Position numbers and translations under genes: made by a program
In this document: positions 1 through 64,000 of the stretch, in pieces
How positions within the stretch are numbered: the stretch's first letter is position 1
Layout: each line of letters starts with the position of its first letter
The notes under the pieces: generated by a model
What the model was told of the DNA's origin: nothing
The model's database searches: none
Seen by the model: only the letters and a program-made list of their open reading frames with translations
Source: Paraprevotella clara YIT 11840
GTDB lineage: Bacteria; Bacteroidota; Bacteroidia; Bacteroidales; Bacteroidaceae
Reading direction: 5' to 3'
DNA length: 64,000 nucleotides
NCBI RefSeq assembly: GCF_000233955.1
Contig: NZ_JH376616.1
Location: 248,001 to 312,000, forward strand

Positions 1-149
1 CCGCTGTTCAAAGCTTCCGTCAACAACGTCTGGGCTTCCTCTATTTGATTGTTGTTAATCAATCCCTGAGCTTTTTTCACCAGTCTGTTCTGCGCGAAAG
101 CACCGGTTGAAGCAACCAGCAATGCAATTGATAATACGTATTTATTCAT
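1..149 (-). CDS. TPR-like protein, N-terminal fragment
   Basis: The reverse strand has an ATG at 149 that opens a frame running off the left edge. The visible part begins MNKYVLSIALLVASTGAFAQ, a clean Sec signal peptide with a likely cut after AFA. It continues with a helical stretch (NRLVKKAQGLINNNQIEEAQ) of the kind seen in tetratricopeptide-repeat proteins. It lies 26 bases downstream of gyrA on the same strand and is probably cotranscribed with it. Only about 50 residues are visible, so TPR is an inference from the helix pattern. It is presumably a periplasmic or envelope protein. Confidence 0.7.
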   Translation of the reverse strand, partial: MNKYVLSIALLVASTGAFAQNRLVKKAQGLINNNQIEEAQTLLTEALNS

Positions 150-175
150 AACTTTATAAATTAAAAGTTTTAAAC

Positions 176-2743
176 TCATTCATTCGTTTCAGTCTCTTCG
201 TCACGGGACTCTGAAACCGATGCATCAGAACTGCCTTCCGACTCATCCATCACCGGAGCCACACCGTCACTCAACATTTCCGTCTCTTCTTCTTCGTCCT
301 CCGTCTGTACCTTGCATACGCTACTGATTTGGTCATTACGCTTCTCAAGATTAATCAAACGGACACCTTGTGTGGCACGTCCCATAATACGGACATCAGC
401 CACTTTCAGACGTATCGTTATACCGCTCTTGTTAATAATCATCAGGTCGTTCTCGTCCGTCACGACTTTGATAGCCACCAACTTACCGGTTTTCTCCGTG
501 ATGTTCAGTGTCTTCACACCCTTCGCGCCCCGGTTTGTCACACGATAATCCTCTATATCAGAACGTTTGCCATAGCCTTGCTCGCTGACCACCATAATGG
601 TTTCCGTCTGCGGGTCGTTCACACATACCATGCCTACCACTTCGTCGCTACCGTCCTCGTCGATGGTCATACCTCTCACACCAGTAGCCGTACGTCCCAT
701 GGCACGCACTTTGCTTTCATGGAAACGAATGGCACGACCGTTTCTGTTAGCGATGATGATTTCATTCTCGCCATTTGTCAGACGCACGCCGATGACACGG
801 TCGTCTTCACGAATCGTAATGGCATTGACCCCATTGGTACGCGGACGGGAATACTCCTGCAAGCAGGTTTTCTTGATGATACCGTTCTTCGTGCAGAACA
901 CCACATAATGCGAACGGCAGAATTCCGCATCGTTCAGGTTCTTGATACGCAAGCAAACATTGATAGCATCATCCGGGTCGATATTCAACATATTCTGAAT
1001 GGCACGTCCCTTAGAGTTCTTGGCACCTTCCGGTATCTCATATACTTTCATCCAAAAACAGCGACCCTTCTGCGTGAAGAAGAGCATCGTGTTGTGCATC
1101 GTAGCCGGATAGATGTATTCCACAAAGTCCGTATCGCGAGTGCTCGTTCCCTTGCTGCCCACGCCACCACGAGCCTGTGCCCGGAACTCGGCCAAAGGCG
1201 TACGCTTGATATATCCCATGTGACTGATGGTGATAACCATCTCGTCGTCAGCATAAAAATCTTCAGGATTGAATTCTTCGCTCGAATATACGATTTCCGA
1301 ACGCCGTTCGTCGCCGAACTGCTCTTTAACCTCGATCAATTCGTCCTTGATTACTTTCATGCAAAGGTCTTCATCACTCAGTATCTGTTTGAAATATTCG
1401 ATTTGTTTCAACAGTTCATCGTATTCGTTACGCAACTGCTCCTGCATCAGGTTCGTCAACTGACGCAGACGCATCTCTACGATGGCTTTGGCCTGTACCT
1501 CGTCCAGTTCGAAACGGTTCATCAAACCTTCGATGGCGGCCTGCGGATTCTGGGCACTGCGAATAATATGCACGACTTCGTCGATGTTATCACTCGCAAT
1601 AATCAAACCTTGCAAAATATGGGCACGTTCTTCCGCCTTGCGCAAATCATACTGCGTCCGACGGATGACCACATCGTGACGATGGTTCACAAAGTTAGAG
1701 ATGCAATCCTTCAGAGACAACAACTTGGGACGCCCCTTCACCAACGCTATGCAATTCACGCTGAAGCTGGTCTGCAACGGAGTCATCTTGAACAATTTGT
1801 TCAATACGACATTTGCGTTGGCGTCGCGTTTCACATCCACCACGATACGCATGCCTTCACGGTCGGATTCGTCATTGGCATTGCTGATGCCTTCAATCTT
1901 CTTGTCGTTTACCAAATCGGCAATCTGTTTAATCAGCTCCGCTTTGTTCACCCCGTAAGGAATCTCCGTAATGACAATCTTATCGTGATTCTCTCCCGGC
2001 TCTATCTCAGCACGGGCACGCATAATCACACGTCCGCGCCCCGTCTCGTAGGCATCGCGTACGCCTTGCATACCGTAAATAAAGCCACCGGTAGGAAAAT
2101 CAGGAGCCTTGATATACTCCATCAGTCCGTCGATGTCAATATCCCGATTGTCTATATAAGCCACACAAGCATCAATGACTTCCCCTAAATTATGCGTGGG
2201 GATGTTAGTGGCCATTCCCACTGCGATACCACTGGCACCGTTTACCAGCAAGTTCGGTATTTTTGTCGGCATAACCGTAGGCTCCCTCAACGTATCGTCG
2301 AAGTTGTTCATCATGTCTACGGTTTCCTTTTCCAAGTCATCCATCATAGCTTCGCCCATCAACTGCAGGCGAGCCTCCGTATAACGCATGGCAGCAGCAC
2401 TATCCCCATCGACGGAACCGAAGTTTCCCTGACCGTCCACCAGCGTATAACGCATGCTCCATTCTTGTGCCATACGCACTAATGCACCATAAACGGAAGA
2501 ATCTCCATGCGGATGATACTTACCCAACACTTCTCCTACGATACGGGCACATTTTTTATATGGTTTGTCGTGCGTATTACCCAGTTCCCTCATTCCATAG
2601 AGAATGCGACGATGCACAGGTTTAAATCCGTCGCGCACATCAGGCAAAGCACGGGATACAATTACGGACATTGAATAGTCGATATACGATTTACGCATCT
2701 CGGTTTCAATGTTCACCTTTATTATTCTGTCTTGGTCTAACAT
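176..2743 (-). CDS. gyrA: DNA gyrase subunit A
   Basis: An 855-residue type II topoisomerase A subunit that breaks and rejoins DNA to introduce negative supercoils as an A2B2 complex with GyrB. The start [10 protein letters not shown] matches the family. The winged-helix region carries the quinolone-pocket motif [14 protein letters not shown]; Ser82 aligns with E. coli Ser83, the unmutated state, while Gly replaces the acidic residue usual four positions later. The catalytic tyrosine is Tyr121 (AAMRYTEA). The C-terminal wrapping domain has a variant GyrA box, QARGGVG, near residue 523, which argues for GyrA rather than ParC. An acidic tail (EDEEEETE) ends the protein. The call rests on full-length family similarity; a small TPR-like gene follows on the same strand. 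Confidence 0.97.
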
Positions 2744-2893
2744 TATTTATATCTGTTACTATTATAAATACCACTTGCCAAAAAGCACGTAAAATTACTA
2801 CTTTTTGAGAGAATACGAAAGAAAACAGCCAAAAATTAATGGTTTACGAATCAAAAGGCAGCACGAATAATAGAATAGAACCATGCTTTTTTA

Positions 2894-2901
2894 TAACTTT
2901 G
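2894..2901 (+). promoter_or_regulatory. Possible Bacteroidetes -7 box for the lut operon
   Basis: TAACTTTG fits the Bacteroidetes -7 consensus TAnnTTTG and lies 77 bases before the lutA start, in the 235-base divergent gap with gyrA. No good TTTG -33 element lies 19-21 bases upstream, so the call is tentative. I saw no convincing gyrA promoter in the rest of the gap. Confidence 0.4.
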
Positions 2902-2978
2902 CAGCTATTGGCCAACGCATACCGGCAGGCATACGAACCAAACACTAATATTGTACCAAATTCAAAACAACCCAAAAT

Positions 2979-3719
2979 ATGAAAGTCGGTTTATTTATCC
3001 CTTGCTACATCAATGCCATATACCCCCAGGTCGGAGTGGCGTCATATAAAATTTTAAGCCGGTTGGGAGTCGACGTAGATTACCCTTTAGACCAAACGTG
3101 TTGTGGGCAACCCATGGCCAATGCCGGATTCGAAAATGAGGCCTCACGGCTGGCCCGGCGTTTCGAAACCTTGTTCCAGTCATACGATTACATTGTAGGA
3201 CCGTCGGCCAGTTGTGTGGCTTTCGTCAAACAAAACCATCCCGACATATTGGCACAAGAAGGACATCGGTGCGAGAGTGCGGAGAAAATATATGATTTGT
3301 GCGAGTTCATCCACGACGTCGTCAAGCCGGAACATTTGGACGCCCGCTTCCCTCACAAAGTCAGCCTGCACAACAGTTGCCACGGCGTAAGGGAACTTCA
3401 CTTGTCCTCTCCCAGTGAACGCAATATTCCTTATTATAATAAATTACGGGATTTGCTACTCATGGTGAAAGACATCGAAGTATGCGAACCGTCCCACATA
3501 GATGAATGTTGCGGTTTCGGCGGAATGTTCGCAATCGAAGAACAGGCCGTATCCGTCTGTATGGCAAAAGACAAAATCAGGCACCACAGCGAAACCGGGG
3601 CCGAATATATTACCGGAGCCGACAGCTCCTGCCTGATGCACATGCAGGGAGTCATCGACCGTGAGAAACTTCCCATCCAAACGATTCATATTGTAGAAAT
3701 ATTAGCGTCACAGTTATGA
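2979..3719 (+). CDS. lutA: Lactate utilisation Fe-S protein LutA
   Basis: A 246-residue protein of the LutA/YkgE family, built from two cysteine-rich CCG domains like those of heterodisulfide reductase and glycolate oxidase subunits. The motifs are visible: Cys9 with Cys41-Cys42 (QTCCGQP) in the first half, and Cys134 (NSCHG) with Cys177-Cys178 (DECCGFGG) in the second. In other bacteria LutABC together oxidise L-lactate to pyruvate in the cytoplasm. The ATG at 2979 gives the usual family N-terminus (MKVGLFIPCY). The stop overlaps the next start by four bases (ATGA), so translation is coupled to lutB. Electron acceptor and exact substrate cannot be read here. Confidence 0.9.
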   Translation: MKVGLFIPCYINAIYPQVGVASYKILSRLGVDVDYPLDQTCCGQPMANAGFENEASRLARRFETLFQSYDYIVGPSASCVAFVKQNHPDILAQEGHRCESAEKIYDLCEFIHDVVKPEHLDARFPHKVSLHNSCHGVRELHLSSPSERNIPYYNKLRDLLLMVKDIEVCEPSHIDECCGFGGMFAIEEQAVSVCMAKDKIRHHSETGAEYITGADSSCLMHMQGVIDREKLPIQTIHIVEILASQL

Positions 3720-5101
3720 GCACCTTACATTCCAAAGCTGCCGAAAAGTTCCTCCGGAACGGCGACATGGCGGCATGGCACAACGAAACCCTGTGGATGG
3801 TACGTGCCAAAAGAGACAAAATGAGCAAGGAGGTACCCGAATGGGAAGACCTTCGGGAAAAAGCATGCCAGTTGAAACTCTATTCCAACAGCCATTTGGA
3901 GGAACTGCTGATAGAATTTGAAAAGAACGCCACGGCAAACGGTGCCATCGTACATTGGGCTAAAGACGCAGAAGAATACCGACAGATCATCTATGGCCTG
4001 CTTAAAGAACATCAAGTGACCCGTTTCGTCAAAAGTAAATCCATGCTTTCGGAAGAATGCGAACTGGATCCGTTCTTGTTATCTAAAGGCATAGATGTAG
4101 TGGAAACCGATTTGGGTGAACGCATCCTGCAACTGATGCACCTTCCACCCAGCCATATCGTCATGCCGGCCATTCATATCAAGCGCGAACAAGTAGGCCT
4201 GCTGTTCGAAGAGAAGATGAATGCCGAAAAAGGCAACTACGACCCGACTTACCTGACGCATGTGGCTCGAAAAAACCTGCGAAATATTTTCTTGCATGCC
4301 GAAGCTGCCATGACAGGAGCGAATTTTGCTGTAGCCTCCACGGGAGACATCGTCGTGTGCACCAACGAGGGCAACGCCGATATGGGCACATCCTGCCCGA
4401 AACTGAACATCGCGGCCTTCGGTTTGGAAAAAATCGTACCGGACATGAAAGCTTTAGGCGTATTCACCCGTTTATTGGCACGTTCTGGAACAGGTCAACC
4501 TATCACGACCTACACGTCTCATTATCGTACGCCGCGCGAAGGAGGTGAATACCATATCATTATCGTAGACAACGGGCGAAGCCGCATCCTCTCTCACCCC
4601 GACCATATCCGGACGCTGAACTGCATCCGTTGCGGCGCCTGCATGAACACCTGTCCGGTTTACCGGCACAGCGGAGGCTATTCATATACTTATTTCATTC
4701 CGGGTCCCATCGGAATAAACTTGGGAATGGCTCACGACCCGTCGAAGTACTATGACAACTTGTCGGCCTGTTCCCTCTGCCTGTCTTGCTCCAATGTCTG
4801 CCCGGCCAAAGTAGATTTGGGAGAACAAATCTACCGTTGGAGACAAACGTTGAAGGACATCGGCAAAGCCAATACCGAGAAGCAATTCATGTCTGCCGGC
4901 ATGAAATTTCTGATGGAGCGCCCCGTGCTGTTCAACGCCGCCCTCTGGGCTGCTCCTATGGTCAATGTCATGCCAGACGCAATCAAATATAACCGCCTGA
5001 ACGAATGGGGAAAAGGCCGCGAACTGCCGAAATTCGCCGGGGAATCGTTCAACAGCATGTGGAAAAAAGGTAAAGTACAAAGAAAGGAGGATAAAAAATG
5101 A
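3716..5101 (+). CDS. lutB: Lactate utilisation Fe-S protein LutB
   Basis: A 461-residue member of the LutB/YkgF family. An N-terminal LUD domain is followed by a ferredoxin-type region with two 4Fe-4S motifs: Cys303, 306, 309, 313 (CIRCGACMNTCP) and Cys352, 355, 358, 362 (CSLCLSCSNVCP). It is expected to be the electron-transfer subunit of the lactate oxidation complex with LutA and LutC. It overlaps lutA by four bases and lutC by four bases, so the three genes form one tightly coupled operon. Length and motif order match the family; nothing is missing. Confidence 0.92.
   Translation: MSTLHSKAAEKFLRNGDMAAWHNETLWMVRAKRDKMSKEVPEWEDLREKACQLKLYSNSHLEELLIEFEKNATANGAIVHWAKDAEEYRQIIYGLLKEHQVTRFVKSKSMLSEECELDPFLLSKGIDVVETDLGERILQLMHLPPSHIVMPAIHIKREQVGLLFEEKMNAEKGNYDPTYLTHVARKNLRNIFLHAEAAMTGANFAVASTGDIVVCTNEGNADMGTSCPKLNIAAFGLEKIVPDMKALGVFTRLLARSGTGQPITTYTSHYRTPREGGEYHIIIVDNGRSRILSHPDHIRTLNCIRCGACMNTCPVYRHSGGYSYTYFIPGPIGINLGMAHDPSKYYDNLSACSLCLSCSNVCPAKVDLGEQIYRWRQTLKDIGKANTEKQFMSAGMKFLMERPVLFNAALWAAPMVNVMPDAIKYNRLNEWGKGRELPKFAGESFNSMWKKGKVQRKEDKK
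5083..5090 (+). promoter_or_regulatory. Strong Shine-Dalgarno sequence before lutC
   Basis: AAAGGAGG sits seven bases before the lutC ATG, within the last codons of lutB. Such a perfect anti-16S match is uncommon in Bacteroidales, where initiation usually does not rely on it. It supports the start at 5098. Confidence 0.55.
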
Positions 5102-5676
5102 GCAGTAAAGACGAGATATTGACAGCCATCCGCCAAAACACCGTACAAAGGTACGAATATCCGGATTGGGAAATAAAAGCTACGGTTTACCCGGACAAAA
5201 TAAGCCGTTTCTGCGAAATCAGCCAGTTTGTCGGAGGCAAGGCGGTCGTCCTACAGGAAGCGGAAGACATCAACGACATCATTCGCAGCCACTTTCCCGA
5301 GGCTCGCAAAATCGCTTCACAGATGGAAGAGATCACCTGTGCTACCATACGTCCCGACACATTGGCCGAGGCACAAGAACTGGACGGTACCGACGTGGCG
5401 GTCGTAGAAGGAGCGTTCGGCGTAGCGGAAAACGGTGCGGTCTGGATTCCTCAGAACGTAAAACACAAAGCACTCTATTTCATTGCTGAAGCCTTAGTCA
5501 TTGTCCTCGACCGACATTCCCTGGTCCATAATATGCAAGAAGCCTACGAACTTCTCGCCGGGCAAACCTACCCTTTCGGCACTTTCATCTCCGGCCCTTC
5601 CAAAACAGCCGATATCGAACAGGCATTGGTCATGGGGGCACACGGGGCATGCACATGTTTGGTCATTTTAAAGTAA
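5098..5676 (+). CDS. lutC: Lactate utilisation protein LutC
   Basis: A 192-residue LUD-domain protein of the LutC/YkgG family, the third member of the lactate-oxidation operon. Typical features are DGTDVAVVEGAFGVAENGAV in the central part and the C-terminal GPSKTADIEQALVMGAHGA, which resembles the nucleotide/NagB-like fold of the family. The start overlaps the end of lutB. A hairpin directly after the stop ends the operon, and the next gene is convergent. The catalytic role of LutC is not well defined in the family. Confidence 0.9.
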   Translation: MSSKDEILTAIRQNTVQRYEYPDWEIKATVYPDKISRFCEISQFVGGKAVVLQEAEDINDIIRSHFPEARKIASQMEEITCATIRPDTLAEAQELDGTDVAVVEGAFGVAENGAVWIPQNVKHKALYFIAEALVIVLDRHSLVHNMQEAYELLAGQTYPFGTFISGPSKTADIEQALVMGAHGACTCLVILK

Positions 5677-5682
5677 TCCCAG

Positions 5683-5719
5683 AAATGGGGCAAGCGCATC
5701 AGCCACTTGCCCCTATTTT
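5683..5719 (+). terminator. Rho-independent terminator after lutC
   Basis: GGGGCAAG (5687-5694) pairs with CTTGCCCC (5706-5713) and is followed by TATTTT. It lies just after the lutC stop. Confidence 0.75.
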
Positions 5720-5785
5720 CATTCTCTCACGGAAGCCTATTTTTCAAAGGAATATTCAGCATTTGCGCCTTTCATATACCCACCA

Positions 5786-7057
5786 TCACCTTTCCGCCAC
5801 CCTGTATCGGTTTCCGTAATGCGTGTGCACTTTCTGCACCCCTGCGGCCACGAGGGCCTGGGCCAACTTGGGCAGCGTCACGCCTGCCATCGCTCCGGGT
5901 TCCAACCGCCGCAACCGTGCGAAAATTTCGGGCAGCGAAAGCGGGCGTACCTTCTCGTTTGGCTGAGCCGCACGATAGTAACGGCGTAATACCTCCCCAG
6001 CCGGGCAGATGCGGTAGAAAGCCGCGTTGTGCAGTCGCAGGGCATTCTCTTCCCCGTGGCTGAACCAGTACCGTTCCCCGTTTTCCAGTTCTGCTTTCAG
6101 TTGGGCGTAGACCTGCGCATGGTCGATGCCCGTGCTGTCGATAGGATGCTCCACGAGCACACAGATGAACCTACGGCTTCCCGAAGGGTCGGAAAGCAGT
6201 TCGCGCGAGTTGGACGTGCCGATGAAGGAGGCGATGCGCGGCAGGGCTTGGCTGTGCCGCCGGTACGCCTTGCGCAGGTTGAGGGCGGAGAGCTGCATGA
6301 GGTTTTTCAGGAGCGGGTGTTTCTTCTCGGGTATGCGGTCGAACTCGTCCAAGTTCAGCAGCCCCATCTCGGTGAGTTGCCGTTCCACTTTGTCGGGACG
6401 CACGAGGTCCACGCTGTCGGTGTAGTAGGCCTGCAACTCTGGTGGCAGCAGGGCGCGGCAGAAGGTGGACTTTCCGAGTCCTTGTTCGTCGCTGACGAGA
6501 AGGGGCGCGGTGCTGTGTGCGTGCAGCCCGTCGGAGAGTCCGGCCCATTGTGCGGCCAGTCCGAGCATCCACCGGTGGAAAGCCTGTACCCATAAGGGAC
6601 TGTCCGACACACGGGTGGCCAGTCCGTGAAGTCGGTCGCGTCCGTCCCATGCCGGGAGGCGTTGGAAATACTGCCGGAAGGGATGGTATTCCCGCACGTA
6701 GGCGGAGTGCACCATGCGTGCCACGTCGCGGTCCCAACAGTCGATGCCGTGGCGGTGCGCTTCGAGGCAGATGGCGTTCAGGTCTCGTTCCGTGGCGGGC
6801 CGGAAGGTTCCGTTTCTCTTATCTGATTTGCTACGGAATTCCGTGACTTCTGTGAGCACGTTGAAGCGGAATTCGTATCGTTCGGCGAGGAAGCCGCCGA
6901 GGGCGGACTCGAGGTTGGCAGCTTTTGGGGATACTGCCTCACGGACAGCGGGTGCGGCCTCCGGTAAGGAAGTACGATGGGTATCCGACGTTTTGTCCGT
7001 ACGACGTTTTTCATTCCACCGACAGACGGCGGCATGCGCGATTTTCTTGAAGTCCAT
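5786..7057 (-). CDS. VapE-like P-loop protein (primase-helicase type)
   Basis: A protein of about 423 residues of the virulence-associated protein E family, common in Bacteroides as a short chromosomal module. It has a Walker A motif EQGLGKST (residues 191-198 from the start chosen here), a Walker B motif LLNLDEFD (233-240) and a sensor-like GTSNS. The C-terminal winged-helix-like tail ends in HYGNRYRV. VapE proteins are related to replicative SF3-type helicases of phages and islands; the cellular role of the Bacteroidales version is unknown. The frame is open to a TTG at 7093, but that codon overlaps a good -7 promoter box, so I take the ATG at 7057 (MDFKKIAHAA). The gene is much richer in GC than the flanking cluster. 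The partners often found with it (DUF4248, HU-like protein, amidase) are absent. Confidence 0.75.
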   Translation of the reverse strand: MDFKKIAHAAVCRWNEKRRTDKTSDTHRTSLPEAAPAVREAVSPKAANLESALGGFLAERYEFRFNVLTEVTEFRSKSDKRNGTFRPATERDLNAICLEAHRHGIDCWDRDVARMVHSAYVREYHPFRQYFQRLPAWDGRDRLHGLATRVSDSPLWVQAFHRWMLGLAAQWAGLSDGLHAHSTAPLLVSDEQGLGKSTFCRALLPPELQAYYTDSVDLVRPDKVERQLTEMGLLNLDEFDRIPEKKHPLLKNLMQLSALNLRKAYRRHSQALPRIASFIGTSNSRELLSDPSGSRRFICVLVEHPIDSTGIDHAQVYAQLKAELENGERYWFSHGEENALRLHNAAFYRICPAGEVLRRYYRAAQPNEKVRPLSLPEIFARLRRLEPGAMAGVTLPKLAQALVAAGVQKVHTHYGNRYRVAER

Positions 7058-7090
7058 AGGCTTTGTGTTTTCTGTTATGTTTTCCACCTG

Positions 7091-7122
7091 CAAATATACG
7101 ACATGAAAAAGCCTTTGTCAAG
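7091..7122 (-). promoter_or_regulatory. Promoter of the VapE-like gene
   Basis: Read on the minus strand, TATATTTG (7098-7091) is a perfect -7 box and CTTG (7122-7119) a near-match to TTTG, with a 20-base spacer. It overlaps the TTG at 7093 and so favours the ATG at 7057. Confidence 0.55.
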
Positions 7123-7125
7123 CCC

Positions 7126-7252
7126 TTCACCGTAACGCGTTGAAAACCAATGCAACTGCAAATTCGTTAAAAACAATTTCATGCGGACAACCCGTTTTCC
7201 GGTGAAATCCCGGTGAAGGATTGTACGGTAGAAAGTTCACCTTAAAGCGTTG
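7126..7252. repeat. TTCACC/GGTGAA repeat region
   Basis: TTCACCGTAACGCGTTG (7126-7142) recurs as TTCACCTTAAAGCGTTG (7236-7252). Two inverted copies of the core, GGTGAA, lie between them at 7201 and 7212. It lies upstream of the VapE-like gene. Function unknown: it could be an operator, binding sites for the P-loop protein, or the edge of the module. Confidence 0.55.
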
Positions 7253-7707
7253 GTACAGAAGAGGTATGAAGGAAGCGAACCTTTTCGGGAGAAAAACTGT
7301 TTGTAGGAGGTAGAGTAAGATGAATCTTTCCCACGGCTATCCATGCTTTTTCCTGATTCGGTTTTCAGTATGAAAGGGGGCATAAGATGGAACCAGTACA
7401 TCCAAAAATCGAACTCAGGAGATTGAAAAATCGTTTGCAGCAGAACGGAAAATCGTTTGGCGCAGATTATATCGCCATTTTTGTATGCCATAAGGCCTAC
7501 ATCTTTCATTATAATTTTCTTTTCATATTGTTCTTTATCATTGTTATAGCCTTACGTAATGTCATTCGTTTCTTTTGATATATGACCTCTATTTGTGTTC
7601 CCTTGTATACGAAAGGGACAGAATCAAATAGTGCCGGGCAAGTAGCAAAGCCCCATTTTATTATTATTTCCAACTTTTTAATATTAGTTTTGAAATAAGT
7701 CTAAATA
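7253..7707. other. Intergenic stretch without a convincing gene
   Basis: An AT-rich gap between the VapE-like module and the end of the glycosyltransferase operon. A 90-codon minus-strand frame (7509-7237) lacks a recognisable family, a promoter or good coding character, and I do not accept it as a gene. No terminator or RNA gene could be supported. Confidence 0.5.
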
Positions 7708-10700
7708 TTATTTTTCATTTGTACGAATCAAATTTTTGAAAAGCCTAATTAGTTCCGGCACATGGGAATCGAAAGTAAAATTCATTCTTTGTTTCATGAC
7801 ATTTTGTGCCAATAATGCCATTTTCTTTGTGTCATGTAAGTAAATGGATAATTCTTCTATGTTGTTATACAAAATTCCAATATTTTGTTCTTGTAATAAG
7901 TTTTGTGAAGCGACTTTGCAGAAAGGATTATTTCGTTGTATCATTGGAATTCCAGCGGCTGCAAATACTCCGATACGGCAGGGATAGTTGATGTCATCCC
8001 ATGACAAGCGAAGCAAGTCATCCTCGTTGTCGCTGATAAAGTTATGCAACCAGCCTGCATCGTATTGTGAAAATTCTTCTACCCAATGATTGGCGGGGCA
8101 GTGTGCATGCACATGAAAATGACGAGGAGCTATCTCAAGACAGTATTGCGTCATTTCATTTTTTTGTTTGTGATAGCTTTCTGAATATAAATGTATATGA
8201 ATATTGTTTTGTGCTAAATGTTTTAGTTCTTTGGTAGTTAATCCGATCATTCGTCCTACGACAACCGTATGGATAGCATTGTCTTGGGATGATAGCTTTC
8301 TAGAAAAGTTATTTGTGAAATATTCTTGTTTAGGTAATTCCAAATCTAGTATCATATAGGGTTTATCATTAGCCTGAAACTGTTCGAACCACAATTTTGT
8401 CATTTCATTGGTGAAAATGTTGGCTGCAGAATGGCAATATAACTCCATCAGATGTGCCCACTCTCCATATCTTATACAAATCTGTGGTCCTTCTTTTAAA
8501 TGCCACACAAAAGGAATTTGTATTCCTGCATGTTGTAGTGCTGTTATGCTGTCATAAACAAATCGGATGGAAGTTGCACTGAAAACTGTATAAATAATAT
8601 CTGGTCTGATGTCTTTTACCCGTTCAATCCAAAATTCGTCATTGGGTATGTCTTCGATATTTCCAAATGGAAAAGGACCGACAGATTCGTAAGCATATAA
8701 CGGTTCAGGTTTCCAATATCCATATAACTTACATCCATGTATTTCCAAGGAGCAAATTCGTTCAGGGTTATAGGCCAACGAACCAATAATCAGAATTTTT
8801 AATTGTACTTTTTCTGTATATATATGTGGTATAGTTTTATAAAGTTCATGTTCGTTAATGATTTTATATTCCGACATGCGGATGCGTATGGGGGTTTTTA
8901 CATGGTAATACCATTTGTATTTATATATACTTCCTCCAAAGTTTTCATTGCAAATTTTATGTCTTTGATATGGGTGGTTAGTCCAATTAGCAGTAATTTG
9001 GCAAGTAGGTACAAATAATCCTTGTCCAACAAGCTTGTTCCAAAACATGATGAATAGGTCTTCTGTAACCATTTCCTCTCTTTCCATCCATTTGTTTTTT
9101 GTTTTTCGATGTGCTGTTTGTACTAATTGAAGAGAGTATCCTTTTCTACAGCCTAAAGTTTTTGTATCGCTTCTTCTAAAAAACGAATCGGTATCATTAT
9201 ATTTCATACCAGAGAACGTCAATATGGTATTGCTTTCATATTCAAATATGTTCTTAAAGTTTTCCAAGTGGCAAGGATAGTAAAAATCGTCAGCAGGTAA
9301 ATATGCGATATGAGAAAATCTTGCTTTTTCTAACCCTTTGTTTAGTGCATACCCCAATCCTTTGTTTTGCAAATAAGTTATATAAGTTATTCGTTTGTCC
9401 TCTAATTCAGTTTGTATTACATCATGACTACAGTCGGTTGAGCCATCGTTCACGATAATTAGCTCCCAATTTTTTAAGGTTTGTTTTTTCAAACTGAGTA
9501 TGGCTCTTTTGACAAAATGTCCTTGATTATATATGGGCATAATGACAGAGAATCCGGTAAATGGATACTTGCCTTTATTTATATTTTCTATTTCAGGGAA
9601 TAGAATTCGTGAAGTAAGGAACAGAGAATTCCATGCTGTTTGCAATATTTTGGGATAAAGTGATTCTGATGAGGAAATAGCCATATCCAAATAAGGAATA
9701 AAGAATTTGAAGAGCAAAGAAATTCCGTTCGTGCTAATTTTAGGACAGTCGTTGACTCCCTTGTTTTTAAGTATTTTTACGGTATTATCGAGTATTTCAC
9801 ATTCTTCTTTATAGATTGTGTGTTGGGTGTTTTCCGAATTTGACAATCTTATGGAATAATACCATACCAATCCCAAAAGTTGTCCTGCGGGCAGAACCTT
9901 TAAGTCTGTTTTTATCTTTTTATTAATGAATGCACATGCTTCGATTAATATGTCATTGGTATCGTTGTAGATGAATCCATTTTGTGCCAACCATTCAACA
10001 CACCAACAGAATCCTGGCAGTCCGGAAACAAAATTCATATCATTTCTGAATAAAGATGCTTTTTTCCCCACTTTTTCAATGAGGGTTAAGGACATGTCCG
10101 CAAAGAGTTTTTTTTCAGATATTCTTGAGTATGCTGCGAGAAACAACGCACAACCTGTAATACCGTCCAATCCAAGTCTGTTGATTTTGTTGCTTCTTAT
10201 TAATTTCATGATATTGGAAGCCGAGGTTTCAGACATCCTGATAATTTGTTTGTATTGGTCGCGGTTGATGATATTTACCGTATGATCATGGGAGTTGGGG
10301 ATGTAGCCCCATTCGTAGATGTGGGTATCTAAATTGTATTTTTTGATATATTCAGACGCTTCTTGTGCATTTTTCGGATTGAAAGATTGAATAGGACGAG
10401 TATGTACCATGTGGATTTGGTCTATGATTGCCATATCCCGATGGTTTGAACCAATGAGTTTTGCCCAATGGTATTCTGTTCCCCATCCGCTTTCATTGGC
10501 GTTGAATGTATGTAATACCTTTTTCAACGCTTGTCGTGAAAAACAGGGAAGCATCATTTCCACGAAGTTAGTATAACGTAAAAGGCAATACTTGTCACGT
10601 AAAGTATGCGGATGGCTAAAATAAGATTCAGACAAAGAGGGCTGCGCTATTTCCAAATGATATTCTTTCATTAGTTCGAACAATCGGGCTATTTGGAAAG

Positions 10701-11721
10701 CATCAGTTTGAATATCATCGTCTGGGATAAAGAAATATTCATAGTGTTCCAAATACTCCGGATGATGCTGTAAATAATCAAATACCAATTTTAGTTTATA
10801 TCCTTTGCTGTAACTGATAAAGTCGGCATCGTCATAAAAATTATTGAACGATTGGTCATATACAATCAAATGTAAGTCAAACAAGGCGGATTCTTTGCCT
10901 TTCGACCACTCTTTGTGTAAACTGTTAGAACCTACAGATGAGATTATGCAATATTTTTTTAGCTTGTATGCTGTGGACATATACTTCTCTTTTATGGGAT
11001 GGTAAAGCATATCGGCCCTTTTTTCTTGAGGTTTTAACGGGAGGTGTGAAAAGGTGTTTTTATCGTAAAGTTTGTTGCGAAATCCTTTAATCACATAATA
11101 ACCGTCCCCACCCATATCGGCTATACTACATCCCCGTAAAGACAGCAAGGTGGGGATTAATACTTCATGATGCCCGCTCCAACCATTTGAAAGTGCTTCG
11201 TGGATATATGAAAGTGCTCGGACAGACAATCTGTATACCGGATTGAAAGAATGTATCTTGTTGTTATTGTCGAGGCATTCGTTTCCTGTATGTAAGGTCT
11301 TCCACCAGGGCCATTCTGGCTCTTCCTGATAAATTTTCAGATATGCTGAAATAAGGTCAAAAGAATGTGTAGTGAATAAGTTGAAAAAAGAATCCCAATT
11401 ACCATTAAAATACACGTCATCTTCAATGAGCCAATAGTAGTCATAGTTAGGGTATGATAGGTAAAACTTAAGCAAAGGGAAATGATTGCTGCCCGGCAAT
11501 AATTGTTGTCCTATGGGGGTGTATCCCATATTATGCAAAATATCGGAAGTGAATGTATAATGTGGGACACTTTTAATTGTATCCGGGACTTCTTGTTCCT
11601 TTTGATGATACAAAAATATCGTATCATTTGCGTCATCTCTATTCATAATCGATAGCTTGTCGATTTTTTTTATGGTGCAAAAATCAGATTTTCCGCTCAA
11701 AAAGAGTATAACTTGCTTCAT
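7708..11721 (-). CDS. Giant multidomain glycosyltransferase with LanC-like segment
   Basis: A 1337-residue protein with at least five recognisable parts. Residues 1-240 are a GT-A-like module with WLIEDDVYF (97-105). Residues 255-470 resemble DUF707, with FFIPDDDIQ (330-338) and GWGTEYHW (412-419). Residues 515-720 resemble the LanC alpha/alpha toroid, with glycine-rich LGLDGITG and SGLPGFCW, but I see no CHG zinc-ligand motif. Residues 723-945 are a family-2 glycosyltransferase: FSVIMPIYNQ, VNDGST, PADDF. Residues 974-1337 look like a GT-B fold. No signal peptide or membrane helix is visible, so it is probably cytoplasmic. It is the last gene of the exporter operon, 32 bases after the TolC-like gene. 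I infer that it glycosylates the exported GG-leader protein or an associated glycan; acceptor and sugars are unknown. Confidence 0.8.
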   Translation of the reverse strand: MKQVILFLSGKSDFCTIKKIDKLSIMNRDDANDTIFLYHQKEQEVPDTIKSVPHYTFTSDILHNMGYTPIGQQLLPGSNHFPLLKFYLSYPNYDYYWLIEDDVYFNGNWDSFFNLFTTHSFDLISAYLKIYQEEPEWPWWKTLHTGNECLDNNNKIHSFNPVYRLSVRALSYIHEALSNGWSGHHEVLIPTLLSLRGCSIADMGGDGYYVIKGFRNKLYDKNTFSHLPLKPQEKRADMLYHPIKEKYMSTAYKLKKYCIISSVGSNSLHKEWSKGKESALFDLHLIVYDQSFNNFYDDADFISYSKGYKLKLVFDYLQHHPEYLEHYEYFFIPDDDIQTDAFQIARLFELMKEYHLEIAQPSLSESYFSHPHTLRDKYCLLRYTNFVEMMLPCFSRQALKKVLHTFNANESGWGTEYHWAKLIGSNHRDMAIIDQIHMVHTRPIQSFNPKNAQEASEYIKKYNLDTHIYEWGYIPNSHDHTVNIINRDQYKQIIRMSETSASNIMKLIRSNKINRLGLDGITGCALFLAAYSRISEKKLFADMSLTLIEKVGKKASLFRNDMNFVSGLPGFCWCVEWLAQNGFIYNDTNDILIEACAFINKKIKTDLKVLPAGQLLGLVWYYSIRLSNSENTQHTIYKEECEILDNTVKILKNKGVNDCPKISTNGISLLFKFFIPYLDMAISSSESLYPKILQTAWNSLFLTSRILFPEIENINKGKYPFTGFSVIMPIYNQGHFVKRAILSLKKQTLKNWELIIVNDGSTDCSHDVIQTELEDKRITYITYLQNKGLGYALNKGLEKARFSHIAYLPADDFYYPCHLENFKNIFEYESNTILTFSGMKYNDTDSFFRRSDTKTLGCRKGYSLQLVQTAHRKTKNKWMEREEMVTEDLFIMFWNKLVGQGLFVPTCQITANWTNHPYQRHKICNENFGGSIYKYKWYYHVKTPIRIRMSEYKIINEHELYKTIPHIYTEKVQLKILIIGSLAYNPERICSLEIHGCKLYGYWKPEPLYAYESVGPFPFGNIEDIPNDEFWIERVKDIRPDIIYTVFSATSIRFVYDSITALQHAGIQIPFVWHLKEGPQICIRYGEWAHLMELYCHSAANIFTNEMTKLWFEQFQANDKPYMILDLELPKQEYFTNNFSRKLSSQDNAIHTVVVGRMIGLTTKELKHLAQNNIHIHLYSESYHKQKNEMTQYCLEIAPRHFHVHAHCPANHWVEEFSQYDAGWLHNFISDNEDDLLRLSWDDINYPCRIGVFAAAGIPMIQRNNPFCKVASQNLLQEQNIGILYNNIEELSIYLHDTKKMALLAQNVMKQRMNFTFDSHVPELIRLFKNLIRTNEK

Positions 11722-11753
11722 GTCCTTAATAAGATTAAAGTTAATGGATTTAT

Positions 11754-13253
11754 TTAGTAAATAGGTAAAGTATAAGATAAATTTTCTTCTTTTTCAAAAT
11801 CATACAACGTCAATGTACGTATCGTATAATAATAAGTCCAGTAATCGCTTAATGCCTGTTGGTAATTACGTTGTGCTTCTTGTTGGCGGTTCAAGGATAA
11901 TGTTACGGAACTGACATCCTCTTTACCTAAAATGAAACGTGATTTATATATTTGGTAAGACGATAGTGCCATTTGGAATGCCTTTTGCGCTTTGTCGGTC
12001 AAAATTCTGTTTTGGTTAAATCGCAGGGTCGTTTGCAACACTTTTTCTTTCAGGTCTTCTATATTTTGGTTTACGGAAATCCTGATTTGTTCTAAATTGC
12101 TTTTGGCGGCATTCCTTTTGCTTTTTCCGGCTCCCCAATCCAAGATAGGAACCTTTATGCTCATACTGAAATAATCTTGCCTTGGCAGATGGGAATAGGC
12201 TTCGTGAAATTTTCCGGCAGCTTTGTTGAATCCGATACCAACCGAAAAAGAGGCATCAACCCCAGTTGTTTTCCTTATTCGTTCCAAGTCTTGTTCCGAT
12301 TCTCTAACCTGCATGTGGGCTTCCAATACGTTGGGATTATTCGTTTGCATGAGGCTGACTGCTTTCTGGGGAGAAATCGAAGAAATTTTAGGAAGCGGCG
12401 GAATTTCCAACTCAATGTCCATTGGCTTATCAATTTGCAGAAATAGCAGAAAGGAAGAAAGAGCCTCTTCCTTTTGGTGCGCTATTTGGACGGAAGCATT
12501 CTCTGCATTGATAAGGTCTACTTGCAAAGCCAATAGGTCCGCTTTTGATATGGCTGACATTTTATACCGTTCTTTTCCGGCAGAATACAGGGAATCGCAA
12601 GAATGCAGCGTTTCCGAAGCCATCCTATGCTCTTCTTGCAGCAATGCCAAGTCGAAAAAACGGTTGACGGTTTCAAGGATTGTGGATTCCATGGCATAGA
12701 TGTATTTTTGACGGGCTATTTGGTATTTTAGAGGCTCTATCTTCTTGCTCCACTTTAACGGATTATAACCGAACAGCGATTGTGAATAACCGAGGCTTAC
12801 TGGAACGGTTGAGTATTGCTCGTTGTTGTCTGTTCCTATATTCCTGATATAGTCCAATCCGGAAGAAAGGGTGAGAGTGCCTCCCGTAAAAGGGATGGAT
12901 TGGGATACAGACAAGCCCAATGACGTGGCCCAATAACGCTGTGGACGGTAGATATCTATATTTTGGGTGTAGTCGTAACGTTTGATGAACGTACGGCTAT
13001 ATTCTATGGGAGTGGTTTGCAATACAGCTTGGGGTTTAAGGCCGGCTTGGTAAGCTTTATACAACCAATAGGAAGATAAAAAGGCATGTTTATGCTTGAG
13101 AACTTCCGGTGACTGTCTTATAGCTATTTCTATGCACTGGTCCAATCTCATGTTCAAAACTTGCCCCAAGGCTTGCTTGGGAAAAAGCGTGATACCCAAA
13201 AGGAGAATGAATTTATGTATTTTATTATACGTTTTTTCCATGATGATTTGCAT
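11754..13253 (-). CDS. TolC-family outer-membrane channel protein
   Basis: A 499-residue outer-membrane efflux protein of the TolC/OEP type. The N-terminus has a signal peptide (KFILLLGITLFPKQALGQ) followed by MRLDQCIEIAIRQSPEVL, the typical first helix of OEP domains. The rest is long amphipathic helices with two repeated halves, as in trimeric channel-tunnels. Its ATG overlaps the stop of the HlyD-like gene (TAATG), so the two are translationally coupled. With the C39 ABC transporter and the adaptor it completes a type I-like secretion route from cytoplasm to outside. Confidence 0.9.
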   Translation of the reverse strand: MQIIMEKTYNKIHKFILLLGITLFPKQALGQVLNMRLDQCIEIAIRQSPEVLKHKHAFLSSYWLYKAYQAGLKPQAVLQTTPIEYSRTFIKRYDYTQNIDIYRPQRYWATSLGLSVSQSIPFTGGTLTLSSGLDYIRNIGTDNNEQYSTVPVSLGYSQSLFGYNPLKWSKKIEPLKYQIARQKYIYAMESTILETVNRFFDLALLQEEHRMASETLHSCDSLYSAGKERYKMSAISKADLLALQVDLINAENASVQIAHQKEEALSSFLLFLQIDKPMDIELEIPPLPKISSISPQKAVSLMQTNNPNVLEAHMQVRESEQDLERIRKTTGVDASFSVGIGFNKAAGKFHEAYSHLPRQDYFSMSIKVPILDWGAGKSKRNAAKSNLEQIRISVNQNIEDLKEKVLQTTLRFNQNRILTDKAQKAFQMALSSYQIYKSRFILGKEDVSSVTLSLNRQQEAQRNYQQALSDYWTYYYTIRTLTLYDFEKEENLSYTLPIY

Positions 13254-14584
13254 TATAGTTCCCTGACACTAAGGTTGTCAAACAGGCGTTCCAGCAAACG
13301 CCGGTCCTTGACTATGATATCTGCAATGCCTCCAAGTTCATATTGGAAATCTAAAGTATCGCCGTAATTGGTGATCAGCCCATTGGGAAGTTCTACCGTA
13401 ATCAGGTAGGTTTCTACTGTGTTTTCGACAGACTGTTGTGTTTGGGTAAGAATGGATATTGAATGCACCCGTCCTTCTATGCTGCCATATTCACGGTAAG
13501 GGTAATTATCCAATTTGATGGCGACTTTGTTTCCTTTGCTCACCTTTCCAGCTCCCATCGATGGTAATAGAAGTTGCCCGAATATTTTGTTTTCTGACGG
13601 CAGTATGCCGAAGACTTGTTCTCCAGCCTGTACATATTGGTTTTCCGAAACAAACTTCAAGAAGTCTACTTTTCCGTCGAACGGGGCTTTAAACACATAA
13701 CGTTGCTCCCACGACTTGATGTTGTCACTCAATTCCTGGTAAGCCGTAAGCAGATTTAAATGCAGCTTTTGTGCTTCATTCATTTGTTCTACATCAAGCA
13801 GGTGTGGGTTGTTCCAATTGTCTGCCGTTTGTTTTTGCAGGCTGATGATTTCCTTTTTCAGACTTTGTTCCTCCTGAATCGTGGAAAGATATTCATTTTT
13901 AGCCTGGTCTATTTCGTATTCATACGTTATAATGTCGTTTTTATTGGCTGCAGCGTATTTGTCTAACCATTTTTGAGACAAGGTCAATTTGCGCCCTACA
14001 GTTTCCAAAAGTTCTTTTGAAGAGGTTTGAAGCCGTTCGTTCCAACGAATGTTGTCCATGATACCTTTCCGTTGTTTTTCGTACGTATTTTCTTGCCAAT
14101 AGCTGATTTGGTTTTTCAATGCTGTAAAGAATATATAATATTGTGCATTCAGTTCACCCAAAGAAACGGTTTCAGGAAACGGATTATGGGCATTGTCGCG
14201 TGTTAGTTTTTCCGGATGGAACTTTTCAAGCAAGGAAGCTACTTTTTTCATGTCCGATGTCGAGGCTGGGTTTTCAATGACTGCAATATAATCGCCTCGG
14301 GAAATGTATGTTTGGTTCTCGTCTATCATCAGATGTATGTTTCCCGAACTCATGGATACTAATTTTACTGATGCATGATCCGAATTGATCTTTATGGCAC
14401 CTGTCACGGTATCCGGGTACTTGACCACCCATCCAAGGAGCAGGATTAGCAAGGCCAGCGCCGTAACCAACCAAGCCATTTTACGACCGAACGAGGTCGG
14501 CATGCGGTCGATGATGTCGGTGATTTCCTCGCTGCGCCTGTTTGTGCTTGGAAGCTGTGGGTTATTCTTTCGTGTCCAGTTCAT
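13253..14584 (-). CDS. HlyD-family membrane fusion adaptor
   Basis: A 443-residue periplasmic adaptor. It has a cytoplasmic head of about 35 residues, one membrane helix at roughly 37-54 (MAWLVTALALLILLLGWVV), a lipoyl-like half (VSMSSGNIHLMIDENQ...YISRGDYIAVIE), a long coiled coil (about 150-290), then the second half (APFDGKVDFLKFVSENQYVQAG) and a beta-barrel end. It bridges the inner-membrane C39 exporter and the TolC-like channel. Its first 23 bases overlap the end of the exporter gene, and its stop overlaps the TolC start. The gene order exporter-adaptor-channel is typical of bacteriocin-type exporters in Bacteroidales. Confidence 0.9.
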   Translation of the reverse strand: MNWTRKNNPQLPSTNRRSEEITDIIDRMPTSFGRKMAWLVTALALLILLLGWVVKYPDTVTGAIKINSDHASVKLVSMSSGNIHLMIDENQTYISRGDYIAVIENPASTSDMKKVASLLEKFHPEKLTRDNAHNPFPETVSLGELNAQYYIFFTALKNQISYWQENTYEKQRKGIMDNIRWNERLQTSSKELLETVGRKLTLSQKWLDKYAAANKNDIITYEYEIDQAKNEYLSTIQEEQSLKKEIISLQKQTADNWNNPHLLDVEQMNEAQKLHLNLLTAYQELSDNIKSWEQRYVFKAPFDGKVDFLKFVSENQYVQAGEQVFGILPSENKIFGQLLLPSMGAGKVSKGNKVAIKLDNYPYREYGSIEGRVHSISILTQTQQSVENTVETYLITVELPNGLITNYGDTLDFQYELGGIADIIVKDRRLLERLFDNLSVREL

Positions 14585-16763
14585 ATTGGTTCTGTATCAG
14601 TTGATAATAATATTGTTTGTTTTGCATCAGTTGGTCATGATTGCCCGTTTCTATAATGGAACCGGATTTGAGCACTACAATTTGGTCAGCTTTCCGTATG
14701 GTACTCAATCTATGGGCTATGATGATGACCGTGCGGTTCACGAATACGTTGTTCAGTGCTTTTACGATTTTTTGTTCATTGATGGTGTCCAACGCATTTG
14801 TGGCTTCGTCCAAAAAAAGATAATCCGGTTTTTTATATAGGGCGCGGGCTATAAGCAAGCGTTGCCGCTGTCCTCCGCTCAGCCCCCTTCCCATTTCTCC
14901 TATTGTGGTCTGGTAGCCTTGTGGCATGGCTTCTATTTCCTTGTTGATGCAAGCCACTTCTGTAGCCCGTTTTAGGGCATCATAGTCTATGTTTTCTTCG
15001 TTCAATACGATGTTGTTCTGAATGGTATCGTTGAAAAGTTTACCATCTTGCATCACGCATCCGCATTTGGAACGCCATTCTCTCAACCCGATATTGTTGA
15101 TGTTCATTTGCCCGATACTGATTTCCCCATATGATGGAACATACATTCTTAGAAGCAGCTTCAAAAGGGTGGATTTTCCACATCCGCTGTCTCCTACAAT
15201 GGCAGTCACTTTTCCCTCAGGGATAGTCAAGTTTATATTTTTCAAGACGATGGGTGCGTGCGGTGAATACCTGAACGACAAATTTTTCACTATCAAGCTC
15301 TTATCCTTGGGCAAGGCAAGGCTGTTGGAAATGATGGGGGATGTATCGTCTTCATCTTCCAATTTATGAATCTCATTGATGCGCATGAAGCTGATTTTCG
15401 CGTATTGGGCAGACTGTATGAAACTGACAAATTGCATGATGGGGCCGTTCATCATACCTATAATAAATTGAGTGGAAATCATCATGTCGAAAGTGATTTG
15501 TCCGTTGATGACGGCCACGGCGCAGAAAAACGTGACTCCTATGTTGGTTAGGCTGTTAATGAAATTGGCTCCAAGCATTTGGGTATTGTTGATATTAAGT
15601 ACTTTCAAATTTAGGTTGTAAATCCGTGCTTGAATGGCTTCCCATTTCCATCTTTTGATGTCTTCATAGTTGTTTATTTTGATTTCTTGTATGTTTCCAA
15701 TAGTTTCCACCCAAAAACTTTGATTTTTGGAATTCAGTTCAAAATATTCCCAGTCCAATTTCTTGCGGACGCTCAGAAACGTGAGTACCCAAATGACATA
15801 TAAGGCGTTTCCGGCAAGGAAAATGAAAAAAATCCCTGAATTATAGACCAGAAGGATTATGCTGAACACTACAAATGTGACAGCAGAAAAAAGAGTACTC
15901 AGGGAGTTGTTCATAATAAATGAGCGGATGCGTTCATGGTCGTTGGCACGTTGCAGGATATCGCCTACCAATTTGTTTTCAAAGAATGTCACGGGAAGTT
16001 TCATCAGTTTGATCAGGTAATCCGAAATGAGCGAAATGTTTACGCGCATGGAAATGTGCATTAGAATCCAATTACGCATGATGTTGGATAATGTGATACT
16101 CAATAGCAATACGATATTTCCCACTAACATCATATTAATAAAGGTTATATCTTGTGTGTAAATGCCGATGTCTATAACCGATTTGGAAATGAAGGGTAAT
16201 AACGCTTGTAAACCTGTGGCTAACAGCATGGCAAAAAGCAGAATGCCAAAGGTCTTTTTATAAGGAATAAAGTATCCCATGAAATTTTCCAATGTCTTGA
16301 ACCGTTCTATGCGTTCATGTGCTTCTATTTGTTTGAAGTTAGCCATGGGTTGTAGTCCCATAAGTTTTCCATAGCTTTTTTGAGGTTCATACCATTGGTT
16401 GATAAATTCTTGCAACGGATAGTAGAGCAAGCCTTTTGCCGGGTCGGACACATATATCCGCCCTTTTCTGATTTTATAGACTACTATAAAGTGGTCGTGC
16501 TTCCAGTGTACGATACAGGGTAGCGGTACCCTTTCCATCAAATCCTGTAGGGTTGCTTTTATGGCAAGGCTGCGTAAGCCAATCTTTTCTGCAGCATAGC
16601 TGATGTCTAAAAGTGAAACTCCTTCGCGTGTGATGCCACAAAGGTCCCTCAAATACTGCAAGGAATAGTATTTGCCATAATATTTGGCAATGATTTTCAA
16701 ACAGGCAGGTCCGCAATCCTTGGCATCCATTTGATATTCATGAGGAAATTTGTTAAATATCAT
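14562..16763 (-). CDS. C39 peptidase-containing ABC exporter (PCAT)
   Basis: A 733-residue bifunctional exporter that cleaves double-glycine leaders and pumps the cargo. The N-terminal C39 peptidase has its complete active site: Gln11, Cys17 (DAKDCGPAC), His91 (HDHFIVVY) and Asp107 (VSDPAKG). Membrane helices span about 165-440. The nucleotide-binding domain has Walker A GDSGCGKST (524-532), signature LSGGQ (628-632), Walker B YLFLDE (648-653) and His684 in the H-loop. It is the first gene of the leftward operon and diverges from the GG-leader gene at 16910, which is its most likely substrate. All catalytic residues are intact. Confidence 0.95.
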   Translation of the reverse strand: MIFNKFPHEYQMDAKDCGPACLKIIAKYYGKYYSLQYLRDLCGITREGVSLLDISYAAEKIGLRSLAIKATLQDLMERVPLPCIVHWKHDHFIVVYKIRKGRIYVSDPAKGLLYYPLQEFINQWYEPQKSYGKLMGLQPMANFKQIEAHERIERFKTLENFMGYFIPYKKTFGILLFAMLLATGLQALLPFISKSVIDIGIYTQDITFINMMLVGNIVLLLSITLSNIMRNWILMHISMRVNISLISDYLIKLMKLPVTFFENKLVGDILQRANDHERIRSFIMNNSLSTLFSAVTFVVFSIILLVYNSGIFFIFLAGNALYVIWVLTFLSVRKKLDWEYFELNSKNQSFWVETIGNIQEIKINNYEDIKRWKWEAIQARIYNLNLKVLNINNTQMLGANFINSLTNIGVTFFCAVAVINGQITFDMMISTQFIIGMMNGPIMQFVSFIQSAQYAKISFMRINEIHKLEDEDDTSPIISNSLALPKDKSLIVKNLSFRYSPHAPIVLKNINLTIPEGKVTAIVGDSGCGKSTLLKLLLRMYVPSYGEISIGQMNINNIGLREWRSKCGCVMQDGKLFNDTIQNNIVLNEENIDYDALKRATEVACINKEIEAMPQGYQTTIGEMGRGLSGGQRQRLLIARALYKKPDYLFLDEATNALDTINEQKIVKALNNVFVNRTVIIIAHRLSTIRKADQIVVLKSGSIIETGNHDQLMQNKQYYYQLIQNQYELDTKE

Positions 16764-16868
16764 AAGTTTTTCATTATTATTATTGCAAATATCGAAAAAT
16801 TTTCCATACTTTGTAAGCAGATAATAGAATATATTTTATCCTTTGTTGATTTTGTGAAGTTGAAGCGA

Positions 16869-16876
16869 TAAGTTTG
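16869..16876 (+). promoter_or_regulatory. -7 box for the GG-leader operon
   Basis: TAAGTTTG matches TAnnTTTG and lies 33 bases before the ATG at 16910. A TTTG at 16842-16845 is 23 bases upstream of it, slightly more than the usual spacing. The 146-base gap must also hold the promoter of the exporter operon, which I could not place. Confidence 0.5.
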
Positions 16877-16909
16877 TTTTTTATATTAACTTAATTTAAT
16901 TTTAGTCAT

Positions 16910-17494
16910 ATGAAAAAGCTAAGCAAGTTGTCTATCTTTGACGAGTGTATGAATCCCGAATTGTCGGAAAATGAGATGCGCGAAACCGTAGGGGGAAATG
17001 GGGGTGATTATTCTCAAAATTGGTGTTTCTTTAATTGTATGGCTTATTTGCATAAAGAATATAGAGGGTATAACATAGATGCCAGTTCGATTGCAACAGA
17101 TTATTTTCAAGGGACGGCAAATACGAATGATGATTGGAATGGAACGGGTGACATAAAAGACTATGCGTATGGCCCTATGGCATACACGGATAAAGAACGG
17201 ACTACTCCCAATCAGGAGTTATTTGATTATATGAGTAATTATTTTGAAACGGATACAGGAAGTTGGGAACAAAATAAAGTTTCATCTCTATTCAATAAAA
17301 ATGGCTCAACAGCATCAGGAGAGTACGTTGTTGGTATTTTTGGAAGTTCTTCAGGAAAGTACCATGCTGTCATTTTTGAATCTTACAGTGATGGAAAATA
17401 TAAGTACTATGACCCAAGCTATAAGACCGAGAGTACGGTGGACGAAAAATATGTCCAATTTGCGGGAAAGGTAACTGGTTATAAGGATTTTTAA
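16910..17494 (+). CDS. Double-glycine-leader protein with papain/C39-like core
   Basis: A 194-residue protein. Residues 1-29 form a Bacteroidales-type GG leader: MKKLSKLSIF, then LSENEMRETVGG, with cleavage expected after Gly29. The mature part of about 165 residues is not a small peptide. It opens with SQNWCFFNCMAYL (Gln36, Cys39, Cys43), has AVIFESYSDGKYKYYDPS with His152 just before it, and Asp168. This Gln/Cys...His...Asp order and spacing resembles papain-like peptidases of the C39 or AvrRpt2 type; Cys39 or Cys43 could be the nucleophile. It is divergent from the C39 exporter, the obvious route out. I infer a secreted cysteine peptidase or toxin, or a pseudo-enzyme. A structural precursor for modification by the LanC-like and glycosyltransferase proteins is the main alternative. 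Confidence 0.7.
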   Translation: MKKLSKLSIFDECMNPELSENEMRETVGGNGGDYSQNWCFFNCMAYLHKEYRGYNIDASSIATDYFQGTANTNDDWNGTGDIKDYAYGPMAYTDKERTTPNQELFDYMSNYFETDTGSWEQNKVSSLFNKNGSTASGEYVVGIFGSSSGKYHAVIFESYSDGKYKYYDPSYKTESTVDEKYVQFAGKVTGYKDF

Positions 17495-17502
17495 AATCCT
17501 GA

Positions 17503-18201
17503 ATGATTAAAAGAAAGGGATTATTTATGTTTATAATAAGACATATGAAGCCGTTTTTTGTATGGGGATTATTGGTGGTGATAGGAGGTATTCACGCCTT
17601 TGCAGCACCAACAGGTGGGAAGTTGGAAGACAGGGACAGAAGTTGGGTTACAGATAAAAATGAAGAGAATGGTTTCCAAACTGATTTGGAATTCAATAAA
17701 TTACCTGTTGCAATGTTGTTGAATAATGTGTTTATTAAAAGTGATATAGGAATAGACTTGTATAAAGTGGAGAAAAAAGAGTTCCCGTACTATTACATAA
17801 AGCGTGAACACAAGCCTTTCATTATACGTGGTGTAGGGAAGGATGGTCGGGACTCCATCGTGTTGGAAAAGGATGCATCTCCAGACAACCCTATTGAAAT
17901 CAATGGGGAATCTTATATTTTCGTCCAAAACCTGATTTCTTCCCAAAAATTTGATTTGGCATCATTGGAGGAGATTAAAGAGGAATTTTGCCCGGACGTG
18001 ACAGAGCCATGTTTGTATATGGTCAATAAATTCTTTATCACGAAGGATGTGGGGTCTTATAAATTGGATCGGAACTTTGTGTTGAAAGTAGAGGCGTTGC
18101 CTTCTTCGGAAATAGTTTTTTTTAAGGGTAAAGAACCATTCACTATCATACGGATATTTACCAATACGCCTGGTAACCGTTACGCGCCAAGGATAAGGTG
18201 A
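17503..18201 (+). CDS. Secreted paralogue A of unknown function
   Basis: A 232-residue protein with no family I recognise, first of three tandem paralogues. The ATG at 17503 is eight bases after the GG-leader gene; a start at 17545 (MKPFFVWGLLVVIGGIHAFA) gives a cleaner signal peptide and may be the true one. The mature part shows two similar halves: NVFIKSDIGIDL...KPFIIRGVG and NKFFITKDVGSYKL...EPFTIIRIFT, an internal duplication. The layout faintly recalls the plug region of SusC proteins (a short 'V-DG' strand, then a 'GV-I-T' strand), but that is only a resemblance. Probably periplasmic or surface-located; it may be a partner, receptor or immunity factor for the exported GG protein. Confidence 0.65.
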   Translation: MIKRKGLFMFIIRHMKPFFVWGLLVVIGGIHAFAAPTGGKLEDRDRSWVTDKNEENGFQTDLEFNKLPVAMLLNNVFIKSDIGIDLYKVEKKEFPYYYIKREHKPFIIRGVGKDGRDSIVLEKDASPDNPIEINGESYIFVQNLISSQKFDLASLEEIKEEFCPDVTEPCLYMVNKFFITKDVGSYKLDRNFVLKVEALPSSEIVFFKGKEPFTIIRIFTNTPGNRYAPRIR

Positions 18202-18224
18202 GGATTTTAATTGGGAATGAAGAT

Positions 18225-18842
18225 ATGAAAAGGATTTTACTTTTGGTCAATATGACCTTGGGATTGGGGACTTTGGTAAACCATGCCGTTGCCAATATAA
18301 CGCATGACGAGAAGCCCGGTTATTATAGTGATAACCGTACGGACTTGGAATTCAACGGGAATACGTGTGGAGTCATGGTAAACGGCTTCTTTGTGAAAAG
18401 TGACATTGGAATTGATTTCCGTTCCGTGGAACATCTTTACCAGAGGCCATCCGTACCCTATACCATAAAAGGAGTGGGGGAAAACGGATTGGACTCTATT
18501 GTAGTAGAGGCTGCTCCGAGTGAAAAGAATCCGGTAGTTATAAATGGAATTCCATATTCTGATATTGTAAATTATGTACAAGAAAAAGAGGCTGAATGGG
18601 TTACTTTGGAGGATATAAAGAAACTGTATTTCCCGAAGGTTACAGGAAAGTGCTTGTATATGGTTAATAAATACTTTATCACAAAGGATTGGGAGTCTTA
18701 TAGATTGGATAAGGATTTCATATTGAAAGTGGAGGCATTGCCCTCTTCGGAATGTGAAATTTTTGAAGGCCAATCTCCCTTTACCATTATTAGGGTTTTT
18801 ACGAATATAATATCTAACCACAACTCTGGACGCATCGGGTGA
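18225..18842 (+). CDS. Secreted paralogue B of unknown function
   Basis: About 205 residues, second of the three paralogues. The frame is open from a GTG at 18198 that overlaps the previous stop, but the ATG at 18225 starts a signal peptide (MKRILLLVNMTLGLGTLVNH) and is preferred. It shares with A the blocks TDLEFN, NGFFVKSDIGIDF, DSIVVEA, NPVVINGIPY, CLYMVNKYFITKD, DKDFILKVEALPSSE and FTIIRVFTN. The two-repeat layout is the same. Sequence identity to A is high in the C-terminal half and low near the mature N-terminus, as expected for diverging secreted paralogues. Confidence 0.65.
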   Translation: MKRILLLVNMTLGLGTLVNHAVANITHDEKPGYYSDNRTDLEFNGNTCGVMVNGFFVKSDIGIDFRSVEHLYQRPSVPYTIKGVGENGLDSIVVEAAPSEKNPVVINGIPYSDIVNYVQEKEAEWVTLEDIKKLYFPKVTGKCLYMVNKYFITKDWESYRLDKDFILKVEALPSSECEIFEGQSPFTIIRVFTNIISNHNSGRIG

Positions 18843-18887
18843 TTTTATGGATTAAATTGGAGTAAGATATATAAAAAATAATGGGTT

Positions 18888-19541
18888 ATGAAAAATATTC
18901 TTTTCCCTTTTGGCATCATTATTGGTGTCTTCTTCTGTTGGTTTCCGTCTTATTGCGTTGCCGGGATACAGCTTCCTCCGACATGTGTAGATTCAAAAAC
19001 GGATCAAAACGGATTCTTGAATGAATTGTCCACTGAGGATTTTAACAAGAGTACTATCGGGGCCTTAGTGGATGGAGTGTTTGTAAAGAGCCTGATAGGA
19101 GTGAATATGGACTCTTTGCGTACGTTCAATGTTGTGAGTGATGGTCCTTTGACTATAAAAGGGATAAAGACGGAAAATGATTCGATTGTGGTGACGCAAA
19201 AGGATTTTCATAAGAATCCGGTACGGATTAATGGCGTGGACTATACCCGTTTTGCTTGCACTTCGTTTGGAAAGAAAGTGGAACTCCTTTCTTTGGATGA
19301 CATACGAAAGACATATTTTCCTCAGATGGGGAACACGCCTTGCATGTATATGGTCAACAAGTTCTTCCTGATGAATGATTTGTCTTCTTACAAGTTCGAC
19401 AAAGATTTCATCTTGAAAGTGGAACTGTTGAAATCGACGGATTTCGAGGAGTTCAAACATGCTCCGTTGTTCCATATCATTCGGATTTTTACGAAAACCC
19501 GGGAGATTTTGAAACACCATAATGTTATGCGCCTAAGGTAA
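18888..19541 (+). CDS. Secreted paralogue C of unknown function
   Basis: A 217-residue protein, the most diverged of the three. The signal peptide is MKNILFPFGIIIGVFFCWFP followed by SYCVAG. Conserved blocks are VDGVFVKSLIGV, DSIVV, NPVRINGVDYT, CMYMVNKFFLMND, DKDFILKVELLKS and FHIIRIFTKT. The gap before it is 45 bases; seven bases follow before the glycosyltransferase gene. Its place in the operon ties it to the export system. No enzyme motif is visible, so any function is a guess. Confidence 0.65.
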   Translation: MKNILFPFGIIIGVFFCWFPSYCVAGIQLPPTCVDSKTDQNGFLNELSTEDFNKSTIGALVDGVFVKSLIGVNMDSLRTFNVVSDGPLTIKGIKTENDSIVVTQKDFHKNPVRINGVDYTRFACTSFGKKVELLSLDDIRKTYFPQMGNTPCMYMVNKFFLMNDLSSYKFDKDFILKVELLKSTDFEEFKHAPLFHIIRIFTKTREILKHHNVMRLR

Positions 19542-19548
19542 ACCTGAT

Positions 19549-20295
19549 ATGGAAATACAACATAAAATACCTCTTCATGATGTCGCATTCCTACTGATAG
19601 CCAGGTTTGACACTATTGTCAGATTGGAAAATACCGTACATGTAGCCCGCTATTTGAATGACAATTTTGAGACCAATATCCATCTGTGGGAATGCGATTC
19701 ATTTTATAATGGATTCTTAGGAAAATTGTTGCCTTCGAATGTCCACTATGCCTTTAGGGAAGACCACGATCCAATCTTGCACCGTACAAGATACATCAAT
19801 CAGATGGTCCGGTCTGTGGAAGTTCCCTATGTTTCGGTTTGGGATGTGGATGTGGTGGCACAGCCATCCCAAATTGTCAAAGCCGTGGAATTATTGAGGC
19901 AAGGGACGGATTTTGTTTATCCCTATGAGAAATATTTTTTAGACACCTCTGCCGTGTTGCGGAGGGAATACCTGAAGCATGGCGATTTGAAAGTCTTGCA
20001 GGATTATTGGCGTTTTATGACGGAAATGTATCCTCCCAACCCCGTAGGAGGGGCTTTTTTAGCCAATCGGGAATCTTATATCCGCAGCGGTTTGGAAAAT
20101 GAAAACTTCTACGGTTGGGGGATAGAAGACGGGGAACGCTTTGCGCGGTGGAAAAACATGGGATTTACGATAGAAAGGATAGAAGGACCAATTTTCCATT
20201 TGTCGCATCCAAGGGGCATCAACAGTGCCATTCCTCATCCAGTCTTTTCTGTGGCTAAACATAGGGAATATCTTAAATCAATCCGCAAAAAATGA
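19549..20295 (+). CDS. GT7-like (galactosyltransferase-type) glycosyltransferase
   Basis: A 248-residue GT-A enzyme. VSVWDVDVV (about residues 98-106) supplies the DxD metal/nucleotide-sugar site. The C-terminal motif ENFYGWGIEDGERFARW closely matches the GWGxEDxE signature of the GT7 C-terminal domain found in beta-1,4-galactosyltransferases and bacterial chondroitin-type polymerases. It has no signal peptide or membrane helix, so it is cytoplasmic. It overlaps the following LanC-like gene by four bases, so the two are translationally coupled and may act together. The likely acceptor is a protein or glycan of this cluster; sugar and acceptor cannot be deduced. Confidence 0.8.
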   Translation: MEIQHKIPLHDVAFLLIARFDTIVRLENTVHVARYLNDNFETNIHLWECDSFYNGFLGKLLPSNVHYAFREDHDPILHRTRYINQMVRSVEVPYVSVWDVDVVAQPSQIVKAVELLRQGTDFVYPYEKYFLDTSAVLRREYLKHGDLKVLQDYWRFMTEMYPPNPVGGAFLANRESYIRSGLENENFYGWGIEDGERFARWKNMGFTIERIEGPIFHLSHPRGINSAIPHPVFSVAKHREYLKSIRKK

Positions 20296-21353
20296 TAGAA
20301 ACAACAAAAGATCGTTTGCTTTCTCTTATCATGGAGGGGGCGAGACAGAACCGACAAGAGGGATTCGGGCTGTTCAAAGGGGACATGGGAGTATGTTTGG
20401 CTTTGTTTGTCCTGAATCGGGAGAAAAAGGATCCGGTGGTGGAAGACTTTGCCGATAATCTGATAGACCGTATATATGCACGGGCAGCTAAGGAGAAGAA
20501 AGCCTTTTTTGATACCGGGTTTGCCGGTATTGGATGGGGAATCAACTATCTGATGGAGGACCATTATTATGAAGGAGATGTGGATGAAGTCCTAAAGGAC
20601 ATAGACGCTGCCGTATTTAAAGAAATCAATACTGTGTCTGGTATACCTGCCAATGTAAGTAATGGCCTGTTAGGATATTTAATATACAGTGTAGCAAGAT
20701 TAGGGAACCCAGAACATGTCCGGAACACCGTGTTACATGAAATAGATAAGGACTTTTTGCGTGGGCTTATTGTCCGGATTGACAAGATTTCCCCCACCAT
20801 ATTTTCATCAATATGCAAGGATGAATATTTCACGTTGTTATGGCACGTACCTTTGTTGTTAGTGCTATTACGTAGGACTTTGGATTTAGATGTGTTTAAT
20901 GATAAGATCATTAATATGGTCAAAACGTGGTTGTTTTATTTAGAGACGAACCAGCCTTATCTCCATATCAACAAATTGTATTTGGCAGTATCGCTTGCTT
21001 ATTTGAACGAGTATTTATGTTTTCCCGAAATTAAAAGGCGTATAGAAGTATTGATGTTTTCTGTTGACCTGTCCAAGATTGAAGATGAACTCGACATCCG
21101 CATCATGAATATTAATGACGGATGGTTTGGAGCAGTTGCCATTTTAAAAAAAGCTGAAGACTTGTTAGATATGGGTATTCCGCAATATGAATTGCTTCGG
21201 GAGACGAGAATCAATATATTGGAAAAATACGGTGCTTTGTTTGATGATTATATCAATGAGACCAATAGGGAAAAGCCTTTAGACATTAGTTTTGTTCATG
21301 GATTGAGCGGAATAGGTTTCTTGCTATTTCTATGGCCGGAAGCTTTTTCCTGA
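20292..21353 (+). CDS. LanC-like alpha/alpha toroid protein
   Basis: A 353-residue protein with the glycine-rich repeat pattern of LanC and LanC-like proteins: FKGDMGVCLALF (28-39), DTGFAGIGWGINYL (74-87), SNGLLGYLIY (123-132), NDGWFGAVAIL (275-285) and FVHGLSGIGFLLFL (334-347). In true lanthionine cyclases the last motif is CHG and, with another Cys, binds zinc; here Val precedes His336 and no clear Cys pair is visible, so classical thioether cyclisation is unlikely. No LanB or LanM dehydratase was found in the window. A second LanC-like segment lies within the giant glycosyltransferase at 7708. It may be a scaffold or a non-zinc enzyme acting on the exported protein. Confidence 0.75.
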   Translation: MIETTKDRLLSLIMEGARQNRQEGFGLFKGDMGVCLALFVLNREKKDPVVEDFADNLIDRIYARAAKEKKAFFDTGFAGIGWGINYLMEDHYYEGDVDEVLKDIDAAVFKEINTVSGIPANVSNGLLGYLIYSVARLGNPEHVRNTVLHEIDKDFLRGLIVRIDKISPTIFSSICKDEYFTLLWHVPLLLVLLRRTLDLDVFNDKIINMVKTWLFYLETNQPYLHINKLYLAVSLAYLNEYLCFPEIKRRIEVLMFSVDLSKIEDELDIRIMNINDGWFGAVAILKKAEDLLDMGIPQYELLRETRINILEKYGALFDDYINETNREKPLDISFVHGLSGIGFLLFLWPEAFS

Positions 21354-21653
21354 CTTCGTCAATGCGTACCCCAAAATTCGGGGGTGTAAAATAAACTGTG
21401 TCATGCGTTATTCTTGTTCAAGCTCATCGGTCGGGGGACGGCCTGCGCCAAGGGGCGGGACCACCCGTCCCGACGAGCGTAAAGTTACAACAATTTAAAC
21501 CTGCCTCCAAACTTTATCGCCAGTTGTCCTCCACGACCGCCCAATAGACCAGTCCAATTTGTCCACGACGAGCAAGCCGCAATTTCCTGACAACATATAG
21601 AACCATAGGAATACTTCATTGCATGAAGAACCTTACTATTTTTAGAAAAACTT
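21354..21653. mobile_element. Possible insertion-element remnant
   Basis: About 300 bases without an intact gene and richer in GC than the lanC-like gene. On the minus strand two short peptide-like ends are seen: KLRLARRGQIGLVYWAVVED ending NWR-stop near 21525, and LGAGRPPTDELEQE-stop near 21414. The latter is followed by GACACAGTTTATTTTACACC (21404-21385), which reads like an insertion-sequence end. CTCATCGGTCGGGGGACGG (21423-21441) can fold with CCGTCCCGACGAG. I read this as a decayed transposase end at the border of the accessory cluster; the family is not certain. Confidence 0.35.
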
Positions 21654-21683
21654 AATGCACCCTAATCTTTTTTTGGCACGTGT

Positions 21684-21718
21684 TTTGTATGGTAATTCCA
21701 ATAATATAGTTAATTTTG
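21684..21718 (+). promoter_or_regulatory. Promoter of clpC
   Basis: TTTG (21684-21687) and TAATTTTG (21711-21718) with a 23-base spacer. It lies inside the longest reading frame and before the ATG at 21754, which decides the start of clpC. Confidence 0.6.
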
Positions 21719-21753
21719 CCAGTAGAGTCATTAATCAGAGGAATTTGCAGAGC

Positions 21754-24306
<2,553 letters not shown>

Positions 24307-24321
24307 CAATAAATATATGTT

Positions 24322-24359
24322 AAAGTGCCGGACGATGTTTTCGTCTGGCACTTTTTTTG
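24322..24359 (+). terminator. Terminator after clpC
   Basis: AGTGCCGGACGA (24324-24335) pairs with TCGTCTGGCACT (24341-24352) around a five-base loop, followed by a run of T. Confidence 0.85.
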
Positions 24360-24427
24360 TTTCTTCATCAGTGGCTTTCAAAAAGCCGAACAGAAGATAA
24401 ATTCATACAATAAAAGCAATAAATATC

Positions 24428-26482
24428 ATGCAAAAAGGAAACATTGGGGTAACGACCGAGAACATATTCCCCGTCATCAAAAAGTTCTTGTACAGCGATC
24501 ATGAAATCTTTATCCGTGAAATCGTGTCGAACGCCGTAGACGCCACGCAGAAGTTGAAAACATTGGCCAACAAAGGAGACTTCAAGGGCGAAACGGGCGA
24601 ACTGAAAGTCTGTGTCAAAGTGGACAAGGACAACGGTACCATCACGGTGAGCGACCGGGGACTGGGTATGACAGAAGAAGAAATAGACAAGTATATCAAC
24701 CAAATCGCGTTCTCCGGCGCCAATGACTTCTTGGATAAATATAAAGACGATGCCAACGCCATCATCGGACACTTCGGCTTGGGCTTCTACTCTTCGTTCA
24801 TGGTGAGCAAGAAAGTGGAAATCGTGACCAAAAGTTACCAAGAAGGGGCAAAGGCCGTAAAATGGAGCTGTGACGGAAGTCCTTCCTATGAAATAGAAGA
24901 AACAGAAAAAGCCGACCGCGGAACGGACATCATCATGTACATCGATGACGATTGCAAAGAGTTCTTGGAAAAGAACAAGATTGAGGAGTTGCTTCGCAAG
25001 TACTGCCGTTTCTTGCCCGTACCTGTAGCCTTCGGCAAAAAAACGGAATGGAAAGACGGCAAGCAGGTGGACACGGAAGAGGACAACGTCATCAACAACG
25101 TCACCCCGATATGGACCAAGAAACCGTCGGATCTGAAAGACGAGGACTACAAGGAGTTCTATCGCGAACTGTACCCGATGAGCGACGAGCCTCTGTTCTG
25201 GATTCATCTGAACGTGGACTATCCGTTCAACCTGACGGGCGTGCTCTATTTCCCCAAAATCAAGAACAACATCGAACTGCAACGTAACAAGATTCAGTTG
25301 TACTGCAACCAGGTGTACGTAACTGACAGCGTGGAAGGCATCGTGCCTGACTTCCTTACTTTGCTCCACGGAGTCATCGACTCACCGGACATCCCGTTGA
25401 ACGTCAGCCGCAGCTACCTGCAAAGCGACAGCAACGTGAAGAAGATTTCCAGCTACATCACGAAGAAAGTGAGCGACCGCCTGCAAAGCCTGTTCAAGAA
25501 CGACCGCAAGGAATTCGAGCAGAAATGGGACGACATCAAGATCTTCATCAACTACGGTATGCTGACACAGGACGACTTCTACGACAAGGCCAAGAACTTC
25601 GCCCTCTTTAAGGATTGTGACGGTAAATACTTCACATTCGAAGAATACCAGCAACTCATCAAGGACAATCAGACGGACAAGGACGGTAATCTGATTTACC
25701 TGTATGCCCAGAACAAGGAAGCCCAGTACAGCTACATCGAAGCAGCCAAGAACAAAGGCTATAGCGTATTGCTGCTCGACGGGCAACTGGACACTCCCAT
25801 CGTCTCCATGTTGGAACGCAAGTTTGAAAAGAGCCGTTTCACCCGCGTGGATGCCGACATCATCGACCGACTTATCGTGAAAGAGGATGCCAACAAGTCT
25901 GAATTGGATGCTGAAAAGAGTGCCAACCTTTCGGCCATCTTCAATTTCCAGATGCCGAAGTTGGACAAAACGGAATTCCACGTAGAGGCACAGGGTATGG
26001 GAGAAAACGGTATGCCGGTCATGATTACCCAAAGCGAATACATGCGTCGTATGAAAGACATGGCGCATATTCAGCCGGGCATGTCCTTCTACGGTGAAAT
26101 GCCGGACATGTACACCTTGGTGTTAAATACGGACCACCGTCTGATTAAGGAGGTATTGGCAGACAGCGAAACTCACACTGCGGAGCAACTAAAACCCATC
26201 GAAGCCGAACTCAAAGGGTTGCATGCCCGCGAGGCTGTACTCCATCAGCAGCAGGAGGGCAAAAAGCCCGAAGAGATCGACCAGGCACAAAAGGATGAAT
26301 TGGACAAATGCCATCAGGACATCAGTGCGGAAGAACAAAAGAAAAACGACGTACTGGCCGGTTATGGCAAGGACAACAAGAAGGTGCATCAGCTTATCGA
26401 CTTGGCATTGCTGCAAAACGGTATGCTGACTGGCGAAGCCTTAAGCAACTTCGTAAAACGCAGCATCGACTTGATTCAATAA
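24428..26482 (+). CDS. htpG: Molecular chaperone HtpG (Hsp90)
   Basis: A 684-residue cytoplasmic Hsp90. The N-terminal ATPase carries the GHKL motifs: EIVSNAVDA (adenine/Mg site), DRGLGMT (DxGxG) and IGHFGLGFYSSF. The middle domain has the catalytic-loop arginine region LNVSRSYLQSD. A lysine- and glutamate-rich helical C-terminal dimerisation domain ends the protein. The start MQKGNIGVTTE is the usual one. It stands alone between two terminators, downstream of clpC, so both are stress proteins but probably separate units. No heat-shock element was recognised. Confidence 0.97.
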   Translation: MQKGNIGVTTENIFPVIKKFLYSDHEIFIREIVSNAVDATQKLKTLANKGDFKGETGELKVCVKVDKDNGTITVSDRGLGMTEEEIDKYINQIAFSGANDFLDKYKDDANAIIGHFGLGFYSSFMVSKKVEIVTKSYQEGAKAVKWSCDGSPSYEIEETEKADRGTDIIMYIDDDCKEFLEKNKIEELLRKYCRFLPVPVAFGKKTEWKDGKQVDTEEDNVINNVTPIWTKKPSDLKDEDYKEFYRELYPMSDEPLFWIHLNVDYPFNLTGVLYFPKIKNNIELQRNKIQLYCNQVYVTDSVEGIVPDFLTLLHGVIDSPDIPLNVSRSYLQSDSNVKKISSYITKKVSDRLQSLFKNDRKEFEQKWDDIKIFINYGMLTQDDFYDKAKNFALFKDCDGKYFTFEEYQQLIKDNQTDKDGNLIYLYAQNKEAQYSYIEAAKNKGYSVLLLDGQLDTPIVSMLERKFEKSRFTRVDADIIDRLIVKEDANKSELDAEKSANLSAIFNFQMPKLDKTEFHVEAQGMGENGMPVMITQSEYMRRMKDMAHIQPGMSFYGEMPDMYTLVLNTDHRLIKEVLADSETHTAEQLKPIEAELKGLHAREAVLHQQQEGKKPEEIDQAQKDELDKCHQDISAEEQKKNDVLAGYGKDNKKVHQLIDLALLQNGMLTGEALSNFVKRSIDLIQ

Positions 26483-26514
26483 CCTAACATGCTTGCTACG
26501 GCAAGAATAAGCAA

Positions 26515-26558
26515 GATAAAATCGCTATCCCCCGAAAAGGATAGCGATTTTATCATAA
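26515..26558 (+). terminator. Terminator after htpG
   Basis: A perfect 16-base inverted repeat, GATAAAATCGCTATCC (26515-26530) with GGATAGCGATTTTATC (26539-26554). Confidence 0.85.
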
Positions 26559-26573
26559 AAAACACCTTCAATA

Positions 26574-26605
26574 TTTGGAGATTTAAATAAAAAGCCATAC
26601 CTTTG
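26574..26605 (+). promoter_or_regulatory. Promoter of tRNA-Arg
   Basis: TTTG (26574-26577), 20 bases, TACCTTTG (26598-26605): an exact Bacteroidetes promoter. It predicts a start of transcription near 26612, 16 bases before the tRNA. Confidence 0.85.
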
Positions 26606-26627
26606 CACACGAAATCAAAACAAAAAC

Positions 26628-26701
26628 GGCTCCGTAGCTCAACTGAATAGAGCATCTGACTACGGATCAGAAGGTTACAGGTTTGAATCCTGTCGGAGTC
26701 A
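26628..26701 (+). tRNA. tRNA-Arg (ACG)
   Basis: A 74-base cloverleaf. The acceptor strands are GGCTCCG and CGGAGTC (one G-U pair), the anticodon loop CTACGGA carries ACG, and the T arm is ACAGG-TTTGAAT-CCTGT. The discriminator is A; CCA is not encoded. It has its own promoter and terminator. Confidence 0.95.
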
Positions 26702-26702
26702 C

Positions 26703-26743
26703 AAAAACGGTTTGCAAACTCAATGAATTTGCAAACCGTTTTT
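26703..26743 (+). terminator. Terminator after tRNA-Arg
   Basis: AAAAACGGTTTGCAAA pairs with TTTGCAAACCGTTTTT around a nine-base loop. It can also serve the convergent histidine-kinase gene, whose stop is at 26772. Confidence 0.85.
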
Positions 26744-26771
26744 CTTATCCTCTACTCAATACAATTTCCCC

Positions 26772-28550
26772 TTAGAGTTTCTTTTTCTTCAATGTGAAAA
26801 GGAACTCCAAACCATGCCCGCCGCCCGAAGGCTTTGCATTGATATTCCCCCCATGGAAAAGCACGGCATTCTTTACGATGGCCAACCCAAGGCCCGTACC
26901 TCCTAATTTCCGGCTACGCCCCTTGTCTACACGGTAGAAACGTTCGAAGATGCGCCCCAAATGTTCGGAGGGCACTCCTACTCCATTGTCGCTCACACTG
27001 AAATAATAACCGTCCTCGTCTTCCGAATAACACACGATGTTCACATGCGTACCGTTTCCGGCGTATGCAATGGCATTATCCATCAAATTACGGAAAATGG
27101 AGTACAACAAAGAAGAATTCCCTTGAAGCACCAACTTGTCCGGAACATTTATCCCCACAGTCATTTGCTTCTCCTCCAGTTTCAAGGCCAGTTCCGCCAC
27201 GATATTATGAATCATGGAAGACAAATCCACATCCGTCACCTCTATCATCTGACCGGCCTCCGTCATACGGGTCAGAGTAGATATGTCCTGCAACAGGTTC
27301 GTCAGTCGGTTGCTTTGCGCAAAGCTACGCTCCAAAAACTTCTTAAGCATATCCGACGAAAGTCCCGGATTATTCAGAATCGTTTCCAGATAACCTTGGA
27401 TACTGCTCACGGGAGTCTTCAACTCATGAGCAATATTTTGTGTAATCTGCTGCTTCATGCGGGCTTGTTCCTCTTGTTTCGTAATGTCAGAAATGGAAAT
27501 CTCAAAGCTGTTATCCACAAAAAGAGCCACAGACAAGTTGAACACATAACCGTTTTTGTCCACGACCAACAACTTCTGCCTAAGGTCTCCCTGCGTAAAA
27601 CTCTTGCGAGACATCGTTATAAAATCAAACAGCGGCTGCAATTCCTTCACTTGAAAGACTTCTTCTATGCCTCCGATATTCTTATCGGATATCAGATTCA
27701 CATACTGCATGAAAAGCCCGTTAGCCAGAACCACATCCTTGCCTGGATTGAAAATGGCCAGTCCTTCATTGGAAATCTGCAAATGTGTGATAAGCTTCTC
27801 ACGCTCGCGGAAAAGGTCGTCCTTCGCCTTGCGTAACCGTGTATAAATATCGACGATATGCCGTGAAATCTGCCCCAAATCGGTATTTCCCAATCCCTTC
27901 AAGTCATTCGTATCCACAGCCTCGTCCTGATCGGCACGACGTGCAAAAAGGCGAAGCTGAGTAATCATAGCCCCTAAACGAGCCGTCAAGTTATAAAAGA
28001 CGAGGAACAAAATGGCAGATAACAAAAATGAAAACCATAAATACCCTTTGTCGGCATTCAACATGGCAATCAAATCCGTATCGTAAGGCAATGCGCTACG
28101 TACGAACAACTCTTTCTCCGGAAAATAATTCGCCGAATAAAAGAATTCCTCTCCAAGGGTCTCTGAGGTTCTTTTGATGGAATATCCGCTCCCTGCGGCC
28201 AAAGCCTCACGTATTTCCTCACGGTCCAGGTGATTATCCTTCACATGTTCGGAGGAAATATCATTATCGAAAATCACTTTTCCGTGACGGTCCACGAGCG
28301 TGACACGCAGTTTCTGAAGATGGTGCCGTATACGATAGCGCGCCACATAATTTTTCACTGAAAAGGCCGTATCAGCCATGTGATCATACAAATCCACGTT
28401 GAACATGGTCAGCGTAGAATTCAACAACTCCACCTTATGCGTCTTCTCGCGGTGATACTGATAATACAAGAAACTTGCTACGAAAACACAATAAATAGCG
28501 ATAACGGAAAAAAACAGATATTGGCTGAATGACAATGACTTCCTTTTCAT
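26772..28550 (-). CDS. Two-component sensor histidine kinase
   Basis: A 592-residue membrane kinase. Two membrane helices at about 10-31 and 170-189 bracket a periplasmic sensor of about 140 residues. A linker, a PAS-like domain (about 255-355), the HisKA helix with the phosphorylated His375 (NIAHELKTP) and a full HATPase domain follow (NLMDNAIAYA, DNGVGV, GTGLGLAI). The family layout recalls PhoR and Bacteroides RprX. It starts one base after the response-regulator stop, so both are made from one transcript. The upstream neighbour is a phosphate transporter, which makes phosphate sensing a reasonable but unproven guess. Confidence 0.92.
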   Translation of the reverse strand: MKRKSLSFSQYLFFSVIAIYCVFVASFLYYQYHREKTHKVELLNSTLTMFNVDLYDHMADTAFSVKNYVARYRIRHHLQKLRVTLVDRHGKVIFDNDISSEHVKDNHLDREEIREALAAGSGYSIKRTSETLGEEFFYSANYFPEKELFVRSALPYDTDLIAMLNADKGYLWFSFLLSAILFLVFYNLTARLGAMITQLRLFARRADQDEAVDTNDLKGLGNTDLGQISRHIVDIYTRLRKAKDDLFREREKLITHLQISNEGLAIFNPGKDVVLANGLFMQYVNLISDKNIGGIEEVFQVKELQPLFDFITMSRKSFTQGDLRQKLLVVDKNGYVFNLSVALFVDNSFEISISDITKQEEQARMKQQITQNIAHELKTPVSSIQGYLETILNNPGLSSDMLKKFLERSFAQSNRLTNLLQDISTLTRMTEAGQMIEVTDVDLSSMIHNIVAELALKLEEKQMTVGINVPDKLVLQGNSSLLYSIFRNLMDNAIAYAGNGTHVNIVCYSEDEDGYYFSVSDNGVGVPSEHLGRIFERFYRVDKGRSRKLGGTGLGLAIVKNAVLFHGGNINAKPSGGGHGLEFLFTLKKKKL

Positions 28551-28551
28551 C

Positions 28552-29250
28552 TCAATCTTTCACAGAGGTATCGAAACAATATCCGTAACCCAAACGGGTG
28601 ACGACAAACTTTCCGTATCCGTCGAGTTTTTTACGCAAACGGGTTATGTTCACATCTACCGTCCGGTCCAGCACCTCGGCATCGTTGTTCCATATCCTAC
28701 GCAGTATCTCAGCCCGCGAAAACACACGGCCCTCATTTTCCAACAGTAAGCGCAAAATCTCAAATTCGGTCTTAGTCAACTGCAACGCCTCGCCGCACAG
28801 CACGGCCTCTTTTTTGTTAAGATCCAATTTCAACTCCTTAAAACCGATATAAGCAGCCGGTACCGCCTGTTGCGGCGCCGTACGACGAAGCACAGCCTTG
28901 ATTCTCATCTGCACTTCGCGCAGGGAAAAGGGCTTGGAAATATAGTCGTCCGCCCCCAAAGTGAATCCGGTGACGGCATCGTTCTCCGTATCACGCGCCG
29001 TAAGAAAGATAATAGGTATATCACGAGTCTCCCGCACTTGCTTGAGCATCTTAGCCATCTTAAAACCAGAGATTTCTCCCATCATGACGTCCAACAACAG
29101 AAGGTGGAACTTGGTCAGATCCATCTTAAGTGCTTCTTCGGCTGAATTGGCCGTTTCTACTTCGTACCCTTCATTCTCCAGATTGAACTTCAGGATGTCG
29201 CACAAATCTTCTTCATCGTCCACCACGAGAATCCTGTAATTTGTATTCAT
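28552..29250 (-). CDS. OmpR-family response regulator
   Basis: A 232-residue regulator. The receiver domain has the acidic pair in VVDDEED and the phosphorylation site Asp54 (LLLDVMM), with TARD and the conserved Lys in DDYISKPFSL. The C-terminal winged helix (LTKTEFEILRLL... DRTVDVNITRLRKKL) binds DNA. It is the partner of the kinase that follows. A -7 box on the minus strand, TAATTTTG (29293-29286), lies 36 bases upstream, so the pair can be transcribed apart from the PiT gene. Confidence 0.93.
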   Translation of the reverse strand: MNTNYRILVVDDEEDLCDILKFNLENEGYEVETANSAEEALKMDLTKFHLLLLDVMMGEISGFKMAKMLKQVRETRDIPIIFLTARDTENDAVTGFTLGADDYISKPFSLREVQMRIKAVLRRTAPQQAVPAAYIGFKELKLDLNKKEAVLCGEALQLTKTEFEILRLLLENEGRVFSRAEILRRIWNNDAEVLDRTVDVNITRLRKKLDGYGKFVVTRLGYGYCFDTSVKD

Positions 29251-29326
29251 CAGACTTACCGCTTTAAATTATTATTTTCCGACTGCAAAATTACAAGTTA
29301 GTTGTTGCACGAATATGAAACCTGTG

Positions 29327-31588
29327 TTACAATACCGTTACAATACCTTTTTCTTGTTGGAACCTGCGGCATGCACGAACCCAATGACGCATGTGGCCGA
29401 TTATTTCCTGTGTCTCTTGCAAAGTACTCATATAAAGATATTCAATCTTCAGATTGTCCATATCCCCCTTGCGTATGCGGTCTTGCTGAACCTTGCGGAG
29501 CTGGGACAACTGGGCTTTCATCTCGTCTCCAAACTGCCGAACCTGCAACGCATTATCATAATTATTCGTCTCTATCATGCCGGCAATGACATTCATCAAC
29601 CTTTCCACCCCTTCCCGAATCGGCATGAATTCTTTCACGTATTCCTCGGGCATGGGATTGAAATTATTGTCCACATGTTCCAATGAAGGCTCACACATAC
29701 GCTTCAGGCAGTACAAACTCTGTTCGCAACTGTTACATGCCAAATGGAACCATGTATCTTTTTCAACAGCTTGCAGCGGGTCTATTTTACGTAATCCCAC
29801 CAGTTCTTTCCGACGGATTACCTTCCAATTCTTCCGCTCATCCTCCAAATGGTTCAAAGTCCGTCGCAACACTTTGACATCCTCGGCAATCAAACCGGAA
29901 GTAGTCTGCATATAAGCTTCCGATATATACTTCACCATCTTCGACTGATAAGCACTGATATGCCGGTTCAATAATACCCAAGCTTCATCCTTATCATTGG
30001 TTTGTGCCAATTCCGTGAAAATCTCATCCCGCTGTACTGCCGCCATCTTCTTCTTATAACTGCGATTATTCTGAATAAGCATGAACACGACTACAACAAT
30101 GAGCAATACCATGGCCACCACTCCACCGAAATGTACAAACAACGTCACGATGAAACACAGGAAGAAAGCCGCACCGGCCGTCATAAACCATCCGCCAATC
30201 ACAGAAATCACACCGGTCACGCGGAACACGGCACTCTCGCGCCCCCATGCACGGTCGGCCAACGACGAACCCATGCCCACCATAAACGCCACGTATGTGG
30301 TAGACAACGGAAGTTTCAGAGAAGTACCCACTACGATCAACAAGCCGGCCAACACCAAATTCACGGAAGCGCGTACCAAATCGAACGCCGCACCATTCGG
30401 AATAATAGCCTCATCCTGATTGAAACGTGAATTGATCCATTTCCTCATCCATGCAGGAATATGATCTACCACATACTCGTTGCTGTTAATCACGCTCCTC
30501 ACCAACCGACGGGCAAAACGGGAAGAACCGAACATTTCGTCGCCGGCTGTCTGACGGGATAAGTCGACAGAAGTCTTTACCACATTCTGCGCCTTCTTCG
30601 ATGTCATCAAAGCAATCGTCATCACGACTCCAGCCCCGATAAGAAAAAAGACAGATGTTCCCGCTGGTTCATTCAGCACACCCATCATGTGAGTGGCCGG
30701 ATTCGCCCCCGGAGTAGCCATGAAATCCTGATAAGAAGAAAAACCGGCCAACGTCACACCGATGAAATTCACCAGGTCATTCCCGGCAAAGGCCATGGCT
30801 AATGAGAATGTTCCAAAAAGCACTATAATCTTGAAAACATTGACCTTACACCAATGCAGGACTTGCATCAGTACCGTAAATCCGATAATAAAAGAAATCA
30901 ATATCGCATGCGTGTTGTCAGCAATCCAAACTTTAATATCGGAGGTCATAAACGAAGCACTGCCGAAACCTTTTACCAATAAGAAATAAGCAATGGAAGT
31001 AATGGAAAGCCCTCCGAACAAACCTATGGTATATTTAAGATGCTTGGTATAGTGAAAAGTAAAAATAAGGCGGGAAATCCATTGCACCAACATTCCGAAA
31101 ACAAAAGCAATGGCGACAGAAAGGAAAATGGCCAAAATCACCGTAAAGGCTTTATCCGTATTAATCAAGCCGGCGTAGGTAAGCGAGGAATCATGAAGCA
31201 TCTTCACCAAAGCCAAGGCCGTACTACCACCTAATAACTCGAAAACCATCGACACCGTGGTGGAGGTGGGCATTCCCAATGTATTGAATATATCGAGCAG
31301 AATCACATCAGAAGCAACCACTGCCAAAAAGACGCACATCAACTCTTCGAAAGTAAAGAACTCGGGGTGAAAAATGCCATGCCGCGCAATGTCCATCATG
31401 CCGTCGCTCGTCGTGGCTCCCACAAAGATACCCACTGCCGCAATTATCAGAATGGTCTTGAAACGCGCAACTTTTGAACCGATGGCCGAACCTAAAAAGT
31501 TCACGGCATCATTACTGACCCCCACAAACAAATCAAAAGTGGAAAGGGCAAACAGGAATATGACTATTCCCAAATAAACAAGCTCCAT
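29327..31588 (-). CDS. PiT-family inorganic phosphate transporter with PhoU-like tail
   Basis: A 753-residue inner-membrane protein. Both copies of the PiT signature are visible: SNDAVNFLGSAIGS (near residue 25) and AGNDLVNFIGV (near 268), with many membrane helices up to about residue 510. The last 240 residues are soluble and helical, like a fused PhoU/DUF47-type regulatory domain. PiT proteins import phosphate with a cation. Longer than simple PiT proteins because of the tail. It lies directly before the two-component pair on the same strand. Confidence 0.88.
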   Translation of the reverse strand: MELVYLGIVIFLFALSTFDLFVGVSNDAVNFLGSAIGSKVARFKTILIIAAVGIFVGATTSDGMMDIARHGIFHPEFFTFEELMCVFLAVVASDVILLDIFNTLGMPTSTTVSMVFELLGGSTALALVKMLHDSSLTYAGLINTDKAFTVILAIFLSVAIAFVFGMLVQWISRLIFTFHYTKHLKYTIGLFGGLSITSIAYFLLVKGFGSASFMTSDIKVWIADNTHAILISFIIGFTVLMQVLHWCKVNVFKIIVLFGTFSLAMAFAGNDLVNFIGVTLAGFSSYQDFMATPGANPATHMMGVLNEPAGTSVFFLIGAGVVMTIALMTSKKAQNVVKTSVDLSRQTAGDEMFGSSRFARRLVRSVINSNEYVVDHIPAWMRKWINSRFNQDEAIIPNGAAFDLVRASVNLVLAGLLIVVGTSLKLPLSTTYVAFMVGMGSSLADRAWGRESAVFRVTGVISVIGGWFMTAGAAFFLCFIVTLFVHFGGVVAMVLLIVVVVFMLIQNNRSYKKKMAAVQRDEIFTELAQTNDKDEAWVLLNRHISAYQSKMVKYISEAYMQTTSGLIAEDVKVLRRTLNHLEDERKNWKVIRRKELVGLRKIDPLQAVEKDTWFHLACNSCEQSLYCLKRMCEPSLEHVDNNFNPMPEEYVKEFMPIREGVERLMNVIAGMIETNNYDNALQVRQFGDEMKAQLSQLRKVQQDRIRKGDMDNLKIEYLYMSTLQETQEIIGHMRHWVRACRRFQQEKGIVTVL

Positions 31589-31615
31589 ACGATTACTTCA
31601 TATTTGATTCTGTGA

Positions 31616-31646
31616 CAAAGATAAGCATTTTCCCTTTTGCGACAAT
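31616..31646 (-). promoter_or_regulatory. Promoter of the PiT gene
   Basis: On the minus strand TATCTTTG (31623-31616) is an exact -7 box; ATTG (31646-31643) is a one-off -33 box at 19 bases. Confidence 0.6.
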
Positions 31647-31708
31647 TATATTCCTATAACATTTTTCACAAGAATGCAACACAAATGTATTACCGTCGTA
31701 ATACACAT

Positions 31709-32953
31709 TTATTCAAAACGAATAGACCGAGCCGGATGGATACGGGAAACCAAGAAACTCGGAACGATAAGCGACAACACGCATATCACCAAAGTAGCCG
31801 CATTGATAGCCAGTACATACCCGAGATTGAACAAGACCGGTACCGAATCCACGTAGTATATCGACGCATCCAAACGGAATACTCCTGTATAATGCTGAAG
31901 AACCACTATGCCTATTCCTATTATATTTCCCCAAAGCAATCCTTTCCCCATGACGAACACGGCAAAATACAAGAAAATATGACGGATACCACGGTTGGTC
32001 GCTCCTAACGCTTTCATGATTCCGATAAAGTTAGTACGTTCCAATATAATAATGAGCAAACCGGAAATCATCGTAAACCCGGCTACAGATACCATCAGAG
32101 CCAAAATGACCCACACATTGACGTCCAAAAGGCTGAGCCAGGCAAATATCTGAGGATAAAGTTCCTGTATCGTCATTGTCACATACGAACCGCCGTAAGC
32201 GTCTGTCTTTCGGTTTACCAGCTTAATCAATGCACCGGAGACTTCGTCCACACGGTTCAAGTCCTTTACTGAGATTTCTATTCCGCTATACTGATCCGGA
32301 GCCCACGCATTCAAACGGTTGCAAGTATAAAGGTCCGTAAAGACCAAAGCTTTGTCGAACTCCGTCAAATGCGTACAATAAATACCCGACACCGTAAAAC
32401 GACGGGTACGCACGGAGTTCTCGAAAAAATAGGCAAAGACCTTAGAGCCGACTTCCAAATGCAATTCATCGGCTATCTGCCGGGATATGACGATCCGGTT
32501 GGAAGCCACCGTATCGGAAAAAGACGGCAGTTCCCCCTCTTCCATGTGGGCTTTCAGGAAAGACGCATCGAATTCCACCCCCACGCCATGCAAAAGAATA
32601 CCTTTGAAATCGGCATCCGTCTTGAGTATTCCCTCCTTATTGCAGAAACGTTGCACATGCGCCACCCCTTTCACGTCCCCGACCTCCTTCATCAAAGCAG
32701 GGGGCACCGCAATAGGCTGAGGGGAATTTGTCGTGACCGACGCATAGTTTTGAATCTGTATATGAGAACCGAATCCGATGACTTTCGAACTGATTTCCTG
32801 TTTGAAGCCCAGCACCACGCACACCGAAATAATCATCACGGCCAAACCCACAGCCACTCCAGACGTAGCTATCAATATGGCCGGACGCGATACTTTTTTC
32901 ACATCGCCGTGCTCACGGAACAGCTTTCGGGCTATAAACAGATTGAAATTCAT
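31709..32953 (-). CDS. FtsX/LolC-like ABC transporter permease
   Basis: About 414 residues from the ATG at 32953 (MNFNLFIARKLF). The longer frame to 33025 would overlap the aminotransferase and is not favoured. The N-terminal membrane helix (ILIATSGVAVGLAVMIISVCV) is followed by a large MacB-type periplasmic domain and three C-terminal helices, the layout of LolC/LolE and related permeases that move lipoproteins or other substrates out of the inner membrane. No ATPase partner is next to it. It begins 13 bases after the aminotransferase stop. Confidence 0.82.
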   Translation of the reverse strand: MNFNLFIARKLFREHGDVKKVSRPAILIATSGVAVGLAVMIISVCVVLGFKQEISSKVIGFGSHIQIQNYASVTTNSPQPIAVPPALMKEVGDVKGVAHVQRFCNKEGILKTDADFKGILLHGVGVEFDASFLKAHMEEGELPSFSDTVASNRIVISRQIADELHLEVGSKVFAYFFENSVRTRRFTVSGIYCTHLTEFDKALVFTDLYTCNRLNAWAPDQYSGIEISVKDLNRVDEVSGALIKLVNRKTDAYGGSYVTMTIQELYPQIFAWLSLLDVNVWVILALMVSVAGFTMISGLLIIILERTNFIGIMKALGATNRGIRHIFLYFAVFVMGKGLLWGNIIGIGIVVLQHYTGVFRLDASIYYVDSVPVLFNLGYVLAINAATLVICVLSLIVPSFLVSRIHPARSIRFE

Positions 32954-32966
32954 TCCTCTTGCCGTC

Positions 32967-34169
32967 TTATTCCGCCACACGGCCGGGATATGCCTCCAAT
33001 GCTTTGCGCAACACGAAAAGGGCACGTATCAGATCTTCTTTCTTCAACACGTAAGCTATGCGCACCTCGTTCTTACCCGAACCGGGCGTAGTGTAGAATC
33101 CTGCGGCCGGAGCCATCATCACCGTCTCCCCCTCATAATCAAAGTCCTTCAAGCACCAGGCACAAAACTCCTCCGCATCGTCCACCGGGAGCTTGGCCAC
33201 CGTATAGAAAGCTCCCATGGGGATGGGAGAATACACGCCGGGGATACGGTTCAGCCCGTCAATCAGACATTTGCGCCGCTCCACATATTCGTCATACACT
33301 TCGCGTCCGTACTCCTCCGGCTCGTCGAGCGAAGCCTCCGCCGCAATCTGTCCGATCAAGGGAGGGCTTAAACGGGCCTGGCAAAATTTCATCACGGCTT
33401 TGCGGACCTCTACATTCTTCGTAATCAACGCACCGATACGTACGCCGCACTCGCTATACCGCTTGGACACGGAATCTATCAGCACCACATTGTTTTCTAT
33501 CCCCTCCAAGTGGCAAGCCGAGATATACGGAGAACCGGTATAGATAAACTCGCGGTACACTTCATCCGAAAAAAGATACAAATCGTACTTCTTCACCAAG
33601 TCGCGAATCTGGTTCATCTCACGGCGCGTATAGAGGTATCCCGTGGGGTTGTTCGGATTGCAAATCAGAATGGCCCGCGTACGTTCGTTAATCAACTCCT
33701 CGAACTTCTCGACCTTCGGCAACGAAAATCCTTCTTCTATCGTAGTGGATATCGTACGGATGACCGCTCCCGCCGAAATGGCAAATGCCATGTAATTGGC
33801 GTATGCCGGTTCGGGAACGATGATTTCGTCGCCCGGATTCAGGCAGGACAAAAAGGCGAACAGCACGGCCTCCGAACCTCCTGACGTGATGATGATGTCG
33901 TCCGCCGTAAGATTGATATGATATTTGGCATAATATCCGACCAACTTTTCCCGGTAACTCAAATATCCCTGGCTCGGGCTGTATTCCAAAACCGTCCGGT
34001 CTATGTGACGGATGGCATCTATGGCCGCTCGCGGAGTCGGCAAATCAGGCTGGCCGATATTCAAATGGTACACATGTATCCCTCTATTTTTAGCCTCGAA
34101 GGCCAACGGAGCCAACTTGCGAATCGGCGACTCCGGCATTTCCTGACCGCGAACGGATATTTTAGGCAT
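32967..34169 (-). CDS. Class I/II PLP-dependent aminotransferase
   Basis: A 400-residue fold-type I enzyme of the aspartate/aromatic aminotransferase group. It shows the substrate/cofactor motifs NIGQPDLPTP, SGGSEAV, NPNNPTG, and SVSKRYSECGVRIG containing the Schiff-base lysine. A C-terminal arginine region (NEVRIAYV) for the substrate carboxylate is present. It is cytoplasmic and may act on aspartate or an aromatic amino acid; the specific substrate cannot be told. It is the first gene of a two-gene unit with the permease. Confidence 0.9.
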   Translation of the reverse strand: MPKISVRGQEMPESPIRKLAPLAFEAKNRGIHVYHLNIGQPDLPTPRAAIDAIRHIDRTVLEYSPSQGYLSYREKLVGYYAKYHINLTADDIIITSGGSEAVLFAFLSCLNPGDEIIVPEPAYANYMAFAISAGAVIRTISTTIEEGFSLPKVEKFEELINERTRAILICNPNNPTGYLYTRREMNQIRDLVKKYDLYLFSDEVYREFIYTGSPYISACHLEGIENNVVLIDSVSKRYSECGVRIGALITKNVEVRKAVMKFCQARLSPPLIGQIAAEASLDEPEEYGREVYDEYVERRKCLIDGLNRIPGVYSPIPMGAFYTVAKLPVDDAEEFCAWCLKDFDYEGETVMMAPAAGFYTTPGSGKNEVRIAYVLKKEDLIRALFVLRKALEAYPGRVAE

Positions 34170-34207
34170 GTCTTTTCTTTTTTGTTTTTATTTGTTCGAA
34201 ATTCATG

Positions 34208-34242
34208 CAAAGATAGCATTTCAACATAAAATGAGCAACAAA
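34208..34242 (-). promoter_or_regulatory. Promoter of the aminotransferase
   Basis: TATCTTTG on the minus strand (34215-34208) is an exact -7 box; TTTG (34242-34239) lies 23 bases upstream. Confidence 0.6.
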
Positions 34243-34441
34243 TCAGCCTATAAAATAGTGCGGTAGAAATTTAATGGAGATTCCCGTGAAGAATATGACA
34301 GCACGTGCGGCCGGCAACGGACGGATTCACTGAATAGGCCGAGGGAAAGCAAAACGTCCCGCTTGACAATATGGTACCCGTTTCCTTCTTCTATGTACAT
34401 TTTAACAGTTTGACAGTTTGACAAACCGGACGTCCGTCAAC

Positions 34442-34467
34442 AAAAAAGGCAACCCTAAGGTTGCCTT
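34442..34467 (-). terminator. Terminator of the tRNA-Lys unit
   Basis: On the minus strand AAGGCAACC, loop TTAG, GGTTGCCTT, then a T run. It follows the second tRNA-Lys. Confidence 0.85.
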
Positions 34468-34470
34468 CTG

Positions 34471-34543
34471 TACGCCCTCAGGGATTCGAACCCTGGACCC
34501 ATTGATTAAGAGTCAATTGCTCTACCAACTGAGCTAAGGACGC
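34471..34543 (-). tRNA. tRNA-Lys (CTT), copy 2
   Basis: A 73-base cloverleaf with anticodon loop CTCTTAA (CTT) and T arm CAGGG-TTCGAAT-CCCTG. The acceptor starts GCGTCCT and ends AGGGCGT-A; G1 pairs with U72. Identical to copy 1, 15 bases upstream. Confidence 0.95.
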
Positions 34544-34558
34544 AAACAAATTTGGAAG

Positions 34559-34631
34559 TACGCCCTCAGGGATTCGAACCCTGGACCCATTGATTAAGAG
34601 TCAATTGCTCTACCAACTGAGCTAAGGACGC
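34559..34631 (-). tRNA. tRNA-Lys (CTT), copy 1
   Basis: Same 73-base sequence as copy 2 and transcribed first from the shared promoter. CCA is not encoded. Confidence 0.95.
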
Positions 34632-34653
34632 ATCATCTTTGATTTTGCGAGTG

Positions 34654-34685
34654 CAAAGGTAGGGCTTTTTATTTAACCCTCCAAA
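34654..34685 (-). promoter_or_regulatory. Promoter of the tRNA-Lys pair
   Basis: On the minus strand TTTG (34685-34682), 20 bases, TACCTTTG (34661-34654): an exact consensus promoter, with the same -7 box as tRNA-Arg. Confidence 0.85.
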
Positions 34686-34703
34686 CTTTCACCCCTCTTT
34701 TTC

Positions 34704-35513
34704 TCATTTTTTTTCCAATTCGTAAATTTCGGAAGGAATACGGCGCTTCAATACTTCCAATTCAAAGTCCTTTCCTGCGACAATCCCTACGGAACGGAGA
34801 CAGGTGTCGACCGTTTTTCGCGCCAGTTCCGGATGATTGTTCTCTTCGCTGATATGACACAACCATACATGCCGAAGCCTGTCCGTAATATGCTCCGCCA
34901 GCAGTTGCGCCGCAGCCTTATTGCTCAAATGTCCGTAATCGCCGCTAATCCGTCCTTTCAGATAAGCCGGATACGGCCCCATCATCAGCATGTCTTCGTC
35001 ATGGTTGGCCTCCAGTACCAGATAATTCGCCCGGGCGATGTAGCCGCCGAACTGTTCTGTCACGTGTCCGGCGTCCGTAATGAGGCAGAAGTTGACTTCT
35101 CCGTATTGCAAGCTATAGCCCACATTGTCCGTACTGTCATGAGGCACATCGAAAGGCGTAATTTCAAAACGGTCCAGCTTCAAGGTCTGCCCCTTCTCCA
35201 AGAAATGTATGTTTTCTGCTTTCAATTTCGGATTTGCACAATAATTACGCTTGATTCCGTCGTGTACAAGTTCGGTGGCATAGACCGGAAGTCCATACTC
35301 ATTCGCCAAGCTCCCGACAGCTTTGATGTGGTCTGCATGGTCATGCGTAATCAACACGGCCTTTATTTGTTTCAAGGAAAGCCCGTAAGTATGAAAATGT
35401 TTTTTCAGTGTTCGTATCCCAATTCCGGCATCAATCAATATCCCATAATTTTCTGAGAAGAGGAAGTAGCTGTTTCCGCTACTGCCGCTCCCCAGACAAA
35501 TAAACTTCAGCAT
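34704..35513 (-). CDS. MBL-fold metallo-hydrolase (YycJ/WalJ-like)
   Basis: About 269 residues from the ATG at 35513 (MLKFICLGSGSSGNSY). The frame runs on to 35594, but a perfect promoter lies between the two starts, so the shorter form is right. The metal-binding motif HDHADH is clear (THDHADHIK), as is a later DAGHV and a C-terminal LCHISEENNHPE. It belongs to the WalJ/YycJ group of beta-lactamase-fold hydrolases, some of which have exonuclease activity. No partner gene is adjacent. Confidence 0.88.
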   Translation of the reverse strand: MLKFICLGSGSSGNSYFLFSENYGILIDAGIGIRTLKKHFHTYGLSLKQIKAVLITHDHADHIKAVGSLANEYGLPVYATELVHDGIKRNYCANPKLKAENIHFLEKGQTLKLDRFEITPFDVPHDSTDNVGYSLQYGEVNFCLITDAGHVTEQFGGYIARANYLVLEANHDEDMLMMGPYPAYLKGRISGDYGHLSNKAAAQLLAEHITDRLRHVWLCHISEENNHPELARKTVDTCLRSVGIVAGKDFELEVLKRRIPSEIYELEKK

Positions 35514-35532
35514 ATCCGTATTTTTGTTTATG

Positions 35533-35564
35533 CAAATATACGAAAACATGAAAGAACGGGCAAA
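35533..35564 (-). promoter_or_regulatory. Promoter of the MBL hydrolase
   Basis: On the minus strand TTTG (35564-35561), 20 bases, TATATTTG (35540-35533). It overlaps the N-terminal extension of the open frame and fixes the start at 35513. Confidence 0.8.
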
Positions 35565-35587
35565 TATTTCTTTCCTGCCCTTCTGCC

Positions 35588-38485
35588 TTACCAACTCAAT
35601 TTAATGAATTTGCTCTCCCACGGGTTAAATTCCGCTTCGTCCCTCCCGCCGACAGGCCTTCCCGTCACGTCGCAAACCGTCACCTTCCGTATCTTCACCT
35701 CATCGGAAGTCACAGCAAACGCTGCCGGCCACCCGTCCGTTTCACGCAAATGCAGCATCACGGCACGTTCTCCCTCCACAGGAGCCATGTTGACCAGCAA
35801 AAGGTTATCCGGGCGAAGTGTGAGAAAGGTGCCGCAAGAGGGCGCATCCTTGTCCTCACAGTCGCCGGCCTGAAGTACCCGAGCCAGGAAAGGAATCCGG
35901 TTTTCCCATGCAAAGCGCGTGGCAAATCCGGCTGTCGTGTCCGCCGACGAAGTGATGAAATAACTCCACTGCAAACCTCCGGTCTGGCCTGCGTTAAAAT
36001 TGGTCGTCCAATAGTTATTCATCGGCCAGGAATACATATTGGTGGTCTGGGGCACGGCTCCGGCCTGATAGCGTCCGGTATTGATGGCACCGAACTGCAT
36101 CAGGGGTATTTCAGGGCTTCCCATTACAACCTGAACATCCGAACTGCGTGCCGCCGCAAAATTCTGCACGGTGTACCAATCATTCGACGAACCGGGAATC
36201 TGGTCTACCCCGGCTTCGATATTTCCGCCGGGCACGTCCAGAAAGATTCTGCCGTCCTCTATCTGGTACGGGAAAGACACATATACGGCTTCCGGTTCCG
36301 TCTCCGTTTTTTTACGCAAACTGTAAACCACTTCTATCTTTTTCTCAACCTTATATATATGGTACTCCACCGTCAGATTATCATGCCCCATCCCGGCTGC
36401 CGTCTCTCCCTTGAAACGGTAAGTATCCCATATAGCCCCTTCCTCGTAAGCCTCGAAACGCATTTTCTCCGGATGCCTGCGCGTAAAGCGCGGGTACGTA
36501 TATCGCTCCAAAGCACCCCGGTCGTCTATCGTCTCATAAATGAATTCTCCCAACTCCCATTCCGCACTCTCCGTCAACAACTGCCGTTGCAGGTCTTTAT
36601 CGTAAAGCCGGGAAATGGTGCCCCGTTGCAGATTGAAATCAAGACCATACCACTCATTCTCTACATGCGTACCGGACAAACTCCCTGCGGACGCTCCGGA
36701 CGGCCGCGGCTCGTCCTTCACGTCTATGCGATACCGGGCGAAGCCCAAAGCCGGTACGTCCCGGACATAAATATACCAATACGTCCCGTCCGAACGGCTC
36801 TCGCCTGCCTGAGCAGGAACACTACGCCCCGACGCATCCGTAATTTCAAAAACTTTGTCGCGCGGCAAAAGCTGATGGTCGATATACACCTTGGCTATTC
36901 CGCTATAACTCCAGTTCAATGTATTGAACACCGCTACGGAAGGCACATCCGTCTTCGGGACGAAAGACTGCAACAATCCCATCACCGTTTCGCCCAGCAA
37001 CCCGGCATGCCGGTAAGCCTCCCACGCATACGACTGTTTCAACGAGCGTTGCTCCCATGTCTCCCGGCCATACGGGTCGCGCACACTCTCGCAATACCCG
37101 AACGTATGCTCATCATAGAAAAGCAGGGCTTCGTTCATGTCACTCACCTTCCCCATCACCCCCTGAGGCAACTCGGCTCCGGCCAACTTCGCCAAGGCCA
37201 AGCCGCCTTGCCCGGCAATCGCATGGGAATGAGTGGCACGGGAAACAGCCGCTTCGCGTGCTCCGGAAGCAAAACCATCCGTCCACCAGTCCGGCCACGC
37301 TCCCCGAATGACAGGTATCTGCGCGGCATAATCCCGCTCCACGGTCTTGATAAAGTCCGTAGCGACTGCCGTACGCAATTTAGGCCATTCATACTTTTCA
37401 TTCCAACGTTTCACCATCTCGCAACTCCGTGTGGAAGGAGGAGCGTTGTCGGTCAGATACCCGGAATGCTGAATGGCACAAATGTCGTACGGGTATCCCT
37501 TAGCTTCCAATTGTCCCAGATAATCCCACACGCATTGCTCGAACTTTGTGAAATCATCAGGGTTGTGCACGCCCCAGTAGTTTCCCAGATGGTAATGTTC
37601 CGCACGATAAGCCAGGATTTTCTTCCCCGATGGCGACTCCCACCAAAATACTGTGGGCTTGTCAAAGCATATCAAGGCCCGATGCCCGTGCGTCCCCATA
37701 TTCAGGTACTTCACTCCCGCGTCGGCAAAATATTCACTGAAACACCAGGCTATTCCGTTTACGTCATCTTGCACGGCCAAGTCTGCCCGTAACCCCTCGT
37801 CCCGGAATAACTTTAACGGAGCCAAGGATGCCGCCAAGGTTTGTTCGTCCGGCAACTCGTCAAAATTCAGGTACATGGCCCCCAACTCTATCCGCCCTTC
37901 TTTCACCCTGCGTTTCAAACGTTCGACCTGGGAAGTCGGACGGTTTTTCAAATATTCTTTCACAGGCCAAGCCACCTCGCAAGTCCACCGGAACCGCGCG
38001 GCATCCGGGTAATGGTCCGTGGCATCGCAATAATCCAACGCGTAATCTATATAACGCAAATGTTCTGCCAGAATCTCCATTTGCGAACGAGTATAACCGA
38101 TGTCCGTATGTGTATGCTGCACCAGATTCATCTGCCAATGCCGAGCTACCGGTACTTTTACTTCATCCGAAGCCCAAGACACCTGTCCGGCACGTAAAGA
38201 CAACGGCAACGTACGGTCTGTGCCTGCGTCTGGAATATCGAATTCGAAATGATTTTCTCCTTCTTCCAGGCGGACACGCCGCACCTGCCTGCCTAACGCC
38301 AATTCCACCTCTGCGGCCTGCCCGTCATAACCTACCGTCACAGCCACCCGGCGGACCGGACCTGAAGAAGATTTATACACAGCCGGATGCAGCTTCGTCT
38401 GAAGCACCGGAGACGCAGCGGAGCAAACCGGATGAATAGCCGCTCCCCATAAGAACATCCCCAAAAACAAATTCTGTAATCTCAT
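35588..38485 (-). CDS. Secreted GH38-like alpha-mannosidase
   Basis: A 965-residue enzyme with a signal peptide (MRLQNLFLGMFLWGAAIHPV, cut near CSAA). After a beta-rich N-terminal domain, residues 118-400 form the GH38 catalytic domain: QHTHTDIGYT (124-131) with metal-binding His and Asp, and VQDDVNGIAW, in which Asp240 or Asp241 should be the nucleophile. The rest is the alpha-mannosidase middle and C-terminal beta domains. GH38 enzymes remove alpha-mannose from N-glycans and related glycans. It acts in the periplasm. It is a single gene, with no sus genes next to it. Exact linkage is not known. Confidence 0.85.
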   Translation of the reverse strand: MRLQNLFLGMFLWGAAIHPVCSAASPVLQTKLHPAVYKSSSGPVRRVAVTVGYDGQAAEVELALGRQVRRVRLEEGENHFEFDIPDAGTDRTLPLSLRAGQVSWASDEVKVPVARHWQMNLVQHTHTDIGYTRSQMEILAEHLRYIDYALDYCDATDHYPDAARFRWTCEVAWPVKEYLKNRPTSQVERLKRRVKEGRIELGAMYLNFDELPDEQTLAASLAPLKLFRDEGLRADLAVQDDVNGIAWCFSEYFADAGVKYLNMGTHGHRALICFDKPTVFWWESPSGKKILAYRAEHYHLGNYWGVHNPDDFTKFEQCVWDYLGQLEAKGYPYDICAIQHSGYLTDNAPPSTRSCEMVKRWNEKYEWPKLRTAVATDFIKTVERDYAAQIPVIRGAWPDWWTDGFASGAREAAVSRATHSHAIAGQGGLALAKLAGAELPQGVMGKVSDMNEALLFYDEHTFGYCESVRDPYGRETWEQRSLKQSYAWEAYRHAGLLGETVMGLLQSFVPKTDVPSVAVFNTLNWSYSGIAKVYIDHQLLPRDKVFEITDASGRSVPAQAGESRSDGTYWYIYVRDVPALGFARYRIDVKDEPRPSGASAGSLSGTHVENEWYGLDFNLQRGTISRLYDKDLQRQLLTESAEWELGEFIYETIDDRGALERYTYPRFTRRHPEKMRFEAYEEGAIWDTYRFKGETAAGMGHDNLTVEYHIYKVEKKIEVVYSLRKKTETEPEAVYVSFPYQIEDGRIFLDVPGGNIEAGVDQIPGSSNDWYTVQNFAAARSSDVQVVMGSPEIPLMQFGAINTGRYQAGAVPQTTNMYSWPMNNYWTTNFNAGQTGGLQWSYFITSSADTTAGFATRFAWENRIPFLARVLQAGDCEDKDAPSCGTFLTLRPDNLLLVNMAPVEGERAVMLHLRETDGWPAAFAVTSDEVKIRKVTVCDVTGRPVGGRDEAEFNPWESKFIKLSW

Positions 38486-38563
38486 AGTGATTTATTGTGA
38501 TTAAATAGTTAGGATTCTTCAAAAATGTTTTTCCTTTTCATTGGCCATTGCCGGGAAAAGACA

Positions 38564-38571
38564 TATATTTG
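38564..38571 (+). promoter_or_regulatory. -7 box of the small lipoprotein gene
   Basis: TATATTTG matches the consensus, 72 bases before the ATG at 38643. Only TTG (38541-38543) is found at the -33 position. Confidence 0.5.
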
Positions 38572-38642
38572 CGCTGTGAAAATACGAAATCAAACGATGA
38601 GGTCAAACGGTTCTTAACCGAAAGACGTAAAAACATTAAAAA

Positions 38643-39092
38643 ATGACGAAAAGGAAAAGATGGCCTCTGGTTTTATGCCTGCTTACAGGATTAGGAGCAG
38701 CCGGATGTACGAGCGAAGAAGAGGAACAAGCAAATAGCAGAGCTAAGGAATTTGCGGAAGATTATTTCAATCTGCGTTTCGATGAAGCATACGGGAATTG
38801 TACTGAAGATTCCCGCAAATGGATAGCTTTCCGAGCGTCGAACATCACCGAACACGACCTCGAAGCCGTACGGTCTGCCCCGGAAGGAGCATACATAAGT
38901 TCAACGGAATGCCAACAAATCAATGACAGTACGGCACTCGTACGTTGCGTCGTTTGCCAAGCACTTGCCGCCGATTCGCTGGAACAGCAAAGAGGGCGCA
39001 TCGTTCCGGAGGCCGCATATCTCATCCCTTTACGGAAGGAAGGGCGCCGGTGGCTTGTCAGAATGGAAGGCCCACTGCAAAATGCAAAGTAA
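38643..39092 (+). CDS. Small putative lipoprotein, DUF-type
   Basis: A 149-residue protein with a lipoprotein-like N-terminus (KRWPLVLCLLTGLGAAGC, lipid on Cys22). The mature part has SRAKEFAEDYFNLRFDEAYG, a helix seen in NTF2-like or DUF4878-type envelope proteins, then beta strands with WLVRMEGPL at the end. I do not recognise a precise family. It is convergent with the TamL-like gene and overlaps its 3' end by 35 bases. Confidence 0.7.
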   Translation: MTKRKRWPLVLCLLTGLGAAGCTSEEEEQANSRAKEFAEDYFNLRFDEAYGNCTEDSRKWIAFRASNITEHDLEAVRSAPEGAYISSTECQQINDSTALVRCVVCQALAADSLEQQRGRIVPEAAYLIPLRKEGRRWLVRMEGPLQNAK

Positions 39093-41373
39093 AATCCCGC
39101 TTAAAGTCCGGATGAATAATCGGATAATGGTGACGGACATCATCATACGCCGGATGAATGGCTTTCATACCTCCGTCCAGACGTAAGATGAAATAATCGA
39201 AATTCAAACGGAATCCCAATCCGTAAGACACGGCTATCTCCCGCCAGAAACTCCGCATACGGAACTGTCCGCCGGGCTGCTCGGCATAATCGCGAATGGT
39301 CCAGATATTGCCGGCGTCTACAAAAAATGCTCCGTGCAATTTCCAAAACAAATAGGTACGGTATTCCGCATTGAGATCCAATTTAATATCACCGGTCTGA
39401 TTGATAAAGTCGATACGTCCGTCTCCCCCCGTAAAACGTCCGGGTCCCAATTCTCTGACAGACCATCCCCGTACACTGTTGGCTCCTCCGCTGAAATACC
39501 GTTTTTCGTAAGGCAGGATGGTGGAGTTTCCGTAGGGATAGGCTACCCCTATGCCAAAATGCAAAGCCAACGAGTTACGGTCGTCAAAACGGAAACTCTT
39601 GCTGATGTCGAAATCCCCTTTCAGATACTGCGCATACGCTATATTGAACAATGTATATTGCCCTTGATCGTTCCGACTGGCTCCAAAGAGATTAGAGAAA
39701 CCATACAGCACGTTTCCGGCCGACTCCACATTAAAACGGATGCCCAAGGCATTGCTACCGTAATCCGCAATGCTCGTTGCATTGCGTTGCGAATTATAGG
39801 TAAAGCTATAGCCCAGCCTCATGATGAAAAGATTTTCGTAATTGTAACGCAGGATAGCATTCCGGTCAGTTTCGTCTTCCAGATAATCCTTGCGGAACGT
39901 CTCGGAAATCCAAGGCATGAACACATAGTTCAAGTCTATCAGGTCGATGCGGTGGCGGAGCAAGCCGTTCGGGCTTTGCCAACGGTAACGAAGAGCCGAA
40001 GTCAAAACACGCCGGTGAAACTCCGGACGGTTTTGGGAATCATATAATAATGAAATCTCCGAAGTGGCACGCATCAACCCGCGGTCACGACCATTGAAGC
40101 GGAACAACTTGAAATTCGGGAATGTCAGACCGGCTTCCACACTGATTTCCATATAATTCTGGTCGCTGTAACCTTCCAGACCGGTAATGGCTTCAAACGC
40201 CCCACGCAGTTTCAGGGAAAACAATTCCGAGCCTCGAAACAGATTCCGGTTCTGGTAAGTCAGAAGCAAGGCCGCCCCCAAATCACCTGCCGAGTTGGTA
40301 CCTTCCAATTCCGCTCCCAGCGAACGCGGTTTATTTTCGTGCACGGTCACGAATCCGTCCAGCATATTCGGCAAAGAATCATTCTCCACCATTTTAATAT
40401 TGGAAAACATCACGGCCCCCAACTGGCCGAAGTTACTATAAGTCCGTTGCACATCACGTTCCCGGTACAGATGCCCCGGCTCAATCGCATTATTATTGGT
40501 AAATACCGAAGGCCGGAAAGCCAGTTTATGCTTGTAATAAATGGGAAAGCCGCGATAGACCATACTGTCCAAACGGGAAGTATCACGACTTGTATCGAAA
40601 GCCATCGCATCACCGGAAAAGGAAACAGAGTGAATCTTATAACGCCGGTGAAGTTCCGGCTCGCTTTCTGCCGATGCCCGGTATAAAGGTATCACCACAT
40701 CCAGATCCACCTTCTGGTTTCCCACACATGTATCCGCTTCAAACCGGACATATTCCTTATTGAATTTATAATATCCGCTGTTTTGTAAACGACTGCTGAT
40801 GCGGCTGCGCTCCCCGTCCAACACATTCAAATCGAAAGGCATTCCGGGTTGTAAAGATGACAATGTAGCATGTTCACGAACAATACGCTCCACCACAGAA
40901 TCCTCTATGAGGTAACGGATGTTTCTCACCCGATAGCGTTCTCCCGGCACAATCTCGTACGTCAGCCTCACCTTCTTTCCTTTCACTACACGCTTCTGAT
41001 TCACCCGGGCATGAAGGTACCCCAAATTGTTCACAGCCACCAACATGTTCTCACCTGAACGGTTAGCCTGCACCGTATCGAAAATTACCGGGGCCTCCCC
41101 TACCCGTTGCAAGAAACGGTTGATTCGCTTGGTCGTATCCCGTCCGGACAGGGCGTACGGCCCCATAGGAACTTTCAGCAAGCTGAACCACTTGGAATTA
41201 GGATGCTGACGGATATATCCTTTCAACGACGTGACATCGAGCGACTTATCCGTCGACTTCACAGAAACGCTTTCCAGCATATATTCGCCTTCGGGTATGA
41301 ACTTCGTAGCTGAGCAAGCGCCCAGCAATGCCATGATGATTCCCCCGACTATACTGTATAAAAGTTTCCGCAT
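39058..41373 (-). CDS. BamA/TamA-family outer-membrane lipoprotein (TamL-like)
   Basis: About 771 residues from the ATG at 41373 (MRKLLYSIVGGIIMALLGAC). The longer frame to 41421 overlaps the promoter. A lipobox LLGAC shows lipidation, unlike classical TamA. POTRA-type repeats (about 20-320) precede a 16-strand beta-barrel ending in F (HFAVGLPF), with the FSGGANSVRGW motif of the Omp85 lid strand. In Bacteroidota, lipidated TamA homologues called TamL work with TamB in outer-membrane biogenesis; this assignment is inference, and no tamB is adjacent. It probably starts only about 11 bases after the transcription start. Confidence 0.85.
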   Translation of the reverse strand: MRKLLYSIVGGIIMALLGACSATKFIPEGEYMLESVSVKSTDKSLDVTSLKGYIRQHPNSKWFSLLKVPMGPYALSGRDTTKRINRFLQRVGEAPVIFDTVQANRSGENMLVAVNNLGYLHARVNQKRVVKGKKVRLTYEIVPGERYRVRNIRYLIEDSVVERIVREHATLSSLQPGMPFDLNVLDGERSRISSRLQNSGYYKFNKEYVRFEADTCVGNQKVDLDVVIPLYRASAESEPELHRRYKIHSVSFSGDAMAFDTSRDTSRLDSMVYRGFPIYYKHKLAFRPSVFTNNNAIEPGHLYRERDVQRTYSNFGQLGAVMFSNIKMVENDSLPNMLDGFVTVHENKPRSLGAELEGTNSAGDLGAALLLTYQNRNLFRGSELFSLKLRGAFEAITGLEGYSDQNYMEISVEAGLTFPNFKLFRFNGRDRGLMRATSEISLLYDSQNRPEFHRRVLTSALRYRWQSPNGLLRHRIDLIDLNYVFMPWISETFRKDYLEDETDRNAILRYNYENLFIMRLGYSFTYNSQRNATSIADYGSNALGIRFNVESAGNVLYGFSNLFGASRNDQGQYTLFNIAYAQYLKGDFDISKSFRFDDRNSLALHFGIGVAYPYGNSTILPYEKRYFSGGANSVRGWSVRELGPGRFTGGDGRIDFINQTGDIKLDLNAEYRTYLFWKLHGAFFVDAGNIWTIRDYAEQPGGQFRMRSFWREIAVSYGLGFRLNFDYFILRLDGGMKAIHPAYDDVRHHYPIIHPDFKRDFTLHFAVGLPF

Positions 41374-41390
41374 AAGTGCCATTTGGGATA

Positions 41391-41422
41391 CAAAGATAGT
41401 GCAAGGTAAGTGCAGAGACAAA
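41391..41422 (-). promoter_or_regulatory. Promoter of the TamL-like gene
   Basis: On the minus strand TTTG (41422-41419), 20 bases, TATCTTTG (41398-41391). Transcription should start near 41384, so the ATG at 41373 is favoured. Confidence 0.8.
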
Positions 41423-41557
41423 CGAAAAACAAAGTTTTTTCAAGTTTGGCCATACCGAACCGCAGCCTGTCTTATCTAAGAGATAGTGCAAGACGGACGT
41501 AAAGACAAATGAAAACGAAGTTTTCTGATTTGGCTTCACCGGACCGCAGCCTATCTT
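41394..41557. repeat. Tandem imperfect direct repeat, about 80 bases
   Basis: Copy 1 (41394-41474) and copy 2 (41481-41557) both begin AGATAGTGCAAG, contain AGACAAA-GAAAA-C-AAGTTTT and TTTGGC, and end with ACCGCAGCCT(A/G)TCTT. Copy 1 includes the -7 box of the TamL-like promoter; in copy 2 the same position is degenerate. It is an intergenic repeat that carries or imitates a promoter. Confidence 0.8.
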
Positions 41558-41582
41558 CAGGCCGCTTTTGGTTTTGATTTAT

Positions 41583-41614
41583 TTTGCCGGTTCCGAAATA
41601 ACTTCTTAGATTTG
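41583..41614 (+). promoter_or_regulatory. Promoter of the RNA methyltransferase
   Basis: TTTG (41583-41586), 20 bases, TAGATTTG (41607-41614), and the ATG follows at 41634. Confidence 0.8.
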
Positions 41615-41633
41615 CAGTATAATTGGAACCGAA

Positions 41634-42416
41634 ATGATCAGCAAAAACAAAATCAAGCTCATCCGCTCTCTCGAACAGAAAAAATTCCGCAAAGAGTGTC
41701 AACTCTTCGTTGCCGAAGGACATAAACTGGTAGACGACCTGCTACCGGCTTTCGACTGCGCCTTTCTCGCAGCTCGAAAGGAATGGCTGGATACGCGACG
41801 GGAAGCCGTGGAAACGCTCGCCCGTAAAGGGTGTGAAATCCAAGAAGTATCGGCCGAAGAGCTTCAAAAAGCCAGCCTGCAAAAGAATCCGCAGGATGTG
41901 TTGGTCGTATTCCGTCAACGCCCGGCCGGAGGGGCACCGGAACATCTCTTGAAAGAACAACTCTGCCTCGGACTCGACGGCGTGCAGGATCCGGGCAATC
42001 TGGGTACGATTATCCGTATAGCCGACTGGTTCGGCATCGAACATATATTCTGCTCTCCCGACACGGCCGACCTTTATAATCCCAAAACCGTACAGGCCAC
42101 CATGGGAGCCATGGCACGTGTTTGCGTACACTACCTTTCACTGACAGATTTGCTACGGACAGCCAATGCCGACATACCGGTCTACGGAACATTTTTAGAC
42201 GGAAATGACATGTATGGCACGGAACTAAGTCCCAACGGACTGATTGTCATGGGGAACGAAGGCAAAGGTATCAGCCGGGACGTTGCATCACTCATCAACC
42301 GGAAACTGTACATCCCCAACTATCCTCCCGAACGAAATACATCGGAAAGCCTGAACGTAGCCGTAGCCACAGCCATCGTATGCGCTGAATTCAGAAGACG
42401 GGATACCATCGGATGA
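41634..42416 (+). CDS. TrmH/SpoU-family RNA 2'-O-methyltransferase
   Basis: A 260-residue SPOUT methyltransferase. The N-terminal substrate-binding domain (about 1-95, with RKECQLFVAEGHKLV) precedes the knotted catalytic domain with the three family motifs: VQDPGNLGTIIR, IVMGNEGKGIS and SESLNVAVATAI. It methylates a ribose in tRNA or 23S rRNA using S-adenosylmethionine; the target cannot be told. Its 3' end overlaps the convergent small gene by 26 bases. Confidence 0.92.
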   Translation: MISKNKIKLIRSLEQKKFRKECQLFVAEGHKLVDDLLPAFDCAFLAARKEWLDTRREAVETLARKGCEIQEVSAEELQKASLQKNPQDVLVVFRQRPAGGAPEHLLKEQLCLGLDGVQDPGNLGTIIRIADWFGIEHIFCSPDTADLYNPKTVQATMGAMARVCVHYLSLTDLLRTANADIPVYGTFLDGNDMYGTELSPNGLIVMGNEGKGISRDVASLINRKLYIPNYPPERNTSESLNVAVATAIVCAEFRRRDTIG

Positions 42417-42711
42417 CAGGAGTAAGAATATCTGCATCGGCTGGCAATCCGTCGGCTCTCCAAAGTCGCAAAGCATCCGGACCTATATCCGGATTCGCTT
42501 TCCGTAACAAGGCGGCAATACAGTCGCTAGGTTGCGGAACGACATCGGGAGGCAATAACAAACCTATGCCTCCATTCCATATCACAGCAGGCATTTCTCC
42601 CGTCAAGATACAATAGGATTGATAAAAGCCTTTCTCATCGACCGTTATCACCGGCATGACCGCAAAACGCCCTGATGGCCAGTACACTTTATGGAAAGCA
42701 ATATGTTTCAA
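42391..42711 (-). CDS. Hypothetical 106-residue protein
   Basis: A short frame downstream of the DUF4296 gene. It starts with TTG at 42711; the same frame stays open and looks protein-like for more than 20 codons upstream (EPDEEAIETIKGQAALKHIA), overlapping the end of DUF4296, but has no ATG. The protein contains MPVITVDEKGFYQSY and many Pro/Gly residues. No family was recognised. It may be a coupled gene with an unusual start, or the C-terminal part of the upstream protein shifted out of frame. Confidence 0.5.
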   Translation of the reverse strand: MKHIAFHKVYWPSGRFAVMPVITVDEKGFYQSYCILTGEMPAVIWNGGIGLLLPPDVVPQPSDCIAALLRKANPDIGPDALRLWRADGLPADADILTPVIRWYPVF

Positions 42712-42733
42712 GGCCGCTTGTCCCTTTATGGTT

Positions 42734-43729
42734 TCAATGGCCTCTTCGTCCGGTTCTCGTAGCCCCCGGTTTACGAATCACACGATAAGGCTTTTCCTTT
42801 ACCACATGAATGGATCGTTCCACCGGACGACTTTCCCTCAATTCCGTCGGAGAAAGACGACGGGAAACCGTATCCGCCGGTACCACCCGCAACACCGAAT
42901 CTTTCGATGCCACGTCCATACTGTCTGACTTCGCAGCAACCGCCGTTGTATCCACAACTACCGGCTGGGGATGGAAACGGACCAGCATAATGTCGCGAAG
43001 CCACAACAGGCGAGGTTCTTTGTCTTCGTCCGAAGGTTTATAATACACGAATCCGCCTATTTCTCGAATCGCATGAGCCGTGTCACCTTCCAAACGAAGC
43101 TGCATCAGGTTATTGGAATAAATTCTTTGCGTAACGCCCGCCGTGGAATCATTGTCGTACGTCACATAGAAGCCGGCGTATGCTTCATTTTGTCGTCCGT
43201 GGGATATATAGCGGGAATCGAAGCGCCAGAGCAAGGCGTCCCCCTTATGAAAGGTCGTATCGGCTGTCATGGTAAACAGCAAACGGTCTTCCATAAAACG
43301 CGGTTTCAGAATTCTGAACGCACGCTCCTGCCAAATATTGGCCGTATCCCCTTGGGCATCCAAATGGGCAAAGATATCATTCTCTCCCGTAGAAGCTCCC
43401 AATGCCGAAACATGCGTACTGTAACGCTCCTGCAACTTTTTATAAATGTCGTTCAGATAAGTGGCATGCGAGGCATACCAAACCATCGTAGAATCGAATT
43501 CGGCCTCGCTCACTCCATATTTCTCAAACACGGCCTGCACGTAACTGTAACGCTTAAAGTTCATGCTGTCTTGCCGGGTCTCTGCCATAGCCTGTGCGAT
43601 ATGGTAGTCATAAAGCAAATCTTCCAGTTCCGCAGGCTGAATCAGATCGGACGGTACGCCGGGCTTACATGCCGGAAACAAAAGAACGGCTACCACAGCA
43701 CCAAAAACTTTACGCAACAACTTTGACAT
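42734..43729 (-). CDS. DUF4296 lipoprotein
   Basis: A 331-residue envelope protein. The signal sequence LLRKVFGAVVAVLLFPAC carries a lipobox (Cys21). The N-terminal DUF4296 domain shows LIQPAELEDLLYDYHIAQAM and YGVSEAEFDSTMVWYASH. A central beta region and a proline- and serine-rich tail (VVVDTTAVAAKSDSMD) follow. Function is unknown in the family. It follows lspA by 14 bases; lspA can process its own neighbour. It is probably anchored in the outer membrane. Confidence 0.8.
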   Translation of the reverse strand: MSKLLRKVFGAVVAVLLFPACKPGVPSDLIQPAELEDLLYDYHIAQAMAETRQDSMNFKRYSYVQAVFEKYGVSEAEFDSTMVWYASHATYLNDIYKKLQERYSTHVSALGASTGENDIFAHLDAQGDTANIWQERAFRILKPRFMEDRLLFTMTADTTFHKGDALLWRFDSRYISHGRQNEAYAGFYVTYDNDSTAGVTQRIYSNNLMQLRLEGDTAHAIREIGGFVYYKPSDEDKEPRLLWLRDIMLVRFHPQPVVVDTTAVAAKSDSMDVASKDSVLRVVPADTVSRRLSPTELRESRPVERSIHVVKEKPYRVIRKPGATRTGRRGH

Positions 43730-43743
43730 GAAACGTTTGAGAG

Positions 43744-44370
43744 TTATTGGGAAATACGTTTATGATAAAAAATCAACAAGGCTATGATGCCGCAACTGAT
43801 GGCCGCATCCGCAAAATTGAATATCGGACTGAAAAAAATAAAATGCTCCCCTCCCACCCATGGCATCCATTCCGGCCAATAAGTGTCGATGATGGGGAAA
43901 TAAAACATGTCTACCACACGACCGTGGAACAGGCTTTCATACCCCGTCCCGAACGGTACGAAATGGGCCGTGAACGGTACGGGAGGATTGTTGAATATCA
44001 ATCCGTAGAACACGCAGTCTATGATGTTTCCTGCCGCCCCGGCCAAAACCAGAGACAAACAGACGACAAAACCCGTAGGCACGCCTTTGCGTATCGACCT
44101 GTAAAGGAGATACGCAATGACGACCACGGCTATGATACGAAAGGAAGTCAGAAAAAGCTTGTCGAAAAATTCCCACCCGAATGCCATGCCAGGATTCTCC
44201 GTAAAGAGAATGTAAAACCAATCGGTCACACGAATACTCTCGTGCAGATACATGTGGGTCTTGACTGCAATCTTAATCCATTGGTCTATGACAAGCACCA
44301 AGAAGATAATCAACAAAGCCAAACGCCCCTGAGTGAGCCATCCCCAACTGCTTTTTCCTTCTGCCTCCAT
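43744..44370 (-). CDS. lspA: Lipoprotein signal peptidase
   Basis: A 208-residue inner-membrane aspartyl peptidase that removes signal peptides of lipoproteins. The two catalytic aspartates are Asp118 (AAGNIIDCVFYG) and Asp188 (FNFADAAI). Four membrane helices are visible. It is longer than the E. coli enzyme because of an insert between the third and fourth helices (about residues 125-178), usual in Bacteroidetes. Its ATG overlaps the previous stop (TAATG), so it is coupled to the DksA-like gene. It serves the many lipoproteins encoded in this window. Confidence 0.93.
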   Translation of the reverse strand: MEAEGKSSWGWLTQGRLALLIIFLVLVIDQWIKIAVKTHMYLHESIRVTDWFYILFTENPGMAFGWEFFDKLFLTSFRIIAVVVIAYLLYRSIRKGVPTGFVVCLSLVLAGAAGNIIDCVFYGLIFNNPPVPFTAHFVPFGTGYESLFHGRVVDMFYFPIIDTYWPEWMPWVGGEHFIFFSPIFNFADAAISCGIIALLIFYHKRISQ

Positions 44371-44747
44371 TACTTTTTCATGTTTTTAGCCTCTATGCTC
44401 AATGTCGCATGAGGAACCAGACGTAAACGTTCCTTGGGAATCAATTTACCGGTCTCACGGCAAATCCCATAGGTTTTGTTTTCGATACGTATCAGGGCAG
44501 CCTCAAGCCCCTTGATGAATTTCTGCTGGCGAGCCGCCAACATAGACAGTTCCTCTTTGGTCTGCGTATTGGCACCTTCTTCCAACGCCTTATAAGTAGG
44601 CGACGTATCATCCACTCCGTTATTGTCCGTGTTCATCAATGTCCCCATCATGGTTTCATATTCTTCACGCGCCACTGCCAGCTTACTCAGGATCAGCTCC
44701 TTGAATTCGGCTAATTCCTCATCGCTATAACGTGTTTTCTCTGTCAT
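44370..44747 (-). CDS. TraR/DksA-type protein with degenerate zinc finger
   Basis: About 125 residues from the ATG at 44747 (MTEKTRYSDEELAEF); a GTG at 44780 is less likely. A coiled coil (about 10-85) with DDTSPTYKALEEGANTQTKEE is followed by a tail YGICRETGKLIPKERL that in DksA holds a four-cysteine zinc finger. Only one cysteine remains here, so zinc binding is doubtful. DksA-type proteins bind RNA polymerase through the secondary channel and change promoter choice. It lies between ileS and lspA in one operon. Confidence 0.85.
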   Translation of the reverse strand: MTEKTRYSDEELAEFKELILSKLAVAREEYETMMGTLMNTDNNGVDDTSPTYKALEEGANTQTKEELSMLAARQQKFIKGLEAALIRIENKTYGICRETGKLIPKERLRLVPHATLSIEAKNMKK

Positions 44748-44780
44748 AATACTTCTTATTTTAGGGTTAATAATGTTCAC

Positions 44781-47700
44781 TCACTCTCTGTCTATCTTTA
44801 CCTCAACGGTGTAATCGTCGAAATCTATGGTCACACCACCGTCTACCTTATCCGCTACGGTAAGCGAATTGGCCAAAACCTGACCACAGATATAGTCTCT
44901 GTATTCCACCACGGCCTTGTCCGTTTGTTCCGCATGGGAAAGCGTCACGGCAATACGGTCGGTAATCTCGAAATTCTTTTCCTTACGCAAGTTCTGTATA
45001 CGCTTCACCAATTCACGGGCCGTACCCTCCACGCGAAGCGCATCCGTCACGGTAATATCGAGCGCCACCGTCAGGCTGCCTTCATTGGCCACCGTCCAAC
45101 CGGGAATGTCCTCACTGAAAATCTCCACGTCGGCCACCTCGATGGTTACCGCCTCGCCGCTCTCCAAGGCCACGCCGAGCGTGCCTTCGCGTTCCAACTC
45201 AGTTATCTGTTCCTGTGTCAGGCTCTCCACCGCAGCGGCCACGTTCTTCATCAGTTTACCGAACTTCTTGCCCATCGTACGGAAGTTGCACTTCACTTTC
45301 TTCACCAACATGCCATCGCCTTCTACAAACTGCAATTCCTTGACGTTCACTTCGTCCAGAATCAACTGCTTCACGGCTTCTATGCTTTCACGGCGTTCTG
45401 CATCGCCCGACGGTATGGAAATGCACTGCAAGGGCTGACGCACGATAATCCGTTCTTTCTTGCGCAAGGACAAGACCATGGACGTAATCTGCTGCGCCAG
45501 TTCCATACGATACTCTAACGCTTTGTCCACCTTCGTTTCATCGCAAACCGGGAATGTGACCAAATGCACGCTCTCTGCTTCCGCACGACCGGTTGCAGCC
45601 GTCAGGTCATGATACAAACGGTCGGCATAATACGGAGCGATGGGTGCCATCAGTCTGGCCACCGTCTCCAGGCAAGTGTATAACGTCTGATAAGCCGAAA
45701 GCTTATCCGTACTCATCGCACTGCCCCAAAAACGCTTACGACTCAGGCGGACGAACCAGTTGCTCACGTTATCTATCACGAAATCCTGAATCAGGCGTCC
45801 GGCCTTCGTCGGTTCATAATCCTCGTAACAAGCATCCACGTTCTTCACCAATGTATTCAACTCGGACAAGATCCAACGGTCTATTTCCGGACGTTCGCTC
45901 ATGGGCACATCGGTTTCGGCATAATGCCAACCGTCCACATTAGCATACATCGTCAGGAAAGAATAAGTCTGGAACAACTTGCCGAAGAACGTACGGCTGA
46001 CTTCCTGTACGCCGGCCTCGTCGAATTTCAGGTTATCCCACGGCGAAGAATTGGTAATCATATACCAACGTACGGCATCCGAACCGTATTGCTCTATCGC
46101 ACCGAACGGATCCACCGCATTACCCAAACGCTTGGACATCTTGTTCCCGTTCTTGTCGAGTACAAGTCCGTTGGATATTACAGCCTTATAAGCCACACTG
46201 TCGAATACCATCGTAGAGATGGCATGCAGCGTAAAGAACCAACCGCGGGTCTGGTCCACACCTTCTGCAATGAAATCGGCAGGATAAACCGTACGGTTAT
46301 CCAACTCTGCCTTATGCTCGAACGGATAATGAATCTGGGCGTAAGGCATGGCACCGGAGTCGAACCACACGTCGATAAGGTCGGTCTCCCGCTTCATCGG
46401 CTTACCCGTGTGACTAATCAAAACGACCTCATCCACAAACGGACGGTGCAAATCTATTTTGTCATAATTGTCCTGACTGTAATCGCCCGGAACGAAACCA
46501 CGGTCTTTCAGCGGATTGGAAGCCATCAGTCCGGCCGCTACCGCTTTCTCGATTTCGGCATACAATTCCTCCACCGAACCGATACAGATTTCCTCACCGT
46601 CTTCCGACCGCCAGATCGGCAACGGCGTACCCCAATAACGGCTACGGCTCAAGTTCCAGTCATTCAGGTTCTCCAACCATTTACCGAAACGTCCGGTCCC
46701 GGTGGATGCCGGCTTCCAGTTGATGGTACGGTTCAGTTCTATCATCCGTTCCTTGGCAGCCGTACTGCGGATGAACCAACTGTCGAGCGGATAATACAGA
46801 ATCGGCTTGTCCGTCCGCCAACAATGCGGATAGTTGTGCACGTGCTTCTCTATCTTGAATGCCATTCCGCGCTGCTTCAGTTCCATGCAGAGCGCCACGT
46901 CGAGGGTTTCGTCCTTGTCGGTCTTCTTCGGGTCGTAGGCATTTTTCACGAACTGGCCTTCCCACTTCCTGTATTCGTCCACACGGACACAACGCTTCAC
47001 GAAGTCCTCGTCCAACTCGTCCAACAAATAAAACTTACCGGTCAAATCCACCATCGGACGGAACTCACCCTTGCGGTTGACCAACTGCATGGGAGGAACG
47101 CCGGCGGCCTTGGCCACCTGCGCATCGTCCGCACCGAAAGTCGGAGCGATATGCACGATACCCGTACCGTCTTCCGTCGTCACGTAATCTCCGGGGATAA
47201 CGCGGAAAGCCCCTTCCCCGGGATTTACCCAAGGGAACAACTGTTCGTAGGTCATACCGACCAAATCTGGCCCGAGGTATTCACCCACAATCTGATAAGG
47301 TATCACTTTGTCCCCCGACTTGTAACCGTCCAACGGCATATTCTCACCCTCCGGGTTCAGATAAGCCCCCAAACGCGCCTTGGCCAGCACCACTGTTACG
47401 GGTTCACCGCTGTACATATTATAAGTACGCACGCATACATACTCTATTTTCGGCCCTACGCACAATGCCGTGTTGGACGAAAGCGTCCAAGGCGTAGTGG
47501 TCCATGCCAAGAAATAAGGCGTACCCCACCCCGTCATTTCAGGGCGCGGATCGAGCATCCGGAACTGTGCCGTCACCGTCGTGTCTTTCACGTCACGGTA
47601 ACAACCGGGCTGGTTCAGCTCATGCGAACTCAGCCCCGTACCGGCTGCGGGCGAATAAGGCTGTATCGTATATCCCTTATATAACAAGCCCTTCCGGTAG

Positions 47701-48203
47701 AGCTGTTGCAACAGCCACCAGAGCGTCTCGATATATTTATTGTCGTAAGTGATATACGGATGCTCCATGTCCACCCAATAGCCCATCTTATGGCTCAGGT
47801 CGGTCCATTCCTCCGTATATTTCATCACATTCGTGCGGCACTTACGGTTATATTCCTCGATGGAAATCGTCTTGCCTATATCCTCCTTCGTGATGCCCAA
47901 TTCTTTTTCCACGCCCAATTCCACGGGAAGCCCGTGGGTATCCCAGCCGGCCTTGCGCTTCACTAAGAAACCTTTCATGGTCTTGAAACGACAGAACGTA
48001 TCCTTGATAGAACGTGCCAGGACATGGTGGATACCCGGATGCCCGTTGGCTGAAGGAGGACCTTCGAAGAAGATAAACGAAGGACAGCCTTCACGTTCTG
48101 TCATACTCTTATGGAAGACATCTGCGTCATCCCACATCTTCAACACCTCTTTGTTCACATCGGAGAGGTTCAGTTGCGTACGTTCTGCGAATCGGTTTGC
48201 CAT
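44781..48203 (-). CDS. ileS: Isoleucyl-tRNA synthetase, eukaryotic-type
   Basis: A 1140-residue class I synthetase that charges tRNA-Ile. The HIGH motif is PPSANGHPGIHH (about 49-60) and the KMSKS loop is GNKMSKRLGN with K688; the Arg in place of Ser and the length fit the eukaryotic-like IleS2 group common in Bacteroidetes and often mupirocin-tolerant. A CP1 editing domain lies between, and the anticodon-binding helices follow. There is no C-terminal Cys4 zinc finger, as expected for this type. It leads an operon with the DksA-like gene, lspA and DUF4296. Confidence 0.95.
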   Translation of the reverse strand: MANRFAERTQLNLSDVNKEVLKMWDDADVFHKSMTEREGCPSFIFFEGPPSANGHPGIHHVLARSIKDTFCRFKTMKGFLVKRKAGWDTHGLPVELGVEKELGITKEDIGKTISIEEYNRKCRTNVMKYTEEWTDLSHKMGYWVDMEHPYITYDNKYIETLWWLLQQLYRKGLLYKGYTIQPYSPAAGTGLSSHELNQPGCYRDVKDTTVTAQFRMLDPRPEMTGWGTPYFLAWTTTPWTLSSNTALCVGPKIEYVCVRTYNMYSGEPVTVVLAKARLGAYLNPEGENMPLDGYKSGDKVIPYQIVGEYLGPDLVGMTYEQLFPWVNPGEGAFRVIPGDYVTTEDGTGIVHIAPTFGADDAQVAKAAGVPPMQLVNRKGEFRPMVDLTGKFYLLDELDEDFVKRCVRVDEYRKWEGQFVKNAYDPKKTDKDETLDVALCMELKQRGMAFKIEKHVHNYPHCWRTDKPILYYPLDSWFIRSTAAKERMIELNRTINWKPASTGTGRFGKWLENLNDWNLSRSRYWGTPLPIWRSEDGEEICIGSVEELYAEIEKAVAAGLMASNPLKDRGFVPGDYSQDNYDKIDLHRPFVDEVVLISHTGKPMKRETDLIDVWFDSGAMPYAQIHYPFEHKAELDNRTVYPADFIAEGVDQTRGWFFTLHAISTMVFDSVAYKAVISNGLVLDKNGNKMSKRLGNAVDPFGAIEQYGSDAVRWYMITNSSPWDNLKFDEAGVQEVSRTFFGKLFQTYSFLTMYANVDGWHYAETDVPMSERPEIDRWILSELNTLVKNVDACYEDYEPTKAGRLIQDFVIDNVSNWFVRLSRKRFWGSAMSTDKLSAYQTLYTCLETVARLMAPIAPYYADRLYHDLTAATGRAEAESVHLVTFPVCDETKVDKALEYRMELAQQITSMVLSLRKKERIIVRQPLQCISIPSGDAERRESIEAVKQLILDEVNVKELQFVEGDGMLVKKVKCNFRTMGKKFGKLMKNVAAAVESLTQEQITELEREGTLGVALESGEAVTIEVADVEIFSEDIPGWTVANEGSLTVALDITVTDALRVEGTARELVKRIQNLRKEKNFEITDRIAVTLSHAEQTDKAVVEYRDYICGQVLANSLTVADKVDGGVTIDFDDYTVEVKIDRE

Positions 48204-48241
48204 ATATCGTATTTTACTTTCGCGTTACTTTAAAATTTTGG

Positions 48242-48249
48242 CAAAAATA
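48242..48249 (-). promoter_or_regulatory. -7 box of ileS
   Basis: On the minus strand TATTTTTG, which matches TAnnTTTG, 39 bases before the ATG. No clear -33 element was seen. Confidence 0.45.
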
Positions 48250-48430
48250 CGATTTCTTTTTCAGAATAGGAAGAATTTCAATAAAAAACTGTCTCGACAT
48301 CGAACTCCTCATCCCGGAAAATCGTTCGCCGCAGAATGAAAAATCAATCTCAGGCGAACGATTTCTGGCTTTCCGCAGAAAAATAGCCATTTCTATTCTC
48401 TTGTATTACAATATACTATAAAATCCATAA

Positions 48431-48470
48431 ATAAAGGCGGGGAATGCACAAACGCACTCCCCGCCTTTAT
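48431..48470 (-). terminator. Terminator of the sus/FAS1 operon
   Basis: ATAAAGGCGGGGA (48431-48443) pairs with TCCCCGCCTTTAT (48458-48470). It lies 22 bases after the last SusD stop. Confidence 0.8.
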
Positions 48471-48492
48471 ATTAAACAACAAACAAAAACAA

Positions 48493-50421
48493 TTACATTC
48501 CTATCTGGCCTTTCCAATTCAGGAACCAGTTGTTCTCCAACATCAACTTATTGTAAAGTGCCCCATCGCGATTCTCCTTACCTCCACGCTTGCTGACCGG
48601 GTCGGCCACCCACGCATTGTTACGGTAACGTTTGGCAAAACGGATCAAATCATAGAAACGTTTACCCTCGAAACAGGTTTCCAACGCATTCTCATTGATG
48701 ATCATACTGTCCACACAGGCTTGCTCTGCAGCCAGATTCAGATAAGCCCAATCTTTACGGCTCTGTCCCGTATAACCATTGATACGGTTACCATCCTTAT
48801 CCAAAGAATCCACCATCGGATACGCATAATCCGGATCCAACTCAGCATAACCGCAACCACGTGAATGTAGCCCCACCGTATTGAAAGCATCAGTAGCGCT
48901 ACCGCCGTCCTCACCGAGACGGCCGTTACGGGTCTGGAATGTATTGAAATAATTGTTGGCTGAATTCAGCTCGTTGAGGAATGCCATATCGGCATCGTTG
49001 CAATATACGGACACGCTGTCGTCTACCACGTCCTTGCTGATTCCCGTAGCCAAAATGGCGTATGCCATACGGGGGAACCCGCCATTGTTAAGAGCTTCGG
49101 CCAAACGCAACCAGACATTGCTTTCACGATAAATCCCGATGTTACGCTGGTTTACTTTGTAGATATTCTGCATCGTAAACTTATCCGCAGCTCCTCCCGT
49201 CGTAATGTTGACGGTTCTCGACCGCCATTGGGCGGCCAAACGCAAATCCCCTTCTAACAACGGTTCCTCCTCAATCATATCAGGAACAGCGTCTATCGGG
49301 CGATTATTCTTGTCCAAGAAAGAATAAGACTGTGCCCGGCTGATCTCCTGCATGTGCAAAGACGGTGTAATGCTGTAATTCGTCGAAGTAATGTAAGCAC
49401 CATTATCATTGGTCGAAGAATTGTACAAAGTCTGCACTTCGCTATAATATCCCTGGCTGGCTGCCGAGTCCATCGGAATGATGGTGAAAGTTTCCGTCCC
49501 ATATATAGAAGGACTCTGTCCTGGAATTGAATAAGACCACCCATAAGAAGTTCCCGTACTTGAAGTATACTCTACCCAATGAGCCGAATACGAGTTGGAG
49601 ACATAGTAAACAGGCTTCGAGAACCCGTCTCCGACGTTACGTGTGTCCATAATCCAACGGAAATAGCACTTGGCAGCCTCGCGGTAATATGCACGTCCGG
49701 CATCCGTCCCTTGGCAAGAGGCTTTCCAAAGGTACAAATCGCCCAACACCACGTCTACCGGGAAGTAACAGTTGGCCATAAAAAGACTACCGACCTTATG
49801 CAAAGCGGGCCACGGCGTGTTGCTGTATGGCTTCAGGTCGTTGATGAAATAATCACAGATAGCTTCAATGTCCTTACGGTCCTTCACGTCAAGACTGACA
49901 TCATCAGCATCCTGCTCCGTCAGCAACGGTTCGGTGTAGAAAGGCACCTTGCCATAGTTCAACGCCAATTGCAGATAAGCCCATGCGCGGATGGATCTTA
50001 CCTGAGCCATTTCCTTCGCAAAAATCTGATTGCCACGATTGTCGTATGCAGCCGTATCGGCGTATGCAAGATAATAATTACAGTTGTTAATCACTGCATA
50101 ATAATCACGCGGACTATTATACCTATTCTCGTCCGTCACTTCGAAGTTGGCTAACGCACGCAAATCGGCATTGGCTTGAGTGGTCAAAGTAACGAGGTCG
50201 CCCCGCACCTCGCCCAACAGGTTGGTACGGTCACCGATAGCCTGCAACTTATAGATAATACCGATCAGAGAAGTGGCAGTATCGGCCGGGGTAGTCAGAT
50301 GGCTGCCGTTTTCGTATATCACATAATCCGAAGTCGGTTCAAGCATGTCTTCGCAGGCTCCTAAGAATCCTGCTCCGACAGCCGCCAACGCAATCTGAAA
50401 AATATAAGATTTGAGTTTCAT
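48493..50421 (-). CDS. SusD/RagB-family surface glycan-binding lipoprotein (second pair)
   Basis: A 642-residue outer-membrane lipoprotein with a lipobox GFLGAC (Cys23). The N-terminal TPR-like helices of SusD are visible (ARS IRAWAYLQLALNYGKVPF in part), and the C-terminal region has the usual EALETCFEGKRFYDLIRFAK signature of SusD proteins. It caps the SusC-type transporter encoded upstream, with which it forms a pair; the gap is 11 bases. It is rather long for the family. The ligand is not known. Confidence 0.92.
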   Translation of the reverse strand: MKLKSYIFQIALAAVGAGFLGACEDMLEPTSDYVIYENGSHLTTPADTATSLIGIIYKLQAIGDRTNLLGEVRGDLVTLTTQANADLRALANFEVTDENRYNSPRDYYAVINNCNYYLAYADTAAYDNRGNQIFAKEMAQVRSIRAWAYLQLALNYGKVPFYTEPLLTEQDADDVSLDVKDRKDIEAICDYFINDLKPYSNTPWPALHKVGSLFMANCYFPVDVVLGDLYLWKASCQGTDAGRAYYREAAKCYFRWIMDTRNVGDGFSKPVYYVSNSYSAHWVEYTSSTGTSYGWSYSIPGQSPSIYGTETFTIIPMDSAASQGYYSEVQTLYNSSTNDNGAYITSTNYSITPSLHMQEISRAQSYSFLDKNNRPIDAVPDMIEEEPLLEGDLRLAAQWRSRTVNITTGGAADKFTMQNIYKVNQRNIGIYRESNVWLRLAEALNNGGFPRMAYAILATGISKDVVDDSVSVYCNDADMAFLNELNSANNYFNTFQTRNGRLGEDGGSATDAFNTVGLHSRGCGYAELDPDYAYPMVDSLDKDGNRINGYTGQSRKDWAYLNLAAEQACVDSMIINENALETCFEGKRFYDLIRFAKRYRNNAWVADPVSKRGGKENRDGALYNKLMLENNWFLNWKGQIGM

Positions 50422-50432
50422 AAGAGACTGAA

Positions 50433-53400
50433 TTAAAGGTTGATTTTAATACCGAGCATAAAGTTACGGCTGTTAGCCAACAGACCGCGGTCTATGCCTT
50501 GTTCCAAAACACTGTTGCTCATAGAGAAGTCCGGATCGGCTCCCAAATACTTAGACACGGTGAAGACGTTGTTTGCCTGTCCCCAGAATGTCAGACCGTG
50601 GATGAAAGTGCTGTTGAGCGGTAGCTCATAGCTCAACGTAATAGACTTCAAGCGAAGATAGCTGGCATCCTCGATCCAACGGTCGCTGAAACGGGCATTG
50701 CCCATCGGATCTTCCCACATCACCGTCGGCATGTCGGTCTTCTGTCCTTCATACGTCCAACGGTTCACCATCGCTATCGACTGGTTCATGAAACGGTTTC
50801 CGCCTTCCAACTGCGAACGCAAGTAGTTATAGGCATCGTTGCCCAAGCTGTAATTGAAGTTCACATCCAAACGGATACGCTTATAACTTAAAGAAGTAAA
50901 GATGTTACCGTAAATATCCGGATTCGGATCTCCGATGACCTGCATATCCGCCTTGTTGATTTCCTTATCTCCGTTGTCGGCAAACTTCACGTCACCGGCC
51001 CCAAAGTAGGTCTTGTCGATACCGTTCTCGCCCAAGATGTACAAACCGTCGGCCTTAGCCTCTTCCGAAGTGGCATATACATGCGTACCGGATGCGGTAG
51101 CCTCGGTCTTATAGCCATAGAACAAATTCACCGGCTGGCCGATTTGAGAGCGGATGGTAGCACCGTAAACTTCGGCATCCACATAATCCTGCCCGTCGGG
51201 CAAAGCCGTCAGCTTGTTCTTGTAATGGCCGACACTGGCACCCAATTCCCAGTTCCAGTTACGGGTGGCGATGATATGGCCGTTCACCGTAATATTATAC
51301 CCTTTGTTCTCCAAAGAACCTCCGTTCACCCAGTTGTTCTCCAAACCGGTAATGAAGTTCAGTTCATGATAAGTCAACAGGTTGTCTGTCCAACTCTTGA
51401 ACACGTTTACTTTCAAGTTCAAACGGTTTTTCAGGAAATTCAACTCCGTACCGAAGCTGAAACGACGGGTTGTCTCCCACTGTACTTCCGTATTGCCCAA
51501 ATTACCCAACACCAAACCATTGGCCAGATTCTGGAACAAGATACTCTTGAAATAAGTACGGGTAGCATCAAAGTCGATACCGTCGTTACCGCTCACATCA
51601 TATCCCATCGTAAATTTGGCATAGTCTATTCCCGGCACATCGAACCAACTTTCATTGGACAACACCCAACCGGCCTGGATTCCGGGGAAAACGCCCCAAC
51701 GTACACCCGCCAATTTGAAACCGTCTTTCGCTTCTTTACCGAATCGTGAAGAACTTTCGATGGCCAAATTACCTTCTACGAAATAACGCTTTCTGTAATC
51801 GTAACGGGCCTGACCGTACCAACTCATTGAAGTCCATTCGTTAGTGCTACCGGTAGTCGTCTTGTTTTGCGTATCATTGATAAACGGCGTTTTATCGCTA
51901 CCCGTATTGTAACCCAACTGCGTGTCTACCTTGTAACGGTCGTTCATATAACGGAAACCTCCCAAAAGGTCTATACTATGTGCACCGTACTGATTTCCCC
52001 ACTCTATTTTCGTATCGCTCGTAATCGAATTCTGCGAAGAATAAAGCGAACGGATTTCATTTTCTACCGTAAGACCGATAGAAGAAACATAGTAGTCAGG
52101 CACACCGTTGATGGGCACGTAGTACTTATCGTTCGTATTCGTCAACGTATAGCTGAACAAAGAACTGAGAGACAAATGCTTGTTGAACTGCCATCTCGGA
52201 GTAATGGCGATGTTCAAATAAGAGTTCTCAAAGTAATTCTTATTCTGAGCCGTACCGTACTCGTTGATAGAAGCAGGATTGGCCAAACGATAATTCACAT
52301 TACCAATCGAAGCCAAAGCCTGATCCAGATAGTCCTCGTCACTGTTGTCGAATGCCACATCGGAAATCTTACCGTTGGAATAAGCATACGGGCTCAGCAT
52401 CGGGCTTTTCACCAAACCGAGATAATTGACAGAAGTCACCGTTCCTTCATCGTAATTCTCCGGCGCACCCTGGTCTTTCAGGTTACGCGTCACGTTGCTG
52501 TAGGAAGCGTCGAAACGGATGAACAAATGCTTGAACATGTTTATATCCGTATTGAAACGGATGTTCAAACGGTTCACATCATTGTCTTCCAATACACTCT
52601 GCGCACCATTGTACCCCAATGCGAGGAAATAGCTGGCCACCTCATCACCTCCTTGTACCGTAATGCCATAATTCTGCGAGAAAGCCTCACGGTAGATGAC
52701 ATCGTTCCAATCCGTGTTGTTATTATATTTATTGTAATAGTAATTATTCGGATCGGAAGTCAGGAACTGGAATTCCGACAGGTTCGTACCCGTTGTCTTC
52801 AACAAGTCCGAAGCGTACGTCTTGAACTGCGAACCGCTCATCATCGGAAGCGATTTCGGCAATAAGGTAATGCCGGCCGACACCGTGGCGTCGATTTTCG
52901 TAGCCAAACTCGTGTTACGCTTCGTTTCGATGAGAATCACTCCGTTGGCTCCCTTGGCTCCATAAATAGCCGTACCGTTGGCCATCACCTTCACGCTCTT
53001 GATCTCGTTCACGTTGAAAGATGTCAGAATATCATTGTAGAAGCCGTCATGAACCATCGTACGGTCATACTGCTGATCTACGATAACCCCGTCAATCACG
53101 ATCAACGGCTGACCGTTGCTGTGCAAGGAGTTGATACCGTTCATCATCATGAAGTTTCCGATACCGGGCGTACCTCCACGGGAAATCGTACGGACATTGG
53201 CACCCAACTGGTCACCGATTTCGGATGTGATATTCAAGGACGGACTATAATCGAACTTGTCTGCCACCACCGTATTCAGGATATTGTCATCCGCACCGTA
53301 TGCCGAACGCATGGCATTCGAATACATCGTCACATCGCGCAACTTACCGGATTGGTTAATACCCACACGAACCGTATTATAGTCCGGTGCCGTGATTTTC

Positions 53401-53684
53401 AATGCCGTAGCGTACTCCGGCACATCAAGCTTATACGTACCGTCCTCTTCGGTCAACGCACTGTAACCGTCGTAACCGCTCACGCTGACCAAGGCTCCAC
53501 CCAAAGGAGTGCCGGATGTCACAGCGAACACTCGCCCGCTGACCGGACGTGTCTTTACATTTTTCTTTATCGGACTGGCAGGTCTGGCCGCAGTCACGGT
53601 GTCGGTAGCAGCCTCTTCCTGAGCATAGCCCCCCAAAGTACCTGCCATCAACAATGCTAAACAATAGAATCTATATCTTTTCAT
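50433..53684 (-). CDS. SusC/RagA-family TonB-dependent transporter (second pair)
   Basis: A 1083-residue outer-membrane transporter. A signal peptide (YCLALLMAGTLGGYAQ) is followed by a carboxypeptidase-regulatory-like domain (about 45-120, VSGRVFAVTSGTPLGGALV), the plug (QPLIVIDGVIVD, IYGAKGANGVILIETK) and a 22-strand barrel. It imports glycans or peptides with energy from TonB, working with the SusD downstream. The N-terminal linker before the regulatory domain is longer than usual (EEAATDTVTAARP). The barrel seems complete, ending in LGIKINL. Confidence 0.93.
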   Translation of the reverse strand: MKRYRFYCLALLMAGTLGGYAQEEAATDTVTAARPASPIKKNVKTRPVSGRVFAVTSGTPLGGALVSVSGYDGYSALTEEDGTYKLDVPEYATALKITAPDYNTVRVGINQSGKLRDVTMYSNAMRSAYGADDNILNTVVADKFDYSPSLNITSEIGDQLGANVRTISRGGTPGIGNFMMMNGINSLHSNGQPLIVIDGVIVDQQYDRTMVHDGFYNDILTSFNVNEIKSVKVMANGTAIYGAKGANGVILIETKRNTSLATKIDATVSAGITLLPKSLPMMSGSQFKTYASDLLKTTGTNLSEFQFLTSDPNNYYYNKYNNNTDWNDVIYREAFSQNYGITVQGGDEVASYFLALGYNGAQSVLEDNDVNRLNIRFNTDINMFKHLFIRFDASYSNVTRNLKDQGAPENYDEGTVTSVNYLGLVKSPMLSPYAYSNGKISDVAFDNSDEDYLDQALASIGNVNYRLANPASINEYGTAQNKNYFENSYLNIAITPRWQFNKHLSLSSLFSYTLTNTNDKYYVPINGVPDYYVSSIGLTVENEIRSLYSSQNSITSDTKIEWGNQYGAHSIDLLGGFRYMNDRYKVDTQLGYNTGSDKTPFINDTQNKTTTGSTNEWTSMSWYGQARYDYRKRYFVEGNLAIESSSRFGKEAKDGFKLAGVRWGVFPGIQAGWVLSNESWFDVPGIDYAKFTMGYDVSGNDGIDFDATRTYFKSILFQNLANGLVLGNLGNTEVQWETTRRFSFGTELNFLKNRLNLKVNVFKSWTDNLLTYHELNFITGLENNWVNGGSLENKGYNITVNGHIIATRNWNWELGASVGHYKNKLTALPDGQDYVDAEVYGATIRSQIGQPVNLFYGYKTEATASGTHVYATSEEAKADGLYILGENGIDKTYFGAGDVKFADNGDKEINKADMQVIGDPNPDIYGNIFTSLSYKRIRLDVNFNYSLGNDAYNYLRSQLEGGNRFMNQSIAMVNRWTYEGQKTDMPTVMWEDPMGNARFSDRWIEDASYLRLKSITLSYELPLNSTFIHGLTFWGQANNVFTVSKYLGADPDFSMSNSVLEQGIDRGLLANSRNFMLGIKINL

Positions 53685-53711
53685 TACTCATGCTCTAATA
53701 TTGTTCTACAA

Positions 53712-55412
53712 TCAATTTTCATCGCTTCCGGATCCGGATGTAGGACGTGGCTCGAAAATCACACAGTCTATCGCTAAATCCTTGCTGTAACCGTCCGGTA
53801 CCGTACGTCCCTTGATAGATTGTATGGTCAGCAGCACCCTGGGATCTTCCTCGCCGAAGTTACAAACCGGAGATTCAAATCCTGTCGCTACCGTGACGGT
53901 ATCCATCTTCGTGGCATCGACATCTACATCCGTGCACAAAGTCACGGCATTGCTCCCTTCAATCATATCGCCGGTTCTCGACGAATAATATCTGATCTTA
54001 GCTGTAAACTGACGCTTCAACTGTGCGTCTTCCTTAGCCAAAGAGTCTCCGGCCAAAGGAGAGGCAAACACGACTTTGATGTCATACGGACAGTTGGAAA
54101 GCGTACTGGGAATCTTAAAGGTAATTTCCGGCTGGTTGGTACGGCCCGAACGGGCATCCCTTACCACCAAGTAACCACCTCCCGACACTCTGAATTTCTC
54201 ATTGGTTGCCTCTACTGCATTTACCTGAATGGAAGTCGAGTCGCCCGAGAGCGTCACTGTCGAATAATTATTAGCATATTCCGCTTCAACCTGAACAGGA
54301 GTCATATAAATCAATTTGGTAGGAGGAATACGCCAATCCGTAGCCTTATACAAACGACCGTTACTGCACTCCTGAGGTGTCAGGCCATACAGCAAACCGC
54401 CAGCCTGCATCGGCCATTCGAACTTAGAACAATCCGGATAAAAAGAAGTATAGGTCGTGGCAACGATGGAATCCGGATTCGCTTCGTTGAAAGGCAATTC
54501 CTGCGATCTTACATTGAAGCACGAACTGTACAGGAACATAAATTTAGAATAGAGGTTCTGTAAAGAGTCGCCGTCTTCTCCCAAACTTTGATGATACTCG
54601 AAATAAGAACGGTACAGGTCTATGTTCTCCTTCCAAATCTTATTGGTAGGAGCTACGAACCAATACAGACTGTCTTCAGAGTCAATCCGACCCAACTGAT
54701 TGAAAATAGGATTGTAATTGTACATCACAGAGTCCAAATAAACCGTTTCACCGTCTACGATACCACCCGGCACACTGGCCTCTTCGTCAAGTTCTATACG
54801 ATTCCATGAAAGGAAGAAATTGGCTACACTATCCAGCCCGTTGTCTCCTTCCAAATCCATGCGGAGGCGTTCCCAAATATTAGGAAAGAAAGTTGCGGGT
54901 CCGTCCACTTTATAGAGCATACCATTGGAAGACGGAACCCCGTTGCCTACCATGTTCACTTCACCGTTAAGCATGGAACCGGTCAAAGTCAAACGTTTGC
55001 CATTCATCATCTTGACAGTCTCGTCTTTTGTCAACGACGAAACTTGCTGATTATACATGGCTATATGATTCTTGATAAACTGATTCAAAGTAGAATTATC
55101 GTCATCAATTATCCCCTGGCTTTTCTCTCTCTTATAGGTGTCAATCCACTCCTGAGCTTCCGCATCCGTAATTTCCGGAGCCCAAACCGTAAACACCTGA
55201 TTGGCATTCAAAATGTCTTTGTAGCCACAAGAATCCAGAACCCTCACGAAAGGACGAATGCTCTCGTCGAGTTGCATATTTTCCCACAGGGTTGCACCGG
55301 GCACCGTACCATTCACACTGTAATGGTCATCCCACGTATCCGTACAGGATACACCGACGGTTGCGGCGGCTAACGCCACAACACCTGTCTGTATATAATA
55401 TTTTAGTTTCAT
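53712..55412 (-). CDS. Fasciclin-domain lipoprotein 2
   Basis: A 566-residue surface lipoprotein with lipobox VGVSC (Cys23). It begins with a fasciclin-type (FAS1) domain: LWENMQLDESIRPFVRVLDS, NANQVFTVWAPEIT, and NQFIKNHIAMYN. A second, weaker FAS1-like stretch follows near residues 190-345. The end is a beta domain. FAS1 proteins are linked to adhesion and, in sus loci, to accessory surface binding. It lies 27 bases upstream of the second SusC gene. Confidence 0.85.
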   Translation of the reverse strand: MKLKYYIQTGVVALAAATVGVSCTDTWDDHYSVNGTVPGATLWENMQLDESIRPFVRVLDSCGYKDILNANQVFTVWAPEITDAEAQEWIDTYKREKSQGIIDDDNSTLNQFIKNHIAMYNQQVSSLTKDETVKMMNGKRLTLTGSMLNGEVNMVGNGVPSSNGMLYKVDGPATFFPNIWERLRMDLEGDNGLDSVANFFLSWNRIELDEEASVPGGIVDGETVYLDSVMYNYNPIFNQLGRIDSEDSLYWFVAPTNKIWKENIDLYRSYFEYHQSLGEDGDSLQNLYSKFMFLYSSCFNVRSQELPFNEANPDSIVATTYTSFYPDCSKFEWPMQAGGLLYGLTPQECSNGRLYKATDWRIPPTKLIYMTPVQVEAEYANNYSTVTLSGDSTSIQVNAVEATNEKFRVSGGGYLVVRDARSGRTNQPEITFKIPSTLSNCPYDIKVVFASPLAGDSLAKEDAQLKRQFTAKIRYYSSRTGDMIEGSNAVTLCTDVDVDATKMDTVTVATGFESPVCNFGEEDPRVLLTIQSIKGRTVPDGYSKDLAIDCVIFEPRPTSGSGSDEN

Positions 55413-55437
55413 TTTCTTTAGCGTTTAAATGTGAATA

Positions 55438-57639
55438 TTAGTAAACATCCTCACCGATACCTCCGGCCCCACAAATACTTATAGGTACCAATTCCATATA
55501 ATCAAGAATGAAACATCCTCTGTTCCCTTGTGTGAATACGGAACGAATACGAATTTTATGGTCCGTATGGGGCTTCACCTCTACATCGCAGATTTTACGA
55601 CGGAAAGTATAGGCATTATTATACATCAGCGTACAACTATTAGGACTGTATCTTGGAGCATCCGTTCCGTCATTCCCCGTAAAGATACTCTTCGGCCCGC
55701 TATAATAACCGTTGTTCTTCATCGTACGTGCATTCTCTTCCAACTGTTCACTGGTGTAAATACCGGAAGAACTTTCTTCTGAATTCCGAAAACCCGTAGT
55801 TCCATTATAAAGCCCTCCGACGCGTGAATCATCGGCACGATAGCGCATATCGATAGGAATTCCTTGCGGTATGCCGTCCACATAAACCTGGGCAATACCA
55901 CGGTCCAACATGCCGGGATAACCTAAACGGAGTTCGTACGTGCCGGGAGGAACATCAGGTAACGGGAAGGTCACATCGTAACTCGTTCCCAAAATGTTAA
56001 TCTCATCTCCTCCCCAGTTCCACCAAGGCACTTTCGGACGCTGCACAAAGAAAATGGTATTCTCGCTGAAGGTGCAATTTTTCATATAGCCAGGTGGAAT
56101 GTAATAATTGAACCCGCCATTCTCTCCACCATTCTCATCATTGTCATGAGAACCGTAAGCCTGTGTCGGATTCCCGCACAAACGGATATCATTACTAGTC
56201 AACTCGGGCCATAATGTATAAAAATCCACACGCACTCTCGTATTCATCACATTATTACGCATCGTCTGGTCATAAGCCACAACATCGTCTAAGTAGAAGT
56301 AGGACACGTTCAATGAGAAGTTCTCTGCGTCAGGCTGCGTCAAATAAGCACCACGTACTCTGTCATAAGAATTGTACTCCGTAGCCGTACTATGGTTGAT
56401 ATAGTAACCAGCCGGATGCTCTACCTGCTTGTCCACAGTAGCATATACTCTCTCCAACTTTATCGTGGAATAATCCAACAACGTAGAAATCCACTCCGTA
56501 GGATTGGCATAGGCCGTATTGGTACCCCAGCAGTTAATCAACTTAGCCGTACTTGCAAACAGACGGTCCAGAATATGATAGGACAGGAACATATTCAACG
56601 GGTTGTAACGGCTGGTCAAGGATTCTTTATTCCAATACTTCTCTTTGTACGTCCTTCCTTCAGAATCGTCAGGATCCACTTCATTCAGACCGAAAATATT
56701 GGCAGCCGCATTATCTTTATATTTCTCAACGGCTAAATCGTACAACGCATCGACCTTCTGGTCCAAAGTCATATTGGCGTTAAAACGATCGCTGTACTTC
56801 TCATACAACACCTCATCAGGAACGATAAGTAATGTGAAACCTTGATAGCGATGGTCCGGACGCTTGGCATGATATTCGTAGCCTTGGTCATTCTCGTTGA
56901 AGACACCTCCGGAATGAATTCCAGTCTTGAACTCCGGATAATTTTCTTTCCTGATTTCATAGCTGTCATCACGATAATGAATCAACGAGTCCAGCAATCC
57001 GGTACGACTGAGAGCCTCATAATAAATCGTAAACTCATCATGATTATCGTCCAACAGACTGGAGCCCAAACTGGTATTCGGTATCAGTACGCGATCTACC
57101 GGATGAACCACTCCGTTGTCCACTGAGTCATTCTTCAACTCGTTGATAATGGCGGAACGACGGTTGATTACACTTAACGTCATCCCGTTCGCATCTACCG
57201 TATCCCCGTTCGTCACGATAATCAAAGGCAAATCAAGCTCATTATTTATTTGCTCCGTTTCGGAGAAATTATAAGTGTACTTGATGCTATTATCCACCAA
57301 ACAGGCTTTCACCAACGTATCGCACAATTCGACCGGAAGATCCTCGACCGAAGCGTAACCACGTTCTTTCAAAAATGATTCCACTCCGGAATTGACGGCC
57401 GGATAGAAAGTTCGGGAGCCACGACTCGACAGAAAATCCATCTCGCCGGCACGCTCGACAATACGCTTGAACAGGCTGAAATCTTCGCGATTCTTCAAAA
57501 AATCACTCATCATCTCTCCCGTAAAAGTATAGTAGCTATCGGCTGCCAAGTCGTCATTACAACTGGTGAACAGACTCATCTGTACCGTTAACAGTAAAAC
57601 GGTACACATGGATATTAATATTTTAAACAAACACTTCAT
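55438..57639 (-). CDS. Fasciclin-domain lipoprotein 1
   Basis: A 733-residue lipoprotein with lipobox LFTSC (Cys27). FAS1 features are FSLFKRIVERAGEMDFLSS, RTFYPAVNSGVESFLKE and the second copy YYEALSRTGLLDSLI with LLIVPDEVLYEKY. The C-terminal half is beta-rich, with YDVTFPLPDVPPGTYELRLG resembling a carbohydrate-binding-like fold. It is separated by six bases from the first SusD. It probably works as an accessory binding protein of this locus; ligand unknown. Confidence 0.85.
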   Translation of the reverse strand: MKCLFKILISMCTVLLLTVQMSLFTSCNDDLAADSYYTFTGEMMSDFLKNREDFSLFKRIVERAGEMDFLSSRGSRTFYPAVNSGVESFLKERGYASVEDLPVELCDTLVKACLVDNSIKYTYNFSETEQINNELDLPLIIVTNGDTVDANGMTLSVINRRSAIINELKNDSVDNGVVHPVDRVLIPNTSLGSSLLDDNHDEFTIYYEALSRTGLLDSLIHYRDDSYEIRKENYPEFKTGIHSGGVFNENDQGYEYHAKRPDHRYQGFTLLIVPDEVLYEKYSDRFNANMTLDQKVDALYDLAVEKYKDNAAANIFGLNEVDPDDSEGRTYKEKYWNKESLTSRYNPLNMFLSYHILDRLFASTAKLINCWGTNTAYANPTEWISTLLDYSTIKLERVYATVDKQVEHPAGYYINHSTATEYNSYDRVRGAYLTQPDAENFSLNVSYFYLDDVVAYDQTMRNNVMNTRVRVDFYTLWPELTSNDIRLCGNPTQAYGSHDNDENGGENGGFNYYIPPGYMKNCTFSENTIFFVQRPKVPWWNWGGDEINILGTSYDVTFPLPDVPPGTYELRLGYPGMLDRGIAQVYVDGIPQGIPIDMRYRADDSRVGGLYNGTTGFRNSEESSSGIYTSEQLEENARTMKNNGYYSGPKSIFTGNDGTDAPRYSPNSCTLMYNNAYTFRRKICDVEVKPHTDHKIRIRSVFTQGNRGCFILDYMELVPISICGAGGIGEDVY

Positions 57640-57644
57640 AACAA

Positions 57645-59363
57645 TTATTTACCTGTTGATTCATAAGAGTCACCGGCCTCCGGATAGGCAGGATTCTGCT
57701 TCAAGTTAGAGTTAACCTGCAATTCGTCGTAATTATAAGGCCAATAAATAGCCATCATGTTCTTCAACTTACCGGTTGCAGTCGCTGCATTTTCCGTAAA
57801 CTTACTCTGCACGGCTTCTACCAAATAATCCGTATTGCCGTCACGACGGGTATGGCGTACCAAATCAAACCAACGCTTGCCCTCGAACAAGAACTCACGT
57901 CTACGTTCATCGAACACCAAATCCATCAATTGCGATTTTGTAGAATAATTACTGTAAGTCAAAGAGGAAGACGTGTTCGGTGCCGAACGGTCGGCAATGG
58001 CCTTGATTAACTCAAAAGCGGCTTGTCCCAAACTGTCATTACGCTGAGTGGCATCTTCTCCCATCATGCAAATCAAAGCTTCCGCCTTAATCAGCATCAT
58101 GTCGCTAACCCGGTAAAATACCCAATTGACATCGTTCTTTGTCAAACGTCCCACATAAGCCAAAGTACTACCGGTAGAAAGACTTGGATTAATGCTTCTA
58201 TAAGTATATTTGGCAATATCCACGATTTCCGGATTAGACTCGTTATCCACATGAATGGACTCCTTGATACGCGTATCCTTGTTCGTCAAGAATATCTGCG
58301 GAGAAGACAACTCTTTCCAAAGATCTTCCGCCGGTGCGAACAGTCCATATCCTATTTCTTTATCCTTTTCCGAAATAAAACGATAGAAGAATGCTGCAGG
58401 TACGTCATTCGACTTCGTACCGTCTGTCGTACTTTCGGAAAACTCCAACTCAAAAATGCTCTCGGGGCCACCGCCTTCACCGAAGTTATATTCATAAGCC
58501 GCACCTGCCGACAAAATGGTATTGTCATTGTCCGGAATCAAAGGATAACCATTCACCATATAATAGGAAGAATAATTATTCTTGAAATAATCCGTCTTGT
58601 AATCGATAACCATTTGGGCATATTTCTCTGCATTGGAATAATCATCTATCCACAAATACATATCAGCCAACATGGCAAAGATAGCATTCTGCGTGATGCG
58701 TCCGTAACTGATATCCTTACCGGACTGCTTCGGCCATACCTTCAACGCATTCGGCCATACAGCCAACAAGTCATTAATCAGGTTCCGAACGATGACATCC
58801 CCGTCCGTAGCCGGAAGGTTCAGTTCCTGCTCGTCATTGGTAATGGCCTCCGTATAATAAGGCACATCCTTAAACGTACGCACCAAATAGAAATAACAAA
58901 GGGCACGCAAGGCCGTAACCTCAGCTATCGTAGCCTGCACGTCGCTCGGCAAATAATTCGGGTCTTTTTCTGCCACTTCCGGTGCTTTCTGGATGACCAA
59001 GTTACAACGGTCGATGACAGAATAGAAACTCGACCAATCGGTATAGGCATTATTGGAAAGAATATTCTCGCTCAAAATATATCCCTCCGCCGAAGTCGCA
59101 CTGAATTTAGCATGGAAACCGCGACGTGTATTGTCCGAACGGCTCTCTCCCCAGATGAACAAGCGACGAACAAAATCATCATCCTGCATACGTGTGTAGC
59201 AACCTGTCACTATCTGGTCCACGTCGTTCTTCTCATTCCAGTAATTATCTTCATACACCATGGTCAACGGATAAATATCCAGAAAGTCTCCACAAGATGT
59301 CATAGACATTCCGACCATGGCCAGAAAAGCTGATTTAAACCATATTTTCTTCATCTTATTCAT
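57645..59363 (-). CDS. SusD/RagB-family lipoprotein (first pair)
   Basis: A 572-residue outer-membrane lipoprotein with lipobox MTSC (Cys24) and the classical start CGDFLDIYPL. Family motifs are ALRALCYFYLVRTFKDVPYY in the TPR-like part and DERRREFLFEGKRWFDLVRH near the C-terminus. It pairs with the SusC protein upstream (gap 11 bases). Confidence 0.95.
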   Translation of the reverse strand: MNKMKKIWFKSAFLAMVGMSMTSCGDFLDIYPLTMVYEDNYWNEKNDVDQIVTGCYTRMQDDDFVRRLFIWGESRSDNTRRGFHAKFSATSAEGYILSENILSNNAYTDWSSFYSVIDRCNLVIQKAPEVAEKDPNYLPSDVQATIAEVTALRALCYFYLVRTFKDVPYYTEAITNDEQELNLPATDGDVIVRNLINDLLAVWPNALKVWPKQSGKDISYGRITQNAIFAMLADMYLWIDDYSNAEKYAQMVIDYKTDYFKNNYSSYYMVNGYPLIPDNDNTILSAGAAYEYNFGEGGGPESIFELEFSESTTDGTKSNDVPAAFFYRFISEKDKEIGYGLFAPAEDLWKELSSPQIFLTNKDTRIKESIHVDNESNPEIVDIAKYTYRSINPSLSTGSTLAYVGRLTKNDVNWVFYRVSDMMLIKAEALICMMGEDATQRNDSLGQAAFELIKAIADRSAPNTSSSLTYSNYSTKSQLMDLVFDERRREFLFEGKRWFDLVRHTRRDGNTDYLVEAVQSKFTENAATATGKLKNMMAIYWPYNYDELQVNSNLKQNPAYPEAGDSYESTGK

Positions 59364-59374
59364 AGCATTATCAA

Positions 59375-62300
59375 TTAGAAATCTACTGTGACACCAAAAG
59401 TATATGACTTGGCACGCGGAGTCTGCGCTTCGTCTTGCGTCACACTATATCCTCCGTAACCCAACTCCGGATCCACACCGGAATACTTCGTCAAGCAGAA
59501 AAGGTTATTACCACTCAAATAGAAACGCAAACCGCTCAAACCGATTTTCTTCACCATCTTCTGCGGCATATTATAGGAAATCTGCAAATAGTTCAGACGC
59601 AAGAATGTTCCGTCTTCCACAAAGCGGTCGCTGATCATCGTATTATAGTTCGCAAAGTTGCCGCTCGTACTCAACGCACGCGGAATGGAAGTGAAATCTC
59701 CCTCCTTGCGCCAACGGTAGTTCACGGCCTGGCTCTGGTTGTTGTTCGAGCCCATGCTCTCCATGTCCAAACGGGCCAAATTCACAATGTCGTAGTCCAC
59801 ACGGTAGTTGAACTGTGCATTCAAAGCCCAGTCACCATAATTGAACTTGAATCCGAAACCACCGGTCAACTTCGGCAACGAATTACCCAAGTAAACTATA
59901 TCGAGTTGGTTGATATTACCGTCGTGGTTCACATCTTCATAAATCGCATCACCACCCTTGAACTCATACCCGGTACCGCCTGATACATAATTGAACATCA
60001 TCTGCAACGGGTCACCCTTCATGTCACGTACGATTTCTCCGTTCGCATTGTATACCAAAGGAGCCGTCCAACCGCCATTGTTATTGAAGTTGGCGATGAA
60101 AGCCTTAGCATCCGCATCACCGTCGGCTGCCAAGCGTTCTTTCTGCAGATAAGTATCATAATTATACATATAGACACCCTTGTAACGATAACCGTAAATG
60201 GCACCGAAAGGATTGTCCACCTGCACACGTTGCAGAAGTTTCCGGTTCTCAGCCACCCAGTCATTGTTCAAAGTCTCCAATACACGGGGATCCATTCGGG
60301 TAATCACATTCTTGTTGTTGGCAAACGTGAAGTTCAAATCCATCCAGAACTTACCTTTCTGAATCAGTTTGTTGGTGTTCAGGTTGATTTCCCAACCTTT
60401 ATTGTTCATGTCACCTACGTTCTGATAAGGATAATTCGTGAAACCGGATATACTGGATATTCTCACATCCTTCATCAACATGTCTTTTGTGGTCTGTGTA
60501 TACAAGTTGATATCAGCCTTGATACGGTCATCCCAAAAGCCCAAGTCGAAACCGACATTCCAAGTATATTTCATTTCCCACTGCAAAGTGTTCAATTTCA
60601 AGTTATTCGGAGCCATACCGGTAGCACCGAAATAGTTGCTGGCAGCACTATACTGATTGACATACAAATAATCTTTCGTAGGCTGATTACCGGTCATACC
60701 CCATCCCGGACGGATAGAAAGCATAGACAACCATTTACGCGTACCTTCCATCCACGGCTCGTCCACCACATTCCAACGGCCTGAAACAGCAGGGAAAACA
60801 CCCCAACGCTTACCCGGACCGAACTTGGTTGTACCGTCTACACGGGCAGATACGTCAAAAATATATCTTTCCTTGAAAGCATAGTGAGCAGAGAATGTGT
60901 AGTAAAGACTTCTCCAACGGTTGAAGTTGCTGGACATACCCGGAGTAATACCACCGGCACTCGGAGCTTCCACACCGTTCGGCAAACCTGCTACTTCGGT
61001 TTTCTGGTCACTTGACGTACCTGAAACCAATTGGAAACGTCCCATTGCCATAAATGAATGGTCTTCATTCAAGAAATGAGGTACAAAAGTCAACGTATGC
61101 GTAGTCGTAAATGCCAAACTCTTAGAACTGTAACTCGTTGCCTTGCTTACACCGTCGGCATTCCAGTTGTCTGTAGACAATTCACGCGGATAATAAGTAT
61201 CTTCGTATGCATTGAACACATTCATGATCACCTTTCCGTTATAGGTCAAACGGTGTTTGGTATCATCAATGCCCAAAAAGTCATACTGCAATTCCAACTT
61301 CGGGTCGATGGCGTATGTCGTATAAGAATTCTTGGCATACTTGGCACTCGCAATAGGATTCACCAACCCACGTTGGTCTTCCAATGCGTCTTTAGCCTTC
61401 AACATCTCGTAATAACGTCCCAAAGAATTACCCTGTTCATCCTCTTCGAAAATAGCCAAGTTCGGCATCTTCTTATAAGCAATCTTCAACAAGTCATCAG
61501 AGTTTTTCTGGTTGTCCGTATAAGTCAAAGCAAAGTCACTGATAATCTTAATACGGTCACTTACATAATAGTCCAACATCATACGGGTCGTAAAACGATC
61601 CAACTTCTGCTCGATGATAGAACCGGTCTCATGGTCATAACCACCGGATATACGGAAAGTCGCTTTCTCACCACCACCGGTAATGGAAACGAAATGATTC
61701 TGACGCAAACCGACTTGTTTCACTTCTTTCACCCAGTCCGTGTTGTTGTTGAACATCTGCCATTCAGAGAACACACGCTTATCCGTAATGTAATTGAATT
61801 CAGGAATATCAGCGGCCGCATCACTCAAACGAGGATTGAAATACGCTTCCTTCATCAACATCGTATATTGATCGCCCGTCAACAAATCCACTCCATCCGG
61901 CTGGTAGGTGCCAGTCAAACGAAGAGAATAAGTCAATCTCGGTTTTCCACGTTTACCGCGCTTTGTTTTGATTTCAATCACACCATTCGCACCTTGAGAA
62001 CCCCAGATTGCCGTAGCAGCAGCATCTTTTAAAACGCTGATACTCTCGATATCTTCCGGGTTGATATTCAATAATTGCGCGAACTGTTCATCATTGGCAT
62101 TTTGTACATCAAAGTTACTCTGATCTACATTCCAAACGTCACCGTTCACCACAATCAAAGGTTCGGAACTCGTCAACGTACTGATTGTAGACGCACCACG
62201 CAAACGCATCGTCGTACCGGCACCCAAGTTACCGGAATTCATCACGATATCCAAACCGGCGATACGTCCTTGCAAAGCTTCATCTACGGAAGTAAGACCC

Positions 62301-62737
62301 AAGCCTTCAAATTCCTTGGCATTAATAGTCTGTGAAGCAAAAGAAACCTCGCGCTCCGGAATAGCCAAACCGGATGACTCCACACGTTTCTTTGCTTTTA
62401 CTTCCACCTGCTTCAATACCATAGCATCCTCCAAGGTCACATGGTACACCTTTTTATTAATAGGAAGAATCTGGGTCTTCATACCCACATAGCTAATCTT
62501 CAAACGGTTTTTAGGATTCTTGATTTTCAAAGTGAAATTACCGTTAAAGTCTGTCACTGTGGCAGATATGTTACGGTTAGAAGCGTCCATTTCAACAATA
62601 GCAGCCCCCACAACAGGCCCGAAAGAGTCGGAAATCGTTCCACTCACACTCGTTATTCCCTGAGCATTCACTACCGTGGCAATGACCAGGCAGCAAATTA
62701 AGAAATAATATTTTAATTGTTTCATTGTCTTTATCAT
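59375..62737 (-). CDS. SusC/RagA-family TonB-dependent transporter (first pair)
   Basis: A 1120-residue outer-membrane transporter. The signal peptide (YYFLICCLVIATVVNAQ) is followed by a CarboxypepD_reg-like domain (VSGTISDSFGPVVGAAIV), a plug (EPLIVVNGDVWN, AIWGSQGANGVIEIKTK) and the barrel ending in YTFGVTVDF. The start could also be the ATG at 62725. It takes up a substrate delivered by the SusD that follows. It is the second gene seen of an operon whose first visible gene runs off the window. Confidence 0.95.
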   Translation of the reverse strand: MIKTMKQLKYYFLICCLVIATVVNAQGITSVSGTISDSFGPVVGAAIVEMDASNRNISATVTDFNGNFTLKIKNPKNRLKISYVGMKTQILPINKKVYHVTLEDAMVLKQVEVKAKKRVESSGLAIPEREVSFASQTINAKEFEGLGLTSVDEALQGRIAGLDIVMNSGNLGAGTTMRLRGASTISTLTSSEPLIVVNGDVWNVDQSNFDVQNANDEQFAQLLNINPEDIESISVLKDAAATAIWGSQGANGVIEIKTKRGKRGKPRLTYSLRLTGTYQPDGVDLLTGDQYTMLMKEAYFNPRLSDAAADIPEFNYITDKRVFSEWQMFNNNTDWVKEVKQVGLRQNHFVSITGGGEKATFRISGGYDHETGSIIEQKLDRFTTRMMLDYYVSDRIKIISDFALTYTDNQKNSDDLLKIAYKKMPNLAIFEEDEQGNSLGRYYEMLKAKDALEDQRGLVNPIASAKYAKNSYTTYAIDPKLELQYDFLGIDDTKHRLTYNGKVIMNVFNAYEDTYYPRELSTDNWNADGVSKATSYSSKSLAFTTTHTLTFVPHFLNEDHSFMAMGRFQLVSGTSSDQKTEVAGLPNGVEAPSAGGITPGMSSNFNRWRSLYYTFSAHYAFKERYIFDVSARVDGTTKFGPGKRWGVFPAVSGRWNVVDEPWMEGTRKWLSMLSIRPGWGMTGNQPTKDYLYVNQYSAASNYFGATGMAPNNLKLNTLQWEMKYTWNVGFDLGFWDDRIKADINLYTQTTKDMLMKDVRISSISGFTNYPYQNVGDMNNKGWEINLNTNKLIQKGKFWMDLNFTFANNKNVITRMDPRVLETLNNDWVAENRKLLQRVQVDNPFGAIYGYRYKGVYMYNYDTYLQKERLAADGDADAKAFIANFNNNGGWTAPLVYNANGEIVRDMKGDPLQMMFNYVSGGTGYEFKGGDAIYEDVNHDGNINQLDIVYLGNSLPKLTGGFGFKFNYGDWALNAQFNYRVDYDIVNLARLDMESMGSNNNQSQAVNYRWRKEGDFTSIPRALSTSGNFANYNTMISDRFVEDGTFLRLNYLQISYNMPQKMVKKIGLSGLRFYLSGNNLFCLTKYSGVDPELGYGGYSVTQDEAQTPRAKSYTFGVTVDF

Positions 62738-62742
62738 TAAGG

Positions 62743-64000
62743 TTAATTACCTGAAATCTCATTGTAGGCATCAGACAACTCTTTTGTATAGAGCAATGGT
62801 TTGTCTATCAGATGTACGACTGCTGTAGAAGAGTTGAAGATACGGGTTGCCGATTCAATATCCGTACATGCAATAGGTCCACTCGCAGAACCGTCGCTTG
62901 AACTTACACCGGAACGGAAGCGATATTCACGTGCAAAGTAATTGCCATCCAAAACCTTACGGGGAGCTTCCCCTTCAATTTCCATTTTATTGGCATCATT
63001 GCAAGTGATGACTATACTTCCCGAACCAGCCTGACCGCTGTTCGATACGGTAAGCGTGGCAAAACGGCTTCCTCCCATGTAAGAAGTTTCGTAAGTACCC
63101 GATGAGGCAGGAGCTGTCTGATAAACCGCACTATTCTGGATATGATAACGTATAAAGTTGTTAATCAATGTATTCATGCTATCTATCTGAACCTCCAATC
63201 GAGCTGCCTCTTCCGGATTGCTGTTCTCGATTTCATCCAGCTTGTCTTCCAACTCAATCACATCTCTCCAATCCGGAAGCAAGTTATTCTCATACATTTT
63301 CTCTATCTCAGTTGTAGGCGGAGCATACACTGTATAATTATAGTTCTCCATGACCGAAAGGGTCAAACCATTGGAAATGGTCTTGGCAGTACCCGTAGAA
63401 GAAGACCCGCTTGTAGTAATGTTATAGAATTGAGATACTAACGTGCTATTCTCCACCATATTAGAGAACTCGCTATAACGATTATCCTTTGTAGCCAACT
63501 CCTTTAATAAAGTAGAAACGGATTTTGAAGCAGACATCACCGGTTCCATATCTACGATAAAGGTCTCACCATTACCGTCAGGATTCTGCCCCATGTTATA
63601 ATAACCTTCCACCTCACGAACTTTCAGCTCATAGGGGCTATTGCTACTATTCTGGTCGGCAAGTTCTTTACGATAAGGAGTGGTAATACGGATGTTTGCG
63701 CCCGTACCTTCGAGTATGACCGGACAACCGCCCTTTGTGACCCATACGCTCTTACCCGTTGAAGTAGTGGCAGACTTATCCTGTACGATGATGGAATTCT
63801 CCAGAATATCTTTCAGACGGTTCGTTACGTAATCAGATTCTGTACTACCGTTTTTCCAAGGGTTTGTGATTTCTGTACCGCGTGTCAACGTTCCGTCTGC
63901 ATTCTTCGTTGCATTATAACGTTTACATTTGATACGGCTACCGGTCAGTGAAGGACTATAATCATAATAAAACTCCGTAATGGTAGGCTGGTTCTTGTGA
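62743..64000 (-). CDS. Fasciclin-like protein, C-terminal part (runs off the window)
   Basis: The frame stays open from the stop at 62743 to the right edge, so the start lies outside. The TTG at 63888 is internal, not a start. About 419 residues are visible. The FAS1-type features are STLLKELATKDNRYSEFSNM, YNYTVYAPPTTEIEKMYEN and NNFIRYHIQNSAVYQT. A charged helix (LEDKLDEIENSNPEEAARLE) sits between. It is five bases upstream of the first SusC gene and is the third FAS1-type protein of this operon. Confidence 0.8.
   Translation of the reverse strand, partial: HKNQPTITEFYYDYSPSLTGSRIKCKRYNATKNADGTLTRGTEITNPWKNGSTESDYVTNRLKDILENSIIVQDKSATTSTGKSVWVTKGGCPVILEGTGANIRITTPYRKELADQNSSNSPYELKVREVEGYYNMGQNPDGNGETFIVDMEPVMSASKSVSTLLKELATKDNRYSEFSNMVENSTLVSQFYNITTSGSSSTGTAKTISNGLTLSVMENYNYTVYAPPTTEIEKMYENNLLPDWRDVIELEDKLDEIENSNPEEAARLEVQIDSMNTLINNFIRYHIQNSAVYQTAPASSGTYETSYMGGSRFATLTVSNSGQAGSGSIVITCNDANKMEIEGEAPRKVLDGNYFAREYRFRSGVSSSDGSASGPIACTDIESATRIFNSSTAVVHLIDKPLLYTKELSDAYNEISGN

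Follow-up and report, generated by a model that had tools for sequence, protein, structure and literature searches.

The 64,000 nucleotide stretch of the Paraprevotella clara YIT 11840 genome analysed here (hereafter the window) carries a ten-gene cluster that has, in our judgement, an even chance of making, tailoring and exporting a single antibacterial enzyme by type I secretion while protecting its producer with secreted immunity proteins. The observed basis of this proposal is the gene content, the linkage of a GT7-like and a LanC-like gene to the exporter, a cargo family with conserved Cys, His and Asp and a papain-like fold by prediction, the linkage of cargo and paralogue genes, and the retention of orphan paralogues. 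The most telling part of the cluster is its three secreted paralogues (P0006–P0008), a point missed in an earlier note on this DNA, since genes of this kind remain in genomes that have lost cargo, exporter and enzymes. Given this persistence and the predicted papain-like fold of the cargo, an exported antibacterial enzyme with an immunity array appears to fit better than an exported glycoprotein or modified protein alone, as suggested in the note.

All ten genes correspond to open reading frames, and the arrangement described in the earlier note, with an exporter operon divergent from a cargo operon, was correct (Table 1). The minus-strand operon consists of a C39-ABC transporter, an HlyD adaptor, a TolC channel and the 1337-residue P0001, and the plus-strand operon of the 194-residue P0005, P0006–P0008, the GT7-like P0009 and the LanC-like P0010. 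The start of P0007 is probably the ATG at 18225 and not the GTG at 18198; a relative in locus L172 aligns from 18225. A relative of the neighbouring VapE/DUF3874 gene also adjoins a decayed copy of the cluster in a same-genus genome (G474). The GC content of the cluster stretch is 35–42%, compared with 47–55% in the nearest intervals on both sides. Genes that we take to be gyrA and clpC (like groEL below, labelled by recognising the sequence) are directly adjacent, 0.1–0.5 kb apart, in four of six same-genus genomes (L235–L238), while the gap is 1.3 kb with only short open frames in the fifth (L234) and 4.3 kb of other DNA in the sixth (G474). Because the two genes are neighbours in most same-genus genomes and lie 18.8 kb apart in the window (2848–21654, a gap holding three genes at 2979–5676, the VapE/DUF3874 gene and the cluster), the data fit an acquired island.

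Table 1. Features of the cluster and its left neighbour in the window (family matches with E-values).
Feature	Position	Strand	Remarks
VapE/DUF3874 gene	5786..7093	-	left neighbour; not part of the machine
P0001, giant glycosyltransferase fusion	7708..11721	-	five parts, family matches of varied strength
P0002, TolC-type outer-membrane channel	11754..13253	-	OEP 5.1e-32
P0003, HlyD-type periplasmic adaptor	13253..14584	-	HlyD_3 4.9e-13; TIGR01843 1.2e-25, below its cut-off
P0004, C39 peptidase-ABC transporter (PCAT)	14562..16763	-	Peptidase_C39 8.5e-36, ABC membrane, ABC_tran 1.1e-31
Divergent intergenic region	16764..16909		between P0004 and P0005
P0005, GG-leader cargo, 194 aa	16910..17494	+	leader residues 1-29; papain-like domain C39, H152, D168
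P0006, first secreted paralogue (putative immunity protein)	17503..18201	+	predicted signal peptide
P0007, second secreted paralogue (putative immunity protein)	18225..18842	+	intact relative kept in G474
P0008, third secreted paralogue (putative immunity protein)	18888..19541	+	intact relative kept in G474
P0009, GT7-like glycosyltransferase	19549..20295	+	Glyco_transf_7C (PF02709) 1.1e-7, 31.9 bits, cut-off 23
P0010, LanC-like protein without zinc pair	20292..21353	+	LANC_like 1.2e-8, 34.5 bits, cut-off 23.2

The features of a C39-type export system, namely a GG leader, C39-ABC, HlyD and TolC, are all present together, the leader of P0005 scoring just under the curated cut-off (TIGR04149, 23.0 bits against 25); the leader of a P0005 relative in L089 scores above it (26.4). 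P0001 combines residues 1–235 (named GTa; DUF3405 at 0.00073, below cut-off), a DUF707 part at 233–452 (3.9e-15), a LanC-like segment at 519–632 (LANC_like at 0.00022, below cut-off; iE 1.2e-17 with our own iterated profile), a GT2 domain at 725–864 (1.7e-26) and a C-terminal glycosyltransferase-like part at about 980–1337 with a weak glycosyltransferase match only (0.0025). In P0009 a D99xD101 motif and a WGxED region are conserved, with D99, D101, W190, G191 and D194 invariant in 20 relatives, and its profile matches beta-1,4-galactosyltransferase 7 in the PDB (E 4.6e-7); P0009 thus looks like an active glycosyltransferase. A PADLOC search returned nothing of weight, an MTase_II match to P0009 (0.0025) being taken as chance. 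Relatives of P0010 share invariant D105, Y132, R136, P222 and six Gly, the C-H zinc pair occurs in 0/16 of the LanC-like relatives and its first Cys in 2/16, and the matches of P0010 to the cyclase part of LanKC and LanM models are weak and far under cut-off. Lanthipeptide cyclisation was rejected on account of the missing zinc pair; a cyclase role for the LanC-like protein seems unlikely, and it may instead hold the substrate. As the earlier note had observed for LanB/LanM and radical SAM enzymes, no dehydratase or radical SAM family was matched by any of the ten proteins (Pfam, NCBIfam).

The GT7-LanC pair recurs widely. A collection of species genomes was scanned with a 20-sequence GT7 alignment, giving 145 confirmed relatives, the best 80 of which were kept and correspond to 78 loci, some sharing one strain or repeating loci fetched otherwise. 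Nearly all of these 78 loci are from Bacteroidota; the remainder are labelled Balneolaceae, Rhodohalobacter, Ignavibacteriota and Methanomethylovorans (the last probably misbinned). Among these best 80 of 145, GT7 was called in 77 loci; the gene called next is LanC-like in 64 of the 77, and 65 have such a gene within 5 kb. Of the 78 loci, 36 have a C39 domain together with an ABC part, HlyD was found in 35, and a GG-type call in 51 under a home-made rule (as is our signal-peptide rule) that is permissive and takes some unrelated proteins. In 29 loci the sequence extends at least 8 kb to each side of GT7 (full flanks), and there the counts were 27 for LanC, 17 for HlyD, 24 for GG and 16 for C39-ABC, the last being more than chance given five C39-domain places in the 4.2 Mb of the cluster's own genome. 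That genome has three GT7 places, each with a LanC-like match within about 2 kb. By single-query searches of the 78 loci, again the best 80 of 145, 8 carry radical SAM, 25 a C39-VKOR-thioredoxin protein and 13 GTa or DUF707. Because the loci carry exporter or GG genes and C39 places are few in the own genome, the pair belongs with GG/C39 export, radical SAM present or not. The earlier note had proposed to look for co-occurrence of the gene set in other genomes, and exporter, GG protein, GT7 and LanC do form a real recurring set in Bacteroidota. It had named homologues occurring mainly without exporter or GG protein as the contrary outcome; this was not seen, at least one of C39-ABC, HlyD and GG being carried by 69/78 loci and by 29/29 with full flanks, under the permissive GG rule.

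The cargo itself is predicted from a structure model to be papain-like, with the Cys, His and Asp/Asn of CA clan cysteine peptidases, and structure comparison showed similarity of the model to papain-like toxins among other papain-like enzymes, processing peptidases included. In a cargo family of seven members, reached via the neighbours of GT7 genes, the Cys and His are present in 7/7 and the Asp in 6/7; L177, which matches in the leader part only, and L178–L180, which are other proteins with weak matches, were left out. P0005 matched no Pfam family, and a search with P0005 alone through 392 further genomes, a sample of the order, yielded nothing at E 0.001. When the cargo family profile was compared with the PDB, none of the five matches was significant: contact-dependent inhibitor A twice (0.13 and 0.18), 8ssk with that stretch as well (0.48), a viral capsid protein (0.47) and 9l5u (0.97). 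The modelled fold speaks for an enzyme, not for toxicity as such.

In 15 loci with large GG cargos, a small hand-chosen sample whose members are not independent of each other, the gene after the cargo encodes a signal peptide under our rule in 11, compared with 277/1222 locus genes (p 4e-5). In 6/15 the cargo is followed by secreted paralogues, which belong to several unrelated families (interleaved in L062 and L215). Adjacent same-strand pairs are paralogous in 22/755 cases in the loci, a figure that is not like for like with 6/15 and indicates a pattern only. The GG protein of L215 matches Toxin-JAB1 above cut-off. A GG leader and a GTWxGGFV motif are common to three GG proteins (P0014, P0015 and P0016); the L174 cargo has the motif and no recognised GG leader, and P0005 is without the motif.

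P0006–P0008 are 35–49% identical to each other, all three with predicted signal peptides. Pfam and NCBIfam gave no match for them even at E 1, so that family search gave neither an immunity nor a housekeeping function. A relation to TonB plug domains, suggested by eye, found no support (hhalign E 0.11, probability 0.5%, with a three-sequence plug profile that is a weak control), and a PDB profile search with the P0006 set found only a eukaryotic THO subunit (E 0.05–0.07), taken as chance. The decayed cluster copy in G474 sits on contig C48, away from gyrA-clpC, and keeps the left VapE flank and the divergent intergenic region, window positions 16752–16895 aligning (81%) directly 5′ of the P0007 relative. 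Relatives of P0007 and P0008 are intact there at 92% identity with a dN/dS of 0.09–0.19 by three methods, a record partly older than the loss of the rest of the cluster; on this contig the exporter, P0001, P0005, P0006 and LanC were not found and GT7 is a remnant.

Of 398 genomes searched within the family, 16 have P0006-type genes. In five of the 16 these lie beside or near a cargo or GG toxin-like gene (the window, G400, G525, G388 and G567), G474 being a sixth genome, and in the other ten no cargo or remnant of the P0005 family was found beside them. The cargo is intact in G400, truncated in G525 and reduced to leader and tail in G388, while G567 has a C39-ABC gene, a JAB-type GG gene, six DUF5030/P0006-type genes (the P0006-type gene fourth) and a truncated second GG gene, in that order. 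As G474, G525 and G388 belong to three genera, these losses of cargo with a paralogue kept look independent. Most same-genus P0006-type genes without cargo form a clade of their own, with groEL as neighbour in L208, L209, L210 and L212, much as would be seen for a domesticated or housekeeping gene. In loci L174–L176 the P0006-type genes lie with the cargo, and no exporter, GT7 or LanC was called in the stretches examined; in L087 a P0006-type gene, an intact GT7 and LanC are adjacent in a genome with one short C39 match and no cargo match. Judged by orphan retention and cargo linkage, P0006–P0008 look like immunity proteins; an immunity protein turned general shield would fit the P0006-type genes, and another function would fit too.

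We therefore picture the system, by way of proposal, as follows. P0005 would be synthesised with its GG leader, and in the cytoplasm P0009 and the zinc-less P0010, acting as a pair, together with the giant P0001 would add and extend a sugar on it, with P0010 serving as a substrate-holding barrel rather than a cyclase. Going by what is known of these families, the C39 domain of P0004 would cleave after the GG, and the P0004/P0003/P0002 channel would export the papain-like domain of about 165 residues in one step. The exported protein might then attack the envelope or other targets of neighbouring Bacteroidota. P0006–P0008, retained after the rest is lost, would act as periplasmic immunity proteins, and the duplicated array may also guard against variant toxins.

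An unlikely but serious alternative is that P0005 is a modified exported signal or adhesin and that P0006–P0008 are its receptors or surface partners and not immunity proteins. GG/C39 systems are used for signals and not only for toxins, and P0006-type genes stand alone in many genomes, as a receptor could; against this, the cargo is predicted to be papain-like, a JAB-toxin GG protein lies upstream of a P0006-type gene, and three genera have lost or broken the cargo yet kept the paralogue. We consider it rather doubtful that P0006–P0008 are instead the true substrates or cofactors of GT7-LanC, with P0005 a secreted maturation protease acting on them. The adjacency of a P0006-type gene, GT7 and LanC in L087, where the genome has no cargo match, would agree with this, as would the likeness of the P0005 model to processing peptidases. 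However, G474 keeps two P0006-type genes with a GT7 remnant and no LanC found on the contig, L174–L176 have P0006-type genes with cargo and no GT7 or LanC called in the stretches examined, and the predicted signal peptides mean that P0006–P0008 would leave the cytoplasm by another route.

Two further readings concern the enzymes. Polysaccharide loci often encode GT2, GT4 and DUF707-type domains, and surface polysaccharide or outer-membrane glycans could be the targets of the glycosyltransferases and LanC-like protein, with the exporter no more than a neighbour; this is improbable, as polymerase, flippase and sugar-nucleotide families were not found among the matches of the ten proteins and GT7-LanC tracks exporter or GG genes. 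Membership of the LanC family speaks for a pathway of lanthipeptide type, with cyclisation of the cargo by LanC-like proteins that have kept this activity, but we regard this as very improbable indeed, the C-H zinc pair being missing in 16/16 with the first Cys in 2/16, and no dehydratase occurring among the ten proteins.

Extending the preferred reading of an exported antibacterial enzyme with secreted immunity proteins, we tentatively suggest, at somewhat less than even probability, that Bacteroidota have a further polymorphic-type toxin route, in which GG-led enzyme domains (papain-like, HExxH, JAB-like), in some clusters tailored by GT7 and zinc-less LanC, are cut and exported whole via C39-ABC/HlyD/TolC, duplicated secreted immunity proteins matching them persist as orphan shields in competitors, and protein glycosylation makes use of the zinc-less LanC barrel as a substrate adaptor of a new kind. 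If true, tailored enzyme toxins would be delivered by type I secretion in Bacteroidota, Bacteroidales LanC-like genes without dehydratase or zinc ligands would be explained as partners of a GT7 glycosyltransferase, and P0006- and DUF5030-type secreted proteins would be candidates for a shielding role in competing strains.

In Bacteroidales, both GG/C39 export and the combination of zinc-less LanC with CAZymes have been described before, and the view in the earlier note of an undescribed system, outside the known lanthipeptide and radical-SAM/GG ones, was too strong: passages of Fernandez-Cantos et al. (2023, PMC10352776) describe Bacteroidales LanC-like genes without zinc ligands that adjoin GG precursors, C39 exporters, CAZymes and radical SAM enzymes, the last in 8/9 clusters studied. 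As described there, these RiPP clusters share with the window a GG precursor, a C39-ABC exporter, a zinc-less LanC-like protein and glycosyltransferases, whereas the cluster is without radical SAM, pairs GT7 with LanC and combines an enzyme-like cargo with arrayed secreted paralogues; on those passages, which do not discuss immunity arrays or GT7, the cluster is a radical-SAM-less relative. For polymorphic toxins, the corresponding parts of Zhang et al. (2012, PMC3482391) report papain-like and JAB toxin domains, a downstream immunity gene, polyimmunity arrays and, in Imm65, an immunity protein linked to Tox-JAB-1 that is itself secreted, all of which may have counterparts in the cluster and its relatives as read here. 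GG/C39 type I export is not among the delivery systems in the abstract of that paper, though one mention of a ‘double-glycine leader’ elsewhere in the text (PMC3482391) may refer to this route. Searches of open-access papers turned up neither the GT7-LanC unit nor enzyme-like GG cargos, nor secreted arrays whose members are retained as orphans.

Two other systems offer partial analogies. The class IIb (siderophore) microcins known from Enterobacterales share with the cluster a GG leader, C39-ABC/HlyD/TolC, a glycosyltransferase among the (here proposed) tailoring enzymes and, should P0006–P0008 confer immunity, an adjoining immunity gene. A microcin, however, is a small peptide whose single immunity protein lies in the membrane, whereas the cluster has an enzyme-like cargo and three secreted candidates for immunity, so that the analogy would be close in layout and not in cargo. 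Glycocins likewise combine a GG-type leader, C39-ABC export and a dedicated glycosyltransferase, but there an S-glycosyltransferase acts on a short Cys-rich peptide, whereas here a GT7-type and a LanC-like protein accompany a large cargo.

The gyrA and clpC genes of the window are separated by 18.8 kb, a distance of 0.1–0.5 kb in four of six genomes of the same genus and 1.3 kb in a fifth.

Among the 78 loci with a GT7-like glycosyltransferase, 25 encoded relatives of a protein in which a C39-like domain is fused to VKOR and thioredoxin domains, a domain content checked against Pfam for the L064 member only. One cluster of these proteins spanned L064, L067, L077, L078, L079, L080 and L082, where their genes adjoin or stand near the GT7-LanC pair. 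Mutually homologous erythromycin-esterase-like proteins were encoded at four loci; those of L062, L074 and L081 carry a signal peptide according to our home-made rule, and each is encoded immediately after a large double-glycine (GG) protein.

At L215, the truncated second GG gene has a leader nearly the same as that of the Toxin-JAB1 protein. One further gene at this end of the array appeared DUF5030-like by eye. Within the second, larger GG/GT7/LanC cluster of the window's own genome (L062, contig C28), the 88-residue GG peptide P0011, with a hydrophobic core, is followed directly by the gene for P0019, a membrane-type protein of 142 residues; the two resemble a bacteriocin and its immunity protein.

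Coordinates of features in the window and at GT7 or other loci
Feature	Position	Basis or setting
gyrA-clpC interval	window 2848-21654	
P0011 and P0019 genes	L062:10015-10711	
Erythromycin-esterase-like	L062:11585-13405	Pfam Erythro_esteras
Erythromycin-esterase-like	L074:16400-18118	homology to L062, L081, L083 counterparts
Erythromycin-esterase-like	L081:10527-12254	Pfam Erythro_esteras
Erythromycin-esterase-like	L083:3-1505	homology to L062, L074, L081 counterparts
1081-residue protein	L065:2440-5685	TldD/PmbA C-terminal-domain matches; behind GT7-LanC
TraB/PrgY/gumN-family protein	L065:8290-9180	predicted signal peptide; close to two GG proteins
Array with GG-protein genes	L215:236-12844	in order: C39-ABC gene, Toxin-JAB1-domain GG protein, six DUF5030-/P0006-type genes, truncated second GG gene
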